Below, piece by piece: positions 1-64,000 of a DNA stretch of 64,000 nt. Positions within the stretch are counted from its first letter, which is position 1. The number at the start of each line of letters is the position of its first letter. Below the pieces are notes generated by a model that searched no databases, was not told where the DNA came from, and worked only from the letters and a program-made list of their open reading frames with translations. The stretch comes from Corynebacterium alimapuense (GTDB lineage: Bacteria > Actinomycetota > Actinomycetes > Mycobacteriales > Mycobacteriaceae): contig NZ_PTJO01000003.1 of NCBI RefSeq assembly GCF_003716585.1, forward strand, positions 124,001 through 188,000. The letters are read 5' to 3'. The position numbers and the translations under genes were made by a program.

Positions 1-514
1 TCTCAATATTGTCAGCGTGGGTTCCTGAGCCGCGATAGTTCAATGCCACGGTGGCTTCCGCGCCCGCAGCTAGCTCAATGACGGTGGCGCCGAAGGAGGT
101 GACTCCTTCGCCACGACCGGTAACAGTAACGGTGACTGGCTCGGTGGTCACCGAGTTGCTGGAGAAACCGACGTACTGTGCAGAAGGCATAGCAGTCCAG
201 GCCTGAGCTGCGACCCGATCAACGGGTGCGCCAGCGCGGCCAAGGCGCGCATCTCCTGGTGCCAGGGTCTCAGCATTGACCGAGTCCGTAGCTTCGGCAG
301 GAACGTCAACCTGAATATCTTGTTCGACTACTTCCGCGAAAGTGCCGTTGTGCAGGCCGCGGATGCGGCGCAGAGCGATGAAACGCCATAGCTCATCGCG
401 GCCGCTGGGGATCTCAAAGTCCTCAACGTCGAAAGAGCTAAACAGATCGCCCTTGGTGTTATGTGGGGTGGCGTTGCCGACGGCCTTCTGGCCGTCGATG
501 GTTCCGGTCGTCAT
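1..514 (-). CDS. sufD: FeS cluster assembly protein SufD (N-terminal part, cut by window edge)
   Basis: This is the first ~171 residues of SufD, the partner of SufB in the SufBCD scaffold that builds Fe-S clusters in the cytoplasm. Reading from 514 leftwards, the frame is open to base 1. It begins MTTGTIDGQKAVGN and contains the family block GRDELWRFIALRRIRGL, typical of the SufD/SufB N-terminal region. The start ATG lies only 4 bases after the sufB stop, so the two are co-transcribed in the order sufR-sufB-sufD. The missing C-terminal half lies outside the window, so the catalytic surface residues cannot be judged. Confidence is high from the motif and the position next to sufB. Confidence 0.93.
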   Translation of the reverse strand, partial: MTTGTIDGQKAVGNATPHNTKGDLFSSFDVEDFEIPSGRDELWRFIALRRIRGLHNGTFAEVVEQDIQVDVPAEATDSVNAETLAPGDARLGRAGAPVDRVAAQAWTAMPSAQYVGFSSNSVTTEPVTVTVTGRGEGVTSFGATVIELAAGAEATVALNYRGSGTHADNIE

Positions 515-518
515 CGGT

Positions 519-1964
519 CTAGCCCACCGATCCTTCCATTTGCAGTTCAATCAGACGGTTGAGCTCGAGGGCGTATTCCATCGGCAGTTCCTTGGCAATC
601 GGCTCGACGAAGCCGCGGACGATCATCGCCATAGCTTCCTCTTGCGCGACTCCGCGGGACATGAGGTAGAACAACTGCTCCTCAGAGACCTTGGAGACCG
701 TAGCTTCGTGGCCCAGAGTCACGTGGTCGTTGCGGATATCGTTGTACGGGTACGTATCCGAACGAGAAATGTTGTCGACCAACAATGCATCACACTCAAC
801 ATTGGAAGTTGAGTGATGAGCATTCGCGTTGATCTGCACCAAGCCACGGTAGGCAGCTCGTCCACCGCCGCGAGCCACCGACTTGGAGACGATGTTCGAG
901 GAAGTATGCGGAGCCATGTGCGTCATCTTGGCGCCGGTGTCCTGGAACTGACCCTCACCGGCGAATGCTACTGAGAGCACCTCACCCTTGGCGTAGGGGC
1001 CGGTCATCCAGACAGCCGGGTACTTCATGGTGACCTTGGAGCCGATATTGCCATCGACCCATTCCATGGTCGCGCCTTCTTCTGCCTTGGCACGCTTGGT
1101 TACCAGGTTGTAGACGTTGTTCGACCAGTTCTGGATCGTGGTGTAGCGGCAGCGGCCGCCCTTTTTCACGATGATCTCGACAACCGCGGAGTGCAGGGAG
1201 TCCGACTTGTAAATCGGTGCGGTACAACCCTCGACGTAGTGAACGTAAGCATCTTCATCGACGATGATCAGCGTGCGCTCAAACTGGCCCATGTTTTCGG
1301 TGTTGATGCGGAAGTAGGCCTGCAGCGGAATGTCCACGTGGACGCCCTTGGGCACGTAGATGAAAGATCCACCGGACCATACTGCGGTATTAAGAGCCGA
1401 GAACTTGTTGTCGCCGGCTGGAATAACCGAACCGAAGTACTCCTTGAAGAGCTCCTCGTGTTCCTTGAGCGCGGAGTCGGTATCGACGAAGATGACGCCC
1501 TTTTCCTCCAGATCCTCGCGGATCTGGTGGTAGACGACCTCGGATTCGTACTGCGCGGCAACGCCAGCGACCAGACGCTGCTTCTCAGCGTCCGGGATGC
1601 CTAGGCGATCATAGGTGTTGCGGATATCCTCGGGCAGGTCTTCCCAGGACTTGGCTTGGCCCTCGGTGGAACGCACGAAGTACTTGATCGTGTCGAAGTG
1701 GATACCCGACAAATCAGCACCCCAGGTAGGCATGGGCTTGCGGTCGAAGATGCTCAACGCCTTGAGGCGTTGGTCAAGCATCCACTGCGGCTCGCTCTTT
1801 TTGCCGGAGATATCTCGGACGACGTCCTCGCTGAGGCCGCGGCGAGCAGAAGCGCCCGCGTCGTCGGAATCGTGCCAGCCGTAGTTATACGGACCGATAG
1901 AATCAATGATCTGGTCATCATTCATCGGGTTCTCTAGACCGGGATTTTGTGTGGCCTGGGTCAT
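519..1964 (-). CDS. sufB: FeS cluster assembly protein SufB
   Basis: SufB, 481 residues, is the central subunit of the cytoplasmic SufBCD scaffold for iron-sulphur cluster assembly. The C-terminal half carries the beta-helix region with conserved stretches such as [21 protein letters not shown] and NVECDALL. The frame extends a further 20 codons upstream, but the ATG at 1964 (MTQATQNPG) is chosen because AAAGGAG precedes it at proper spacing. This ATG also overlaps the stop of sufR as ATGA, the usual sign of translational coupling. The gene is followed by sufD 4 bases on. Regulation is expected through the SufR repressor encoded directly upstream in the same transcript. Confidence 0.97.
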
Positions 1965-2653
1965 GATCCGCTCCTTTCTTCTGGGGTCTGACTGATCTGT
2001 TTGAGAGGAATGTTGGTGGTACAAATTCCGTGTCCGTCGGCGATTAGCGCCAAGGGCTGCACGTGGCGGCCGACCATTGAGGAGATTTTCGCATGCTCGG
2101 CTTCACATAATTCAGGATGGTCTGCGGCAACGCTGGCCACCGGACAGTGATGCTGACAAATCTGGATTCCAGCCCCAGCTCGGGTCACCGTGACAGCGTA
2201 CCCGTGCCGATCAAACGCATCCGCCAACTCCCCGACGGTGCGCTGAATGGAATCCTCATCATCGTCGGCTGGGCTAACACCCTCGACGATCCGATCCATC
2301 CGCCTACGTGCCATTTCAGCGACGGCGCCATCTCCCCCGGTTTCCCGAAGAATATTTAACGCCTCGCCTGCTAGCTGGTCGTAGGAGTGCCCAAATTGAG
2401 CGTGTCCCTGGTCAGTGAGGCAAAAAGCTTTAGCTGGCCGACCGCGATGTGTAGTCACGGAGGAACGTGAGCGCCGTTCTGAAACCTCGATGCTGCCTTC
2501 CGCCACCAAAATATCAAGGTGACGACGAATGCCAGCCGGGGAGATTCCCAGCCGTTCAGCGAGATCAGAAGCGGTACTCGGAGAATGTTTCAAAAGCATC
2601 AGCATGATCCGGCGGCGGGTGTCGCCGTCCGGGGACTGCGGTTGATCAACCAC
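1961..2653 (-). CDS. sufR: SufR-type iron-sulphur transcriptional repressor
   Basis: An ArsR/DeoR-like winged-helix regulator of about 230 residues that in actinobacteria represses the suf operon when it holds an Fe-S cluster. The N-terminal helix-turn-helix is visible ([20 protein letters not shown] region, then the RGRPAKAF wing). The C-terminal half has the cysteine/histidine cluster CQHHCP followed by ELCEAEH, the likely cluster ligands. The frame is open upstream to 2788, but GTG at 2653 is chosen because GGGAGGTGAAGG lies just before it and the helix-turn-helix starts soon after. It is the first gene of sufR-sufB-sufD and is divergent from mptB. Autoregulation is inferred from the family. 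Confidence 0.92.
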
Positions 2654-2752
2654 TGCCTTCACCTCCCTCATTGTGTGCAAACCGAGCATGGTTCGCGCAC
2701 CTGCGTTGAAACACCTATGTCGTTGAACCAAAACTGGCCCTGTTCTTTCGAC

Positions 2753-2812
2753 AACACAAGTGTTCCCTAATTCATTCCCGCTGTCCAACTTGGTTCACAA
2801 TTCACCGGAACC
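2753..2812. promoter_or_regulatory. Inverted repeats in the sufR / mptB divergent intergenic region (candidate SufR operators)
   Basis: Two dyads lie upstream of sufR. AACAC-AA-GTGTT is at 2753-2764, and GGTTC-N11-GAACC is at 2792-2812. Their position in the promoter region of a SufR autoregulated operon makes them candidate operators. This is inference from location and symmetry only; no binding-site model was run. Confidence 0.3.
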
Positions 2813-2892
2813 AATCGCTATCTACTACCCCACTCAAAACCAAATACCCGCGCTCGCGGGGGCACTCACCGCAGCAAAGCTAGGATGACTTT

Positions 2893-4575
2893 GTGGACCC
2901 TAGACGCTCGGCGCCCTTTCGCGCCCTCACCTCAGACCTGCCCAGGCTGGGGCCATCTGGTTCTAGGTCAGCTTCACTACACCGCAATGACTGGGAAGAC
3001 AGCGAAGTCACCTCCCTCGGGATCAGGGAGCTGACTCGCTTTCAGGTATTGCGATGGACTGGAACCACCGGGTCTTTACTCATTGGCTTCGGAGCATTGG
3101 GAGCCGGTGCCGTCCCAGTGGTGGGCAACCCCTACCAATCATTCCCAGGTGGTTGGCTCATGTCGCGGCTTCTACAAAGCTCCTCGGTGATGGTTATGTT
3201 GGGGGTCGGACTGCTGGTGTTCGCCTGGGTACTCATGGCACCTTTCACCGGAGCCTCCCTCACCAATCGAATGAGTAGAGGACCACGTGCCGCAGTAAGC
3301 ACGTCCCTGATTAAACGCACTTTCGCCGCCTGGGTTTTGCCAATTTTGTTCACGGCACCGGTATTTACCCAAGACATTTACTCTTATCTCGCGCAAGGAT
3401 CCATCGTTGCCCAAGGGCTAGATCCCTATTCCGCGGGGCCGGTGGACCTGCTCGGCCCAGAAAATGCGCTCGCCCGTTCGGTGCCTTTTATCTGGTCATC
3501 TTCGCCTTCTCCTTATGGGCCAGTAGCTCTTGGTTTAGCCTCGTTAATCAGCCAGATCACCGGAGACTCCATCATTCTCGGCGTGATCGCACACCGGTTG
3601 GTTTCCCTGCTCGGGCTGATCGCCGCCGGGTGGGCGATCAGTCGATTGGCTCAGCGCTGCCATGTCAGCCCCGTAGCCGCCCTGTGGCTAGGCATGCTCA
3701 ATCCGTTGACCATTCTGCATCTGGTTGGCGGCATACATAATGAGTCGATTCTGCTTGGCCTCATGCTCGTGGGCCTAGAGCTTGGGTTGCGTGGAGTGGA
3801 TAGGCTGGAAGGCCGAAACGGGCAACCGCATTCCCTGCGCAGTGGGTGGTGGCTCATTCTGGTCTCTGCCGCACTGATTTCCAGTGCCGGCTTGGTCAAA
3901 GTAACGGGCTTTTTGGCCCTAGGTTTCATTGGCATGAATCTTGCTCGCCACTTCATGCGTAGTGGTCGGCACCCAGCCGTGGCACTGACAATGGCGGTGA
4001 CAGTCCAAGTTGCTCTCCTTGTTGCCACCATCGCGGTAGTCACCGTGGCCACCGGCATCGGCCTAGGTTGGGTTACCGGCCAGGGAGGAGCGGTGTCGAT
4101 ACGCAGTTGGATGTCGATGACCACAGATATCGGCGTCATTTCCGGTTGGTTTGGCATGATCCTGGGGCTGGGCGATCACACCGAAGCAATCCTATCCATC
4201 ACTAGGGCCGCAGGCATTCTCATCGCAGCCCTGTTCATGGTCCGCATGCTTTTTGCTACCTTCCGGGGCACCATCCATCCGGTTGGTGGCCTCGGCGTAT
4301 CGACGTTCGTGCTGGTCATCCTCTTCCCAGTGGTCCACCCTTGGTACATGCTCTGGGCTATTCTCCCGCTTGCGGCCTGGGCAAACCGCTCGCTTTTCCG
4401 GGTAGGTGTGGTTGTCTATTCCTCAGCGATGAGCCTATTTGTCCTTCCCCGCGGACTATCCCTTACCCCGGGAACCGTGGCGTTTATCTATGTGGGCGCG
4501 GCGGTAGCATTTTTCCTTGTGGTGACATGCGGTTGGTGGCTGTTGCGGCGACGCGGAATTCTTGGCCTACACTAA
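2893..4575 (+). CDS. mptB: Polyprenol-phosphomannose-dependent alpha-1,6-mannosyltransferase MptB
   Basis: A 560-residue GT-C type membrane glycosyltransferase that adds alpha-1,6-mannose residues to the core of lipomannan/lipoarabinomannan-type glycolipids, using polyprenyl-phosphate mannose on the outer face of the membrane. There are about a dozen hydrophobic segments from residue ~50 on. The loop after the early membrane helices has the family stretch TQDIYSYLAQGSIVAQG followed by DPYSAGP, and further on WSSSPSPYGP. The start is GTG at 2893 with little visible ribosome site. A later start is possible because the first ~45 residues are low in conservation signals. It is followed after 6 bases by an ABC ATPase gene. 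Its place next to sufR matches the corynebacterial and mycobacterial arrangement. Confidence 0.9.
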   Translation: MDPRRSAPFRALTSDLPRLGPSGSRSASLHRNDWEDSEVTSLGIRELTRFQVLRWTGTTGSLLIGFGALGAGAVPVVGNPYQSFPGGWLMSRLLQSSSVMVMLGVGLLVFAWVLMAPFTGASLTNRMSRGPRAAVSTSLIKRTFAAWVLPILFTAPVFTQDIYSYLAQGSIVAQGLDPYSAGPVDLLGPENALARSVPFIWSSSPSPYGPVALGLASLISQITGDSIILGVIAHRLVSLLGLIAAGWAISRLAQRCHVSPVAALWLGMLNPLTILHLVGGIHNESILLGLMLVGLELGLRGVDRLEGRNGQPHSLRSGWWLILVSAALISSAGLVKVTGFLALGFIGMNLARHFMRSGRHPAVALTMAVTVQVALLVATIAVVTVATGIGLGWVTGQGGAVSIRSWMSMTTDIGVISGWFGMILGLGDHTEAILSITRAAGILIAALFMVRMLFATFRGTIHPVGGLGVSTFVLVILFPVVHPWYMLWAILPLAAWANRSLFRVGVVVYSSAMSLFVLPRGLSLTPGTVAFIYVGAAVAFFLVVTCGWWLLRRRGILGLH

Positions 4576-4581
4576 TTAATC

Positions 4582-5550
4582 GTGTCTACAACTTCTGACG
4601 GATCCACAGATTCCTCCAGTTACGTGCTGGAGCTGATCGATGTGGTCAAAGCCTTTGGCGAGACCACCGCCGTCAATGGACTGACCCTCAATGTTCGACG
4701 CGGAGAGATCCTCGCGCTACTGGGCCCCAACGGAGCTGGCAAGACGACAACGATCGAAATGTGTGAGGGCTTTCTTAGCCCCACTTCCGGGAGCATTCGG
4801 GTGCTAGGAATCGATCCGAACACTCACCCCGACCAAGTTCGTCGTCGAATCGGGATCATGCTTCAAGGCGGCGGTGCCTACTCCGGCATCCGAGTTGAGG
4901 AGATGCTCAACCTAGCGGCTTCCTACAACGATAATCCGCTCTCACCTGATTGGCTGATTGACATCCTCGGCCTAGACGGGGCTCGCCGAACCACCTATCG
5001 CCGTCTGTCTGGTGGTCAGCAACAACGACTCTCCCTTGCTCTCGCGCTAATCAGTCGACCAGAGCTCATCTTTTTGGATGAACCGACCGCTGGACTAGAT
5101 GCCCAATCACGATTGGTGGTGTGGGAACTAGTCGATGCATTGCGCCGTGATGGGGTGACCGTCATTCTCACCACCCACCTCATGGACGAGGCAGAAGCTC
5201 TGGCTGACCGCATCGTCATTATTGATCGCGGTAGCATCCTTGCTGAAGGTACTCCCGCAGAATTGACCTCAGTTGGCGCTACCACCGCGCGGGTGAGTTT
5301 TGAGACTGATCGTCCACTCGACACCATGATTGCCGACATCGAGTTGGCGGCTCGTTGCCCGAAGCCTCCACAGATTGAGTGCCTTCGACCGCTCTTCTAC
5401 CGAGTTGCAGCCCCAGCGACGCCGAATCTGGTGGCGGCATTAACTGCCGCGGCAGCTGAACAAGGGGTCTTGGTGCGCAGACTTGATGTCGACCATCGAA
5501 ACCTAGAGGAAGTATTCCTCGATATCACCGGCCGGAATATGAGGAGTTGA
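4582..5550 (+). CDS. ABC-2 type transporter, ATP-binding protein
   Basis: A 322-residue ABC ATPase of the drug/lipid exporter type (CcmA/NatA-like). Walker A is GPNGAGKTT near residue 50, the signature LSGGQQQR is near residue 140, and Walker B with the D-loop is FLDEPTAGLD near residue 160, followed by the H-loop TTHLMDEA. The C-terminal ~80 residues form the usual accessory domain. GTG at 4582 starts it. Its stop overlaps the region just before the permease gene, so the two clearly form one exporter. The substrate is unknown. The neighbourhood with mptB and ctaA is conserved in mycolic-acid actinobacteria, but that does not define a cargo. Confidence 0.93.
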   Translation: MSTTSDGSTDSSSYVLELIDVVKAFGETTAVNGLTLNVRRGEILALLGPNGAGKTTTIEMCEGFLSPTSGSIRVLGIDPNTHPDQVRRRIGIMLQGGGAYSGIRVEEMLNLAASYNDNPLSPDWLIDILGLDGARRTTYRRLSGGQQQRLSLALALISRPELIFLDEPTAGLDAQSRLVVWELVDALRRDGVTVILTTHLMDEAEALADRIVIIDRGSILAEGTPAELTSVGATTARVSFETDRPLDTMIADIELAARCPKPPQIECLRPLFYRVAAPATPNLVAALTAAAAEQGVLVRRLDVDHRNLEEVFLDITGRNMRS

Positions 5551-5555
5551 AGAAG

Positions 5556-6338
5556 ATGCACACCAACCCGGAGAACAATCGTTTCGCACCTGGCACCTTC
5601 GCCCCCGCTCCTCGGCGTGCCCCCAGGCACAAGATGATGGCTGCCCAAGGCCGAATGGAGACCATTCTGTTTCTTCGCCACGGCGAGCAACAGCTGCTCA
5701 GCGTGGTCATTCCCTTGGCAATGCTGCTGATCGTCGGTCGAATCCCGCTGCTCGGCGAAGACACTGGAGTCGATGAGATCTTCCCGATGATGCTAGCGAT
5801 TGCCACCACTAGCTCAGGTTTTACCGGACAAGCCATTGCACTAGCTTTCGACCGTCGATACGGAGCGCTCAAACGCACCGGCGCCTCTGGGGTGCCAGCT
5901 GAGACCATTATTGCCGGAAAGGTTATTGCAGTTGCGGTCATGGCAGTGCTCCAGACCTTCTTGCTGGGTGGCGCTGCGCTGGCGTTGGGCTGGCGCGTAG
6001 ACCTCACCGGCATTGCCCTCGGTGCGATAACACTGCTTGCCGGAGTCGCGGCCTTTAGCGCGCTCGGGCTGCTTATGGGAGGCACGCTAGGTGCCGAAGT
6101 GGTCTTGGCTTTGGCCAACCTCATTTGGGTGGTGCTGATCGGCTTGGTGGGCTGGGTGGTCTACTCCCAAGGACTTACCGATGCTGGCTGGTACACGGCT
6201 ATCCCGTCAGTGGCTCTCGCTGCCGGTTTAACGCTATCGTTCGAGGGTATCGTCCCGTGGACGGAGATTCTCGTCCTGCTTGGTTGGTCAGTTGCGGCAG
6301 TTGCCGCTGCTACTCGCTGGTTCCGGTTTAGTTCTTAG
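5556..6338 (+). CDS. ABC-2 type transporter, permease protein
   Basis: A membrane protein of about 260 residues with six predicted hydrophobic segments, the partner of the ATPase just upstream. Segments include VVIPLAMLLIVG, VIAVAVMAVLQTFLLGG, ALGAITLLAGVAAFSALGLL, VLALANLIWVVLIGLVGWVV and a last one before the C-terminus. Between segments 2 and 3 lies AFDRRYGALKRTG, the 'RR.G.LK....' cytoplasmic loop common in ABC-2 permeases. ATG 5556 is chosen since AGGAG (5542-5546), inside the end of the ATPase gene, is 9 bases upstream. A TTG at 5547 in the same frame is less likely. Substrate unknown. Confidence 0.9.
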   Translation: MHTNPENNRFAPGTFAPAPRRAPRHKMMAAQGRMETILFLRHGEQQLLSVVIPLAMLLIVGRIPLLGEDTGVDEIFPMMLAIATTSSGFTGQAIALAFDRRYGALKRTGASGVPAETIIAGKVIAVAVMAVLQTFLLGGAALALGWRVDLTGIALGAITLLAGVAAFSALGLLMGGTLGAEVVLALANLIWVVLIGLVGWVVYSQGLTDAGWYTAIPSVALAAGLTLSFEGIVPWTEILVLLGWSVAAVAAATRWFRFSS

Positions 6339-6416
6339 AATATGAGTGGCTCGCGCCACAGTTGAGATAGCCCTGGAATGGTGGCTTATCCTGCGCGAAC
6401 GGGTAGGGTGGACGCC

Positions 6417-7379
6417 GTGACTGAGACTGCATCTGTTTCCACCCGCGCTACTAGGACTCCCTCGGTCCGGTTGCAACGAACACTCGCGATGATCCTTTTG
6501 GTGGCCCAAGGCGCGATCACCGTCACTGGATCAATTGTCCGAGTAACTGGCTCCGGTTTGGGCTGTAACACCTGGCCTAACTGCCATGAGGGTTCGCTGG
6601 TTCCGGTTCAGGGCGCGGCTCCTGCGCTCCATCAGGCCATCGAATTCGGCAACCGCCTGTTGACCTTCGTGCTCGCTGCCATTGCTTTGGCCGTGTTTAT
6701 CGCCGTCATCAAGGCAGGACGCCGCCGTGAGATCAAGCTCTACGCGTTGATCTCGGGCCTGGGGATCATTCTCCAGGCTGTACTCGGCGGCATCTCCGTT
6801 CTGTTGGACCTGCAGTGGTGGGTAGTAGCCATCCACTTCTTGCCTTCCATGGTGTTGGTCTGGATCGCAGCTCTGCTCTACATGCGTATCGCTGAGCCTG
6901 ATGATGGTCAACCGACTCAACTATTCCCACAACGTATCCGCTCCCTGACGGTCGCCGCTGCAGTGGCGCTGTCTTTGGTTTTGGCTACCGGGACCATGGT
7001 TACCGGATCCGGCGTCCATGCCGGAGATGATGGCGTCGGTATGGATGGCCGTCTTGAGGTCAATATCGAAACCATGGCCTATATCCACGCAGCCAGCATG
7101 TACATCTATTTGGCTGCCACTGCGCTCATTGTCTGGATGCTCTACCGGACCTCAGCCTCTGTGTCAGTCAAGCGCAGCGCCTGGGTCTTGATCGCTATGA
7201 TCCTTATCCAATGGGCCATCGGCGTCATTCAATTCAATCTCGGCATCCCGCGCTGGACCATCCCGGCACACATCGCAATGTCTTCCGTCGTGGTCGCTTT
7301 CTCGGCCTTCCTATACGCTCATGGCCGCCGTCGCGTTTCCACTGAACCTGAAAAGGCCACCGCTAGCGCTGAGATGTAG
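6417..7379 (+). CDS. ctaA: Heme A synthase (CtaA)
   Basis: An integral membrane enzyme, ~320 residues, that oxidises the methyl group of heme O to the formyl group of heme A for the aa3 cytochrome oxidase. Eight hydrophobic segments and the paired histidines that bind heme are visible: HQAIEFGNR and HFLPSM in the first half, HAASMYIYL and HIAMSSV in the second. The extracellular loop after helix 1 has GCNTWPNCHEGSLVP, with the cysteine pair seen in this family. GTG 6417 is preferred because TAGGGTGG precedes it; the frame is open to an ATG at 6378. CtaB, which makes its substrate heme O, is encoded nearby on the other strand. Confidence 0.94.
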   Translation: MTETASVSTRATRTPSVRLQRTLAMILLVAQGAITVTGSIVRVTGSGLGCNTWPNCHEGSLVPVQGAAPALHQAIEFGNRLLTFVLAAIALAVFIAVIKAGRRREIKLYALISGLGIILQAVLGGISVLLDLQWWVVAIHFLPSMVLVWIAALLYMRIAEPDDGQPTQLFPQRIRSLTVAAAVALSLVLATGTMVTGSGVHAGDDGVGMDGRLEVNIETMAYIHAASMYIYLAATALIVWMLYRTSASVSVKRSAWVLIAMILIQWAIGVIQFNLGIPRWTIPAHIAMSSVVVAFSAFLYAHGRRRVSTEPEKATASAEM

Positions 7380-7393
7380 CTAGCCTGGATGCC

Positions 7394-8359
7394 ATGAAGG
7401 CAATTCAGATTACTCACACTGGGGGCCCTGAGGTCCTCTCCTTGCAGGAAATTGACTCCCCCGTACCCACCGAGGATGAAGTTCTCGTTAATGTCCAAGT
7501 GGCCGGGGTCAATTTCATCGACACCTACTATCGCGAAGGCGTCTATCACGCACCGCTGCCCTTCGTGCCCGGCCTAGAAGGCACCGGCCGGGTGGCCTAT
7601 GATCCCCGTGGGGATATTGCGGTCGGTACTGTTGTCGCTTGGTGCGACGCGTTCGGTTCCTACGCACAACAGGTCTGTGTCCCCCGTGAACGGCTGGTAG
7701 CAGTCCCCGAGGGAGTCAGCCCCGAAGTAGCGGCCTCGATGCTGCTACAGGGCATTACCGCCCACTACCTCACCTATGGGGTCTATGACCTCAAAGAGGG
7801 AGACTCCTGCCTGATTACTGCTGGTGCTGGCGGGGTTGGCCTCTTGGCTACCCAGATGGCTGCAGCTAAGGGGGTTCGGGTGTTTTCAGTGGTCTCCAGC
7901 GATGAGAAAGAAAAGCTAGCCATCGAGGCTGGTGCTACTGAGGTATTCCGCTACTCCGATAACCTCGCAGAGATCGTGCGCCGCCGGAACAATGGCGCGG
8001 GCGTCGATGTGGTCTATGACGGCGTCGGAAAGGACACCTTTGCCGAATCATTAGAGGCAGTGCGCCCTCGAGGCACCGTTTGTCTCTTTGGCGCGGCTTC
8101 CGGGCCCGTCGAACCGGTTGATCCTCAGCTGCTCAACACTCATGGCTCGATCTTTTTGACTCGGCCGTCGATTGGTGCGTGGACCTCAGGTGAGGGCGAA
8201 TTCCGGATGCGGGCTCAGGCGGTAACTCAAGCGATCGTGGACGGTACGCTACGTTTCCGTGTCTCTGACGCCTACGACTTAGCAGACGCTGAACAGGCGC
8301 ACCGAGATCTCCAAGGCCGTCGGACCACTGGATCAATCGTGCTGCGCGTGCAGGACTAG
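7394..8359 (+). CDS. qor: NADPH:quinone oxidoreductase (zinc-independent MDR family)
   Basis: A 321-residue medium-chain dehydrogenase/reductase. The N-terminal GroES-like half has VAGVNFIDTYYREGVY and VPGLEGTG. The Rossmann half has ITAGAGGVGLLATQMA, the dinucleotide-binding glycine motif, followed by VVYDGVGKDTF, the quinone oxidoreductase signature. No structural or catalytic zinc cysteines are present, as in zeta-crystallin-like quinone reductases. ATG 7394 follows ctaA by 14 bases, so it may share that transcript. The physiological quinone is not defined by the sequence. Confidence 0.92.
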   Translation: MKAIQITHTGGPEVLSLQEIDSPVPTEDEVLVNVQVAGVNFIDTYYREGVYHAPLPFVPGLEGTGRVAYDPRGDIAVGTVVAWCDAFGSYAQQVCVPRERLVAVPEGVSPEVAASMLLQGITAHYLTYGVYDLKEGDSCLITAGAGGVGLLATQMAAAKGVRVFSVVSSDEKEKLAIEAGATEVFRYSDNLAEIVRRRNNGAGVDVVYDGVGKDTFAESLEAVRPRGTVCLFGAASGPVEPVDPQLLNTHGSIFLTRPSIGAWTSGEGEFRMRAQAVTQAIVDGTLRFRVSDAYDLADAEQAHRDLQGRRTTGSIVLRVQD

Positions 8360-8393
8360 AAACCGGAGGGTTGGACTACCCACCACTGATTGA

Positions 8394-9326
8394 TCAGAAG
8401 AACGTGGTAGTCCAGCCCAGCATCTCCCCGATGGTCTCCCAACCCAACACTGCGTCAATCGAGAGTGAGACAAAGACCAAAGCGAGATAGTTATTCGAGA
8501 GAATAAACAGCTTCAGCGGCTTAACGGTAGCTCCCTTGACTATTCCTCGGTGCAAGATAATTGCCATGTAGAGGAAGTAGACACCACCAATCAAGGCGCC
8601 GGCTAGGTAGATCCATGAGGCACCTGGCACCAGCAATAGCGAGGTAATAACGGTGGCCCACGTGTACCAAACGATCTGACGGGTGACCGCAACTGGCTTC
8701 CGCACGACTGGGAGCATAGGCACGCCTGCACGCTCATAATCGTCTTTGTACTTCATGGCCAGCGCCCAAGTATGCGGCGGGGTCCAGAAGAAGATGATCA
8801 TAAACAGCACGATCGCCTGCCACCATTGAGCAGGAACTCCCTCGGGGAGATTATCGGTGATGACTGCCCAGCCCACTAAGACCGGCATACATCCTGCGGC
8901 ACCGCCCCAAATAATGTTCTGCCAGGTCCGGCGTTTGAGCCACTTGGTGTAAACGAAAATATAGAACCAGTTGGTCAGCGCGATGAAAAAGGCAGCTAAC
9001 CAAGAGCCACACAGCAGACCCAGCCAGAGGATCGACACAGTCAGCAAAGTCCAAGCAAAAATGCTGGCGTGAAGATTTGAGACGGTGTGGCGAACCAGCG
9101 GCCTAGCCCTCGTACGCCCCATTTTCTGATCAATATCTGAATCAGCCACCATGTTGAAGGTGTTGGCCGCGGCCGCACCCATCCAACCACCGATGACGGT
9201 TAATAGGATCAACAAAATGTTGCTCTCGCCACGCTCTGCCTGCAGCATCACAGGAATCGTGGCCACGAGGAGCAACTCAATAACCCTCGGCTTCGTCAGC
9301 GCAATATAGGCCTTGATTGTCTCCAA
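8394..9326 (-). CDS. ctaB: Protoheme IX farnesyltransferase (heme O synthase CtaB)
   Basis: A UbiA-superfamily prenyltransferase, about 310 residues, that attaches farnesyl diphosphate to heme B to make heme O. It has nine hydrophobic segments. The first aspartate-rich motif region is [20 protein letters not shown], and the second loop contains [16 protein letters not shown]. The frame is open to 9428, but TTG at 9326 (then [18 protein letters not shown]) is chosen since GGAGGA is 8 bases upstream and CtaB proteins begin close to the KAYxxLTKPR motif. It is convergent with qor and divergent from tkt. Confidence 0.93.
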
Positions 9327-9722
9327 GGAAGATTCCTCCAGCAGCAGGGTGGTATTAACGGCACAGACGCGATGAAAAGGTGCCTGAAAAATAAGTCGAG
9401 TCTGAATTTCAGGATAGTTGCCCACCATCCCACGGCGCCGAGTGGGACACAGGGTTAAGCCCTGTCAGCCTACCTGCCCTACCCACCCCTACCGCAATCA
9501 GCCGTCCCGTGATGGTGGTTTAACTAACCCCGTGCCCGTCTTTAACCAATTTCCACGGCCCCCTAGATTATGGGTACACCCTTGAACTGGGTATCTAGGG
9601 CAGTCACCCATCGGTTGAAGCATCCGCACTAAGGTGGGCCATGATAAATACTGTCGGTGCCCTTGGCCGCCGATGTTTCCCGAAATAGACTTATTCCCGA
9701 CCCTTAAAGTAAGGATTCTCCT
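9327..9722. promoter_or_regulatory. Divergent ctaB / tkt promoter region with an inverted repeat
   Basis: About 400 bases without a gene, holding the promoters for ctaB (leftward) and the tkt operon (rightward). An 8-bp perfect inverted repeat CCCTAGAT (9561-9568) / ATCTAGGG (9593-9600) encloses a smaller ACCC/GGGT dyad. It may be a regulator site or a leader hairpin. The tkt start is preceded by AAGGA. No specific regulator can be named from sequence alone. Confidence 0.4.
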
Positions 9723-11822
9723 GTGACTTTGTCGCCCGAACTGCAGGCACTGACCGAGCGTCGCTACCCCACCGACTGGAGCGATGTTGATACCCGCGCA
9801 GTGGATACTGTCCGTGTCCTAGCTGCCGATGCAGTCCAAAAGTGCGGTTCCGGGCATCCGGGCACCGCTATGTCGCTGGCACCGTTGGCCTACACCCTCT
9901 ATCAGCGGATCATCAACCATGATCCCACTGACACCAACTGGGTTGGCCGCGACCGCTTCGTGCTCTCCTGTGGGCACAGCTCCCTGACCCAGTACATCCA
10001 GCTCTACTTGGGTGGATTCGGCCTCGAGCTCGAAGACCTGCAGGCGCTGCGCACCTGGGGCGCGTTGACCCCAGGGCACCCGGAGGTCGGGCACACCAAT
10101 GGTGTGGAAATCACCACCGGTCCACTGGGCCAGGGTCTGGCCTCAGCCGTAGGTATGGCTATGGCTGCCCGCCGCGAGCGTGGCCTCTTCGATCCGGAGA
10201 CCCCGGCTGGCGAGTCCCCCTTCGATCACTTCGTCTACGTCATCGCTTCTGACGGTGATCTACAAGAGGGCGTGACTGCAGAAGCGTCTTCCATCGCTGG
10301 CACCCAGCAGTTGGGCAACCTCATCGTGTTCTGGGATGACAACCGCATCTCCATCGAAGATGACACCCAGATTGCGTTCACCGAAGACGTTTCGGCCCGC
10401 TACCGCGCCTACGGCTGGCAGACCATCGAGATCGATGGTGGTGAAGACGTCGCAGCTATCGAAGCTGCTGTTGTCGCCGCCAAGGCCGATACCTCCCGCC
10501 CGACCTTCATCCGCGTACGCACCGTTATCGCCTACCCGGCCCCCAACGCCCAGAACACCGGCGCTTCTCACGGTTCTGCCCTCGGCGCAGAAGAGGTCGC
10601 AGCCACCAAGGAGGTCTTAGGCTTCGATCCTGAGCAGAGCTTCCAGGTTGATGATGAGGTGCTGGCACATACTCGTAGCTTGTGTGAGCGTGGCGCAGCC
10701 AAGCACGCCACCTGGCAGGAATCCTTCGACGCCTGGGCGGCCAATAACCCCGAGCGCAAGCAGTTGCTCGATCGCCTCGTGGCGCGCGAGCTGCCCGCTG
10801 GTTTCGCCGACGATCTGCCTTCCTGGGATGCCGATGAGAAGGGGGTCGCTACCCGTAAGGCTTCAGAGGCGGCTCTCCAGGCACTCGGCGCCACTATGCC
10901 GGAACTATGGGGCGGATCAGCCGACTTGGCTGGCTCCAACAACACCGTTATCAAGGGTTCACCGTCTTTCGGCCCCAATGAGATTTCTACTGATACCTGG
11001 TCTGCTGAGCCCTACGGCCGTAACCTTCACTTCGGTATCCGTGAGCATGCCATGGGTTCAATCCTCAACGGCATTGCGCTCCACGGCCCGACCCGCGCTT
11101 ATGGCGGCACCTTCCTGATCTTCTCTGACTACATGCGCCCGGCCGTCCGTCTCGGCGCATTGATGAAGTCTGATGTCTACTACGTGTGGACTCACGATTC
11201 CATCGGGCTGGGCGAAGATGGCCCGACCCACCAGCCGGTAGAGACCCTCGCTGCGCTGCGCACCATTCCGGGCTTGTCCATCCTGCGCCCGGCCGATGCC
11301 AACGAGACTGTTCAGGCATGGGCTGCAGCGCTCGAATACCGCGAGTCTCCCAAGGGATTGGCCCTGACTCGCCAGAATATTCCGGTGCTCGAAGGAACCA
11401 AGGAAAAGGCTGCTGAGGGTGTTCGCCGTGGCGCCTATGTCCTCGTCGAATCATCCAAGGCCACCCCAGAGGTCATCCTCATGGGCACCGGCTCTGAGGT
11501 TCAGCTCGCCGTTGCCGCTGCCAAGACCCTAGAAAACGAGGGCATTGCCACTCGCGTGGTCTCCGTTCCTTGTATGGAGTGGTTCGCTGAGCAGGACGCA
11601 GACTACATCGAGTCGGTTCTACCCACCGCCGTGGGTGCTCGCGTCTCCGTCGAGGCCGGCATCGCTATGCCGTGGCACCGCTGGACTGGCACTCAAGGCC
11701 GCAACGTCTCCTTGGAGCACTTCGGTGCCTCCGCTCCTTATCAGAAGCTGTTCGAGGAATTCGGCATCACCGCCGAAGCCGTTGTCGCCGCCGCCCACGA
11801 CAGCATCGCCGCCGCCCGCTAA
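9723..11822 (+). CDS. tkt: Transketolase
   Basis: A 699-residue thiamine-diphosphate enzyme moving two-carbon units between sugar phosphates in the non-oxidative pentose-phosphate pathway. Seen in order: the SGHPGTAMS substrate motif (~residue 42), the thiamine-binding block SDGDLQEGVTAEA (~170) with IFWDDNRISIED nearby, the pyrimidine domain with FGIREHAMG (~440), and the Sugar-P segment near SIGLGEDGPTHQPVE (~490). The start is GTG at 9723 after AAGGA. It is the first gene of tkt-tal-zwf-opcA-pgl, all on the plus strand with short gaps, so the oxidative and non-oxidative branches are expressed together. Confidence 0.97.
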   Translation: MTLSPELQALTERRYPTDWSDVDTRAVDTVRVLAADAVQKCGSGHPGTAMSLAPLAYTLYQRIINHDPTDTNWVGRDRFVLSCGHSSLTQYIQLYLGGFGLELEDLQALRTWGALTPGHPEVGHTNGVEITTGPLGQGLASAVGMAMAARRERGLFDPETPAGESPFDHFVYVIASDGDLQEGVTAEASSIAGTQQLGNLIVFWDDNRISIEDDTQIAFTEDVSARYRAYGWQTIEIDGGEDVAAIEAAVVAAKADTSRPTFIRVRTVIAYPAPNAQNTGASHGSALGAEEVAATKEVLGFDPEQSFQVDDEVLAHTRSLCERGAAKHATWQESFDAWAANNPERKQLLDRLVARELPAGFADDLPSWDADEKGVATRKASEAALQALGATMPELWGGSADLAGSNNTVIKGSPSFGPNEISTDTWSAEPYGRNLHFGIREHAMGSILNGIALHGPTRAYGGTFLIFSDYMRPAVRLGALMKSDVYYVWTHDSIGLGEDGPTHQPVETLAALRTIPGLSILRPADANETVQAWAAALEYRESPKGLALTRQNIPVLEGTKEKAAEGVRRGAYVLVESSKATPEVILMGTGSEVQLAVAAAKTLENEGIATRVVSVPCMEWFAEQDADYIESVLPTAVGARVSVEAGIAMPWHRWTGTQGRNVSLEHFGASAPYQKLFEEFGITAEAVVAAAHDSIAAAR

Positions 11823-11871
11823 GTCGGACGCCTATGCTTTCCGATAGCAACCACCGCAAAGGACTCACTTC

Positions 11872-12951
11872 ATGACCCATATTGACGAGCTCGCCGCGCT
11901 CGGCACCTCTACTTGGCTCGATGACCTCTCCCGGGACCGGATTACCTCCGGCAACCTGCAGGAAGTCATCAACACCAAGTCCATCGTCGGCGTGACCACC
12001 AACCCCTCGATTTTCGCCTCCGCGATGAGCAAGGGCACTGCCTACGATAAGCAGATCAGCCAACTCAAAGATCAAGGCGCCAGCGTTGACGAGGCAGTGT
12101 ATGCCATGTCCGTTGACGATGTTCGCGATGCCTGCGACATCTTCACCGAGATTTACCATTCTTCCCATGGCCAGGATGGCCGTGTCTCCATCGAGGTAGA
12201 TCCGCGCATCTCCGCTGACCGTGCGGCCACCATCGCCCAAGCTCGCCAGCTGTGGGCCACCGTCGACCGACCCAACGTCATGATCAAGATCCCGGCCACC
12301 GTCGAGTCGATCCCCGCGATCACCGATGCATTGGCCGAAGGCATCTCCGTCAATGTGACGTTGATTTTCTCTGTGTCCCGCTACCGTGAGGTGCTGGTTG
12401 CCTACCGCGAAGGCATCCAGCAGGCCGCCGCAAACGGCCACGACGTCAGCAACATCTTCTCTGTGGCTTCCTTCTTCGTCTCCCGTCTCGACACCGAGAT
12501 CGACCGTCGACTCGATGAGATCGGCACCGATGAGGCATTGGCGCTCAAGGGCAAGGCTGGGGTGGCTAACGCTCACCGCGCCTACGCTCTGTTTAAGCAG
12601 TTCGGCTCAGCCGAACTTCCGGAAGGCGCTAATCTCCAGCGTCCGCTGTGGGCCTCGACTGGGGTCAAAAACCCCGACTACCCCGCTACCCTCTATGTCT
12701 CTGAGCTAGCTGGCCCCGATACCGTCAACACCATGCCGGAGTCGACCATCGACGCCGTCCTCTCCGAGGGCGGTCTGCACGGAGATACCCTCTCCGACGT
12801 CGAAGCTGCCGCCGAGGCAGTCTTTGCAGGACTCGCTAGCGTCGGCATCGACATCGAAGAAGTTTTCAGTGTGTTGGAGCAGGAGGGCGTCGATAAGTTC
12901 GTGGCCTCTTGGACCGAGCTGCTTGACTCGATGGAAACTCAGCTCAGCTAG
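11872..12951 (+). CDS. tal: Transaldolase
   Basis: A 359-residue transaldolase that transfers dihydroxyacetone units between sedoheptulose-7-phosphate and glyceraldehyde-3-phosphate. The N-terminus [13 protein letters not shown] and [13 protein letters not shown] are family signatures. The Schiff-base lysine sits in NVMIKIPAT. The length matches the long actinobacterial form. The ATG follows GGACTCACTTC 49 bases after tkt. Its stop is 43 bases before zwf, consistent with one transcript. Confidence 0.97.
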
Positions 12952-12994
12952 CCTGACACTGCCTGTCTAGGCTTTCTCGAAAGGACCTGCCCAT

Positions 12995-14533
12995 ATGCCA
13001 TCGACTTCCTCCACCGAGTGGGTAAACCCATTAAGGGATAGCCACGATAAACGGCTCCCACAGATCGCCGGGCCCTCCGGCATGGTGATCTTCGGAGTCA
13101 CTGGGGATCTAGCCCGCAAGAAACTGCTCCCTGCCATTTATGATTTGGCCAATCGCGGTTTGTTGCCGGCTGGTTTTACCCTGGTTGGTTTCGGACGCAG
13201 GTCCTGGTCCAAGTGTGATTTCGAGGACTATGTGCGCACAGCCGTGGAGGCGGGTGCGCGCACGAAGTTCCGCGAGAATGTCTGGGAGCGGCTGGCCGAA
13301 GGCATGCATTTTGTCGAAGGTGCCTTTGACGACGATGCTTTCGACCGGCTCGCAGCAACTCTCAAGGAGATGGATTCCACCAGAGGTACCGCCGGAAACT
13401 GGGCGCTATACCTCTCGGTCCCGCCCGACTATTTCTCCCAGGTCTGTCACCAATTGCAGCGCTCCGGGATGGCCGAGGCCAGCCCTCGATCTTGGCGCCG
13501 AGTGATCATCGAAAAGCCCTTTGGTAGCGACCACGCCACTGCTCGTGAACTCAACCAAGTAGTCAACTCTGTCTTTCCCGAGGAGTCGGTGTTCCGCATC
13601 GACCACTACCTGGGCAAAGAAACTGTCCAGAATATCCTGGCGCTGCGTTTTGCCAACCAGCTTTTTGATCCACTGTGGAATAGCCATTACGTCGACCACG
13701 TCCAGATCACCATGGCCGAGGACTTCGGACTGGGGGGCCGGGCTGGCTACTACGACGGCATTGGCGCTGCGCGCGACGTCATCCAAAACCACCTCATCCA
13801 GCTGCTAGCACTAGTAGCAATGGAAGAACCTGCCGCTTTCGACCCCACCGAGCTGCAGGCGGAAAAGATCAAGGTCCTACGCGCGACCTCGCCGGTCCAT
13901 CCACTGAACAAAACCACCGCTCGGGGACAATATGCCGCAGGTTGGCAGGGATCCGAGCAGGTCAAGGGACTGCGTGAGGAAGAAGGATTCGATCCTGAGT
14001 CCACCACCGAGACCTATGCCGCTTGCACCCTGCAGGTCAATACCAGGCGTTGGGCAGGTGTGCCTTTCTATCTGCGCACCGGTAAACGCTTGGGCCGACG
14101 GGTCACTGAGATCGCGATCGTGTTCAAGCAAGCTCCTCATCAACCTTTCGCTGAGCGACAAATCACTTCGCTAGGCAACAATGCCGTGGTCATCCGCGTT
14201 CAGCCAGATGAAGGCGTCCTCATGCGCTTCGGCTCCAAGGTTCCGGGATCAACGATGGAAGTCCGCGATGTGAACATGGACTTCTCCTACGCCGAGGCCT
14301 TCACCGAGGAATCCCCCGAGGCCTATGAGCGGCTGATCCTGGATGCTTTGCTCGATGAGTCCAGCCTCTTTCCCACCAATGAAGAAGTTGAGCTGTCCTG
14401 GAAAATCCTGGATCCGATCCTAGAATATTGGGCGGTCCAAGGTCAGCCCGAGGAATACTCCTCCGGCACGTGGGGGCCAGATGGCGCCGACCGGATGCTC
14501 ACCCGTAGCGGCCGCACTTGGCGTCGACCCTAA
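12995..14533 (+). CDS. zwf: Glucose-6-phosphate 1-dehydrogenase
   Basis: A 512-residue NADP-dependent enzyme that opens the oxidative pentose-phosphate pathway. The dinucleotide fold begins with [16 protein letters not shown] (~residue 31), and the active-site signature [13 protein letters not shown] is near residue 200. The C-terminal domain includes the substrate-facing YLRTGKRL stretch. ATG 12995 is preceded by GAAAGGAC. OpcA, encoded next, is the known partner that modulates the oligomeric state and activity of this enzyme in corynebacteria. The next gene begins 46 bases after this stop. Confidence 0.97.
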
Positions 14534-14579
14534 TCGACTCGCCCCGCATCACCTTGTTAGCCAAATCGGAAAGGCCATC

Positions 14580-15542
14580 ATGATCATCAGTCTCCCGGAT
14601 ACCACCACCAGGAAGATCGCCGCGAGTCTGTTGGATGCGCGCGAGAATAACTCGCAGACCACCGGTCGCGTTCTTACTCTCATTGTCGTTGCTGCCTTCG
14701 ATGACGACGTCGATCACATCATCTCCGTCACCAGAGATGCCTCCCATGAGCATCCCGCCCGCGTCATCGTTTTGCTGACTGGGCCCGCAGATGAGGAGTC
14801 CCATCTAGACGCAGAGGTTCGGGTCGGTGGCCATTCCGGGGCTTCCGAGATGGTCATCATGCGCATCACCGGTGAGATGACCGGCCATTTAGAATCGGTA
14901 GTCACTCCTTTGTTGCTACCAGACACCCCGGTCGTTGCTTGGTGGCCCACTACGGCACCGAAGGAACCGTCCAAGCACCCGTTGGGAAAACTGGCTCAGC
15001 GCAGGATTACTAATGCTGAACATTGCACTGCCAGCGAGGCTGGCTGCACCAGCGCAGAGGTTTTGGAGCGGCTACGTGCGGCTTATGCCCCTGGGGACTC
15101 GGACATGATCTGGTCGATGATCACCGGTTGGCGGGGCATCGTCGCTTCTTCTCTGGATCAGCATCCCCATGACGAGATTGAGTCGGTAACCATTACCGGA
15201 CCTGCCAATACTCCCTCGGTAGACATCGCCGCGGGTTGGTTAGCCGACTGCCTCGGGATCAGGATTAATCGTGAGATATGTCAACCAGCCGAAGACGTCC
15301 GGCTGTTTCCGATCCGTTCTTTGAGCCTGAACCGGGCTTCTGGTCCAGTGACCATCGATGTGCTCGATCACCGCACGGTTCGGGTGGAGGTCACTGGCCG
15401 TCCGGAATCTTTGGTCGCCATGAGCGTGCGTATCGACGCCGATTGTCTTGCGGAAGAACTGCGCCATCTAGATCCCGATCTGACCTACGCCCATGCTTTA
15501 CGTGGGCTAAACCGCGTAGATACCATCGAGGAAAAGGCTTAA
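14580..15542 (+). CDS. opcA: Glucose-6-phosphate dehydrogenase assembly protein OpcA
   Basis: About 320 residues, the companion protein of Zwf, needed for full glucose-6-phosphate dehydrogenase activity in actinobacteria and cyanobacteria. The family stretch PDTPVVAWWPTTAP lies in the middle, with LAQRRITNAE following. ATG 14580 (MIISLPDTTTRK) is chosen because GGAAAGG precedes it; an in-frame start at 14481 would overlap zwf by 53 bases and has no such site. No catalytic motif is expected. Its stop is 3 bases before pgl. Confidence 0.95.
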   Translation: MIISLPDTTTRKIAASLLDARENNSQTTGRVLTLIVVAAFDDDVDHIISVTRDASHEHPARVIVLLTGPADEESHLDAEVRVGGHSGASEMVIMRITGEMTGHLESVVTPLLLPDTPVVAWWPTTAPKEPSKHPLGKLAQRRITNAEHCTASEAGCTSAEVLERLRAAYAPGDSDMIWSMITGWRGIVASSLDQHPHDEIESVTITGPANTPSVDIAAGWLADCLGIRINREICQPAEDVRLFPIRSLSLNRASGPVTIDVLDHRTVRVEVTGRPESLVAMSVRIDADCLAEELRHLDPDLTYAHALRGLNRVDTIEEKA

Positions 15543-15545
15543 AAC

Positions 15546-16280
15546 ATGCTCGTCATCAATCGAAGCAGCACTGTAGAAACACTCGTTGATCAGGCAGCAG
15601 CGGATCTTATGCAGCTGCTTGGCCAGCTTCAAATGCCTGGTGGTGGGCGCCACCGCGATGGTGTTGCTCGGATCGTACTGACAGGTGGAGGCGCCGGGAT
15701 TGGTTTGCTAGAAAAGATCCGAGAGCTCGACGAAGGCCAGATCGATTGGTCACGAGTACACGTGTTCTTCGGCGACGAACGCAATGTTGCCCTCAGTGAC
15801 CCAGAATCCAATGAACGCCAAGCACGGGTAGCACTGCTCGACCACGTAGATCTGCCACCAGAGCATATCCACGGCTATGGATTAACCGGCGAAGATATGA
15901 CTGCGCCCGCCGCCGAGTACTCGAGCATTCTCCAGGACATCGCCCCTGAGGGCTTCGACCTGCATCTATTAGGCATGGGCGGTGAGGGCCATATCAATTC
16001 CCTATTTCCCCATACCTCAGCTGTGGCAGAATCCGAGCAGCTGGTGGTTGTGGTCACTGACTCTCCGAAGCCTCCGGCACAGCGAGTTACTTTGACGCTG
16101 CCCGCGGTAGCTAGTGCCCAGCGGGTTTGGCTATTGGTCTCCGGTGCCAACAAAGCCGAGGCTGCCGCGCAAGTCGTAGCCGGAGCAGATCCGGCGGATT
16201 GGCCAGCTGCTGGTGCACTACAGGCACCCGAGACAGTCCTCTACCTCAGCCAAGACGCTGCTGGGGAACTCCCCGCTTAA
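15546..16280 (+). CDS. pgl: 6-phosphogluconolactonase
   Basis: A 244-residue enzyme of the NagB/SugarP-isomerase fold that hydrolyses 6-phosphogluconolactone, the product of Zwf. Seen: the VLTGGGAGIGLL phosphate-binding region (~residue 40), VHVFFGDERNV (~75), and LLGMGGEGHINSLFP (~142) with the glycine-rich catalytic loop. Called devB in some corynebacterial annotations. It ends the pentose-phosphate operon; a strong hairpin lies just downstream, shared with the convergent secG. Confidence 0.95.
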   Translation: MLVINRSSTVETLVDQAAADLMQLLGQLQMPGGGRHRDGVARIVLTGGGAGIGLLEKIRELDEGQIDWSRVHVFFGDERNVALSDPESNERQARVALLDHVDLPPEHIHGYGLTGEDMTAPAAEYSSILQDIAPEGFDLHLLGMGGEGHINSLFPHTSAVAESEQLVVVVTDSPKPPAQRVTLTLPAVASAQRVWLLVSGANKAEAAAQVVAGADPADWPAAGALQAPETVLYLSQDAAGELPA

Positions 16281-16301
16281 GTAGAAATAGCCAGAGAAAA
16301 A

Positions 16302-16336
16302 GAGACCGCGTACTCCCTATCCGGGAGCGCGGTCTC
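16302..16336 (-). terminator. Intrinsic terminator between pgl and secG
   Basis: Stem GAGACCGCG / CGCGGTCTC of nine pairs, with an inner CTCC/GGAG pairing. On the minus strand it is followed by TTTTT, so it is a classical rho-independent terminator for secG. The hairpin can also stop the convergent pgl transcript, although there is no T-run on that side. Confidence 0.85.
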
Positions 16337-16366
16337 GAGTCTTGCCGTGCCTGAGCTTCAGCGAGA

Positions 16367-16603
16367 TTAGGCGCCGAAGGCCTGCAGCAAATTAAGTGCA
16401 ATGATGCAGGTGATCCAGATGATGCCCATCACAACGGTGTAGCGGTCAAGGTTTTTCTCCACCACAGTGGAACCTGAAAGGTTGGACTGGACGCCACCAC
16501 CAAAGAGACTGGATAGGCCGCCACCCTTGCCCTTATGCAGGAGCACGAACACCGTCATCAAAACTGAGGTGATCACGAGGATGATCTGAAGAGCGAGAGT
16601 CAT
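16367..16603 (-). CDS. secG: Preprotein translocase subunit SecG
   Basis: A 78-residue membrane protein, part of the SecYEG translocon. Two hydrophobic helices (residues ~3-18 and ~55-75) flank the short loop HKGKGGGLSSLFGGG, a SecG hallmark. It sits downstream of ppc on the same strand with an 89-base gap, which may hold its own promoter. It ends at a strong terminator. Confidence 0.94.
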   Translation of the reverse strand: MTLALQIILVITSVLMTVFVLLHKGKGGGLSSLFGGGVQSNLSGSTVVEKNLDRYTVVMGIIWITCIIALNLLQAFGA

Positions 16604-16692
16604 GGGGCGCGGAATCCTTATACGTCGACAGAGTGAAACTCCGGTTCAGTGTACACCACCTACCCGGTAGCAGGCAGGCGGTGTCCTAGCCG

Positions 16693-19458
16693 CTATCCGG
16701 AGTTGCGAAGTGCTGTGGCCAGTCCATTCATCGTCAGCTGAATGCCTCGGGACACGGCATCCCGATGGTCCCCAGCACGGTGGCGTCGCAGCATCTCCAG
16801 CTGGATGATATTCAATGGAAGCAGGTACGGGAAGCGTCGACGAACCGAACGAGCCAACATCGGGTTATCGGCGAGTAAGTCACCGCTGCCAGTGACTTCA
16901 GCAAACATCCGCTTGGTCAGCTCGAACTCATCAACGATGACCCCGTGGATACGGTCAGCGATCTCGCGATCATCCATCAGCCGTGCATAAAGGCCGGAAA
17001 TCTGCATGCCAGCCTTGCTCACCACCTGGGCCATGTTCGAGAGCACCGAAGCGAAAAATGGCCAGGTCTCGTAGAGATGGCGCAGCTCTGCCCGACGTTC
17101 ATCAGCCTGCTCGCCCTCTCCGATCCACTCTTCCAAGGCCGTACCGACCCCGAACCATCCTGGAAGCAGGACACGGGACTGCGACCAGGCCAACACCCAG
17201 GGAATCGCGCGCAAGTCTTCAACACCAGAGGTTTGTTTACGCGAGGACGGTCGCGAACCAATATTGAGGGAACCGATCTCATGCAAAGGCGTGGACTGAA
17301 CGAAGTAAGGAATAAATCCCGGATCTTCATGGACCAATGCGGAGTACTTTTCCCGGCTGATCCGAGCCAGCTCCGTCATGATTTCGACGGCGCGCTCCCG
17401 GTCCGGAACATCGTCGACGTTGAGCAAGCTGGCTTCAAGCGTTGAAGAAACCAAGGCCTCGAGGTTGCGTCGAGCCGCACGCGGAGCACCATATTTGGCG
17501 GAGATGATCTCTCCTTGTTCGGTCACACGGACCGAACCATCGACGGCGCCTTGGGGCTGAGCCAGAATTGCCTCATAGGAGGGTCCACCTCCTCGACCAA
17601 CGGTGCCTCCGCGGCCGTGGAATAGCCGCAGTCTTACGCTCTCTGCCCTACCGGCTTCGACGATCTGGGTCTCAGCATCGTAGAGAGCCCAGTTCGCAGC
17701 GAAGTATCCGCCGTCCTTGTTCGAGTCTGAATATCCAAGCATGACCTCTTGAATATCTCCCAGCTGGGTGAGATAGGAACGATAGAGTGGCAGCGACCAT
17801 AGCTCTTGCAGAATCCCAGCGCCGGCTTCCAAGTCGTCGATCGTCTCGAACAACGGGATAATGTCCACGCTGCCAGTAGGATGATCGCCGTTTGCTTGGA
17901 TGAGTCCGACTTCCTTAAGCAAGACCATCGGCTCGAGAATATCGCTGACGGACGTGGCCATCGAGATGATCTGGTGCGGAATCATTGCGGTGCCGAAGCG
18001 GGCAACACTATCGGCTGCCTGGCTGAACAAATCAAGCTCACGCAGGGTGGCCTCGCTGAAATCACGATACCCACGAGGCACCAACGGCCGCGGGGTGCGC
18101 AGCTCGTTGGCTAGCAGCTCGACCTTTTCTTGCTCTGAGAGGGTGGAATAGCTCGAATGGACCCTGGCGGTAGCCAATACCTCAGTCAGGACATTTTCGA
18201 AGCTCTCGGAGTTCTGCCGCAGATCGATCGAATAAAGGTGGAAACCGAAGCTATCGATCGCTGAGCGGATCGAGGTCAGACGGTCATCTGCGATGATCCC
18301 ATCATGAGAAGCCCGGAGTGAGGCATCAACAATCGCTAGGTCCGCGTCAAACTCCTCCGGAGTGGCATAGGGCTCGTGATTGCGGTGCCACGCACCTTCG
18401 ACGAAATCCTCGCCCAGCAAAGCTGCGGTAGTGGCGAGAATCCGGCCACGTACACCATGGATTGCTCGCCGATAGGGCTCATCAACCCGGCTGGGGACAT
18501 CATTATTACCGCGACCGGCGAGCTCAATGAGATCGACGGTTACCCCGATCATCCGGTCGGAGGAGCTTAGCTCATGCTCCAACGCGTGCAATTGGACGGA
18601 GTAGTGCTTCAACACCGTTTGTGCTGCACGGCGAGCAGCGTAGTCAAGGGTTCCGGCGGTAACAAAAGGATTGCCATCGTGGTCTCCGCCAATCCAGGAA
18701 CCGGGTCGAACAATCGCCCGAGGCTGGTCTTGAGCGCCAAACTCCGACTCTAGGCGATCATGCACCACTCGGTTGAGGGTCGGGATCTCTGCAAGCAGAG
18801 AGAGCGAATAGTAACGCAAGCCCACCTCAATCTCGTCTTCAATGCGCGGACGAGCCACTCGAATCAGTGCGGTCTGCCAGAGAATGGTTATCCGGCGGAC
18901 GATATTTTGTTCGATCTTGGCTAGTCGAGCCTCGGTGCGTGCATTGGGTTCGGCATCCAGGATCTGGTGGCGATCTCGCATCAGATCAGTGATGTGCTTT
19001 TGAGCATCGAAGACAGTTCGTCGACGAGTTTCAGTGGGGTGTGCTGTGAGAACTGGAGCTACAAGTGCACCCTTGAGTGAATGTTCAATCTGGGTGGCCG
19101 AAACTCCGGCTTCCGAGAGCTTGGACCAGGTTGCTTCCAGCGTGGAGTCTTGAGGGGCTCCGCCTTCGTCGAGGATGCGTTCTCGGTTGGCCTCATCGTG
19201 AATGTCCTCTGCCAGATTAGCCATGAGTGCAAAGTGGCTGAAGGCTCGGATAACTGGGGTGGCCTTGGCCGGCTCGATGTCCCGGAAGAGATCTACCAGC
19301 ACCTCGAGGTCCGCATTGCCGCGGGTGACCTCGAAGGCCAGCTGTCGGGCATGTTCAACAAGCTCGAAGACCTCTTCGCCTTCTTGCTCCGCGACCACCC
19401 GGCCGAGGATCCTACCGAGATAGCGGATGTCTTCTTGCAGATGATCGGGAGTAGTCAT
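16693..19458 (-). CDS. ppc: Phosphoenolpyruvate carboxylase
   Basis: A 921-residue anaplerotic enzyme that makes oxaloacetate from phosphoenolpyruvate and bicarbonate. The catalytic histidine lies in VLTAHPTETRRRTV (~residue 140). The second signature is VMLGYSDSNKDGGY (~590), and the glycine loop FHGRGGTVGRGGGPSY (~640) binds substrate. The C-terminus ends ALRNSG, close to the invariant NTG of the family. It follows tpiA by 6 bases, so gap-pgk-tpiA-ppc form one cluster, as known in corynebacteria. Confidence 0.97.
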   Translation of the reverse strand: MTTPDHLQEDIRYLGRILGRVVAEQEGEEVFELVEHARQLAFEVTRGNADLEVLVDLFRDIEPAKATPVIRAFSHFALMANLAEDIHDEANRERILDEGGAPQDSTLEATWSKLSEAGVSATQIEHSLKGALVAPVLTAHPTETRRRTVFDAQKHITDLMRDRHQILDAEPNARTEARLAKIEQNIVRRITILWQTALIRVARPRIEDEIEVGLRYYSLSLLAEIPTLNRVVHDRLESEFGAQDQPRAIVRPGSWIGGDHDGNPFVTAGTLDYAARRAAQTVLKHYSVQLHALEHELSSSDRMIGVTVDLIELAGRGNNDVPSRVDEPYRRAIHGVRGRILATTAALLGEDFVEGAWHRNHEPYATPEEFDADLAIVDASLRASHDGIIADDRLTSIRSAIDSFGFHLYSIDLRQNSESFENVLTEVLATARVHSSYSTLSEQEKVELLANELRTPRPLVPRGYRDFSEATLRELDLFSQAADSVARFGTAMIPHQIISMATSVSDILEPMVLLKEVGLIQANGDHPTGSVDIIPLFETIDDLEAGAGILQELWSLPLYRSYLTQLGDIQEVMLGYSDSNKDGGYFAANWALYDAETQIVEAGRAESVRLRLFHGRGGTVGRGGGPSYEAILAQPQGAVDGSVRVTEQGEIISAKYGAPRAARRNLEALVSSTLEASLLNVDDVPDRERAVEIMTELARISREKYSALVHEDPGFIPYFVQSTPLHEIGSLNIGSRPSSRKQTSGVEDLRAIPWVLAWSQSRVLLPGWFGVGTALEEWIGEGEQADERRAELRHLYETWPFFASVLSNMAQVVSKAGMQISGLYARLMDDREIADRIHGVIVDEFELTKRMFAEVTGSGDLLADNPMLARSVRRRFPYLLPLNIIQLEMLRRHRAGDHRDAVSRGIQLTMNGLATALRNSG

Positions 19459-19464
19459 AGTGGT

Positions 19465-20247
19465 TTAGACCACCGCAGAGGCAGCGTTGGCTGCGAGCTT
19501 GGCGAAGGCTTCTCCGTCGAGGGAAGCACCACCAACCAAACCGCCGTCGACGTCTGGCTGTCCGATGAGCTCGGCGACCGAGTCATCCTTGACAGAACCG
19601 CCGTAGAGAATACGGAGACCATCGGCGACCTCATCGCCTGCGAGCTCACGGAGCAGGACGCGGATAGCGGCGCATACTTCTTGGGCATCGGCAGCGGAGG
19701 CAACCTTGCCGGTACCGATGGCCCACACCGGCTCATAGGCAATAACGGTGCGGGAAAGCTGCTCGGGGTCGAGGCCAGCCAAGGAATTACGGGTCTGCTC
19801 GGTGACATAGTCAACGTGGGTGCCAGCTTCGCGGATCTCCAATGGCTCACCCACGCAGACGATCGGGCTCATGCCCTCGGCGAGAACGGCAGCGGCCTTG
19901 GCTGCGACTACTGCATCGGTCTCATTGTGGTACTGGCGACGCTCAGAGTGGCCGACGACTACCCACGTGCAACCTAGCTTCGCGAGCATCTGAGCAGAGA
20001 TCTCGCCGGTGTAGGCACCTGAGGCGTGCTCGGAAACATCCTGAGCGCCGTAGGAGATCTTCATCTTGTCGCTCACAGTGAGAGCTTGGACGGAGCGAAT
20101 ATCGGTGAACGGGACGGTGACGGCTACGTCGACCTTCTCGTAGCAATCCTTCGGCAGGGCGAAGTCCAGCTTCTGGACGGTCGCGATCGCCTGGTGGTGG
20201 TCGAGGTTCATCTTCCAGTTACCTGCGATAAGCGGGGTACGTGCCAT
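19465..20247 (-). CDS. tpiA: Triosephosphate isomerase
   Basis: A 260-residue TIM barrel converting dihydroxyacetone phosphate and glyceraldehyde-3-phosphate. Catalytic residues are in view: the lysine in GNWKMN (~residue 12), the histidine in [10 protein letters not shown] (~100) and the glutamate in [14 protein letters not shown] (~173), where the flexible loop follows. The stop is 6 bases before ppc, and the gene lies 47 bases after pgk. Confidence 0.97.
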
Positions 20248-20294
20248 GAGAAATACTTCCTTGTTTGGTAGAGGTCAAGCGGGGTGGTTGAGAC

Positions 20295-21512
20295 CTAGCG
20301 GTCCAGAACGGACACGCCCGGAAGTTCCTTGCCTTCGAGGAATTCGAGGGAGGCGCCACCACCGGTGGAGATGTGGGAGAAGCCGTCTTCGTCGAGACCA
20401 AGCACTCGAACCGATGCGGCAGAGTCGCCGCCACCGACCACGGAGAAAGAGCCGTTGTTGGCGGTGGCATCGATGATGGCTTGGGCAACCCCTGCAGTAC
20501 CGGCAGCAAAGGGCTCCATTTCGAACACACCCATGGGGCCGTTCCAGAACACGGTCTTGGAGGCAGCTAGGACCTCGGCGAACTTGGTGACCGACTCAGG
20601 TCCGATGTCCGGGGAGAGCCAACCTTCAGGAATGGAATCAAGCGCAACAATCTTGTGCTCGGCGGAGGCCGAGAACTCTGCTGCAGCCACGAGGTCGACA
20701 GGCAGGATGATCTTGTCGCCGAAGCGCTCCAACAGATCCTTACACGTATCAATCATCTCTTCCTGCAGGAGAGACTTCTGGGTGTTATAGCCCTGAGCTG
20801 CCAGGAAGGTGTAGCACATGCCGCCACCAATGATGATCTGGTCAGCCTTGCCGGCTAGTGCCTCGATCACGCCGAGCTTGTCGGAGACCTTGGAACCGCC
20901 AAGAATGACGACATAAGGCTTGGCCGGATTAGTGGCGGTCTTCTGCAGAACCGAGATTTCCTTCTCGACTAGGGTTCCGGCGTAGGCAGGCAGTCGCTTG
21001 GCGACGTCGTAGACCGAAGTCTGCGCGCGGTGAACGACACCGAAACCGTCAGAGACGAAGGCGCCGTTGTCGGCGGCCAAGGCAACAAGCTGGTCGGCGA
21101 ACTCGCCGCGTGCTGCTTCATCTTTGGAAGTCTCACGAGCATCAAAGCGGACGTTTTCCAAGAGCAGGACATCGCCCTCGGTCAGGCCGTTAGCGCGCTC
21201 GTGGGCATCTTCGCCGACGACGTCGGCGGCCAGTGCCACATACTGATCCAGTGCTTCAGACAGTGCCTCAGCAACCGGGGCGAGCGAGAACTTGGGGTTA
21301 ACTTCGCCCTTGGGACGACCAAGGTGAGCCATGACGATGACCTTCGCGCCGGCTTCAACGAGCGCGCGCAAGGTCGGCAGCGAAGCGGTAATGCGTCCGG
21401 CATCAGTGATCTCGCCCTCGCTGTTGAGCGGGACGTTGAAATCGGAACGGACGAGCACGTGGCGGCCGTCGACGCCCTCGTCGAGGAGATCCTGCAGAGT
21501 CTTTACAGTCAT
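20295..21512 (-). CDS. pgk: Phosphoglycerate kinase
   Basis: A 405-residue monomeric kinase of glycolysis making ATP from 1,3-bisphosphoglycerate. The signature [12 protein letters not shown] starts near residue 19. The substrate arginine/histidine region is MAHLGRPKG (~60). The hinge and nucleotide half show [15 protein letters not shown] and the phosphate loop [13 protein letters not shown] (~368). It lies between gap and tpiA, separated from gap by a 184-base spacer with a stem-loop. Confidence 0.97.
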
Positions 21513-21587
21513 GACTGAATCCTTGATGTTGTCGGGTGAAAACCTGGCGACGCTTGCCCCGCGCCGCAGAGAGTCCGGATAGACCTA

Positions 21588-21621
21588 CAGCCCGACGTGT
21601 GCCGAGGCACACCCCGGGCTG
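21588..21621 (-). other. Stem-loop in the gap-pgk intergenic spacer
   Basis: Two nested stems: CAGCCCG (21588-21594) with CGGGCTG (21615-21621), and TGTGCC with GGCACA around a 2-base loop. No T-run follows on either strand, so it may be a processing or mRNA-stability element, or an attenuating hairpin between gap and pgk. No protein is encoded in the 184-base spacer. Confidence 0.5.
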
Positions 21622-21696
21622 CAGGGAGGCACTCCCCCGGCCGGGCGTCTCTTACTATCTTAAGGACGCATCGGGGGAAGTACTGGAGATTGGAGA

Positions 21697-23060
<1,364 letters not shown>

Positions 23061-24044
23061 CTACGCATCATCAAGCAGGTCTTCGGTGACCGCTTCCCCA
23101 GTATCCGAGATACCTAGTTCCCGCGCCCGCTTGTCAGCCATCGACAACAATCTTCTGATTCGCCCGGCCACCGCATCCTTGGTCATCTGCGGGTCGGCCA
23201 GCCGACCGAGTTCTTCCAGGGATGCCTGACGATGCTGGACGCGGAGTTGACCAGCCTCTGCCAGATGCTCCGGAACATCGTCGCCGAGAATATGCATAGC
23301 GCGCTCCACCCTGGCTGCAGCGGCAATGGCTGCACGGGCTGAACGCCTTAAGTTGGCGTCATCAAAGTTGGCCAACCGGTTAGCAGAGGATCGAACTTCG
23401 CGGCGCATGCGCTTGTCCTCCCATTCCAGGCGCACTTGCTGAGCACCCATCCGAGTCAACAAGGCACCGATAGCATCGCCATCTCGGATAACTACTCGAT
23501 CTGCTCCCCGAGTTTCCTTGGTCTTGGCAGTGATTCCCAACCGCCGGGCACAGCCCACCAACGCCAAGGCTGCCTCTTGGCAGGGGCAAACAACCTCCAA
23601 CGCTGAGGAACGGCCAGGCTCAGTTAACAACCCATGAGCCATGAATGCGCCTCGCCACGCAGCCTCGTTGTCCGCTACGGTACCGCCAATGACCTGCGGA
23701 GGCAGACCTACCACTCGGTGGCCAGAACGGGTCACCAGGCCAAGCCTTCGACAGACTTCATCAGCGCCTTCGTTGACCCTAAGCAGATGACGGGAGCTCT
23801 TGCTCATCCCCCCGGGTCCGATGATGTGGGAATGTACTTTGACTCCATAAAGCTCGGCCAAAGAGTTACTCAACCGTCGGGCCACATCTGCGCGATCGAC
23901 TTCAACCTCGATGACCACGCGGCCAGCGATTATTTCCATCTGCCCAGCAAAGCGCAGCAGCGCAGCTGTCTCTGCTGCGCGCTGCGATTGCCGGGGAGGC
24001 GCCGTCCTGGCGAGTTCGTCCTTGACTCTAGCGGTCAATGTCAC
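23061..24044 (-). CDS. whiA: DNA-binding protein WhiA
   Basis: A 327-residue protein combining a degenerate LAGLIDADG homing-endonuclease fold (first ~210 residues) with a C-terminal helix-turn-helix, [20 protein letters not shown], which binds DNA. In actinobacteria it acts in cell division control with WhiB. The N-terminus [14 protein letters not shown] and WRGAFMAHG are family marks. The conserved order uvrC-rapZ-yvcK-whiA is seen here on the minus strand. The endonuclease catalytic acids are normally absent in this family. Confidence 0.95.
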
Positions 24045-24089
24045 GGATTCGACTGCCTTCCTGATTGAGAGTTTTGCATCCGAGATAGT

Positions 24090-25058
24090 TTAGTCGGCCA
24101 GCCGAGCAGACTGGTAGATCGCCGAAATCGCTTCAGAAAGTCGTGCAGGATCATGCAGGTTGCTGGCTTGTCCCGTCTCATTTCGCTGGCGAACCTGATC
24201 AAAAATCACCTCGGCACCCAGCGATTGAGCAGCTCTTTCGAGGTACCTTCGCTCAGTACTACTGGGCAGAATATGACCATCGACAAGGATCCGATCCACT
24301 CTCAACGAGGGGGCATGCTGGCTGAGCATGTGCAAATGACGCTCGGAAGAAAAACCTTGGGTCTCCCCTGGCTCCGCCGAGAGATTGAGCACTACTACTT
24401 TCAAAGCATCGGTGGAATTGAGCGCATCGACAATCCCCGGGACCAGCAAGTGTGGAATAACCGAAGAAAACCAGGATCCGGGACCAAGGGTGACCAGATC
24501 GGCGTCCAGAATCGCTGCGACCGCATCTGGATTTGCCTCCGGCTGCTCAGGGAGCAACCGGACTCGGCGCACTGCACCCGGGGTGCTGGCTACGGCGACT
24601 TGGCCGCGAACCGGTCGCATCACGCGAGGATCATCATCTAGGCCAGAAACATCTGCCTCAATGTCTAGGGGCTGATTACACATGGGAAGGACCCGCCCCT
24701 GAGAGTGAGTCAGTTCCCCGACCGTGTCCAGGGCAGCTTGTTCGTTGCCCAGCACGCTGGTCAATCCGGCGATAAGAAGGTTCCCCACCGCATGCCCAGC
24801 TAAGGCTCCGGTACCACCAAAGCGGTGTTGGAGGGCCTGTGCCCACATGCTGCCGTGCTCATCATCCTGGGCTAGGGCAGCTAGTGCCATCCGTAAATCT
24901 CCGGGCGGGATTATTCCCAGCTCGCGGCGTATCCGGCCAGAGGATCCGCCATCATCAGCGACGGTCACGATAGCGGTAATAGAATCAGGTGCACTGAGCT
25001 TGGCAGCAACCAGTGTCTGGTAGAGGCCGTGGCCTCCTCCCAGCGAAGTAAATTTCAT
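24090..25058 (-). CDS. yvcK: Gluconeogenesis factor YvcK (CofD/UPF0052 family)
   Basis: A protein of about 322 residues of the YvcK family, related to CofD 2-phospho-lactate transferase, which supports cell envelope homeostasis on gluconeogenic carbon. The N-terminus SLGGGHGLYQTL binds nucleotide-sugar type ligands, followed by VTVADDGGSSGRIR, both diagnostic. ATG 25058 (MKFTSLGGG) is chosen since GGAGA precedes it; the frame runs upstream to 25109 but would overlap rapZ. The exact ligand (UDP-sugars in other species) is known only from relatives. Confidence 0.93.
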   Translation of the reverse strand: MKFTSLGGGHGLYQTLVAAKLSAPDSITAIVTVADDGGSSGRIRRELGIIPPGDLRMALAALAQDDEHGSMWAQALQHRFGGTGALAGHAVGNLLIAGLTSVLGNEQAALDTVGELTHSQGRVLPMCNQPLDIEADVSGLDDDPRVMRPVRGQVAVASTPGAVRRVRLLPEQPEANPDAVAAILDADLVTLGPGSWFSSVIPHLLVPGIVDALNSTDALKVVVLNLSAEPGETQGFSSERHLHMLSQHAPSLRVDRILVDGHILPSSTERRYLERAAQSLGAEVIFDQVRQRNETGQASNLHDPARLSEAISAIYQSARLAD

Positions 25059-25077
25059 CGAAGTCTCCGTGGATTCT

Positions 25078-25986
25078 TCAGCTGCGGTCGATATCGCGGT
25101 GGATAACATTGACGTCGGTATCGCCTACTGCATTCAGGCGGCGACCGATCTCTTCAGAGACGGCGACCGAGCGATGGTGACCTCCAGTGCAGCCGACGGC
25201 GATGGTAATAAAGCTCTTGCCTTCGTGCTGATAACCCTCAAGCATGGAGGCAAACATCGTGATGAAATTGTCGATGAATAGCCCCACGCCATCCCGAGAA
25301 AGTACGTAGTCAGAAACTGGGGCGTCGATCCCACGGAACCCACGCAGCTCAGGAACCCAATAAGGATTAGCAATGAAGCGGACGTCGATCATCAAATCGG
25401 CATCGCGGGGGGCGCCATGCTTGAAACCAAAAGACTCAATGGTCACATGTTGCCGGTTATGCGCCATATTGCCGAATGAAGCCTCGATGGCTCGCCTTAA
25501 GTCATGCACCGACAGGTTGGAGGTGTCAATGATGATGTCCGAGTTGGCCTTCAGCTCCAGTGTCAGCTCACGCTCCCGATCGATTCCGAGGTGAAGGGTG
25601 TCGCTTCCCTGAAGCGGATGGGTACGACGAACGCTGTCAAAGCGGCGAATGAGAACGTCATCGCGGGCATCCATAAATAGAACGGTCGGGCCAATTCCGC
25701 GTTCTTTCAAATCTGCCAAGATATCTTTGAAGCTGCCGTGGAACATGCGGCTGCGAACATCGGTAACTAGAGCGACTTTGTCTACGGGAGAATCCTCGCT
25801 GACACACAGCTCAAGGAACTCCGGTATCAGCTGGGGCGGCAGGTTATGGGTAACGAAAAAACCCTTATCCTCAAGAACCCGGGCAGCCGAGCTGAGACCA
25901 CCTCCGGACATGCCGGTGATCAACACCGGAGGTGTGGTGAAGCTGGTCTGGGCGGCTGGGGCGCGTCCCTCAGGGTTCTCGATCAT
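25078..25986 (-). CDS. rapZ: RNase adapter / nucleotide-binding protein RapZ (YvcJ family)
   Basis: About 302 residues. RapZ family proteins bind nucleotides and, in enterobacteria, glucosamine-6-phosphate and small RNAs; the role in corynebacteria is not established. Conserved blocks: [48 protein letters not shown] and the C-terminal [13 protein letters not shown]. The P-loop reads GMSGGGLSS where most members have GxSGAGKS, so the usual Walker A lysine is leucine. The ATG at 25986 has an AGGAT upstream; an ATG 9 bases earlier (25995) is also possible. Neighbours uvrC, yvcK and whiA are the standard context. Confidence 0.93.
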
Positions 25987-26033
25987 GCTGCCCATCCTAT
26001 CCTGGCAGGCACCGATCCGACCCCTAAGTCGCG

Positions 26034-28109
26034 TTAGCCGCTGCTTTCCTTGTGTAAGCCGGCATAGACCGCGGCAGCGAGTTTCGGCCCAAAACCAACG
26101 ACCTGTTCGATCTCTTCAACGCTGGCCAGGCGAAGTTTTTTCACCGATCCGAAGTGCTTCACCAACTCGGTTCTACGGCTAGCGCCAAGGCCGGAAATTC
26201 CGTCGAGTTCCGAGACGCGCATGCGCTTGGAACGCTGCTGGCGGTGATAGGTGATAGCGAAACGGTGGGCCTCATCGCGAATCTGCTGAAGCAAATAGAG
26301 CCCCTGGGAGTTACGCGGCAGAATCAACGGATCGGCCTCCCCCGGTATCCAAATCTCCTCAAGGCGCTTGGCCAACCCCACCAGGGTGACATCGACAATG
26401 CCGAGCTCATCGAACACCTTCTGAGCCGCAGCGACCTGTGGAGCACCACCATCGACGATATAAAGGTTTGGTGGGTAGGCGAAGCGCCGATGATCGGTGC
26501 TCATCTCTTCTACTGTGCTCTCATCGCTAAAACTTTGTTCCAGCACCTGCTCATCGGGCACCGATCGCTTGTCTTGGTGGTGCCGCAGAAAACGCCGACG
26601 GGTGACTTCAGCAATGGAACCTACGTCATCGGAGCGCCCGTCTCCCGCAGCTTCCTTGATGCGGTAGCGCCGATAATCGGCCTTGGTGGGCAAACCATCT
26701 TCGAAAACCACCAAGGAAGCCACGACATCGGTGCCTTGGATATGGGAAATATCAGTGCATTCGATGCGCAAAGGGGCTTGCTCTAGGCCTATCGCCTCTT
26801 GGATATCTGCCAGCGCTGCGGAACGGGCAGTGAGATCGCCGACTCGTTTGAGTTTGTGCTGGCGAAGGGCGTCGCGCGCATTCTTTTCTACCGTTTCCAT
26901 CAGCGCCCGCTTGTCGCCGCGCTGAGGCACTCGCAGATCAGTCCCTGATCCACGCAAGCCCGCAATCAGGTCGGTGACCTGGGTCAGATCCTCCGGCAAT
27001 ACCTGTACCAGGATCTCCCTCGGGATAACCGCACCAGGCTTGGTCAATTCGTGGGAGAGCTTATCGACACCCCGTCGTTGCAGCTTTTCCTGCTCATCTT
27101 GCTCTTCCAGCTGGGCACGCTCTACGGCATCCCCGTAAAACTGGACCAAGAAGCTCTGCATGATCGCCGGCAGCGCCGGATCCTGCTCATCTTGGCCATC
27201 TTGATCGCTCCAAGCAGAATCGGCATGGTCACCGGATTTTTCTACTACCCAGCCGCGCTGCCCACGAATTCTTCCACCACGGACATGGAAGACCTGCACG
27301 GCGGCCTCGAGTTGGTCGGTGGACACGGCGATAATGTCGGCGTCGGTTCCATCTCCTAGCACTACCGATTGCTGTTCCATGACCTTTGTGATGGCGGCCA
27401 GATCATCGCGCAGCCGAGCCGCGCGTTCAAAGTCGAGCTCCTCGGCGGCCTGCTCCATCTCCGAAGTCAGTTGCCGTTGAACCGGATCGGTGCGCCCGCC
27501 CATAAAGGAGACGAATCCGTTGACGATCTCCCGATGCTCTTCCGGGCTGACCCTCCCCACGCACGGCGCTGAACATTTATCGATGTAGCCAAGCAAACAG
27601 GGGCGTCCGAGGTATTCGTGCCGGTTGAATACGCCCTTGGCACAGGTCCGCATGGGAAAGACTCGGATCAACAGGTCAAGAGTCTCGCGGATGGCCCACG
27701 CATGGGAATAGGGACCAAAATAGCGGACGCCACGACGTCGTGGCCCACGGAAAAAGAAAGCCCGCGGGATAGTCTCCCCCGTGGACACTGCCAATAGCGG
27801 ATAGGTCTTATCATCGCGATACTTGACATTGAAGCGTGGATCAAACTTTTTAATCCAGGTGTATTCCAGCTGGAGTGCCTCAACCTCGCTGGAGACTACC
27901 GTCCATTCGACGGCCGCCGCAGTCAAGACCATCTGGCGAGTGCGCGGATGCAGGACGCTGACGTCCTGGAAGTAATTTGAGAGCCGGGAACGCAGATTCT
28001 TGGCTTTGCCGACGTAGATCACTCGTCGGTGCTCATCCCGAAATTTATAGACTCCCGGATCCGTAGGGATGGCCCCGGGTGCTGGGCGGTACGTGCTTGG
28101 GTCTGCCAA
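26034..28109 (-). CDS. uvrC: UvrABC excinuclease subunit C
   Basis: A 691-residue nucleotide-excision repair endonuclease. In order: the GIY-YIG nuclease domain for 3' incision ([20 protein letters not shown], ~residues 19-38), a UVR domain that meets UvrB ([18 protein letters not shown], ~220), the RNase H-like 5' nuclease ([16 protein letters not shown], ~455), and two helix-hairpin-helix motifs at the end ([19 protein letters not shown]). The likely start is TTG at 28109 with AGGA 7 bases before it; it lies 3 bases after the PH-domain gene stop. Confidence 0.96.
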
Positions 28110-28112
28110 GGA

Positions 28113-28670
28113 TTAGTCCTGCGGCATGTAGGCGGCCTCGAGCTCACGGAACTCAGAGACTGCGCTAATAGCGGATTGACCGTCGCCGGCCTGGATCGCC
28201 CACATCGGAACGTACTCGAATTCGGGCAGCTCTAGCCGAGCCATGCGCGAGCCCTGCGGGAAGGATAGGCCATAGATGACCGTCCAGGGGTAAAAGCGAG
28301 TGCCGACAATGTTGCGGACTTCCACTCCATCGGAATTGGCGCGGACGCGAGGTCGAGTGAAGGAAAGGTAGGCCAAGACCGAGATGACCACACCAACTAG
28401 AGGAAAAGCGAACTTATCGATAGTGGTTACAGCGGCACCGGTGAACTCTACGTCCACCACTGCGCCCATAAACAGGTGGATAACCATGACCACGACCACG
28501 CAAATCCAGGCGATCTTGCGCAGGTACCGGGAACGAACCTCAAACTCCCATGGCTGGGTGGTGGTCACCGCGTGGGGATCTAGCGCGTTATAGACGGCTA
28601 GCTCTTGATCAGTCAGCGACTTACGGGAATTATTCTCGGCGTCCACGGCGTTATCTTTCATGTTGTCCAC
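28113..28670 (-). CDS. PH-domain membrane protein
   Basis: A 185-residue protein with two hydrophobic helices in the middle (WICVVVVMVIHLFMGAVV and the following FPLVGVVISVLAYLSF) and a C-terminal bacterial PH-like domain (RVRANSDGVEVRN through YPWTVIYGLSFP and ARLELPEFEYVPMWAI). This is the bPH_6-type small family common in actinobacteria; its function is unknown. The start is GTG at 28670 or ATG at 28661; neither has a good ribosome site. It lies between ribH and uvrC on the same strand. Confidence 0.85.
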   Translation of the reverse strand: MDNMKDNAVDAENNSRKSLTDQELAVYNALDPHAVTTTQPWEFEVRSRYLRKIAWICVVVVMVIHLFMGAVVDVEFTGAAVTTIDKFAFPLVGVVISVLAYLSFTRPRVRANSDGVEVRNIVGTRFYPWTVIYGLSFPQGSRMARLELPEFEYVPMWAIQAGDGQSAISAVSEFRELEAAYMPQD

Positions 28671-28696
28671 GGCGGTTAGCGGCAGTGATACTCATT

Positions 28697-29179
28697 CTAA
28701 CCGCAGGTTGAGCGGATCGATCTAATGGTCAAGGCGGCGTCGAGCGCGGCGGTCATGGCCTCTGCACCCTTATCTTCTACCGAGTCCGAAAAACCGGCGC
28801 GGTCAATGGCCTGCTGCTGGTCATTGGTAGTGAGTACTCCATTGCCCACGGGGGTGGCAGCATCCAAAGCAATGCGAGTTAGACCTGCGGTGACTGAGTC
28901 ACACACGTAGTCAAAGTGGGGGGTGCCACCGCGAATGACGCATCCTAGTGCCACGACGGCATCATGAGTACGTGCCAGCTCTTGGACCAGCACTGGCAGC
29001 TCTAGAGCGCCGGTGACATGGACCTCAGTGACTGTCGAGACTCCAAATTCGTTGGCAGTCTCTACCGCTCGGATACGCATCTGTTCGCAGATCTCGGTGT
29101 TCCAACGAGCAGTAACTACTGCCACGCTGAGCCCAGAGGCGTCCAACTTCCCCATTCCAGGCAGGCCTTCTTTGCTCAT
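28697..29179 (-). CDS. ribH: 6,7-dimethyl-8-ribityllumazine synthase
   Basis: A 160-residue lumazine synthase, the penultimate riboflavin step, which joins the RibBA butanone product with the ribitylamino-pyrimidine. It assembles as an icosahedral or pentameric shell. Visible: [12 protein letters not shown] near residue 20, [15 protein letters not shown] (~52), [16 protein letters not shown] (~80) with the catalytic histidine, and [15 protein letters not shown] (~110). Its ATG overlaps the ribBA stop as ATGA. It is the last gene of rpe-ribD-ribE-ribBA-ribH. Confidence 0.96.
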
Positions 29180-30456
29180 TTCGGCTCTCCCTCGGGGTGA
29201 TCAGCATCCCATTGGTCCAGTGCTGGCAGGTCGTGCCCCATCCGGTCACGCTTGGTGCGCAGATAACGGATATTTTCCCGGTTCGGTTCCACTAAAACGG
29301 GGACTCGCCCGACAACCTCAACCCCGAGTTCAGCTAAAGCACTGCATTTGGCGGGATTATTGGTCAATAATGATAGCGAGGTCACGCCCAGATCGTCGAG
29401 GATCTGCCCGGCGGCGGAGTATTCACGAGAATCAGCAGGAAGTCCCTGCTCTAGATTGGCATCGACGGTATCGAGACCGCTGTCTTGTAGCCGATAAGCC
29501 TTGAGCTTAGACAAGAGCCCGATTCCCCGGCCTTCGTGACCACGGAGGTAGATGATGATTCCGCGGCCAGCTTCTTGGACCAAACGCATAGATTCATGCA
29601 GCTGAGGACCGCAATCGCAGCGATGGGAGCCGAATACGTCACCGGTGAGGCACTCCGAGTGGATTCGGACAAGAACCTCATCAGCACTGGTGACATCACC
29701 TACCACTAGCGCCACCAAATCATTGTTATGGATTGAGTGCTCGTAGCCATACATCCGGAAATAGCCGAAGGAGGTGGGCATACGGGTTTCGACGACGCGC
29801 TTAACCTGACGCTCAGTGCGTCGCCGGTAGGCGATCAATTGCTCGATGGAAATCATGCTCAAGCCATGCTCATCGGCGAATCTCCGCAGCTCTGGGCCGC
29901 GGGCCATATCGGTGGGATCTTCTTCGGAGACGATCTCGCAGAGCACTCCGGCTGGACGCAAACCAGCCAAGCGGGTCAGATCGATGGACGCCTCGGTATG
30001 CCCATCGCGAGCCAGCACACCGCCGGCAACAGCACGTAACGGAACAACGTGTCCCGGCCGGGTGAAGTCTTTGCGACCGGTGCTGGGATCTGCCAAGCGG
30101 CGGATGGTCTCACAGCGGGAGGTAGCAGAAATGCCGGTCGAGCCAGTCGCCGCATCAACGGTCACGGTGTAGGCGGTATGCCTGGTGTCTTCGTTGTTAG
30201 CCACCATCGGAGGCAGATCGAGGCGATCACAATCGGCGCTAGTTAGCGGGGCGCAGATATAGCCGGAACTGTAGCGGACCATAAAGGCCACCAGCTCAGG
30301 GGTTGCTAACTCGGCTGCGAAGATGAGGTCACCCTCATTCTCACGATCTTCATCGTCGACGACGACCACGGCTTTACCAGCCGCGATGTCGGAGATTGCC
30401 TGCTCCACGCTGTCGAGTCGGAGGCTGCCCTTGGGGTCCACGGAATCGTCACTCAC
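29176..30456 (-). CDS. ribBA: Bifunctional 3,4-dihydroxy-2-butanone-4-phosphate synthase / GTP cyclohydrolase II
   Basis: About 426 residues carrying both entry enzymes of riboflavin synthesis. The N-terminal RibB part has [18 protein letters not shown] (acidic active-site loop) and [10 protein letters not shown]. The C-terminal RibA part has [18 protein letters not shown] with the three zinc cysteines and [15 protein letters not shown] for GTP. GTG 30456 is chosen: TAAGG, formed partly by the ribE stop, lies 8 bases upstream. Further in-frame starts up to 30525 would overlap ribE. Confidence 0.95.
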
Positions 30457-30466
30457 GTTGGTCACC

Positions 30467-31087
30467 TTAGCCCTTGGCCCCCCACTGGTCATCGTCGGCC
30501 CTTCCAGCGAGCATCTTCTCGACATACTTAGCTAATACATCGACTTCCAGGTTGACGACATCACCATGCTTCAGCTGGCCATGGGTGGTCTCTTCCAAGG
30601 TGGTCGGGATCAGGGAAACCTCGAACCAGCCATCCCCCACGGCCGAAACAGTCAAGGACGTGCCATTGACTGCAATGGAGCCCTTCTCCACGACATAGCG
30701 ATCCACTTCCACTGGAAGGCTAAACCTGAGGACATCCCAATGCTCCGAAGAAGTCCTAGAAATCAGCTCTGCAGTGCCATCGACATGCCCTTGCATGATG
30801 TGGCCACCCAGCCTGGCGCCCACCTTCATGGCGCGCTCAAGGTTGACCGGAGAGCCCACCACCAAGTGTCCCAAACTGCTCCGATCGAGCGATTCCTGCA
30901 TGACATCCGCTAGGAAGGAATCCGGAGTAAATTCCACCACAGTCAAGCACACGCCATTGACTGCAATGGAATCTCCGAGCGCAACATCGCTGAGAACAGT
31001 ACTGGCATCAATACTCAATCGGAGGGCATCCCCCTGTGGTTCCAGCGCGGAGACTGCGCCGATTTCCTCGACTAGGCCGGTGAACAT
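30467..31087 (-). CDS. ribE: Riboflavin synthase, alpha chain
   Basis: A 206-residue enzyme dismutating two lumazine molecules to riboflavin. It has two similar barrel repeats: the first begins [12 protein letters not shown] with [13 protein letters not shown], and the second shows [16 protein letters not shown] and [13 protein letters not shown]. Also called ribC in some species. It is 8 bases downstream of ribD and 10 bases upstream of ribBA. Confidence 0.96.
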
Positions 31088-31095
31088 GGTGGTAA

Positions 31096-32091
31096 TTAGT
31101 CCTTTCTAGAAAACTCGAGCAGGACGTCTTCGCCCAGCCTGGAGACATCATCGAGATGGAAGCGAGCGGCGTCGACAAGCGTTTGGCCGACCGCCCGAGA
31201 GAGTATCCCGCGGCCGTCGCCAAGCAGCATCGGTGCCAGGTAGGCACGCACGGTATCAACTACGCCTTCTTCAATGAATCCGGAAGCCAATCCGGCGCCG
31301 CCCTCGACCAAAATGTCTCGGTCACCTTTATCCCACAACGCCGCCATCGCCACAGAAATTTCCGGATATTGTTCAAAACCGAGCCGGTGCAGATTCTCGG
31401 CATATCCGCTTAGATCCCTGGTCCCAATGACGACTCGCCGCGGCTGACGCTCAGGGGGAGTCGCCTCATCGAGCCTGGCGGTCAACGAAGGATTATCTGC
31501 CAGAGCGGTCCCAGTGCCGATAATGATCGCGTCCCGGTGCAACCGATCTCGGTGCACGTCTCGTCGTGAGTGTTCTCCAGTAATCCACTGACTGCTGCCG
31601 TCAGAAGCAGCGGTAAATCCGTCGAGAGTCTGTGCAAACTTTAATGTCACATGCGGCCGGCCTAGGCGCAATGCGCTCAACCACGACTTTAATGCGGGCA
31701 CGGTGGTCGACAGTTGGACAACCTCGACACCGTGATCACGCAAGTACTCAGCACCACCGGCCGCCTGTGCGTTGGGATCGGAGTGAACATAGTGCACTTG
31801 CCGAATCCCAGCCTCAACCAAGGCATGTGAACAGGGACCGGTGCGGCCACGATGGTTACAGGGCTCCAGCGTGACGACGGCGACGCCTCCCCTGGTTCGT
31901 TCACCGGCTGCCGCCAGCGCCATGATCTCTGCATGTGCGCCACCGGCAGGCTGAGTACCACCCACTCCGACCAGCTCCCCGGCCGCAGAGATAATCGCAG
32001 CACCCACCGGAGGATTCGGGCTAGTGGTGCCACGCACCTGGTCCCCGGCGGCTATTGCTGCTGCCAGAGCTTGGCCGATGCGATCATCCAT
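31096..32091 (-). CDS. ribD: Bifunctional riboflavin deaminase/reductase RibD
   Basis: A 331-residue enzyme doing the second and third steps on the pyrimidine side of riboflavin synthesis. The N-terminal zinc deaminase shows HAEIMAL and PCNHRGRTGPCSHALV with the zinc ligands. The C-terminal NADPH reductase starts near residue 145 (PHVTLKFAQTLDGFTA) and ends around ILVEGGAGLASGFIEEGVVD. It follows rpe by 2 bases. No FMN riboswitch lies between them. Confidence 0.95.
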   Translation of the reverse strand: MDDRIGQALAAAIAAGDQVRGTTSPNPPVGAAIISAAGELVGVGGTQPAGGAHAEIMALAAAGERTRGGVAVVTLEPCNHRGRTGPCSHALVEAGIRQVHYVHSDPNAQAAGGAEYLRDHGVEVVQLSTTVPALKSWLSALRLGRPHVTLKFAQTLDGFTAASDGSSQWITGEHSRRDVHRDRLHRDAIIIGTGTALADNPSLTARLDEATPPERQPRRVVIGTRDLSGYAENLHRLGFEQYPEISVAMAALWDKGDRDILVEGGAGLASGFIEEGVVDTVRAYLAPMLLGDGRGILSRAVGQTLVDAARFHLDDVSRLGEDVLLEFSRKD

Positions 32092-32093
32092 AG

Positions 32094-32750
32094 TTAGACG
32101 CTAGCTAGGCGGCGAAGTTCCTCCACGGCGGCAGCCGGATCGGGCTTGCCATAGACCGCAGAACCGGCGACGAAAGCGTCACAACCAGCCTGTGCCGCAG
32201 ACTCGATGGTCTTCTCAGAGATACCGCCGTCAATTTCGATCAGGATATCCAACCCGTTGGTATCAATGGCCTCACGCAAGATACGAACTTTCTCCAGCTG
32301 ATCCGGCATGAAAGACTGCCCGCCAAAGCCCGGCTCAACGCTCATGACCAAGACGAGATCAAAGTGGGCAAGATCCGCCAGGTAGGGCTCAATCGGGGTG
32401 CCAGGCTTGAGGGAGAAACCAGCACGCACACCTTTATTACGAAGATGCTTAGCCAAGGCGACATGGTCCTCAGTGGCCTCGACGTGGAAGATTACGCAAT
32501 CCGCGCCAGCATCAATATAGGAATCGACCCACTGCTCTGGGTTCTCAATCATCAAGTGCACATCAAGCACCTGATCTGTGACCTTATCCACGGTTTTGGT
32601 GATATCCGGTCCGAAGGAGAGATTCGGGACGAAATGTCCGTCCATGATGTCCACGTGAATCCAGTCAGCATTGGCGACAGCGCGGACCTGCTCGCCAAGT
32701 CGGGAGAAATCGGCAGCAAGAATCGAAGGTGAAAGAATCGGGGTAGCCAT
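32094..32750 (-). CDS. rpe: Ribulose-phosphate 3-epimerase
   Basis: About 218 residues, a TIM barrel interconverting ribulose- and xylulose-5-phosphate. Signatures: ILSPSILAADFSRLG at the N-terminus, WIHVDIMDGHFVPNLSFGP (metal histidine and aspartates), MSVEPGFGGQSFMPD and EIDGGISEKT near the C-terminus. ATG 32750 fits the family N-terminus; an ATG eight codons upstream at 32774 has no better ribosome site. A leaderless transcript is possible. It supplies pentose-phosphate balance and leads the riboflavin genes, whose substrate is ribulose-5-phosphate. Confidence 0.95.
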   Translation of the reverse strand: MATPILSPSILAADFSRLGEQVRAVANADWIHVDIMDGHFVPNLSFGPDITKTVDKVTDQVLDVHLMIENPEQWVDSYIDAGADCVIFHVEATEDHVALAKHLRNKGVRAGFSLKPGTPIEPYLADLAHFDLVLVMSVEPGFGGQSFMPDQLEKVRILREAIDTNGLDILIEIDGGISEKTIESAAQAGCDAFVAGSAVYGKPDPAAAVEELRRLASV

Positions 32751-32968
32751 GTATTTGAGTGTACCCGGCAGCATGGGGTGTTCCGATGGTCAATTGCCAC
32801 TAGAAAAGAGCTGGCTAGTAGCAAGTACAGAAAGCCGATCAGCGTGGTCCTCGGTAAGCGCAGAATATACTGCACAACCTGGGTCTACTTTCGTGTGTTA
32901 GGCGTTAGGCTAGACCAGAAAACTAGTTAAGGTCACCAAAACTACCTCGAGAAAAGAGCACTCTCATC

Positions 32969-33739
32969 ATGTCTGGCACCACCGCACCTGCTGATCAACC
33001 CTTAGTACTGGCTGAAGACCGAGCCGATGGACAGATTAGATCGTTGACACTCAATCGCCATGTCAATCGCAACTGTCTTAATATCCCCATGTGCGAAGCC
33101 ATTGAGCAATCCATGCTGACAGCGGTCACCGACGGTGCTCGAGTGGTTCTATTGCAGGGCGCAGGTACGGTGTTTTCCTCTGGAGCGGACCTTAGTGGTG
33201 GGGTCTACGCCGGTGGCTTCTACGGAAAACTCTTAGAGATGCTGGGCACCATCCAGACTTTGCCCATCCCAGTGGTCGCGTGGATCAATGGGCCAGCCAT
33301 CGGTGCAGGTACTCAACTAGCAATGGCCTGCGATCTGCGAGTGGTATCGGATTCTGCGCTATTCCGAGTTCCGATTGGGGATGTGGCAATCGCTCTCGAT
33401 GAGGTCACCATCGCGACTTTAGAAAACCTGGTGGGTGGTGCGCTGGCTCGCACGATGCTCTTTACTGGCGCATCGCTAAGCTCAGAAGAGGCGGTGTCCT
33501 CGGGATTTGCCGTCTCGGCAGGCGAGTTCGCTGATGGCCTAGCACTGGCAGAGCTCATCGCAGCCAAGGCGCCGTTGACGATGCGGCACCTTAAATATGA
33601 ATTCGCTCGTACCTCGCACCGCCCCTTTGACCAGGCTTCCCGAGCTGAGGTTTCCGCGGCGGCTTGGCATTCCGAAGACGTCGAAGAATCCCGAGCCGCC
33701 CGAGCAGAGAAGCGCTCCCCGCGGTTCACTGGCCGCTGA
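32969..33739 (+). CDS. Enoyl-CoA hydratase/isomerase family protein
   Basis: A 256-residue crotonase-fold protein, divergent from rpe. The oxyanion-hole region is FSSGADLSGGVYAGG (~residue 70) and INGPAIGAGTQLAMACDLRV (~108). The segment that usually carries catalytic glutamates reads FRVPIGDVAIALDEVTIAT, without the common PExxLG pattern, so its reaction may differ from simple hydration. The substrate is unknown. ATG 32969 follows GAGAAAAGAG. The gene runs convergently into rsmB with a 46-base gap. Confidence 0.88.
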   Translation: MSGTTAPADQPLVLAEDRADGQIRSLTLNRHVNRNCLNIPMCEAIEQSMLTAVTDGARVVLLQGAGTVFSSGADLSGGVYAGGFYGKLLEMLGTIQTLPIPVVAWINGPAIGAGTQLAMACDLRVVSDSALFRVPIGDVAIALDEVTIATLENLVGGALARTMLFTGASLSSEEAVSSGFAVSAGEFADGLALAELIAAKAPLTMRHLKYEFARTSHRPFDQASRAEVSAAAWHSEDVEESRAARAEKRSPRFTGR

Positions 33740-33785
33740 TCGCCTCGAAAGCTGGATCAGCCAGCCAGCCAGTCCAGCCGCAGGG

Positions 33786-35294
33786 TCAAGCCTGCTGGGA
33801 CTCAGCCTTGCGCAGCACCGCAAAGAACATGGCGTCAGTGCCGTGGCGATGAGGCCACATCTGCACGCTCTTGTGGTGGCCAACCTCGGTCATCGGGGCA
33901 ACCAGCTCGTGGGCATCAATCTCGACAGCACCTAGCTCGGTCACTGCTTTGTCCACGATCATCCGGGTTTCGCGCACATCCGGCGAGCACGTGGCATAGA
34001 CCACGACGCCACCAGGGCGCACTAGATTCAAAGCGCTGGTCAATAACTCAAATTGGAGCGGGTTGAGACCTTCAATATCTGATTCTTCCTTGCGCCACCG
34101 AGCTTCTGGCCGACGACGCAGTGAGCCAAGACCAGAACAAGGTGCATCAACTAGGACGCGATCGTATCCTGCATCCAGTCCCGGATCGCGACCATCGGCA
34201 ACGCGAACGGTCACCGGCAGCCCACGAGTGCTGTTTTCTACCAGCTTTGCGCGGTGCTTCGAGGATTCGACGGCGTCGAGATGCGCCCCATCGATCCCGG
34301 CTAGCGCACCAATGAGGGCTGCCTTTCCACCGGGGCCAGCACACAAGTCGAGCCAACGGCCATTGTCTGTGCCTTCCACTGGGGCCTCGACCACGGAACG
34401 GGCCACCAGCTGGGAGCCTTCATCCTGGACTGAGGCCAATCCCTGCTGGACCGGTTCCAAATCACCTGGGTCACCGGAGGGAAGGCGCACTGCATAGGGA
34501 GACCATGGGCCTTCTTCTCCCCCGGTAATCAATGCCAGTTCTTCAGCAGAGAGCTCACCTGGGCGAGCAACCAAGTGGACAGTGGGTCGATCGGAGTCCG
34601 CGGCCAATGCTTCTTCAAGATCTCCCAGGCCCAATACTCGGGAGAAGGATTCCGCGATCCAGAGCGGATGAGCGTTGCGGAATGCCGCGGCGGCGATTTC
34701 ACCATCTGGGGTCAGCTGCTCAATCCACTGCTCCGGCTTAGTGCGGGAAATAGTGCGCATGATGGCGTTGGCAAAGCCCTTGGCCTTTTCATTGCCGCTG
34801 GCTTCGACGAGCCGGACAGTGGTATCGACCGCAGCGTGTGGCTCAACCCTGGTGTAGAGCAGCTGGTAAGCGCCTAGACGCAAGGCATCAAGCACCTCCG
34901 GGGCGATCTTTTTCACCGGACGAGACGAGCACTTGCCGATCACGGCATCGAGCACTCCCACGGTGCGCAAGGTGCCGTAGGTAATTTCGGTAGTAAAGGC
35001 AGCATCTCGTTCGATGATCTTCCGCTGGCGTAGTGCCTTGGGCAGAATCAAGTTGGCATAGGCATCATCTTTGCGGACTCGAGTAAGAATCTCGTAGGCA
35101 AGGACGCGTGGTTTATCCAAGCCAGGCGCGTCAAAACTGGGAGCGCTTTCTTTGCGCTGCTGCGTCGGTGCCGATGAGGCCTTCCGCGGTGGCTGTCCAC
35201 TAGCGGAGCGCTTCGGGGATGAAGGCCGCTGGCTGTTGGCCTTGGCTGCCTCGTCGCTACCTTTCTTACTCCGAGACCTAAATCCGCCACTCAT
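33786..35294 (-). CDS. rsmB: 16S rRNA (cytosine-C5)-methyltransferase, RsmB/Fmu type
   Basis: A 502-residue SAM-dependent RNA m5C methyltransferase. After a basic, serine-rich N-terminal ~55 residues comes a NusB-like RNA-binding domain ([19 protein letters not shown] ... [16 protein letters not shown]), then the Rossmann domain with [13 protein letters not shown] (SAM motif), [16 protein letters not shown] (catalytic cysteine of motif IV) and [13 protein letters not shown] (second cysteine of motif VI). The ATG overlaps the fmt stop by 4 bases. It is downstream of fmt in the def-fmt-rsmB group. Confidence 0.94.
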
Positions 35295-36250
35295 GAAAAG
35301 CTCACTTTCTCGCCGCTCTGCAGGCTCGCGTTGCCGCGGGCCCAGTCAGTAGCAGCCATCATCTTCTTACCTGGGGGTTGTACGCTGCCGAGTGAAATAA
35401 CACCGGCGCCGGTTCCAACGAGGACATGCTTCCGATCAACCAATAGTTGGCCGGGGTCAAGCTCCACGAGTTCTTCGGATGCTCCGTCGACCATAGTGGC
35501 CGGACCGATCTTAATCCGGTCATCACCGAGCATCGTCCACGCACCCGGGCCTGGAGTATGAGCACGAATATGCCGATCTACGGCAAAAGCCGGAGTGTTC
35601 CAGTCCACGCGAGCATCCTCGGTAGAGATCTTGTGCGCGTAACTGGCTTCCCCGGTCTGCGGCTGAGCCATCAGTTCTCCGGACTCAAGACCATCCATCG
35701 TGGCCACGAGTAGGTCTGCCCCGGAATAGGCCAAGCGAGTCAAAAGATCATCAGCGGTGTCACTCGGACGGATGGTCTCAGTGACAGTGCCCAGCACTGG
35801 GCCGGTGTCTAGTCCCTCTTCAATGCGGAAAGCGGAAGCTCCGGTGATATCGTCCCCGGCTTTGATTGAGGCCTGCACTGGTGCCGCACCGCGCCAAGCC
35901 GGCAAGAGCGAGAAATGTAGATTGACCCAACCGTGGGTGGGCGCATCCAATAAGTCTGGCGGGACCAAGTTGCCATAAGCCACCACCGGGATAGCTTCCG
36001 GCGCCAGCTCTATGAGCCGCGCACGAAGAGCTTCCCCATCCTCGGTCCCAGCTTTGAGGGTGCTCGGGGTGAGGACTTCGATGCCGTGTTCCTGCGCGAG
36101 AGCAGAAACAGGTGAGGGGTGGAGCGTTCGCCCCCGCCCGCGTCGGGCGTCGGGCCGAGTGATCACGGCAAGGATCTCGTGTTCACTATCGATGAGTCTA
36201 CGCAGTGCTACGACTGCGGGTTCCGGAGTACCGGCAAAGATCAAACGCAT
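35291..36250 (-). CDS. fmt: Methionyl-tRNA formyltransferase
   Basis: A 319-residue enzyme formylating initiator Met-tRNA with 10-formyl-tetrahydrofolate. The N-terminus [16 protein letters not shown], the catalytic block [19 protein letters not shown] (~residues 104-122) and [16 protein letters not shown]-like following residues are family marks. The C-terminal barrel domain binds tRNA. It acts with the deformylase encoded 11 bases upstream and overlaps rsmB by 4 bases. Confidence 0.96.
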
Positions 36251-36261
36251 AATGAAGGCTC

Positions 36262-36777
36262 CTAGCTGGGGTTATTGAACCAGTCGGCGGTGCGAATACC
36301 GGCCATGACGGCCTTGCGGCGCTGCGGATCGAGGCGTTTGAGAAAGAGCACGCCATCCAAATGGTCACTTTCATGCTGGATGCAGCGAGACATCAGTCCG
36401 GAGGCAACCATCGAGATCGGGTTCCCCTTGCAATCTCGACCACTCACGCGGACCGTTTCAAAACGGACGGTCTCTTCGGTGACATCCGGGATAGACAAAC
36501 ATCCTTCGGGGCCACTCTGGGTGGTTTCTTCAATCTCTTCCCACACCGGATTGATGATGTGGCCGCGGAGTCCGTCTTCGACGTGGCTGCAGTCATAGAC
36601 AAACACCCGTCGGGTGATTCCGATCTGGTTAGCCGCCAGGCCTACGCCCCCAGCCTCGTCCATGGTTTCGAGCATGTCCTCGACGAGGATGGATAAAGCG
36701 TCGTCGAATACGGTGATCTCGTCAGACCTGGTAGTGAGGACGGGGTCGCCGAATAGGCGGATTTCACGGACAGTCAT
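36262..36777 (-). CDS. def: Peptide deformylase
   Basis: About 171 residues, the metalloenzyme removing the N-formyl group from new proteins. Three classical motifs are present: [10 protein letters not shown] (motif 1), EGCLSIPD (motif 2, metal cysteine) and [14 protein letters not shown] (motif 3; HExxH-type, here QHESDH with both metal histidines). ATG 36777 ([12 protein letters not shown]) is chosen because GAAGGAG lies before it; an ATG at 36798 has no ribosome site. It pairs functionally with fmt downstream. Confidence 0.95.
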
Positions 36778-37356
36778 GGGGCGTGCGGACTCCTTCATCG
36801 TTTGAGGTTGAGCACAAGTCTACTGCCCCGGTCAGATACTCCTGCCCCGGTCACGGGCTACCGCCCAAATGCGCCAATTGTTCGCTGTTTGGCGGCGATG
36901 CACCGGCAGCTTTCCCACCTAGTCTCGCTCAGATTTTCACCCCAACAGACTAGTTCTGGAGCGGTAAATCACTGAGCTGGAGGCAACCTCCATCAGACAG
37001 CATCCAACCCCCTCTCCCAGATAGTGGGTCCCTATCTAGGTTTCCGAGCCTTCCGGAACGATCACGGTGGCCACTACTATTGCGGTGATGAGCTCTGCCC
37101 AGAATGCTCAGTTTTTCGATATTAATGCCACCACCGACTACACAAGCCACCACGTGGCAGATATCGCAATCATTCAGGTCTTCCGCACAATCTGGAAGGG
37201 GGCCTTCCATGTCCAATAACCGTGCTGGTTGGCCTCGGGGCTGACCCCCTGGTGGTGGACACATTGAAACCAGCATCTCGCTTCCTTTTTTTAGGTAGGA
37301 AACGGGTAAAGACAATCCAAGGCCCATACATTTATCTCATTGATTGCGGAAAATCA
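36778..37356. other. Intergenic region between def and the priA-side remnant
   Basis: Nearly 600 bases without a supported gene. Short frames exist on both strands (for example 37067-37219 plus, and a 125-codon minus frame at 36950-37327), but none has a ribosome site, recognisable motif or plausible composition. The def promoter is expected near the left end. Base composition falls towards AT-rich from about 37,280 on. Confidence 0.4.
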
Positions 37357-37575
37357 TCATTTTTTCTTGGCAATAAATTGTACAAATAGGGAAAGAATGA
37401 ATGTATACGCGCAGACCAACGCTAAGGACGTAGTAGATATGTCAATACTTGAATGCCTAGAAGCATAGATTGCAAGGGCGACTACTGGAATAGTGAAAAA
37501 AGCGCCACTAAGGATTTTAAAAAACCTCGCGAGTTTTGCCTTTCCGAACGCTATAAATAGCAGAAAGTAGACAAA
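37357..37575 (-). pseudogene. Remnant of a small membrane-protein gene
   Basis: A 72-codon open stretch ending at a TGA whose translation is strongly membrane-like: FILSLFVQFIAKKK at the C-terminus and FFTIPVVALAIYA before it, with KAKLARFFKIL as a basic loop. It has no ATG, GTG or TTG start. Just upstream, the next frame encodes another hydrophobic stretch (TVLTIGFIICLLSAIY), as if a frameshift at about 37,555 split one protein of two or more helices. The DNA is clearly more AT-rich than its neighbours, which suggests transfer. No family is recognised, and confidence is low. Confidence 0.35.
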
Positions 37576-37707
37576 TTATAAATCCTATAGTTAGTACGGT
37601 TGCAGTTATGCAAGAATGATCTTTTTTAGTTGTCTCGCGATTCAGTAGGTGCAGCTAACGGATGTAGTCCCAATAAAACTCAACTGGCCCTCAACCGAGA
37701 ACTTCGA

Positions 37708-39732
37708 TCACCCGATCTGAATCGGGTCCACCTGAATCCGCAAAGGCAGATTGTCCTTGTGTCCGGCACGCGCAATAGCTGCTGCGCGCAGCGCGGAGCC
37801 CAGTCCGGAACGAGGACCTGGCGGAGTGCGCAGCAAGATCCGCTGGGCGGGACCGAATCTGCGCTCATCATATTCTCCGGGCAGGCTGACCCCGGGGGGC
37901 AGGTCGACAGGCCCGAGCACTTCAGCGTTGTCGGGCAGCTCTACCAGTGAGAGGAACATGTCGAGGGAGGAATTGGCGCCATCAATTGCCGCCATATGTA
38001 CTGCCGGCGGGAAGCCCACTTCCCGGCGTTGAGCAAGCTCTAAGGCAGCAGCGCCGACCATGTCCCAACGAATGAGCGATTGAACCACCGGCAGGCCAGG
38101 GTCAGCAACGACTACTACTTCCCCACCTTTGCTGTGTGGGGAGACCAACGTGGCCACTGATGCCCACTTGTCCAAGGCTTCTTCGGTGGCCCGCAAATCT
38201 TGGCGCCCCAACAGCGCCCAAGTATCAAGCAGCAGGGCCGCCCCATAAGCGCCACCGAGCACTCTGGGTTCAGCACCTGGTGTCGCCACGACTAACGCAG
38301 CTGAATTCTCCACGTCTGCCACGATCCGGTTGCCGCCAGAAGAAATGACTCGGGTCTGGGAAAAGGCCCGGCCCAGCTCCTCCGCGGTCCTTTCAGTACC
38401 TAAGACCACTGCGCGCAGCTTGACTGAGCCGCATTCTCCACAGCGGTAGTGGGCATCGGGCCGCCCACACCAGCGGCAGGTGGGAACCCCGCCTTGATGC
38501 GCACCGTGAGAGGGCAGCCCGACCGGACCATTGCACTGCCGACAGCGTGCTGGAGCGCGGCAGTTGCCACAGGCCAGCGTCGGCACATAGCCCTTTCGCG
38601 GGACCTGAATCAGGGCTGGCTCATCGCGATCAAGCGCACGCCGCAACGCTTCGAAAGCCACCATTGGCAGCCGTGCGGAACCGGCCCGAGGATCACGAAC
38701 CAGTTCAAACTCAGAGTCCGCGGCAGCCCGGATCATCGGCATTCTAGTGCGCAGGGTTTCTCTCGGGGCCACTAAATCGTGTGCCCACCCAGATTCCACC
38801 AGCAGCTGCGATTCTGCGGTGCGGGTGTGCCCGGCCAGGATGAGCGAGCAGCCTTCCAGCGCGCTACGCGTAGTCAAGACCTCTCGGGCGTGGATATAGG
38901 GAGCCCGCGGATCCACCAAGTTGTCATCGCCATCATGCAGGATGACGGCCAACCGCAAATCAGCCACTGGGGCAAAGGCCGCAGAACGAGTACCCACCAC
39001 CAATCGCCCTTGGCCGTGCAGGATGGAGAGAAAGCGCCGGTAGCGGGCTTGTGGTCCCAGCCCAGAAGTCAGCGTCGTGACTTGTTTCGCCGAGACCAGC
39101 TCGCGGAGTGCGAATTCCAGTGCATCCACATCTCGCTGGTCTGGGACCACCAATAGTGCTCCCCCGCCGTCTTTGACCACCTTTACCGCCAGCCCAGCTA
39201 GTGCTTGGGCCCAGTTATCTCCGGGGGCGATCTGCCAGGCAGCCCGCGCTGAAGCTCCACCAACCACGGCGTCTACAAAGGACTCGCCGAATTGATAGGC
39301 CGACCACCCAGAAAGGTCGGGCTCAGTTACTGGTCCAAGTTTTTCCCAGGGAGTATCGGTGGCAGATTCTTCTGCTTTGGCGTGCCGCGAAGGCACGGCA
39401 GCTCGGATGATATCGGAGCGGGTGCCGCCATAGCGGGCGGCGAGGGCGTCGATAAGCCGGGCGGTAGATTCGGGATAGACCACATCCGGGGAGATCACCC
39501 GCTCGAGATACTTTAAGTTCCCATCGTGGGAAGAACGCTCGGTTCTTTCGAGGATGACCGCATCGACCAGCCGGCCGGAAAATCGGATCCGCACGCGCAC
39601 GCCGGAGGCAGCGTATTCATCTTGCTCAGCATCAATGAGGTAGTCGAAGGGCCGGTCGAGATGCGGCAGGCCCAATAATGGCAAGACCCGCGCCACCGGC
39701 CGATCAGTGGCGGGGACGCGGGCTGGAGACAT
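37708..39732 (-). CDS. priA: PriA-type primosomal protein N', helicase-inactive actinobacterial form
   Basis: A protein of about 674 residues. The N-terminal DNA-binding domain begins VARVLPLLGLPHLDRPFDY. The helicase core is present in outline, but Walker A is replaced by APGDNWAQ and the DEEH box by HDGDD, so ATP hydrolysis is unlikely. The zinc-binding cysteines of PriA are kept (CGNCRAPARCRQC, CRWCGRPDAHYRCGECG). ATG 39732 (MSPARVPATDRPV) is chosen; the frame runs open to 39789 into metK. The role in replication restart is inferred from the family. It follows metK by 11 bases. Confidence 0.9.
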   Translation of the reverse strand: MSPARVPATDRPVARVLPLLGLPHLDRPFDYLIDAEQDEYAASGVRVRIRFSGRLVDAVILERTERSSHDGNLKYLERVISPDVVYPESTARLIDALAARYGGTRSDIIRAAVPSRHAKAEESATDTPWEKLGPVTEPDLSGWSAYQFGESFVDAVVGGASARAAWQIAPGDNWAQALAGLAVKVVKDGGGALLVVPDQRDVDALEFALRELVSAKQVTTLTSGLGPQARYRRFLSILHGQGRLVVGTRSAAFAPVADLRLAVILHDGDDNLVDPRAPYIHAREVLTTRSALEGCSLILAGHTRTAESQLLVESGWAHDLVAPRETLRTRMPMIRAAADSEFELVRDPRAGSARLPMVAFEALRRALDRDEPALIQVPRKGYVPTLACGNCRAPARCRQCNGPVGLPSHGAHQGGVPTCRWCGRPDAHYRCGECGSVKLRAVVLGTERTAEELGRAFSQTRVISSGGNRIVADVENSAALVVATPGAEPRVLGGAYGAALLLDTWALLGRQDLRATEEALDKWASVATLVSPHSKGGEVVVVADPGLPVVQSLIRWDMVGAAALELAQRREVGFPPAVHMAAIDGANSSLDMFLSLVELPDNAEVLGPVDLPPGVSLPGEYDERRFGPAQRILLRTPPGPRSGLGSALRAAAIARAGHKDNLPLRIQVDPIQIG

Positions 39733-39743
39733 GGACAGGAATT

Positions 39744-40991
39744 CTACAGGGCGGCCTTGAGGGCGTCGATACGGTCTAGGCGTTCCCAAGGAAGATCCAA
39801 GTCGAGGCGGCCGAAGTGGCCATAGGCTGCCGTCTGCCGGTAGATCGGCCGCAACAGGTCCAGATCCCGGATGATTGCGGCCGGGCGCAGATCAAAGACG
39901 CGCTCCACGGCGCCTTGGATGGCCTCATCACTGAGCCCCTCCGCAGCCGTGCCGAAGGTCTCCACATACAAACCGACGGGCTTGGCGCGACCGATGGCAT
40001 AGGCCACCTGAACTTCTGCGCGGGCTGCCAGTTTGGCGGCGACGATATTCTTAGCCACCCAACGCATGGCGTAGGCAGCCGAGCGATCAACCTTTGAGGG
40101 ATCCTTGCCGGAGAAGGCACCGCCGCCGTGGCGGGCCATGCCGCCATAGGTGTCCACGATAATCTTGCGGCCGGTCAGCCCAGCATCGCCCATCGGTCCG
40201 CCGAGGACGAAAGAGCCGGAAGGATTAATCAGCAGGGTCAAATCTTCATCAACCATGTCGCTGATTTTGGCATCGGCGACGACCCAATCCACCACGTGTT
40301 TGCGCAGCTCGGCGGCCAACCATTCCTGGGTGACCTCGGGGCTGTGCTGAGTGGAGATGACAATGGTATCCAAGCGCACCGGGCGATCATCAGCGTCATA
40401 AGCGAAGGTGACCTGGGTCTTGCCATCGGGCCGCAGGTTGGGCACGATGTTTTCCTTGCGCACCTGGCTCAGCCGGCGGGAAAGCCGGTGCGCAATCGCG
40501 ATCGGCAACGGCATGTATTCCTCGGTTTCATTCGAGGCGTAGCCAAACATGAGTCCCTGATCGCCGGCGCCGGCTAGGTCATCGTCATCAATAGAGCCGC
40601 CGGAGCGAACCTCATGGGAGGTATCCACGCCCTCACCGATCTCGGTGGACTGCTCACCAATGGCGATATTGACGCCACAAGTAGTGCCGTCGAAGCCAAC
40701 ATCAGAGGAGATGAAGCCAATATCGCGCAAGGTCTGACGCACCAGCCGCGGGATCTCGACGTAGCCGCTGGTGCGCACCTCGCCGGCCACATGGACCTGG
40801 CCGGTGGTGACCATAGTTTCTACGGCGACGCGGGCGCCGGGATCGACAGTGAGAATCTGGTCGAGGATCGCATCGGAGATGGCGTCGCAGATTTTGTCAG
40901 GGTGGCCTTCGGTCACCGACTCGCTGGTAAATAGGCGGACCGGCACGGGGCGGTCAAACGCGACGGTCGTGGTGGCGGCATCTTCAGCCAA
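39744..40991 (-). CDS. metK: S-adenosylmethionine synthase
   Basis: A 415-residue enzyme making S-adenosylmethionine from methionine and ATP. Signatures: [21 protein letters not shown] (~residues 21-40), [12 protein letters not shown] (~140), and the phosphate loop [19 protein letters not shown] (~290). The start is TTG at 40991 (then [11 protein letters not shown]), with only a weak purine stretch ahead. There is no SAM riboswitch in the short leader. It stands between coaBC and priA on the same strand. Confidence 0.96.
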
Positions 40992-41067
40992 GGGAGTGCT
41001 TCTTTCGTTGAATGTTGGACATCCGAATCAGGTCTCCGCCCAATATAGACCAAGCTGTCTACGAACG

Positions 41068-42321
41068 TCAATCTAGCGAGGCTAAATCATCTACTGCAGC
41101 CAAGATCTCGGCTGCCACCGCATGCTTGGAACCCTCTGGAATCTCCGTCACGCGACCATCAGCAGCCAATAGCCAACCTTGATTATGCGACTGCCCAAAG
41201 ACCTTGCCCGTGCCGACTTCGTTGCACATCAATAAGTCACAGCCCTTACGTGCCAACTTCGCCTGCGCATGCTCTAGCGCACTAAGCCGCTCATCGCCGG
41301 TCTCGGCGGCAAACCCGATAATCAACGTTGACGCAGCTAGCTCACCGGCGCTGCGTCGCTGGACCGTCGTGGCCAAAATATCCGGGTTTTCTACCAGCTC
41401 AATGCTGGCAAGGGCGCTATCATCGGCACCCTTCTTTAACTTCGCGCCGGCCTGGGCTTTGGGCCGAAAGTCCGCCACTGCCGCGGCCATGATGATCACA
41501 TCGGCCGATCCAGCATGCTTATCGACGCTCGCGGCCATCTCCCGCGCCGAGGTCACCTTCTCTACTACCGCACCGGAGGGCACCGGAAGATCTTCCGTAT
41601 CTCCCGCGATAATGGTCACCTGCGCACCCCTGTGCGCGGCGATCTCCGCCAAGGCGAATCCTTGGCGCCCAGAAGAACGATTGCCTAAGAAACGCACTGG
41701 ATCCAGATTCTCCTGTGTGCCGCCTGCGGTGATTAACACTGTGCGGCCTGCCCAATCATGCGGCAAGCGGTGACCTGCGAGCGCTACGCGCACTAGCTGC
41801 GCGATCTGTCCTGCTTCCGGCAACCGGCCAGGCCCAGTATCAGTACCAGTCAGCCGACCGTGGGCTGGCTCCAGCACGATTATTCCCCGGCTGCGCAGCG
41901 TATCGACGTTCGCTTGCGTTGCCGCATTCAGCCACATCTCGGTATGCATCGCCGGGGCGACAATCACCGGACAGGTGGCCACCAATACGGTGGCAGTGAG
42001 TAGGTCATCAGCTCGACCAGCCACCAGCCGAGCCATAAGATCAGCGGTAGCCGGGGCGATAACTATCGCATCAGCTTCCTGGCCTAAGCGAACATGCTGG
42101 ACCTGATCGACTGCTTCATAGACCGAGGTAGCCACCGGATGCCCACTGAGTGCCTCGAAGGTAGCGGCACCAACAAAGTTGAGCGCATTGGAAGTGGGCA
42201 CCACGCGGACGTCATCGCCAGCTTCCTTGAGATCTCGGACCAGATGGCACGCCTTATAGGCGGCAATTCCACCTGATACTCCAACGATGATCCTTCGCGG
42301 CGACTGCTGCTGCTTGGTCAT
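41068..42321 (-). CDS. coaBC: Bifunctional phosphopantothenoylcysteine decarboxylase / phosphopantothenate-cysteine ligase
   Basis: About 417 residues, covering two steps of coenzyme A synthesis. The CoaC half is a flavoprotein: RIIVGVSGGIAAYKACHLV at the N-terminus, the VAPAMHTEMW substrate loop (~130) and nearby LRSRGI. The CoaB half starts around LITAGGTQENLDPVRFLGN (~205) with SSGRQGFALAE, and has a Lys-Lys-Gly region later (LKKGAD). ATG 42321 is preferred because GGGAG precedes it; an upstream ATG at 42342 lacks this. It is downstream of rpoZ, separated by a strong terminator. Confidence 0.95.
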   Translation of the reverse strand: MTKQQQSPRRIIVGVSGGIAAYKACHLVRDLKEAGDDVRVVPTSNALNFVGAATFEALSGHPVATSVYEAVDQVQHVRLGQEADAIVIAPATADLMARLVAGRADDLLTATVLVATCPVIVAPAMHTEMWLNAATQANVDTLRSRGIIVLEPAHGRLTGTDTGPGRLPEAGQIAQLVRVALAGHRLPHDWAGRTVLITAGGTQENLDPVRFLGNRSSGRQGFALAEIAAHRGAQVTIIAGDTEDLPVPSGAVVEKVTSAREMAASVDKHAGSADVIIMAAAVADFRPKAQAGAKLKKGADDSALASIELVENPDILATTVQRRSAGELAASTLIIGFAAETGDERLSALEHAQAKLARKGCDLLMCNEVGTGKVFGQSHNQGWLLAADGRVTEIPEGSKHAVAAEILAAVDDLASLD

Positions 42322-42392
42322 GCTCAACTCCCCTGGTTGCAAATTTCTAAGACGTCTACCCGATCCCCGACTCTACTGCCAGGTACGGAAAA

Positions 42393-42444
42393 CACCCCTT
42401 TAGCCCGCATGTCCATAGTGGGACAAGCACGGGCTAAAGGGGTG
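42393..42444 (-). terminator. Intrinsic terminator downstream of rpoZ
   Basis: A 15-base-pair perfect stem CACCCCTTTAGCCCG / CGGGCTAAAGGGGTG with a nested TGTCC/GGACA pairing in the loop region. On the minus strand it is followed by TTTTCC. It ends the mihF-gmk-rpoZ transcript 22 bases after the rpoZ stop, so coaBC probably has its own promoter. Confidence 0.88.
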
Positions 42445-42466
42445 TGGGCCATGGGCCGCGGAGAGG

Positions 42467-42751
42467 CTAGTTGCCTTCCTCGTGGTCGAGCAGGCCAGCG
42501 TCGATTTCGCGCAATGCGATTGACAGCGGCTTCTCACCCGGTTCCGGGGTCACCAGCGGGCCGATGAACTCAAAGACGCCATCGTCGTGCTGCTGGTAGT
42601 AGCTATTGATCTGGCGGGCCCGCTTGGCAGCGAAGATCACCAGGGCGTACTTGGACGAAACCCGATCCAACAGCTGGTCGATGGGCGGGGCAGTAATGCC
42701 CTCCGGCGGATCGAAGACAGCTGCGGACTGCTCGTTGCTCACGTTGGTCAC
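42467..42751 (-). CDS. rpoZ: DNA-directed RNA polymerase omega subunit
   Basis: About 94 residues. Omega helps fold and assemble the beta' subunit. The conserved core is [28 protein letters not shown], where the R-x-YALV and AKRARQI patterns are diagnostic (residues ~23-50), followed by [13 protein letters not shown] at 42751 is chosen because AAAAGG is 5 bases upstream; GTGs at 42757 and 42742 are alternatives. It follows gmk by 80 bases and is closed by a strong terminator. Confidence 0.92.
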
Positions 42752-42831
42752 TTGCACCTTTTCATGTGGGTTGAAAATTCTCTGGTCCTTGTTGCTGCGC
42801 AGGCCAACTAGTTGACCGCGCCCCTGGGACC

Positions 42832-43413
42832 TTATTTCAGGGAAGTGCCATGCAGGATAGCACTAATGGCGCTGACCGCGTCATCGACGTTGTCATTGAC
42901 CACCACGTGATCAAACTCTGCTTGGCTAGCCAGCTCCTTGCGAGCGGTTTCCAATCGGCGTTTGATCACTTCTTGCGTCTCAGTCCCGCGTCCGGTCAAA
43001 CGCTCAACGAGCACCTCCCAGGACGGGGGCGCCAAGAAGACGGTCTCTGCCTCTGGCATTGACTTCTTCACATTTCGAGCGCCTTCGAGGTCAACCTCGA
43101 CTAGTACCGGGCGACCCTGCGCGAGGGCTTCCTGAACCGGCGCGGCCGGAGTACCAGAACGTTGCAGGCCACCGTGGATTTCTGCCCATTCGAGCATCCG
43201 CCCATGATCAATATTGTCCTGGAACTGTTCGACGGAGACAAAGAAATAATCAGTGCCATCTTCCTCGCCCGGGCGTGCCGTGCGAGTAGTCATGGAGACA
43301 CTGAAGTAGAGCTGCTCGACATCAGCGCGTAGGCGATGGACCACAGTGGACTTGCCTACGGCGGAGGGGCCAGCCAGTACAACTAGCCGACCCGTTGAGT
43401 TTTTGCCGGGCAT
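42832..43413 (-). CDS. gmk: Guanylate kinase
   Basis: A 193-residue kinase making GDP from GMP. The P-loop is [14 protein letters not shown] (~residue 16), GMP-binding residues are in [20 protein letters not shown] (~38), and the lid region is around [17 protein letters not shown] followed by [14 protein letters not shown]. It lies 3 bases after mihF and before rpoZ, a conserved actinobacterial arrangement. Confidence 0.96.
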
Positions 43414-43416
43414 GTT

Positions 43417-43740
43417 CTAGTCCTCGGTGAAGCCGAAGCGCTCCAGGAGGGCGCGACGCTGACGGTCGCCGAGGCCACGCAGACGACGAGTCTGGGCGAT
43501 CTCGAGCTCCTCCATGATCTCCTTAGCCTTGACCTTGCCGACCTTGGGAAGGGCTTCCAACAGGGCCGAGACCTTGGTCTTGCCGATGATCTCATCGGTC
43601 TGAGCCTGCTCCAAGACCTCCTTGAGGTTGGTGCCACCGCGCTTGAGCTTTTCCTTGAGCTCTGCACGGGTCTTGCGGGCTTCAGCAGCCTTAGCGAGGG
43701 CATCCTTGCGCTGCTCGTCGGTCAACTTGGGAAGGGCCAC
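43417..43740 (-). CDS. mihF: Integration host factor, actinobacterial type (mIHF)
   Basis: A 107-residue nucleoid-associated DNA-binding protein specific to actinobacteria. It has a long basic N-terminal helix (residues ~8-40, rich in K/R/E) followed by the helix-two-turns-helix DNA-binding part KVSALLEALPKVGKVKAKEIM and the C-terminal RRLRGLGDRQRRALLERFG. It has no sequence relation to the IhfA/IhfB of proteobacteria. Its place before gmk is the standard one and supports the call. Confidence 0.95.
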   Translation of the reverse strand: MALPKLTDEQRKDALAKAAEARKTRAELKEKLKRGGTNLKEVLEQAQTDEIIGKTKVSALLEALPKVGKVKAKEIMEELEIAQTRRLRGLGDRQRRALLERFGFTED

Positions 43741-43887
43741 GGGGTTCCTCCGGTTCAGATGGGGGGGATAATTCGGATAATTCAGCCAAATCTTACAGCC
43801 GATTTCAGCAGTCTACTCATGTGTTTAACCACCTAAGCCTGCTGAACTTGGACCAGTTTAGCACCGGTGCCAGTTCAGTCCTATTGA

Positions 43888-43917
43888 GCGGGCCGTTTTA
43901 GCACGTCAACGGCCCGC
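43888..43917 (-). terminator. Hairpin downstream of pyrF
   Basis: A ten-base-pair GC-rich stem GCGGGCCGTT / AACGGCCCGC with a 10-base loop, 34 bases after the pyrF stop, which ends the pyrimidine operon. The minus-strand side has no T-run, so it may be only a weak or assisted terminator. Confidence 0.6.
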
Positions 43918-43951
43918 AATTTCTAAAGTACCAGGACAGATCCCGATCAGC

Positions 43952-44776
43952 TCACAGGCTGCGACCTGGGAATTCACGGGCAGCAACCAGGGTTGCCTCC
44001 CGTAAATCGGCCACTACCGGCCCCGCAGAGAGCACTGCCCGAGAGATATTCGGGAAGGCTAATTGCTCCACGCCTGAGGCAATTCGGTCGACATCGGCGG
44101 CCGAACCACCCTGGGCTCCGACACCGGGCATCAGCACCGGGCCATTGAGCGCAGAAAGATCTGGAGCCGACGACAAGGTCGCTCCCACGACCACACCAAT
44201 ATTGCCTGCACCCTCATGCCCGGCATTGAGTGCCGCGCACTCATCGACTACTTGCTGGGAGATGCTACGACCGTCCTGCGCCAGGTGGTTTTGCAACACC
44301 ACCGCCTCTGGATTTGAGGTAGCAGCCAACACGAACACTCCCCGACCAGTAGCCTCGGCCAGTTCGAATACGGGAGCCAACGCCCCCACACCTAGATAGG
44401 GCGACACCGTCACCGCATCAGCCCGAAGGGGGGAATCATCCCCCAGCCAAGCTTGGGCGTAGCCGGCCATGGTGGAGCCGATATCGCCACGCTTAGCATC
44501 GGCCACCGTGAGGCAACCTGCCTCGCGTAGCTGGGCAAGGGTATCTTCCAACACCTTGAATCCAGCGGAACCGAATCGCTCGTAGAAGGCAACCTGTGGC
44601 TTAACCAATGCGGCGGTGTCGGCGAAAGCCTCCACACACCGTTGGCTAAACTCGGCCAACCCGGCGACATCATCGCTGAGCCCCCAGGCTTTAAGCAGGG
44701 AGGCATGCGGATCGATGCCGACGCAGAGGCGTCCGCGGTCAGCGGCGGCGTCGAGAAGCTGTTGGCCGAACGTCAC
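43952..44776 (-). CDS. pyrF: Orotidine 5'-phosphate decarboxylase
   Basis: A 274-residue enzyme of the long (type 2) family, the last step of UMP synthesis. The catalytic core TVADAKRGDIGSTMAGY (~residue 95) with the Lys and two Asp is evident. LCVGIDPHASLLKAWGL is near the N-terminus, and PGVGAQGGSAADV near the C-terminus closes the phosphate site. Its start is 2 bases after the carB stop, so it ends pyrR-pyrB-pyrC-carA-carB-pyrF. Confidence 0.96.
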   Translation of the reverse strand: MTFGQQLLDAAADRGRLCVGIDPHASLLKAWGLSDDVAGLAEFSQRCVEAFADTAALVKPQVAFYERFGSAGFKVLEDTLAQLREAGCLTVADAKRGDIGSTMAGYAQAWLGDDSPLRADAVTVSPYLGVGALAPVFELAEATGRGVFVLAATSNPEAVVLQNHLAQDGRSISQQVVDECAALNAGHEGAGNIGVVVGATLSSAPDLSALNGPVLMPGVGAQGGSAADVDRIASGVEQLAFPNISRAVLSAGPVVADLREATLVAAREFPGRSL

Positions 44777-44778
44777 TA

Positions 44779-47700
44779 TTACTGCCCCACCGAGTGATCG
44801 AGTTCCTGCAAAGCGCGGACCTCAAGGTTGCCCTTGCGCATGGCCTCAATGCCCTGGACTGCCGCAGTGACACCCTGAACGGTGGTCACTAGTGCCACGC
44901 CAACGCTCACGGCGGCTGCGCGGATGTCATAGCCATCATGGCGCGCACCGGCGGAACCGGCTGGGGTGTTGAGGATCAAGTCGATCTTGCGGCCTAAGAT
45001 CAGGTCGACGATCGAGTCACCTTCAGCGCCTTCGCGGACATCGGAGGCCTTTTGGACGGTCTCACAATCAATGCCATTGCGGCGCAACATCGCGGCGGTT
45101 CCGGCAGTGGCGAAGATGGTAAAGCCCAAGCTCGAGAGGCGCTGGATCGGGAAAATCAGGGTGCGCTTGTCGCGGTTAGCCACGGAGACGAACACGTTGC
45201 CAGAGGTCGGAAGCTCGCCGAAAGCAGCGGCCTCGGCCTTGGCGTAGGCGGCACCAAAGTTGTCCGATAGGCCCATGACTTCACCGGTGGATTTCATCTC
45301 CGGGCTCAACAGGGTATCCAGCATGGATCCATCTGGGCGGCGGAACCGGTTGAAAGGCAAGACTGCTTCCTTGACCGCGATGGCATGATCCAACGGCAGC
45401 GAGCCACCGTCATAAGCCGTGGGGATCATTCCTTCAGCCTTGAGCTCATCCAGGCTAGCGCCGAGCATGATCCGAGAAGCAGCCTTGGCCAGGTGCACAC
45501 CAGTGGCCTTGGAGACGAATGGCACCGTACGCGAGGCGCGCGGGTTGGCCTCAATGACGTAGAGAATATCGTCCTTGAGTGCGAACTGAACGTTCATCAA
45601 ACCCTTGACACCGATACCGTGAGCCAGTGCCGCGGTAGAACGGCGGACCTGCTCGATATCTTCCGCACCAAGCGTCATTGGCGGCAAGGCACAGGCCGAG
45701 TCGCCGGAGTGAATGCCGGCTTCCTCGATATGCTCCATGACTCCGGCTAGGTAGACATCATCGCCGTCGCACAGGGCGTCAACGTCGATCTCGATGGCGG
45801 AGTCGAGGAAGCGGTCAACCAGGACTGGGTGCTCCGGGTTGAGCTCAGTGGAGCGCTCAATGTAGTCGAGCAATGCGGCCTCGTCGTAGACGATTTCCAT
45901 GCCGCGTCCACCCAGAACATAGGAAGGACGCACCAAGACCGGGTAGCCGATCTCATTGGCCACATCGCGGGCCTGCTCGAAGGAAATAGCCGTACCAAAG
46001 GCCGGAGCAGGCAGCTCAGCCAGGCGCAGGACCTCGCCGAACTCGCCGCGGTCCTCGGCCAGGTTGATGGCCTCGGGAGAAGTACCCACGACCGGAACAC
46101 CTGCATCAGCCAGCTGCTGAGCCAGACCCAGCGGAGTCTGACCGCCGAGCTGAACGATCACGCCAGCCACGGTGCCGGAGGTGGCCTCTGCGTGGTAGAC
46201 CTCCATGACATCTTCGAAGGTCAGCGGCTCAAAGTAGAGACGATCGGCGGTGTCATAGTCAGTGGAGACGGTCTCCGGGTTGCAGTTGACCATGATGGTC
46301 TCGTAGCCCACTCGGGACAGCTCGAGTGCGGCGTGAACACAGGAGTAGTCGAACTCGATGCCCTGGCCAATGCGGTTAGGGCCGGAGCCGAGAATGATGA
46401 CCTTGTCTTTTTCGGTCTGCGGTGCGACCTCGGACTCGGCATCAGGGTCTAGCTCATAAGCGGAGTAGTGGTACGGAGTCTTCGCTTCGAACTCGGCGGC
46501 ACAGGTATCCACGGTCTTGAACACCGGGCGAATACCCAGCGACCAGCGCAGACGACGTACACCGGTCTCTCCGGCGAACTCTGGGCGCAGAGCCGCGATC
46601 TGTGCGTCGGACAGGCCCAGGTACTTGGCCTCACGCAGCAGATCTTCGTCGAGCACAGGAGCATCCTGCAGAATCTGGCGGAAATCGACGAGCTCTTTGA
46701 GCTCAGCCAGGAACCAAGGGTCAATGGAGGAAGCTTCATAAGCTTGCTCGATGCTTGCACCTAGACGCAGAGCGAGCTCGACGTCGTACATGCGGCCCTC
46801 AGTGGGACGCTTAAGGTCAGCCAGGACCGCCTCGAGGTCGCCGGCACGCTCGCCAGCGAAGAACTCATCGGGCTTAGTCCAGAAACCAGCCTGCTTTTGC
46901 TCGAGCGAGCGCATGACCTTGTTGAGCCCGGAGATGTAGTTACGGCCAATACCCATGGCCTCACCGACGGACTTCATCGTGGTGGTCAGGGTGTCGTCGG
47001 CGCCGGGGAACTTCTCGAAGGCAAAGCGCGGGGCCTTGACGATGACGTAGTCCAAGGTCGGCTCGAACGCGGCCGGGGTGACGCCGGTGATGTCGTTGGT
47101 GATCTCATCCAAGGTGTAGCCAATCGCCAGCTTGGCGGCGATCTTGGCAATCGGGAATCCAGTGGCCTTCGAAGCCAGTGCGGAGGAACGCGACACGCGC
47201 GGGTTCATCTCGATGGTGATCAACCGGCCATCGACGGGGTTGATGGCGAACTGGATGTTGCAGCCACCGGTGTCCACACCTACTGCACGGATGATCGCGA
47301 TACCAAGGTCGCGCAGTTTCTGGAACTCGCGGTCAGTTAGGGTCAGCGCCGGGGCGATGGTCACCGAGTCACCGGTGTGCACGCCCATGGCGTCAACGTT
47401 TTCGATGGAGGCGATGACCACGACGTTGTCATCACCATCACGCATGAGCTCGAGCTCAAATTCCTTCCAGCCGAGGATGGACTCCTCGATCAGGACGTTG
47501 GCCTCCGGGGAGGCTGCGAGGCCACCGCCGGCGATGCGGTTGAGGTCTTCGTCGTTATAAGCCAAGCCGGAGCCCAGTCCACCCATGGTGAAGGAAGGGC
47601 GCACGACTACCGGCCAACCGAGCTCTTCGACGGTCGCGCGGACCTCGTCCATGTTGTGGCAGACGTTAGAGCGAGCGGATTCGCCACCGACGGAGGCAAC

Positions 47701-48120
47701 GATGTCTTTGAACTTCTGGCGATCCTCGCCGCGCTCAATGGCATCGATGTCAGCGCCGATGAGCTCGACTCCAAACTTATCCAGGATGCCCAGGCGATCG
47801 AGCTGGATGGCAGCGTTGAGTGCGGTCTGTCCGCCCAAGGTAGCCAGTACAGCGTCGATCGGGTGGCCCTGCTCGATCTCCTTTTCGAAGATCTTCTCGA
47901 TGTATTCCGGCTGGATCGGCTCGACGTAGGTGTGGTCGGCAAACTCCGGGTCGGTCATGATGGTGGCCGGGTTGGAGTTGATGAGGCTGACCCGCAGGCC
48001 CTCTTCTTTGAGAACACGGCAGGCCTGGGTGCCGGAGTAGTCAAACTCGCAGGCCTGGCCGATGACGATGGGACCGGATCCGATGACCAGGACGTGGTTG
48101 ATGTCGTTGCGCTTAGGCAT
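44779..48120 (-). CDS. carB: Carbamoyl-phosphate synthase, large subunit
   Basis: A 1113-residue enzyme in two homologous halves, each an ATP-grasp synthetase. The first half opens with [19 protein letters not shown], the second (from ~residue 560) with [18 protein letters not shown]. Each half has its own carbamate/phosphate grasp signature ([13 protein letters not shown] and [15 protein letters not shown]). The C-terminal ~140 residues form the allosteric MGS-like domain ([15 protein letters not shown]). It pairs with CarA, encoded 26 bases upstream, to feed both pyrimidines and arginine. Confidence 0.97.
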
Positions 48121-48146
48121 AGTTTTTTCAGTACCTTCCTGGTTCT

Positions 48147-49295
48147 TTACTTCGCGGACTCGTCCATCAAGGCGATGAACTGGTCGAACAGCGGGCTAGC
48201 GTCGTGGGGGCCGGCGGCGGATTCCGGATGGTACTGCACGGAGAAGGCCATGCCGTTATCGAGGGCAACTCCCTCAACCGTCTGATCGTTGAGGCACACG
48301 TGGGTCACTCGAGCCGGGCCGAAATCGGTCTCGAAGCTCTCCCCTGCCGGGGTCTCAAGTGCGAAGCCGTGATTCTGAGAGGTGATATCGATCTTTCCGG
48401 TGACCTTGTTGATTACTGGAACGTTGATACCGCGGTGACCGAACTTGAGCTTGAAGGTGCCAAGGCCCAGTGCGCGGCCCAAGATCTGGTTGCCGAAGCA
48501 AATACCAAACAGTGGGATCTTGGCTTCGATGACCTTGCGGGCCACCTCCACCATTTTGTCGGCGGTCGCCGGGTCACCAGGACCGTTGGAGAAAAACACC
48601 CCGTCTGGGTGGTACTGCGCCAACTCCTCGAAGGGAGTGTTCGCCGGAACGACGATGCTGCGGATGCCGCGCTTGGCAAAGTTATTCGGGGTGGCGGATT
48701 TAATACCCAAGTCATAGGCGACGATGGTGTATTTCTGCTCGCCTTGAGCCGGTACCTCATAGACCACATCGGTGGAGACCTCAGCGGAGAGATCCGCGCC
48801 TGCCATCGACGGCTGCGCTGCTACCTCGGCGACGAGTTTTTCCACCGGAGCGGTGGCTTGGTCGCCGATAAAGATTCCGGCGCCCATAGCACCGTGGTCG
48901 CGCAGGTGGCGAACCAATGCACGCGTATCGACGCCCTGGATGCCCACGACATCCTGGGCTTCCATCTCGGCGGTCAGGGTGCGCTGCGCGCGCCAGTTAG
49001 ATACGCGGTGGGCCAGGTCACGGATGACTAGGCCGGCGACCCAGATGCGCTCATCATAGGATTCGCTGTCCTCATCGTTCCAGCCGGTATTACCGATCTG
49101 CGGGGCGGTAGCCACGACGATCTGCCGGTGGTAGGAGGGGTCAGTCATGGTCTCCTGGTAGCCGGTCATGGCGGTGGTGAACACGGCCTCACCGAAAGTG
49201 GTGCGGGCTGCTCCGAAGCTATAGCCGCGGAATACACGACCGTCCGCGAGGACGAGAACTGCGGGGACCCGGTTCGGGCGGGTGGAGGACGTCAA
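48147..49295 (-). CDS. carA: Carbamoyl-phosphate synthase, small (glutaminase) subunit
   Basis: About 382 residues. The N-terminal domain has [14 protein letters not shown] and [17 protein letters not shown]. The C-terminal class I glutamine amidotransferase has the nucleophile cysteine in [14 protein letters not shown] (the common GHQ is GNQ here) and the His-Glu pair in [15 protein letters not shown] 49295 is chosen because GAAAGG lies 7 bases before it; the frame is open to an ATG at 49340 with no ribosome site. It sits between pyrC and carB. Confidence 0.94.
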
Positions 49296-49372
49296 GGCGT
49301 CACCTTTCACAGGATTAGTGCGGGAAGAATACATATTCATATTATTCAGGTCTCTGTATCTTATACGAAAGT

Positions 49373-50728
49373 CTACGCTGCCTCGAACGGCTCAGCAGGA
49401 ATGCCGTTCACACAGGTCAACCGACCGCGCAGGACAGTGGTGGTCACCCGGGTGGCAAATTCCATGCCCTCATAGGGATTATTTTCCGACTTCGAGGCCA
49501 TCTCCCCTCCGCGTGCAGTCCAGGAAGAACCTGGATCAATAAGCGTCAGGTTCGCCGGCTCGCCGACCGCAATCGGCCGACCATGACCGGGCAAGCGCAC
49601 GATCTCAGCGGGGCGTTCACTCATCACCTTGGCCACCCAGCGCCAATCAGCACGGCCGGAGCGTACGAAGATCTCCGCGATGATCGCTAGAGAAGTCTCC
49701 AGACCCAGCATGCCGGGACGGGCGTGCTCAAACTCGCAGCACTTTTCCTCCGAACCATGCGGGGCGTGGTCAGTGGCCACACAGTCGATGATTCCCTCGA
49801 GTAGTGCCTCACGTAGTGCCAGAGTGTCGTGCTCCTCGCGCAGCGGCGGGTTGACCCGATAGACACCGTCATAGGAGTTGAGCTTTTCATCGGTCAGCAG
49901 CAAATGGTGCGGGGTGGCCTCAGCAGTCATCGGGATGCCTTGGCCCTTGGCCCACTTAACCAGCTCGACGGTGCCGGTAGTCGAGGCATGGCAGACATGC
50001 ACTCGGTTGCCGTAGTCACGGGCCAGCAGTGCATCGCGGGCCACGATGGACTCTTCGGCAGCACGCGGCCAACCGCGCAGACCCAACTTGGCTGCGGTCT
50101 CGCCCTCATGAGCGACCGCGCCTTCGGTCAAACGGGGCTCTTCTGAGTGCTGAGCCAGCAGCACGTCCTGGCCTTTGGCGTATTCCAATGCTCGGCGCAT
50201 GATCATCGGATTATCCACGCACTTGCCGTCATCGGAGAACATCCGAACCTTAGCCTGGGAGCTGGCCATCATGCCGAACTCAGTGAGCTCTTTGCCCGCC
50301 AGTCCTTTGGTGATCGAGCCGACGGGGTGCACATCGCAAATACCGGCGTATTGGCTCTTGAACCAGACGGATTCAGCAATCACCGGCTGATCAGTGACCG
50401 GGCTGGTGTTAGCCATGGTGAACACTGCTGTGAATCCACCCTTGGCGGCAGCCTGGGAACCGGAGACGATGGTCTCGGTGTCTTCTCGGCCGGGCTCGCG
50501 CAGGTGAACATGAATATCAACCAGGCCGGGCAGCAGGACCTCGCCGTGCCCCGCGACCGTGTGGTCAGTCTCGGTGTCTCGGTCAGCGTCCACGGAGGTG
50601 ATCACGCCATCTTCGATCAGGACGGTGACGGGCTCGCCTTCGCCGTAAAGGCGAACGTCGACAAGCTTGAGGGTGCCTTTGGCCGGAGGTGCTAGCGGGC
50701 CGGTTGCCGGAAAATCGGTGTGGGTCAT
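49373..50728 (-). CDS. pyrC: Dihydroorotase
   Basis: A 451-residue zinc amidohydrolase closing carbamoyl-aspartate to dihydroorotate. Metal motif [15 protein letters not shown] (~residue 70), [31 protein letters not shown] and [14 protein letters not shown] with the catalytic Asp are visible. ATG 50728 has AAGGAG just upstream, and the start overlaps the pyrB stop by 4 bases. A 77-base gap separates it from carA. Confidence 0.96.
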
Positions 50729-51687
50729 GCGTGCTCCTTGACGGGCTGGTGATCGGCGGAATTCTCGCCGACGAGGAGGGTGAACAAAACTGCCATGCGC
50801 AGGTGAACTCCGTTGTTGACCTGTTGAAGGACAGCAGCGTTGTCATAATCGGCGACCGCGTAATTGATCTCCATGCCGCGCAGCATCGGGCCCGGGTGCA
50901 TGATGATTGCCCCGGGTTTCATCTTTGCCGCGCGCTGCTTGGACAGACCATAGAAAGTCGCGTATTCGCGGTGGGAGGGGAAAAACCCGCCCTGCATCCG
51001 CTCAGTCTGGACGCGCAACATCATCACGACGTCGGCATCCGGGATCTCAGCATCGAAGTCCAAGGCAGTGCGCACTGGCCAATTGGCCACGCCAGCCGGC
51101 AACAAGGTCGGCGGAGCAACCAAGACCACCTCGGCGCCTAGCGCAGCGAGCAGATCAACATTCGAGCGCACAACGCGCGAGTGCAGTACGTCGCCGACGA
51201 TGAGGACCTTGCGACCCTTGACATCGCCGATGCGCTGACGCATGGTCACCGCATCCAATAGTGCTTGGGTGGGGTGCTGATGAGAGCCATCGCCTGCGTT
51301 AATCACGCTCGGGCCCACCCCATTAGGAGCAACCCAATCGGCTACCAGTTGTGCGGCACCCGAAGATGGGTGGCGCATGATGATCGCATCCGCCCCGATT
51401 GAGGCCAAGGTCATCGCGGTGTCTTTGAGTGATTCACCCTTTTTCACCGAAGAAGACGACGCCGAAAGGTTAATGACATCGGCGCTCATCCACTTGCCCG
51501 CGGTTTCAAAAGAAGAGCGGGTGCGGGTGGAGTTTTCATAAAACAGCGAGTAAATCGTCCGGCCGCGCAAGGTAGGCAGCTTCTTGATCTCTCGGCCTTC
51601 GAGCGCTTCCCGAAAACGATCGGCCTCATCCATCAAGCCGATGATCTGATCGCGGCTCAAGTCCGCGATGGACAGCAAATGCTTCAT
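50725..51687 (-). CDS. pyrB: Aspartate carbamoyltransferase catalytic subunit
   Basis: A 320-residue enzyme joining carbamoyl phosphate and aspartate. The carbamoyl-phosphate motif [17 protein letters not shown] (~residue 50), [13 protein letters not shown] (~105) and the aspartate loop [14 protein letters not shown] (~134) are all complete. Translation is coupled to pyrR and pyrC through 4-base ATGA overlaps at both ends. No regulatory chain is encoded nearby, as expected for this lineage. Confidence 0.97.
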
Positions 51688-52271
51688 CGATTGTTCTCCC
51701 GGTGCTCAGGGTGGGACAAAACAACCGCGTCACGGCCATCAATATCCCGGAGTAGGACGCTGACATCCTCCCAGCGTGAGGTGGGCAGATTCTTGCCCAC
51801 ATAATCGGCCCGGATGGGCAGCTGACGATGACCCCGGTCAACCAGGACCGCCAATTGGATGTTCTCCGGACGGCCAATATCGCGCAGGGCATCCAAGGCT
51901 GCGCGAATGGTGCGACCGGAAAAGAGCACGTCATCTACTAAGACGACCGTGCGACCATCAATTCCCGCGGTGGGAATCGTGGTGGGTTTCAACGCGCGAT
52001 GAGGCTTCGAGCCCAAATCATCACGGTAGAGGGTGATATCAAGGGCGCCGACGGGCACAGCCACGCCGGAAAATTCCTCGATCTTTGCGGCCAGACGTTC
52101 AGCCAAGGGCACTCCCCCCGAAGGGATGCCCAAGAGCAAAACCGGCAGCGCGTCGGCGGAATCCAACGCGGTCTTCTCGATGATCTGGTGCGCGATGCGT
52201 GCGACTGTGCGTGCAACGTCGTCGGAGCCAAGTAGCTCGACAGACGTGGCAGGGACATTGCTTTCACTCAT
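51684..52271 (-). CDS. pyrR: Pyrimidine operon regulator PyrR / uracil phosphoribosyltransferase
   Basis: A 195-residue PRTase-fold RNA-binding protein. It senses UMP/UTP and binds a loop in the pyr mRNA leader, and often has weak uracil phosphoribosyltransferase activity. The PRPP motif is [19 protein letters not shown] (~residue 107), and [15 protein letters not shown] lies near the start of the catalytic core. The ATG at 52271 follows AAGGAGGT. It is the first gene of the pyrimidine operon, and the leader just upstream contains a matching hairpin. Confidence 0.95.
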
Positions 52272-52275
52272 CGTG

Positions 52276-52305
52276 ACCTCCTTCCCCGCCTCTCTGTGCG
52301 GTACT
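52276..52305 (-). promoter_or_regulatory. Probable PyrR-binding leader hairpin overlapping the pyrR translation-start region
   Basis: On the minus strand CCGC-ACAGAGAG-GCGG (52301 down to 52286) forms a short stem with a purine loop. It resembles the PyrR binding loop, which contains an AGAGAGG-like core. The ribosome site AGGAGGT lies a few bases further on, only ~10 bases before the pyrR ATG. This fits translational repression by PyrR, as described for mycobacterial pyr operons, rather than transcription attenuation. Function is inferred. Confidence 0.6.
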
Positions 52306-52418
52306 TAAAGGATGCCTGTCTATGGCGAATGATGTCTATGCTTGTAAGACTGCTGCTGATCTTAGCACCACGCACCCTGAACCGGGTGCGTATCTCAACG
52401 ACGAAAGGGATCGAACCC

Positions 52419-53795
52419 GTGAGTCTTAGCGCCAAGCACGTCGTCCCCGCCACTAGGTCACAGGTCTGGGATTGGCATAGCCGTCAAGGTGCCCTGGCCC
52501 GCCTGACCCCGCCGTTTGCCCCGATCACCCCGGTGTCCCAGGCTGAAAGCCTGGCGAATGGAACCACGATCCTGGCTATGCCCGCCGGATTAAAGTGGAT
52601 CGCACGCCATGACCTTTCTAATTATCGCCGTGGCTACCTCTTTACCGACGTGTGTACGTCTGCGCCCATCAAGATGCTGGCTAATTGGCGACACGTCCAT
52701 GAATTTGCCGACCATGCAGACGGGACGTTGGTCACCGACACCGTCAATACCCGAGTCCCCGGGGCCGCACTGAAGTCGATGTTTGCCTACCGCCAACACC
52801 AGCTGATCAATGACCTCAGCTTCTTAGAGCGCATCAGCCACCTGCAGCCAGAGACTCCCCTGACGGTGGCCATCACCGGTTCCCGTGGGTTGGTGGGCCG
52901 TGCACTTAGCGCGCAGCTGACTACCTCCGGGCATAAGGTCATCCAACTGGTTCGTGGCAACCCCAAGCCCGGCCAGCGCGAATGGGATCTCGTCAGCCCA
53001 GATCCAGAACTACTAGCCGGCGTTGATGTCCTTATTCATCTAGCCGGCGAACCGATCTATGGTCGCTTTAATAACAGCCATAAACAGGCCATCCGTGACT
53101 CACGCATCGAGCCCACCCGCCGCTTGGCGGAATTGGTGTCCAATAGCCCCGATGTGTCCACCATGATCTCTGCCTCAGCGGTGGGCTACTACGGTGCTGA
53201 TCGTGGCGAAGAAGAATTGGACGAGAGCGCTGATCGCGGCGAAGGCTTCCTCGCTGATGTGGTTTCCGATTGGGAAGAAGCCACCACCCCGGCTGCCAAG
53301 GCTGGAAAACGAGTCGTACGTATCCGCACCGGCGCAGTCATCTCCGGCGGCGGCGGACTACTCCCCCTACTCAAGGCACTGTTTTCCACCGGACTAGGCG
53401 GCAGCTTCGGCGATGGCAACTTCTGGTTTTCCTGGATCGCCCTCGATGATCTGACCGACATCATCGTCCGCAGCGCGCTTGATCCCGAACTATCCGGATC
53501 CATCAACGCCACCGCACCCAACCCCGTGCTCAACCGCGAGTTGACCTCTGCGCTCAGCAGCCAGCTCCACCGCCCAGCAATCATCCCCATCCCTACCCTG
53601 GGACCAGCCATCCTGCTGGGCAAAGAAGGCGCCAAGGAACTCGCGCTGGCCGATCAGCGCGTCATTCCGCAAAAGCTTATCGACGCCGCCCACACCTTCC
53701 GCTACCCCACCCTCGCTGAGGCTTTAGCCCATGAACTAGGTGGCGAAGAGCTCTGTGAGCCAGGGGTCGTGGCAGAAGGTGATGAGGTGGAGTGA
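52419..53795 (+). CDS. SRPBCC domain - TIGR01777 epimerase fusion protein
   Basis: About 458 residues. Residues ~1-140 look like a SRPBCC/START-like lipid-binding domain (RSQVWDWHSRQGALARLTPP at the N-terminus). Then a short-chain epimerase domain begins with VAITGSRGLVGRALSAQL (NAD(P)-binding glycines), continues with IHLAGEPI and SAVGYYG (active-site tyrosine region), and ends with FRYPTLAEAL. This two-domain form is common in corynebacteria; its substrate is unknown. GTG 52419 is chosen since AAAGGGA lies 9 bases before it, and the frame otherwise runs back over the pyrR leader. It is divergent from pyrR. Confidence 0.88.
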   Translation: MSLSAKHVVPATRSQVWDWHSRQGALARLTPPFAPITPVSQAESLANGTTILAMPAGLKWIARHDLSNYRRGYLFTDVCTSAPIKMLANWRHVHEFADHADGTLVTDTVNTRVPGAALKSMFAYRQHQLINDLSFLERISHLQPETPLTVAITGSRGLVGRALSAQLTTSGHKVIQLVRGNPKPGQREWDLVSPDPELLAGVDVLIHLAGEPIYGRFNNSHKQAIRDSRIEPTRRLAELVSNSPDVSTMISASAVGYYGADRGEEELDESADRGEGFLADVVSDWEEATTPAAKAGKRVVRIRTGAVISGGGGLLPLLKALFSTGLGGSFGDGNFWFSWIALDDLTDIIVRSALDPELSGSINATAPNPVLNRELTSALSSQLHRPAIIPIPTLGPAILLGKEGAKELALADQRVIPQKLIDAAHTFRYPTLAEALAHELGGEELCEPGVVAEGDEVE

Positions 53796-54617
53796 GGTTG
53801 AGGTGTGGTGGAGGTGGTTGGGGGTCTGCTGCGTTGATGTGGTTAAGCGGCTGGTTTAGTTGCCGCTGGTGATGGCTATTTACCGGGCAGTCAGTCCAGG
53901 CTATTGGCCCACAGAATAGCTGGTTTAGCTCCCTGTGATCACCTGTTGATTAGAATTGTGTGCAACTTCGACAGCGTCATATTTGCAGCACCTGCAACCA
54001 GACCCTCGCCATCCTAAGAGGCAAAGAACTACGAGGGGTCTCTTCGTGGTCCATATCCGAAATCGGAATGCTGGCCTAGGTATTTTTAGCGGGCAACAAT
54101 GAAAAGCCAACTGAAAACCCACGAACTGCAGCGTCATGAGTTAAGCAGTGCTGTCCATTGCACTAGAAGCCAGCAGACTTACCTTCAACGCGCTAAAGTG
54201 CTGGCAGTACGGCACAGCCTTCCACTCGCATTTCGAATCGCCTGACGATTTCGACCTCAAGTTTTAACGCATCTTGCACCCAGAGCCAGGGCGATGAGGT
54301 GAATTATTCGTACTGGTCCGCCGACTGCGACTCATTCGCTTTTGGATGCCCACATGCGGCAGATGAATGCCTTCGTGATTCCCCGACTACTCATGCGGGT
54401 TATGTAATCGTTTAAGAGACGCACCTAGGCGCTGATTAGAGATACACGAATAGTCTCGTCGACTCCGCCGCCTACGCTAGGTCGTAGAGACACTGATCGT
54501 AATCAATAATGCGATGATATTTATTGGACATTTCCTCACATCATCATCAAAAGAGCTATCGCCTAGGCATCAAGAAACCGAATAAAATAGCCTTCCCAAA
54601 GTACGATCGCCATAAGA
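53796..54617. other. Gene-free region at the left edge of the accessory island
   Basis: About 820 bases with no supported gene. A G-rich stretch follows the epimerase stop (53,790-53,860). The rest is a mosaic of short frames broken by stops on both strands. A plus-strand fragment around 54,190-54,265 (reading AFHSHFESPDDFDLKF before a stop) looks like degraded coding sequence of unknown origin. I see no terminal repeats, tRNA or transposase. Confidence 0.4.
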
Positions 54618-55349
54618 CTAGGCAGGAAAAGCCGTGGTGATCTTCCGAAGGATCTGCGGAACGTCGAACCTCGTCACGATACCTTGGAGCTTTCCGGTTG
54701 AGGTGCCGTCAACAGTTACCAATACAGTCGAGCGAAGGCTCTCACTCGATAGAAAATCACAGACCTTATTAGCGGACTCCCCCGGCTTGACGAACTTGGG
54801 CTGATCGTAGTCCTCTCCAAACTGGAGCACTGCCGAGACCGTCACAGCTTCCTCAATGAGGTGCCCCTGTTCACGGTGGACTGCATCACTGAGCCATCGG
54901 GCGAGTGCATTAGTTGTGAACAGAGCCTGGTATTTTCCTTCGTCGTAAATCGGGATTTGCGAAAATCCCTCTTTAATGACTAATTCTGCAGCATCAGCAA
55001 GTGAATCCGTCGGGGCTAATACAGCAGGATCCTTGATCATATAATCGTGAATCTTTGGCGGATTCTGAACCTTCTCCGCAATTTCTTCCATCGCGTTGAC
55101 CGCATCTAAACGAGGAGTGGCCAATTTTACGCCGCTAAGGACATGAGAGTGCTGCATAACATTACGCAGATCTACGAGTATTTTAAGTGATTCCTGGTGA
55201 TTACGGATTATTGGATTATTATTTTCGAGTGCATGATTACGCGCTTGCCCCAACCCCGAGAATTTTCTTCCATACTTCTTTTCAAGGGATGCTTTCATCG
55301 CTTCAGCAGCATTGAGGAAGCGGTCAGCGTAGTCAGAATCAGTAGCCAT
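54618..55349 (-). CDS. HEPN-like domain - CBS pair fusion protein
   Basis: A 243-residue protein. The N-terminal ~95 residues are helical and contain IIRNHQESLKILVDLRNVMQH, with the R-x4-H pattern (R62, H67) of HEPN domains, many of which are RNases. Two CBS repeats follow (residues ~98-155, with MIKDPAVLAPTDSLADAA, and ~165-243, ending GIVTRFDVPQIL); these usually bind adenine nucleotides. Similar HEPN-CBS proteins occur widely in bacteria, generally without known function. It stands alone on the minus strand, ahead of the defence locus and facing away from it. RNase activity gated by nucleotides is inference only. Confidence 0.75.
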   Translation of the reverse strand: MATDSDYADRFLNAAEAMKASLEKKYGRKFSGLGQARNHALENNNPIIRNHQESLKILVDLRNVMQHSHVLSGVKLATPRLDAVNAMEEIAEKVQNPPKIHDYMIKDPAVLAPTDSLADAAELVIKEGFSQIPIYDEGKYQALFTTNALARWLSDAVHREQGHLIEEAVTVSAVLQFGEDYDQPKFVKPGESANKVCDFLSSESLRSTVLVTVDGTSTGKLQGIVTRFDVPQILRKITTAFPA

Positions 55350-55852
55350 TTTCTCAGCATAGTATTTTCCCTGCTAAAGCAACGCTATCTGTCACCATTC
55401 TAGGTGGCTACACCCCCGTGCATCTGGTGACTGACACCCCGAGAAGTCTCGCCTCCAACCAAGAGCACACACCCAACAAAGCACGACAGTATCTAGACAT
55501 CGAAGAGAGTTCTGTTCCATAAAGAGTACTGCCCTCCGCTGCCAAGCTAAAAGAGCTCGCCTTAACTTTAGTCACCTCAACCGTGACACCCACCTATCTA
55601 GAGGCCAGAAGACAGACACCGTTTCTTGCCTCTTTCTATCAACTAGACCACTGTCTCCATCCACATCACTAGCAAATAGACCGAGGTTCGATTCTTGACT
55701 GACCTCTCCTGTCCCAGGATTCTATAGCGGCTGAGATAGACCCCCTGCGCATATTGCAATCCCCCTCATTAGTATGGAATGTCTGAGGGTTTACCACCCT
55801 AGGTAGGGCCCTACTTTCAGGGATGCCGCAGCGGAGAGGATGGAAGCTAGAC
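55350..55852. other. Intergenic region upstream of the defence locus
   Basis: About 500 bases between the divergent HEPN-CBS gene and pglW. It should contain promoters for both. Short frames on each strand have no motif or ribosome site. I see no tRNA, att-like duplication or repeat. Confidence 0.4.
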
Positions 55853-57808
55853 ATGCGCAAGGATTCCCCAAGGTGGGTGGAGATTTCTCGCTCCGAGTAC
55901 GATCATGAACGCGCTGGCTTGGATGCTCTGGGAGGGCTGATTCCCGATGCTGCCCCCTACCGGTTATGGACGAACTTCGAGTTCCAAGATTCACAAGGAA
56001 CCTGGAATGAGGTTGACGCGCTGGTTCTCGGGCGTGGTCGGCTCCACTAATTGGAGCTAAAATGCTGGAGCGGGATCTTAAGTGGCGACGAGCACAATTG
56101 GAGGCTCACTGGAAAAAATAGGAGCATCTCAAACCGTAAATCGCCCACTCTGGCTACTAGACGCAAGGCACAGCGTCTGGCTAGCAAGCTGCAAACCGCA
56201 TTGTGGGAAATCAAAGCTACAGCTGATTTTCCTATTCCTCCGGAATATCTCACGCCGCCGATAATCAAGGAAGGTGTACTGCTACACAGCGAATGCTTTC
56301 GCTCTCAGCTCAATGCCGATGGACAGATGAATGTCTTCACTCTGGACAGTCTGGCAAAGGAAGCGCATCTGCCTGGAATTACTGAACGAATCCTTGAGGC
56401 ACCTGCTTATAACGAGATTGATGAAGAATTCGGCCGGGTCATGTTGACCTTGGCCATTGAGAAAATCTCTGGAGTAATCAACCGTCGGCAACGTGCTGGC
56501 TCATGGGAACTGACGCACAAGATCGACGACGCGAACGATCTAGTGGTCTGGGCAGCTAAGCACATTGACCATGATGAGAAAGCACTGATCAAGCTTCGCC
56601 CCATCTTTGCTGACGCGACAGAAGCAGACGCTCGCCGTGCGGAAAAAGCTGTAACCCGCGAATACAAGCTCCTGTCCTCACTTGCGCATCCCGGGATTGA
56701 CTCGCCGAAGAGCCTCGAGAGGGTCGACAAATATGATCTACAAGCCTTGGTCTATCCAGAGCATTCAGGTTTTGAGTATCTTGACCTACTTCTTCCTAGA
56801 TTAAAGCTAACTGCTGCCCAACAGGTGGAAATCATCCTGCAAATCGCAGATGCGGTTGCCTACGCTCATCGCAATAATGTCATCCACCGACAGTTAACCC
56901 CTGAAGCAATCCTGCTCAATGTCGCTGCTTTACAGGGAACCGAACCTCGAGTTGAGGTCAAAGTTACGGGTTGGGCTCAGGCAGTTCAGGTGAATGCTAC
57001 GAAGGCATCTGAAACCCTGCTAGGAACAGTTCTCCAGCCGATGAGCACGACTGCTTCCTTCGACGTGGGCGTGAGTTTTCTGCCTCCAGAAGGCTATTTG
57101 GCAGACAGTGACGGTCAGCTTGCGGATCTATTTTCTCTCGGCGCACTAGCCTTTTTCATTCTCTCCGGTGGGCTGCAACCGGCGAATACCCGTGCTGATC
57201 TGATCACTCTGCTCAAAGAGCACGGTGGGCTAGATCTGGGTACCACTGGTGTTCAGGTGGAACCGCTATTACGGGAGTTGATCACCAAGGTCACTTCCGC
57301 TAGCCCGATGTGTCGCCGCAAGGCGGTGCTACCTGCTAATCCTCCAAGGGTCACTCCCACACCGGTGGAGCTGTTTGCCGGGAAACTTCGAGAACTTGCT
57401 CAAGATCGACGTCCTTTAATACAAGACGATCCGCTTCACACTCCCATCGGCGGGCTCATTGATGACCGGCTCGAGGTGATCAAGGTTCTCGGTTCCGGCT
57501 CAACCGCCCGTGGTATCTCAGTCTCTAATATCAACGATGAACCTGCTAAAACACATGTACTCAAGATGGGTATTACCCCGGATAAAGCCTCCACTCTCGC
57601 GGCTGAAGCAGAAACCCTACGCAGGCTAAATAGAGAACTCAGTGGGCACGAACATCGCAATCTATTTGTCACTTTGGTCGAGGAACTGCCAGCGCTATCG
57701 CCCATGTACGAGAAAAGAACTTCACCACTGGTGTACTCGCTCTCTACGACCCTACTAGTTGGGAAGGTCCCTCAATCCTTGAAGTTGCAGGTGCCAGAGT
57801 TGCCGTAA
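55853..57808 (+). pseudogene. pglW: BREX type 2 kinase PglW, interrupted and truncated
   Basis: The N-terminus shows a NERD nuclease-like domain: WVEISRSEYDHERAGLDALG, NEVDALVLGRGRLH, then an in-frame TAA (56048-56050), then LELKCWSG in the same frame. One base change (e.g. TTA to TAA) would restore it. After the stop the frame runs to 57808: a first kinase-like domain (~56,525-57,420) with HRQ (56885-56893) instead of HRD and TGW (56966-56974) instead of DFG, then the start of a second kinase-like domain with its glycine loop GSGSTARG. This second domain ends near 57,690, before any catalytic loop, and the last ~35 codons are out-of-frame pglZ sequence. PglW of Streptomyces is much longer. 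ATG 55853 is the likely original start; an ATG at 55823 is possible. The gene is therefore inactive as written, unless stop read-through or re-initiation occurs. Confidence 0.8.
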
Positions 57809-57825
57809 TCGATGCTCCTACTCCA

Positions 57826-60381
57826 TTGGTAATTCGTCAGGCCATCAGTTTCCCTATGCAAGGTGTCGATTTCACGGTTTTGGTCACTCCTTTGCTCGAC
57901 GCTGACCTCCCCGATGACATTCTTGCCCACCTCACGCCCTTCCATCGGGTTAACATCCCTATTCCTGCTGATGCTCTCCGGGAACTATTCTCTGCTAGTA
58001 CTCAACGACGTGGCATCATTCGCAACCGTCGCGATATCGCTGGCGTCGTAGAGTATCTCGCCCGTTGCGACGGCGATCCTGTCGACCTCACCCCTGCTTC
58101 AACAGGTGTGCTTACTGCCGCGCACCTGCACCATCAGCTGCTCACTGTCGGGGTTGGCTTGCCAACAACGCCTAATATGTCCTCGGTCATCGCATGGTCG
58201 CTTGATCCTGCATCAGTATCTAGATGGGCTGATTTCGTTAACTCCGTCTCGCCCGAGGTGAGAGAAAGCGCAGTGGAGTGGCTACGGACTCGGTTAGGTG
58301 AAGGGTCAGGCGCACTGGTGCGCTATCTCAACGCTCACGGTCCACGGGATCTGGCGGCCTGGGGTCTGGTAGCCGAAGTTGTCAGACCAGGACCCGGTAT
58401 CGATAACGCTGCTCGTGCAGGTGCCGAAGCTGCTTTCCGAATCACCACCGGCACTGGCCCTCCCTCCGACCTAGAGCTAGAAGCCTGGGCGAATGCCTCT
58501 ATTTCAGTATTTTCCTCTAATCAACGCTCAACTGCTCAGTTCGATGAATGGCGTAAATTGGCCGCCGGCCGAGCTGAAGAGTTCATTACCGCTGAGTCCA
58601 AACTTGGTGCCCGGAATTTGCTCTATCGCTCCCAGGTATGCAGAGGGGCACTCAGTGCTCGGATTGCCAAGCTCACGGAAGCACTTTCTGCTTGGTATGC
58701 AGACCCCCAAGAAATTGGCATCGCAGACGCCTTGGCTTCAGTTCAGTCCCACGCCTCTAGCAGTACAAAGCACCCGGATATTGCTGTCGCTATGGCACTA
58801 ATACGAATGATCAATTGGTTGCGTACTCCTGCTGTATCAACTCCGAGCACGCTATCGGATTGGTTGAAGTACTACCGCCGTGACATCAGCTGGCTAGATG
58901 TTTGTATCAACCGAGCTTGGGGCAATCAATCGACTTCAGAGCTGGCACGACTATCCCACCGAGTGCTCGACGAGGTTCGTCCCCGACGCAACACCCTCGA
59001 CCGTGAGTTTGCGGCTGTAGCGGCGAACACTGCCGCCGAGAGGCACACCGCCGGTAGCGTTCTCCTGGCAGAAGATGTTCTCGACCGTGTCGTAGCTCCC
59101 CTTCTCGAGGATCCCTCCAACCCCCGACCAGTACTCATGATCGTGCTTGACGGCATGAGCATCCCTGCCGCAAACATCCTAGTGGATAACATCCTCTCCA
59201 ATCCCAACGAAGACTGGCAAGAAGCGATCCCTGACGAAGAAGAACTCTCCACTGCTCTCAGCGTCTTACCAAGCGTTACTACTTTCGCCCGCACTAGTTT
59301 GATTTCCGGAAAGCTCAACACCGGCGGACAAGCCTCCGAGCGCGCCGGACTAGAAGCATGGGCTTCCGCTCATCTAAAAAACCAGTCAACTGGATGGAGC
59401 CTGCAACACAAAGCAGACTTAGATGCAGGAATAGTGGACAGTATCCGTGTTCAGGTCGAAGACACGGAACGCAATAAGCTGGTCGTGGCAGTTCTTAACA
59501 CCATCGACGATGCCTTAGACAAATCTGACCCCATCGAGCGAGTTTGGGATGTTCAAGACATCACCCACCTGCACCCTCTGTTGCAATCTGCTGCAGCCGT
59601 AGGCCGAACGGTGCTCTTTGTTTCGGATCATGGGCATGTGCTCGAACGACACGATACTTCCCCCACTCCTGGAGGCACAGGCACTGCACGATGGCGTGAA
59701 CCACTTTCCCCGCCGCAAGAGGGTGAGACATTGATCTCCGGCTCCCGAGTGCTCAGTGCTTCCGGTGAGGCCATCTTGGCCGTCGATGAAGGTATCCGTT
59801 ATACCTCACGCAAGGCTGGATATCACGGTGGACTCAGTCTTTCTGAAGTTGCCACGCCAGTGACTATCTTGACCAACTCGGTAAGCACATTAGCGAATCG
59901 TCTTTCCAATTTTCCGCTCACTACAGGCAGTTCAGACACTCGCTATCCCGAATGGTGGAATCGCCGCCAGGACAACGAGCGGCCAGTCACTCCCACGCCC
60001 GTCAAGAAAAGAAAGAAACCAGTCGATGAATCCCCAGCGCTCTTTGATACACCGGATATTGATACCCTCCGGAGTGAACTACTTCCAGACCTAGAGCGCA
60101 ACACTCTTTTCCGGGCACAGACCACATCCTTCCCAGTGGATGGTCGCTCTCGAAAGCAGATTGCAGAACTAATTCGCAAGATCGCCACCAACAGCGGACG
60201 CCTTCCAATTTCTACTCTCCGAGAGACCTGGCAGCTCGGTCCCATCCAGTTGCGTGGCGTCATTTCTACGCTGCTGCGTATCCTGAATATAGACGGGGTT
60301 CAGGTACTCGAACAGCAGGATTCGGACCTTGTACTCAACCGAAACCTCCTGGCAGAACAGTTCGATGTGAAGGATGTCTGA
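57826..60381 (+). CDS. pglZ: BREX type 2 alkaline-phosphatase-like protein PglZ, 5' truncated
   Basis: An 851-residue frame of the PglZ family, whose members belong to the alkaline phosphatase superfamily and act in phage exclusion. Metal-site motifs are intact: VLMIVLDGMS (Asp ~442), FVSDHGHV (D601, H602, H604) and YHGGLSLSEVATPV (H667). The first usable start is TTG 57826, but conserved PglZ sequence continues upstream in this frame (TTGVLALYDPTSWEGP from ~57,724), with no ATG, GTG or TTG back to the stop at 57631. So the natural N-terminus (at least 35 residues) has lost its start at a deletion junction with pglW. brxD overlaps or abuts the 3' end. Function is uncertain without the N-terminus. 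Confidence 0.85.
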   Translation: MVIRQAISFPMQGVDFTVLVTPLLDADLPDDILAHLTPFHRVNIPIPADALRELFSASTQRRGIIRNRRDIAGVVEYLARCDGDPVDLTPASTGVLTAAHLHHQLLTVGVGLPTTPNMSSVIAWSLDPASVSRWADFVNSVSPEVRESAVEWLRTRLGEGSGALVRYLNAHGPRDLAAWGLVAEVVRPGPGIDNAARAGAEAAFRITTGTGPPSDLELEAWANASISVFSSNQRSTAQFDEWRKLAAGRAEEFITAESKLGARNLLYRSQVCRGALSARIAKLTEALSAWYADPQEIGIADALASVQSHASSSTKHPDIAVAMALIRMINWLRTPAVSTPSTLSDWLKYYRRDISWLDVCINRAWGNQSTSELARLSHRVLDEVRPRRNTLDREFAAVAANTAAERHTAGSVLLAEDVLDRVVAPLLEDPSNPRPVLMIVLDGMSIPAANILVDNILSNPNEDWQEAIPDEEELSTALSVLPSVTTFARTSLISGKLNTGGQASERAGLEAWASAHLKNQSTGWSLQHKADLDAGIVDSIRVQVEDTERNKLVVAVLNTIDDALDKSDPIERVWDVQDITHLHPLLQSAAAVGRTVLFVSDHGHVLERHDTSPTPGGTGTARWREPLSPPQEGETLISGSRVLSASGEAILAVDEGIRYTSRKAGYHGGLSLSEVATPVTILTNSVSTLANRLSNFPLTTGSSDTRYPEWWNRRQDNERPVTPTPVKKRKKPVDESPALFDTPDIDTLRSELLPDLERNTLFRAQTTSFPVDGRSRKQIAELIRKIATNSGRLPISTLRETWQLGPIQLRGVISTLLRILNIDGVQVLEQQDSDLVLNRNLLAEQFDVKDV

Positions 60382-60385
60382 CGCT

Positions 60386-61672
60386 ATGACCGAGGTTTCT
60401 CCCGCCCGCCGCACTGCGATCATCGACGCTTTGCGTCGGGGCACCGTGCCGGCTTCAGGGCTCGACCAGTTAGCAGTTGGCCTCGATCAACTCAAACCAG
60501 TCATTGTAGAAGAATTAGATAAAGTCGCTGGTGGAGCTGCAGTTTTCAAAGCAATCCGGGGCGAATACGGATCTGGCAAGACCTTTGCTTCTCGTTGGGT
60601 TCAGCAACACGCTTTGGCACGAAACTTCGCGGTAGCTGAAGTTCAAATCTCAGAGCTAGAAACCCCGCTACACAAACTAGAGACTGTCTACCGACGAGCC
60701 ACGGAAAGCATACACACCACAGCATTTGGAACTGGCGGGTTCCGCATGATTCTTGATACCTGGCTCTACCAGGTAGAGAAAGATTCGCATGGTTCCGATG
60801 AGGTCGCTGACTCAATAGTCGAGCAACGGCTGGCTGCCGTTGCTGCGACCGCACCTGTGTTTCCGCTGGCGTTACGCGCTTACCGTAACTCCATCCTCGA
60901 AGAAGACGTCACGACCGCTGATGGGCTAGCGGCGTGGCTTGGCGGACAACCGTCCGTCGCTGCATCCATCAAACGCCGGGCTGGAGTCAAAAGCGAGCTC
61001 GACCACTACACCGCTATGGGGTTTCTCCGAGGGCTGGTGGAAATTTTGCGTGGTTCGGGGCATGCTGGTTTAGTCTTGGTTCTCGATGAAGTAGAAACCT
61101 TGCAGAGGATGCGTGCAGATTCTCGAGAAAAAGCACTCAACGCACTTCGTCAGTGGATCGACGAGATCGATGCTGGCCACTATCCTGGCCTCTACCTTCT
61201 CATTACCGGCACCACGGCTTTCTTCGAAGGAAACCAAGGCGTGCGTCGCCTTCCTCCGTTAGATTCCCGATTGAGAGTCGATTTCTCCGGTGACCCCCGA
61301 TGGGACAACCCTCGTTTACCGCAGATCCGTCTACAAGGCTTCACCAAAGATCGACTCATCGAGGTAGGTCTCAAAGTTCGTGATCTCTACGCTGGTGGTT
61401 CTTCAACTGGAGATCGAATCCTGACGGCCGCCGATGATGCCTTCGTAGCCGATCTTGCAGACACTGTCGCAGGTGTGCTTGGTGGTCAGGTGGGAGTTGC
61501 TCCACGGCAATTCTTGCGGACCCTCATCGATGTCCTCGATCGGATAGACCTTCACCCTTCCTTCGATCCGCGAACCGACTACAGCGTCTCAATCCCTGAA
61601 TCAACCATGTCTGAGAATGAACGCGCCGCTGCACACAACGTAGTGACCAATCCGGATGACATCGAGTTGTGA
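60386..61672 (+). CDS. brxD: BREX system ATP-binding protein BrxD
   Basis: About 428 residues, a P-loop ATPase of the BrxD (DUF2791) family. Walker A is IRGEYGSGKTF (~residues 58-67) and Walker B is VLVLDEVETL with D234-E235. Then comes YLLITGTTAFFEG, a sensor-like strand, and the C-terminal region (VAPRQFLRTLIDVLDRID). ATG 60386 is chosen because AAGGA is 10 bases upstream; ATG 60374 in the same frame sits directly on that AAGGA. It overlaps or abuts pglZ, and its stop overlaps the brxHI start as GTGA. The frame is intact. In known BREX-2 loci this gene follows pglZ. Confidence 0.85.
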   Translation: MTEVSPARRTAIIDALRRGTVPASGLDQLAVGLDQLKPVIVEELDKVAGGAAVFKAIRGEYGSGKTFASRWVQQHALARNFAVAEVQISELETPLHKLETVYRRATESIHTTAFGTGGFRMILDTWLYQVEKDSHGSDEVADSIVEQRLAAVAATAPVFPLALRAYRNSILEEDVTTADGLAAWLGGQPSVAASIKRRAGVKSELDHYTAMGFLRGLVEILRGSGHAGLVLVLDEVETLQRMRADSREKALNALRQWIDEIDAGHYPGLYLLITGTTAFFEGNQGVRRLPPLDSRLRVDFSGDPRWDNPRLPQIRLQGFTKDRLIEVGLKVRDLYAGGSSTGDRILTAADDAFVADLADTVAGVLGGQVGVAPRQFLRTLIDVLDRIDLHPSFDPRTDYSVSIPESTMSENERAAAHNVVTNPDDIEL

Positions 61673-63795
61673 CTAACCTCGGCATCAACGCCCTTCACCC
61701 GGTAATTATTCACCACATTGTCTCCACTTTGAGGTGGCCGGGTCTGCGTCCTCTCCAGGAACAAGCTGTCGCTCCGTTGATTTCCGGAGAAGACGCAATC
61801 CTGTTAGCACCGACGGCCGGTGGGAAAACAGAGGCCGCAGCTTTCCCGATCCTCTCTCGGATGACTACTGAAGAATGGTCTGGTGTTTCTGTACTATATC
61901 TCTGCCCTATAAAAGCACTACTAAACAACCTAGAACCCCGTTTGGCCGAATATGCTGCCTGGCTCGGCCGCCGCGTAGCGGTCTGGCACGGCGACATCGG
62001 GCAATCTGCCCGCCGACGGATTATCGCTGACCCTCCCGATATTCTGCTGACCACACCAGAATCTTTGGAAGCTATTATGGTCAGCCGAGGAGTCGACGCT
62101 GCGAGCTTTCTAGGTAGCATAAACACAGTCATCATTGATGAGGTACACGCCTTCGCCGGCGATGATCGCGGATGGCATCTATCAGCGGTGTTATCCCGTG
62201 TGGAATCGTTTACCGGCCATCAGTTGCAACGAATCGGAATGTCGGCGACCGTGGGAAATCCACAAGCGCTACTGTCTTGGCTCCAAGGCGGCAGGGCGGA
62301 TCGTCCTGGTCGCGTATTATCCCCCGAAGTGACTCCAGGATCGCTGGTTCAGGCCGAGATCACTGTTGATTATGTTGGCAGCATTTCTTCTGCCTCCCTG
62401 TTGATCTCAAAACTTCATCAAGGGGAGAAACGACTTGCCTTTGTGGATTCTCGCCGTATGGCGGAAGAACTCGGCACTGCTCTCCATGAGCGCGGAGTTC
62501 GGGTATATTTGTCTCATTCCTCGTTATCTGCTGACGAGCGTCGGCGTGCAGAGGACGCTTTCGCCAACGACCGCGACTGTATTATCGTGGCCACCTCCAC
62601 TCTAGAATTGGGCATCGATGTCGGCGATCTAGATCGAGTGATACAGATCGGCACCCCTGGCACTGTTTCATCGTTTTTACAACGTCTTGGCCGCACCGGA
62701 CGACGCTCCGGTTCCTCTCGAAACTGCTTGTTGATCACTATCGATGACGAAGATGGACTCATTCATACCCTTGGACTCCTGCAAGCTTGGTCCCGCGGCT
62801 TTGTTGAAGAGGTCACTGCCCCACCGTTACCCCGGCATCTAGCTGCCCAACAGTTTCTAGCTGCAGCGCTCAGCGACGGCACCATCAATCTGGGGACTTG
62901 GCATCGGCTGTGGGAATCTACTCCCTTGATGTCTAGAGACGTCCTCGGAATCGATCCGGAGGAAATACTCAACCATCTAATATCTTCCGGAATGTTAGAG
63001 ACTGACGGTGGACAAGCTTTCATCGGCATCGAGGCCGAAAGAGCTTTTGGACATAGACATTTCATGGAACTGCTTTCTGCATTCACCACCCCACCGGTGT
63101 TCACTGTCACGGATGGGCGCTACGACATAGGTACCGTCGAGCTTCGAACCATGCTCTCGGCTTCAAATTCCGGTTCACCCGGCCCCGCTGCACCTATGAC
63201 AATGTCGCTAGCTGGCAGGTACTGGAAAGTTGTCTCCGTTGACTGGCGCAGGCGCCGCTTAGTGGTGGAAAGAGCAGACACTGGTGCGATCACACGATGG
63301 GGATCTGTCTCGCGAGGCTTCGGCGCCGAGGTCACATCTGGGATGCTCAAAGTACTACTCGGAGAAGATCCCGCAGGTGTAGTCATGACTCGGCGAGCTG
63401 CCGATTTACTCGGCCATCTGAGAGATGAATACGCCGAGCTGACTCCTACTCATGGTTTCCACTATCTTCCTGCTACTAGCGATACTGCCTATGGTCATCT
63501 ATGGACTTGGGCAGGAACTGTGGCCAACCAGCAATTGGTGGCAGATCTTAGCTCCCAACTGGGAGAAGAACTCGCTCCACAGCGTCAACGAATTAGACAT
63601 GACCGCATCTTTGTCCACTATGGTGTCCCTGAGTCAGAGCTACGCGAACGAATCCGTTTAGCCAATAATCTTCCCTCAGGACAACGACCACTACCGGAAG
63701 TTAACGAAGATGCCCTCGACGAATTGAAATTCTCGCAAGCACTGCCGGCGCAGTGGGCAATGCAAGTATTAGAAACACGGCTAGTCACGCCCTAA
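61669..63795 (+). CDS. brxHI: BREX system Lhr-like helicase BrxHI
   Basis: A 708-residue superfamily 2 helicase. Motif I is LLAPTAGGKTEAA (K53), motif II is DEVH (residues 157-160), motif III is GMSATVGNP, and motif VI is QRLGRTGRRSG (~338-348). The C-terminal ~300 residues lack a recognised domain apart from the Lhr-like region. The start is GTG 61669, overlapping the brxD stop. The frame is complete and ends at 63795, the last gene of the visible locus. In BREX-2 systems it is the usual partner of brxD. Whether it still has a role without PglX and PglY is unknown. Confidence 0.88.
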   Translation: MTNLGINALHPVIIHHIVSTLRWPGLRPLQEQAVAPLISGEDAILLAPTAGGKTEAAAFPILSRMTTEEWSGVSVLYLCPIKALLNNLEPRLAEYAAWLGRRVAVWHGDIGQSARRRIIADPPDILLTTPESLEAIMVSRGVDAASFLGSINTVIIDEVHAFAGDDRGWHLSAVLSRVESFTGHQLQRIGMSATVGNPQALLSWLQGGRADRPGRVLSPEVTPGSLVQAEITVDYVGSISSASLLISKLHQGEKRLAFVDSRRMAEELGTALHERGVRVYLSHSSLSADERRRAEDAFANDRDCIIVATSTLELGIDVGDLDRVIQIGTPGTVSSFLQRLGRTGRRSGSSRNCLLITIDDEDGLIHTLGLLQAWSRGFVEEVTAPPLPRHLAAQQFLAAALSDGTINLGTWHRLWESTPLMSRDVLGIDPEEILNHLISSGMLETDGGQAFIGIEAERAFGHRHFMELLSAFTTPPVFTVTDGRYDIGTVELRTMLSASNSGSPGPAAPMTMSLAGRYWKVVSVDWRRRRLVVERADTGAITRWGSVSRGFGAEVTSGMLKVLLGEDPAGVVMTRRAADLLGHLRDEYAELTPTHGFHYLPATSDTAYGHLWTWAGTVANQQLVADLSSQLGEELAPQRQRIRHDRIFVHYGVPESELRERIRLANNLPSGQRPLPEVNEDALDELKFSQALPAQWAMQVLETRLVTP

Positions 63796-64000
63796 AACAT
63801 GGAATCCATGCTCATGCTGCCTAAACTGTGGGACTAGAACCACTGGAGCCTGCTGAAATAGATCTCAGAGCATCCGCTGCCATCTGATGTGAGCTCTTCT
63901 TAGAGTTGTGCCATCGACAGATCTCCCCTACAAGGAGAATCTCCAAAATGACCAGAAATTACCAATACTCAGAGCACTGAAATAGCAAGATCTCAGCGTT
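63796..64000. other. Region after brxHI to the window end
   Basis: About 200 bases with no supported gene. CAAGGAG precedes an ATG at 63948, but that frame stops after 10 codons (63980), so it is either a leader-like frame or chance. No clear terminator hairpin with a T-run was found. Confidence 0.4.

What the first reader, a model, noticed from the sequence alone, without database searches (positions are those of the whole stretch)
55853..63795. Type 2 BREX (Pgl) locus reduced to pglW fragment - pglZ - brxD - brxHI
The sequence shows kinase, phosphatase, BrxD and BrxHI genes in the order known for type 2 BREX, but the adenine methylase PglX and the ATPase PglY, which normally lie between pglW and pglZ, are absent. 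pglW stops in its second kinase domain and joins pglZ out of frame. The simplest explanation is one deletion that removed the 3' end of pglW, pglX, pglY and the 5' end of pglZ. Without PglX there can be no BREX methylation from this locus, so it is either dead or repurposed.
Basis: partly seen in the sequence, partly recalled or inferred. Interest (0 to 1): 0.75.

Follow-up and report, generated by a model that had tools for sequence, protein, structure and literature searches.

The report
Phage-defence operon broken by one deletion
This Corynebacterium chromosome carries the wreck of a known phage-defence operon (type 2 BREX) whose middle, including the DNA-marking enzyme, was lost in what looks like one deletion of about 10 kb, so it most likely no longer works; this kind of gene decay is ordinary.

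Summary
Window 55,853-63,795 holds a pglW 5' fragment, pglZ without its first 17 codons, and full-length open brxD and brxHI. Corynebacterium gallinarum Sa1YVA5 (G056) has pglW-pglX-pglY-pglZ-brxD-brxHI. Against it the window aligns as two collinear blocks, 55,834-57,696 and 57,688-63,767, which overlap by 9 bases (GCCAGCGCT) and skip 9,766 bases of G056: 3' pglW, pglX, pglY, 5' pglZ. One microhomology deletion would leave exactly that. pglX, pglY and the pglW C-terminal half were not found elsewhere in this genome, while each query found its gene in other Corynebacterium. The remnant sits in about 18 kb of DNA whose flanking genes are neighbours in 5 of 8 relatives read. Among 62 BrxD loci none showed pglZ-brxD-brxHI in intact frames without pglY; 10 were cut by contig ends. 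Most likely a dead BREX-2 locus. Repurposing of BrxD-BrxHI is not excluded but has no positive support. Low interest.

The parts
55853..57696 (+). pglW 5' fragment (codons 1 to about 616-619 of 1,353 in G056); in-frame TAA at 56,048-56,050
56048..56050 (+). premature stop codon (codon 66) of pglW, inside the region of the NERD domain
57688..57696 (+). deletion joint: 9-base overlap GCCAGCGCT of the pglW and pglZ blocks; 9,766 bases of the G056 operon are missing here
57697..57808 (+). out-of-frame tail of the pglW reading frame, running through pglZ DNA to TAA 57,806-57,808
57688..60381 (+). pglZ lacking its first 17 codons; first ATG/GTG/TTG in frame is TTG 57,826; otherwise open, LDGMS and SDHGH motifs present
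60374..61672 (+). brxD, full length (432 aa, 90% identical to C. gallinarum), start overlaps the pglZ end
61669..63795 (+). brxHI helicase, full length (708 aa, 82% identical to C. gallinarum)
53796..64000 (.). left part of about 18 kb of extra DNA (continues about 7.8 kb beyond the window, to about L015:7,837) between the epimerase gene (ends 53,795) and a ybjN-like gene

Best explanation
An inactivated type 2 BREX (Pgl) operon. It was acquired with a stretch of extra DNA and then lost about 9.8 kb (3' pglW, pglX, pglY, the first 17 codons of pglZ) in one deletion between short matching stretches in pglW and pglZ; pglW separately acquired a stop at codon 66. Without the methylase PglX, the ATPase PglY and the catalytic part of the second PglW kinase domain it can neither mark host DNA nor exclude phages by the BREX route. 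pglZ, brxD and brxHI are still readable because inactivation is fairly recent, not because a new function is shown. Shown: gene content, collinearity, joint, second lesion, absence elsewhere in the assembly. Inferred: the microhomology route, a single event, recency, loss of function.
For: Two collinear blocks against the operon of C. gallinarum with a 9-base overlap at the joint and 9,766 bases missing. The missing stretch encodes BREX-2 PglX (NCBIfam 1,528 bits, cut-off 400) and PglY (740 bits over the whole length, but below its cut-off of 1,700). Queries with G056 PglX, PglY and the C-terminal half of PglW: 0 matches in the own genome at E up to 1. Controls: over 242 genomes of the genus the PglX query matches strongly (56-100% identity, E 2.3e-170 or lower) in 6 and the PglY query (45-100%, E 9.2e-140 or lower) in 7, own genome none; the C-terminal PglW query matches 5 of 5 other genomes and not the own one. 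Second lesion: stop at pglW codon 66. In S. coelicolor PglW kinase activity and PglY ATPase activity are reported essential for resistance, and among the wild type and the pglW, pglX and pglY deletion strains tested pglZ could be deleted at normal frequency only in the pglX deletion (also when a second pglZ copy was supplied) (PMC4365076: passages and section 7); a deletion that takes pglX together with the start of pglZ is therefore a tolerable route (inference). Decay elsewhere in the genus: in the 20 kb read from G045 only a brxD 3' fragment and an interrupted brxHI are left, and pglW of G021 is split over two frames.
Against: pglZ, brxD and brxHI remain open over about 6 kb and keep the motifs I recall as catalytic (LDGMS and SDHGH in PglZ; Walker and DEAD-box motifs visible). 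pN/pS against G056 is low (0.27, 0.08, 0.15), but it is also low in the broken pglW fragment (0.19), so it mainly reflects the time before the break. Relative-rate counts lean mildly towards more change in the window in most but not all comparisons (pglZ 52 v 24, 45 v 28, 40 v 32, 28 v 28 against four outgroups; brxD 14 v 5 at most). A C-terminally shortened pglZ was tolerated with pglX in S. coelicolor, so not every damaged pglZ demands loss of pglX. No expression, methylome or phage data. The closest intact operon is from another species (72-90% protein identity), so the exact size and joint in the true ancestor are unknown, and the two ends in G056 are not identical over the 9 bases.
Confidence: 0.92

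Rival explanations
1. Repurposed remnant: BrxD-BrxHI (with or without the shortened PglZ) still act as a small DNA-sensing or helicase defence module, resembling Shango SngB-SngC.
For: brxD and brxHI are intact and match SngB (6.5e-32) and SngC (2.9e-109) as well as BrxD/BrxHI. PMC12839542 (passages) describes BrxD and BrxHI as a tightly linked dyad in BREX-2 loci.
Against: The BrxD/BrxHI models score far higher than the Sng models. A SngA query found nothing in the own genome, but it rang in no control genome, so this is uninformative. Of 62 loci with a BrxD relative, 51 have pglY, 10 are cut by a contig end before pglY could be seen, and the remaining one (L060) has a pglZ truncated at its 5' end and split over two frames; the query finds close relatives only, so more distant arrangements were not sampled. 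The stop at pglW codon 66 lies upstream in the same gene string and would be expected to reduce expression of the rest (inference).
Confidence: 0.06
2. Assembly or sequencing artefact: the operon is intact and was collapsed or misjoined here.
For: Draft assembly of 12 contigs; no reads available.
Against: The joint lies inside an 815-kb contig; 9 shared bases are too short to misjoin a normal assembly (general knowledge); pglX and pglY are found nowhere in an assembly of 99.93 completeness; the separate stop codon in pglW fits decay.
Confidence: 0.03
3. Stepwise loss: several smaller deletions rather than one (the locus is dead all the same).
For: Cannot be formally excluded from one genome.
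Against: Both outer ends meet at a single joint with no filler DNA; one event is the simplest account.
Confidence: 0.08

Closest known systems
Type 2 BREX (Pgl) operon, e.g. Corynebacterium gallinarum Sa1YVA5 (G056; L012, L013, L020, L103) and Streptomyces coelicolor Pgl
   Same: pglW, pglZ, brxD and brxHI in the same order and strand as in G056; 72-90% protein identity to G056
   Different: 3' pglW, pglX, pglY and 5' pglZ deleted; stop at pglW codon 66. In S. [quoted passage not shown]
Disabled BREX of a Salmonella laboratory strain (StySA, PMC9009780, passages seen)
   Same: a BREX locus with neither restriction nor methylation because of mutations in its genes
   Different: a BREX variant compared there with type I; mutated in pglZ and brxC with pglX unchanged, whereas here pglX is gone
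Shango (SngABC)
   Same: SngB and SngC models match BrxD and BrxHI
   Different: BREX models score far higher; SngA not found, with an uninformative control

Membership tests
Type 2 BREX, intact system | PglX adenine methylase present | tested here: not met
   absent at the locus and in the own genome; the query matches strongly in 6 of 242 genomes searched
Type 2 BREX, intact system | PglY (BrxC-like) ATPase present | tested here: not met
   absent in the own genome; strong matches in 7 of 242
Type 2 BREX, intact system | PglW with complete kinase domain | tested here: not met
   stop at codon 66, and the frame ends before the HRD motif of the second kinase domain; C-terminal half not in the own genome, found in 5 of 5 control genomes
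Type 2 BREX, intact system | PglZ of the BREX-2 family | tested here: met
   BREX_PglZ_2 2e-177; but first 17 codons missing and no ATG/GTG/TTG in frame before 57,826
Type 2 BREX, intact system | BrxD and BrxHI | tested here: met
   full length and open
Type 2 BREX, decayed locus | collinear with an intact BREX-2 operon apart from the lesions | tested here: met
Type 2 BREX, intact system | host DNA methylation at a BREX motif and phage exclusion | not testable with these tools
   no methylome or phage data
Shango | SngA partner | tested here: inconclusive
   no match in own genome, but none in the 14 control genomes either

The most novel reading that the evidence does not exclude
BrxD-BrxHI, left behind by the deletion with a shortened PglZ, still work without PglX and PglY as a methylation-independent anti-phage module, which would show that the helicase dyad of BREX-2 is a separable effector.
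Probability: 0.04. Interest if true: 0.65.

Novelty: new member of a known kind. Interest (0 to 1): 0.15.

Why it matters
It is a clean example of how a BREX-2 operon can die: apparently one microhomology deletion that takes the methylase together with the start of its reported antitoxin gene pglZ. It also warns that finding BrxD, BrxHI and PglZ in a genome does not show a working BREX system. Otherwise ordinary gene decay.

Tried and rejected
Reduced BREX variant as a conserved type: not supported. Of 62 loci with a BrxD relative (six of them, L020-L025, are loci of genomes of the genus already seen), 51 have pglY, 10 are cut by a contig end before pglY could be seen (L021, L025, L026, L029, L037, L042, L051, L054, L058, L074), and the remaining one (L060) is itself broken. 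With flanks of at most 10 kb, pglX and pglW were often out of view there and were not counted.

Dating the event by substitution counts: synonymous sites against G056 are saturated or nearly so, and relative rates show no strong signal, so no date.

Same joint in mobile DNA: a 31-base pattern over the joint gave 0 matches in viral contigs. Plasmids: 12 of 72,556 records match parts of the region, the best place 23% of it; in the 10 rows listed the annotated matches are brxD and helicase genes; the tally of all 12 by organism has no Corynebacterium. Both tools say that records very near the window's genome may be left out.

An ABC-F gene right of the island was used to find the empty site; it hit mostly paralogues, and I read instead the DNA next to pyrR in 8 of the 12 other same-genus relatives listed.

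SngA query in the own genome: no match, no control rang, so nothing follows.

Literature: in the rows listed (3 of 3; 20 of 25; 9 of 9; 20 of 192) no title names this locus; only the held open-access library was searched. Seen: passages and section 7 of PMC4365076, outline with abstract and passages of PMC12839542, passages of PMC9009780; the others in listings only.

Full report
What is there. The window carries, on the + strand, pglW (from ATG 55,853), pglZ, brxD (60,374-61,672) and brxHI (61,669-63,795). Profile matches are unambiguous: PglW 1.5e-118, PglZ 1.2e-184, BrxD 1e-181, BrxHI 2.8e-271 in PADLOC, BREX_PglZ_2 and BREX_BrxD in NCBIfam. pglX and pglY are not between pglW and pglZ.

The intact counterpart. 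Its operon is pglW (1,353 aa) - pglX (1,197) - pglY (1,285) - pglZ (915) - brxD - brxHI. NCBIfam names the proteins missing from the window BREX-2 PglX (1,528 bits, cut-off 400) and PglY (740 bits, over the whole length but below the cut-off of 1,700); G056 PglW scores 838 bits, also below its cut-off of 990. Identities of window to G056: pglW fragment 75%, PglZ 72%, BrxD 90%, BrxHI 82%.

The deletion. blastn of window 52,001-64,000 against the G056 region gives two blocks only, 55,834-57,696 to pglW and 57,688-63,767 to pglZ-brxD-brxHI. They overlap by nine bases of the window, GCCAGCGCT, which resemble both ends in G056 without being identical to either. In G056 coordinates 9,766 bases are missing. 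pglW is cut at codon 616-619, inside its second kinase domain (545-802) and before the HRD motif at 671; pglZ starts at its codon 18, out of the pglW frame. One deletion between short repeats explains all of it; the route is inferred.

A second lesion. pglW has an in-frame TAA at 56,048-56,050, codon 66, within the region of the NERD domain (18-116 in G056). The pglW frame therefore does not run unbroken from 55,853 to the joint. G056 is open there. So pglW was hit twice.

Elsewhere in the genome. Queries with G056 PglX, PglY and the C-terminal half of PglW give no match in the own genome even at E up to 1. As controls, over 242 genomes PglX matches strongly in 6 (G021, G056, G083, G164, G168, G199; the other 16 of 22 matching genomes are weak, 23-38% identical over part of the protein) and PglY in 7 (those and G203; an eighth, G093, is weak). 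The C-terminal PglW query matches 5 of 5 other genomes given to it and again not the own one.

Relatives. Nine of 242 genomes, the own one included, match BrxD. In four (G056, G083, G164, G199) all six genes lie in long open frames in the same order; G083 has about 1.5 kb extra between brxD and brxHI. In G021 pglW is split over two overlapping frames, and brxHI was read only in part. G168 and G203 have small contigs and were not judged. In the 20 kb read from G045 there is a 3' brxD fragment and a brxHI interrupted by about 1.6 kb with an open frame of 429 aa. The own genome is the ninth. In the named collection 62 loci with a BrxD relative were fetched, six of them (L020-L025) from genomes just named; 51 have pglY, 10 are cut by a contig end before pglY could be seen, and L060 (Accumulibacter MAG) lacks pglY in the 4 kb upstream and has a pglZ that starts at profile position 112 and continues in a second frame.

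Setting. In 5 of 8 same-genus relatives read next to pyrR, the matches to the epimerase gene and the ybjN-like gene that flank this region end 23-109 bases apart; in this genome about 18 kb lies between them: a CBS-domain gene, the BREX remnant, a broken Mutator-family transposase and a large helicase-nuclease gene. None of the 8 showed CBS, pglZ, brxD, brxHI or the large helicase in the 19.5-20 kb read. The other three lack a match to the epimerase, the ybjN-like gene or both, so they do not show the empty site. G+C of the remnant is 54% against 59% for window 1-54,000. This fits acquired DNA; the epimerase and ybjN names are my reading of the sequences, not a call.

Dead or repurposed. For dead: two of six genes missing and two cut, two separate lesions, and the published need for PglW kinase and PglY ATPase activity in S. 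coelicolor Pgl (PMC4365076). In that work, among wild type and pglW, pglX and pglY deletion strains, pglZ could be deleted at normal frequency only without pglX (or with a second pglZ copy), although a C-terminally shortened pglZ was tolerated; a deletion that takes pglX and the pglZ start together is thus one that a cell can tolerate (inference). Against: pglZ, brxD and brxHI remain open. But low pN/pS (0.27, 0.08, 0.15) is also seen in the broken pglW fragment (0.19), and relative-rate counts show at most a mild excess of change in the window, so open frames fit a recent break. Repurposing remains possible without positive evidence.

Verdict. Observation confirmed, interpretation supported, ordinary decay of a known system.

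Noticed in passing
L015:1520-6961 (right of the window): 1,813-aa protein with SF1-type helicase parts (AAA_11/AAA_12) and a REase_MTES_1575 nuclease domain; PADLOC best match PDC-S37 (8.8e-53), weaker to MkoA/MkoC and Hhe. Possibly another defence gene of the island.
   Followed up: partly
L014:16190-17325: Mutator-family transposase in two pieces just right of brxHI.
   Followed up: no
window 54618-55349: CBS-domain protein left of pglW, not found next to pyrR in 8 of 8 relatives read; may be part of the island.
   Followed up: partly
L091 (G045): Second Corynebacterium BREX-2 remnant: brxD 3' fragment and brxHI interrupted by about 1.6 kb holding a 429-aa open frame.
   Followed up: partly
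L016 (G021), 5868-9931: pglW split over two overlapping frames in a locus where all six BREX-2 genes are detected, brxHI read only in part: frameshift, sequencing error or phase variation.
   Followed up: no
L042:2863-8293: Pseudomonadota contig: a fragment of brxD (residues 9-135) stands about 3.7 kb before a full brxD, with a metallo-beta-lactamase-fold gene and an unnamed ORF between, and a caspase-kinase fusion gene just before the fragment; looks like cargo inserted with duplication of the brxD start.
   Followed up: partly
L030, L031, L033, L060, L070: 1.8-3.5 kb of extra DNA between the pglZ and brxD matches: a recurrent insertion place in BREX-2; in L060 it holds a NERD-like protein.
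   Followed up: no
L015:8937-10598: ABC-F-like gene with 60-62% relatives in three other families of the order but at best about 36% in the 12 same-genus relatives searched.
   Followed up: no
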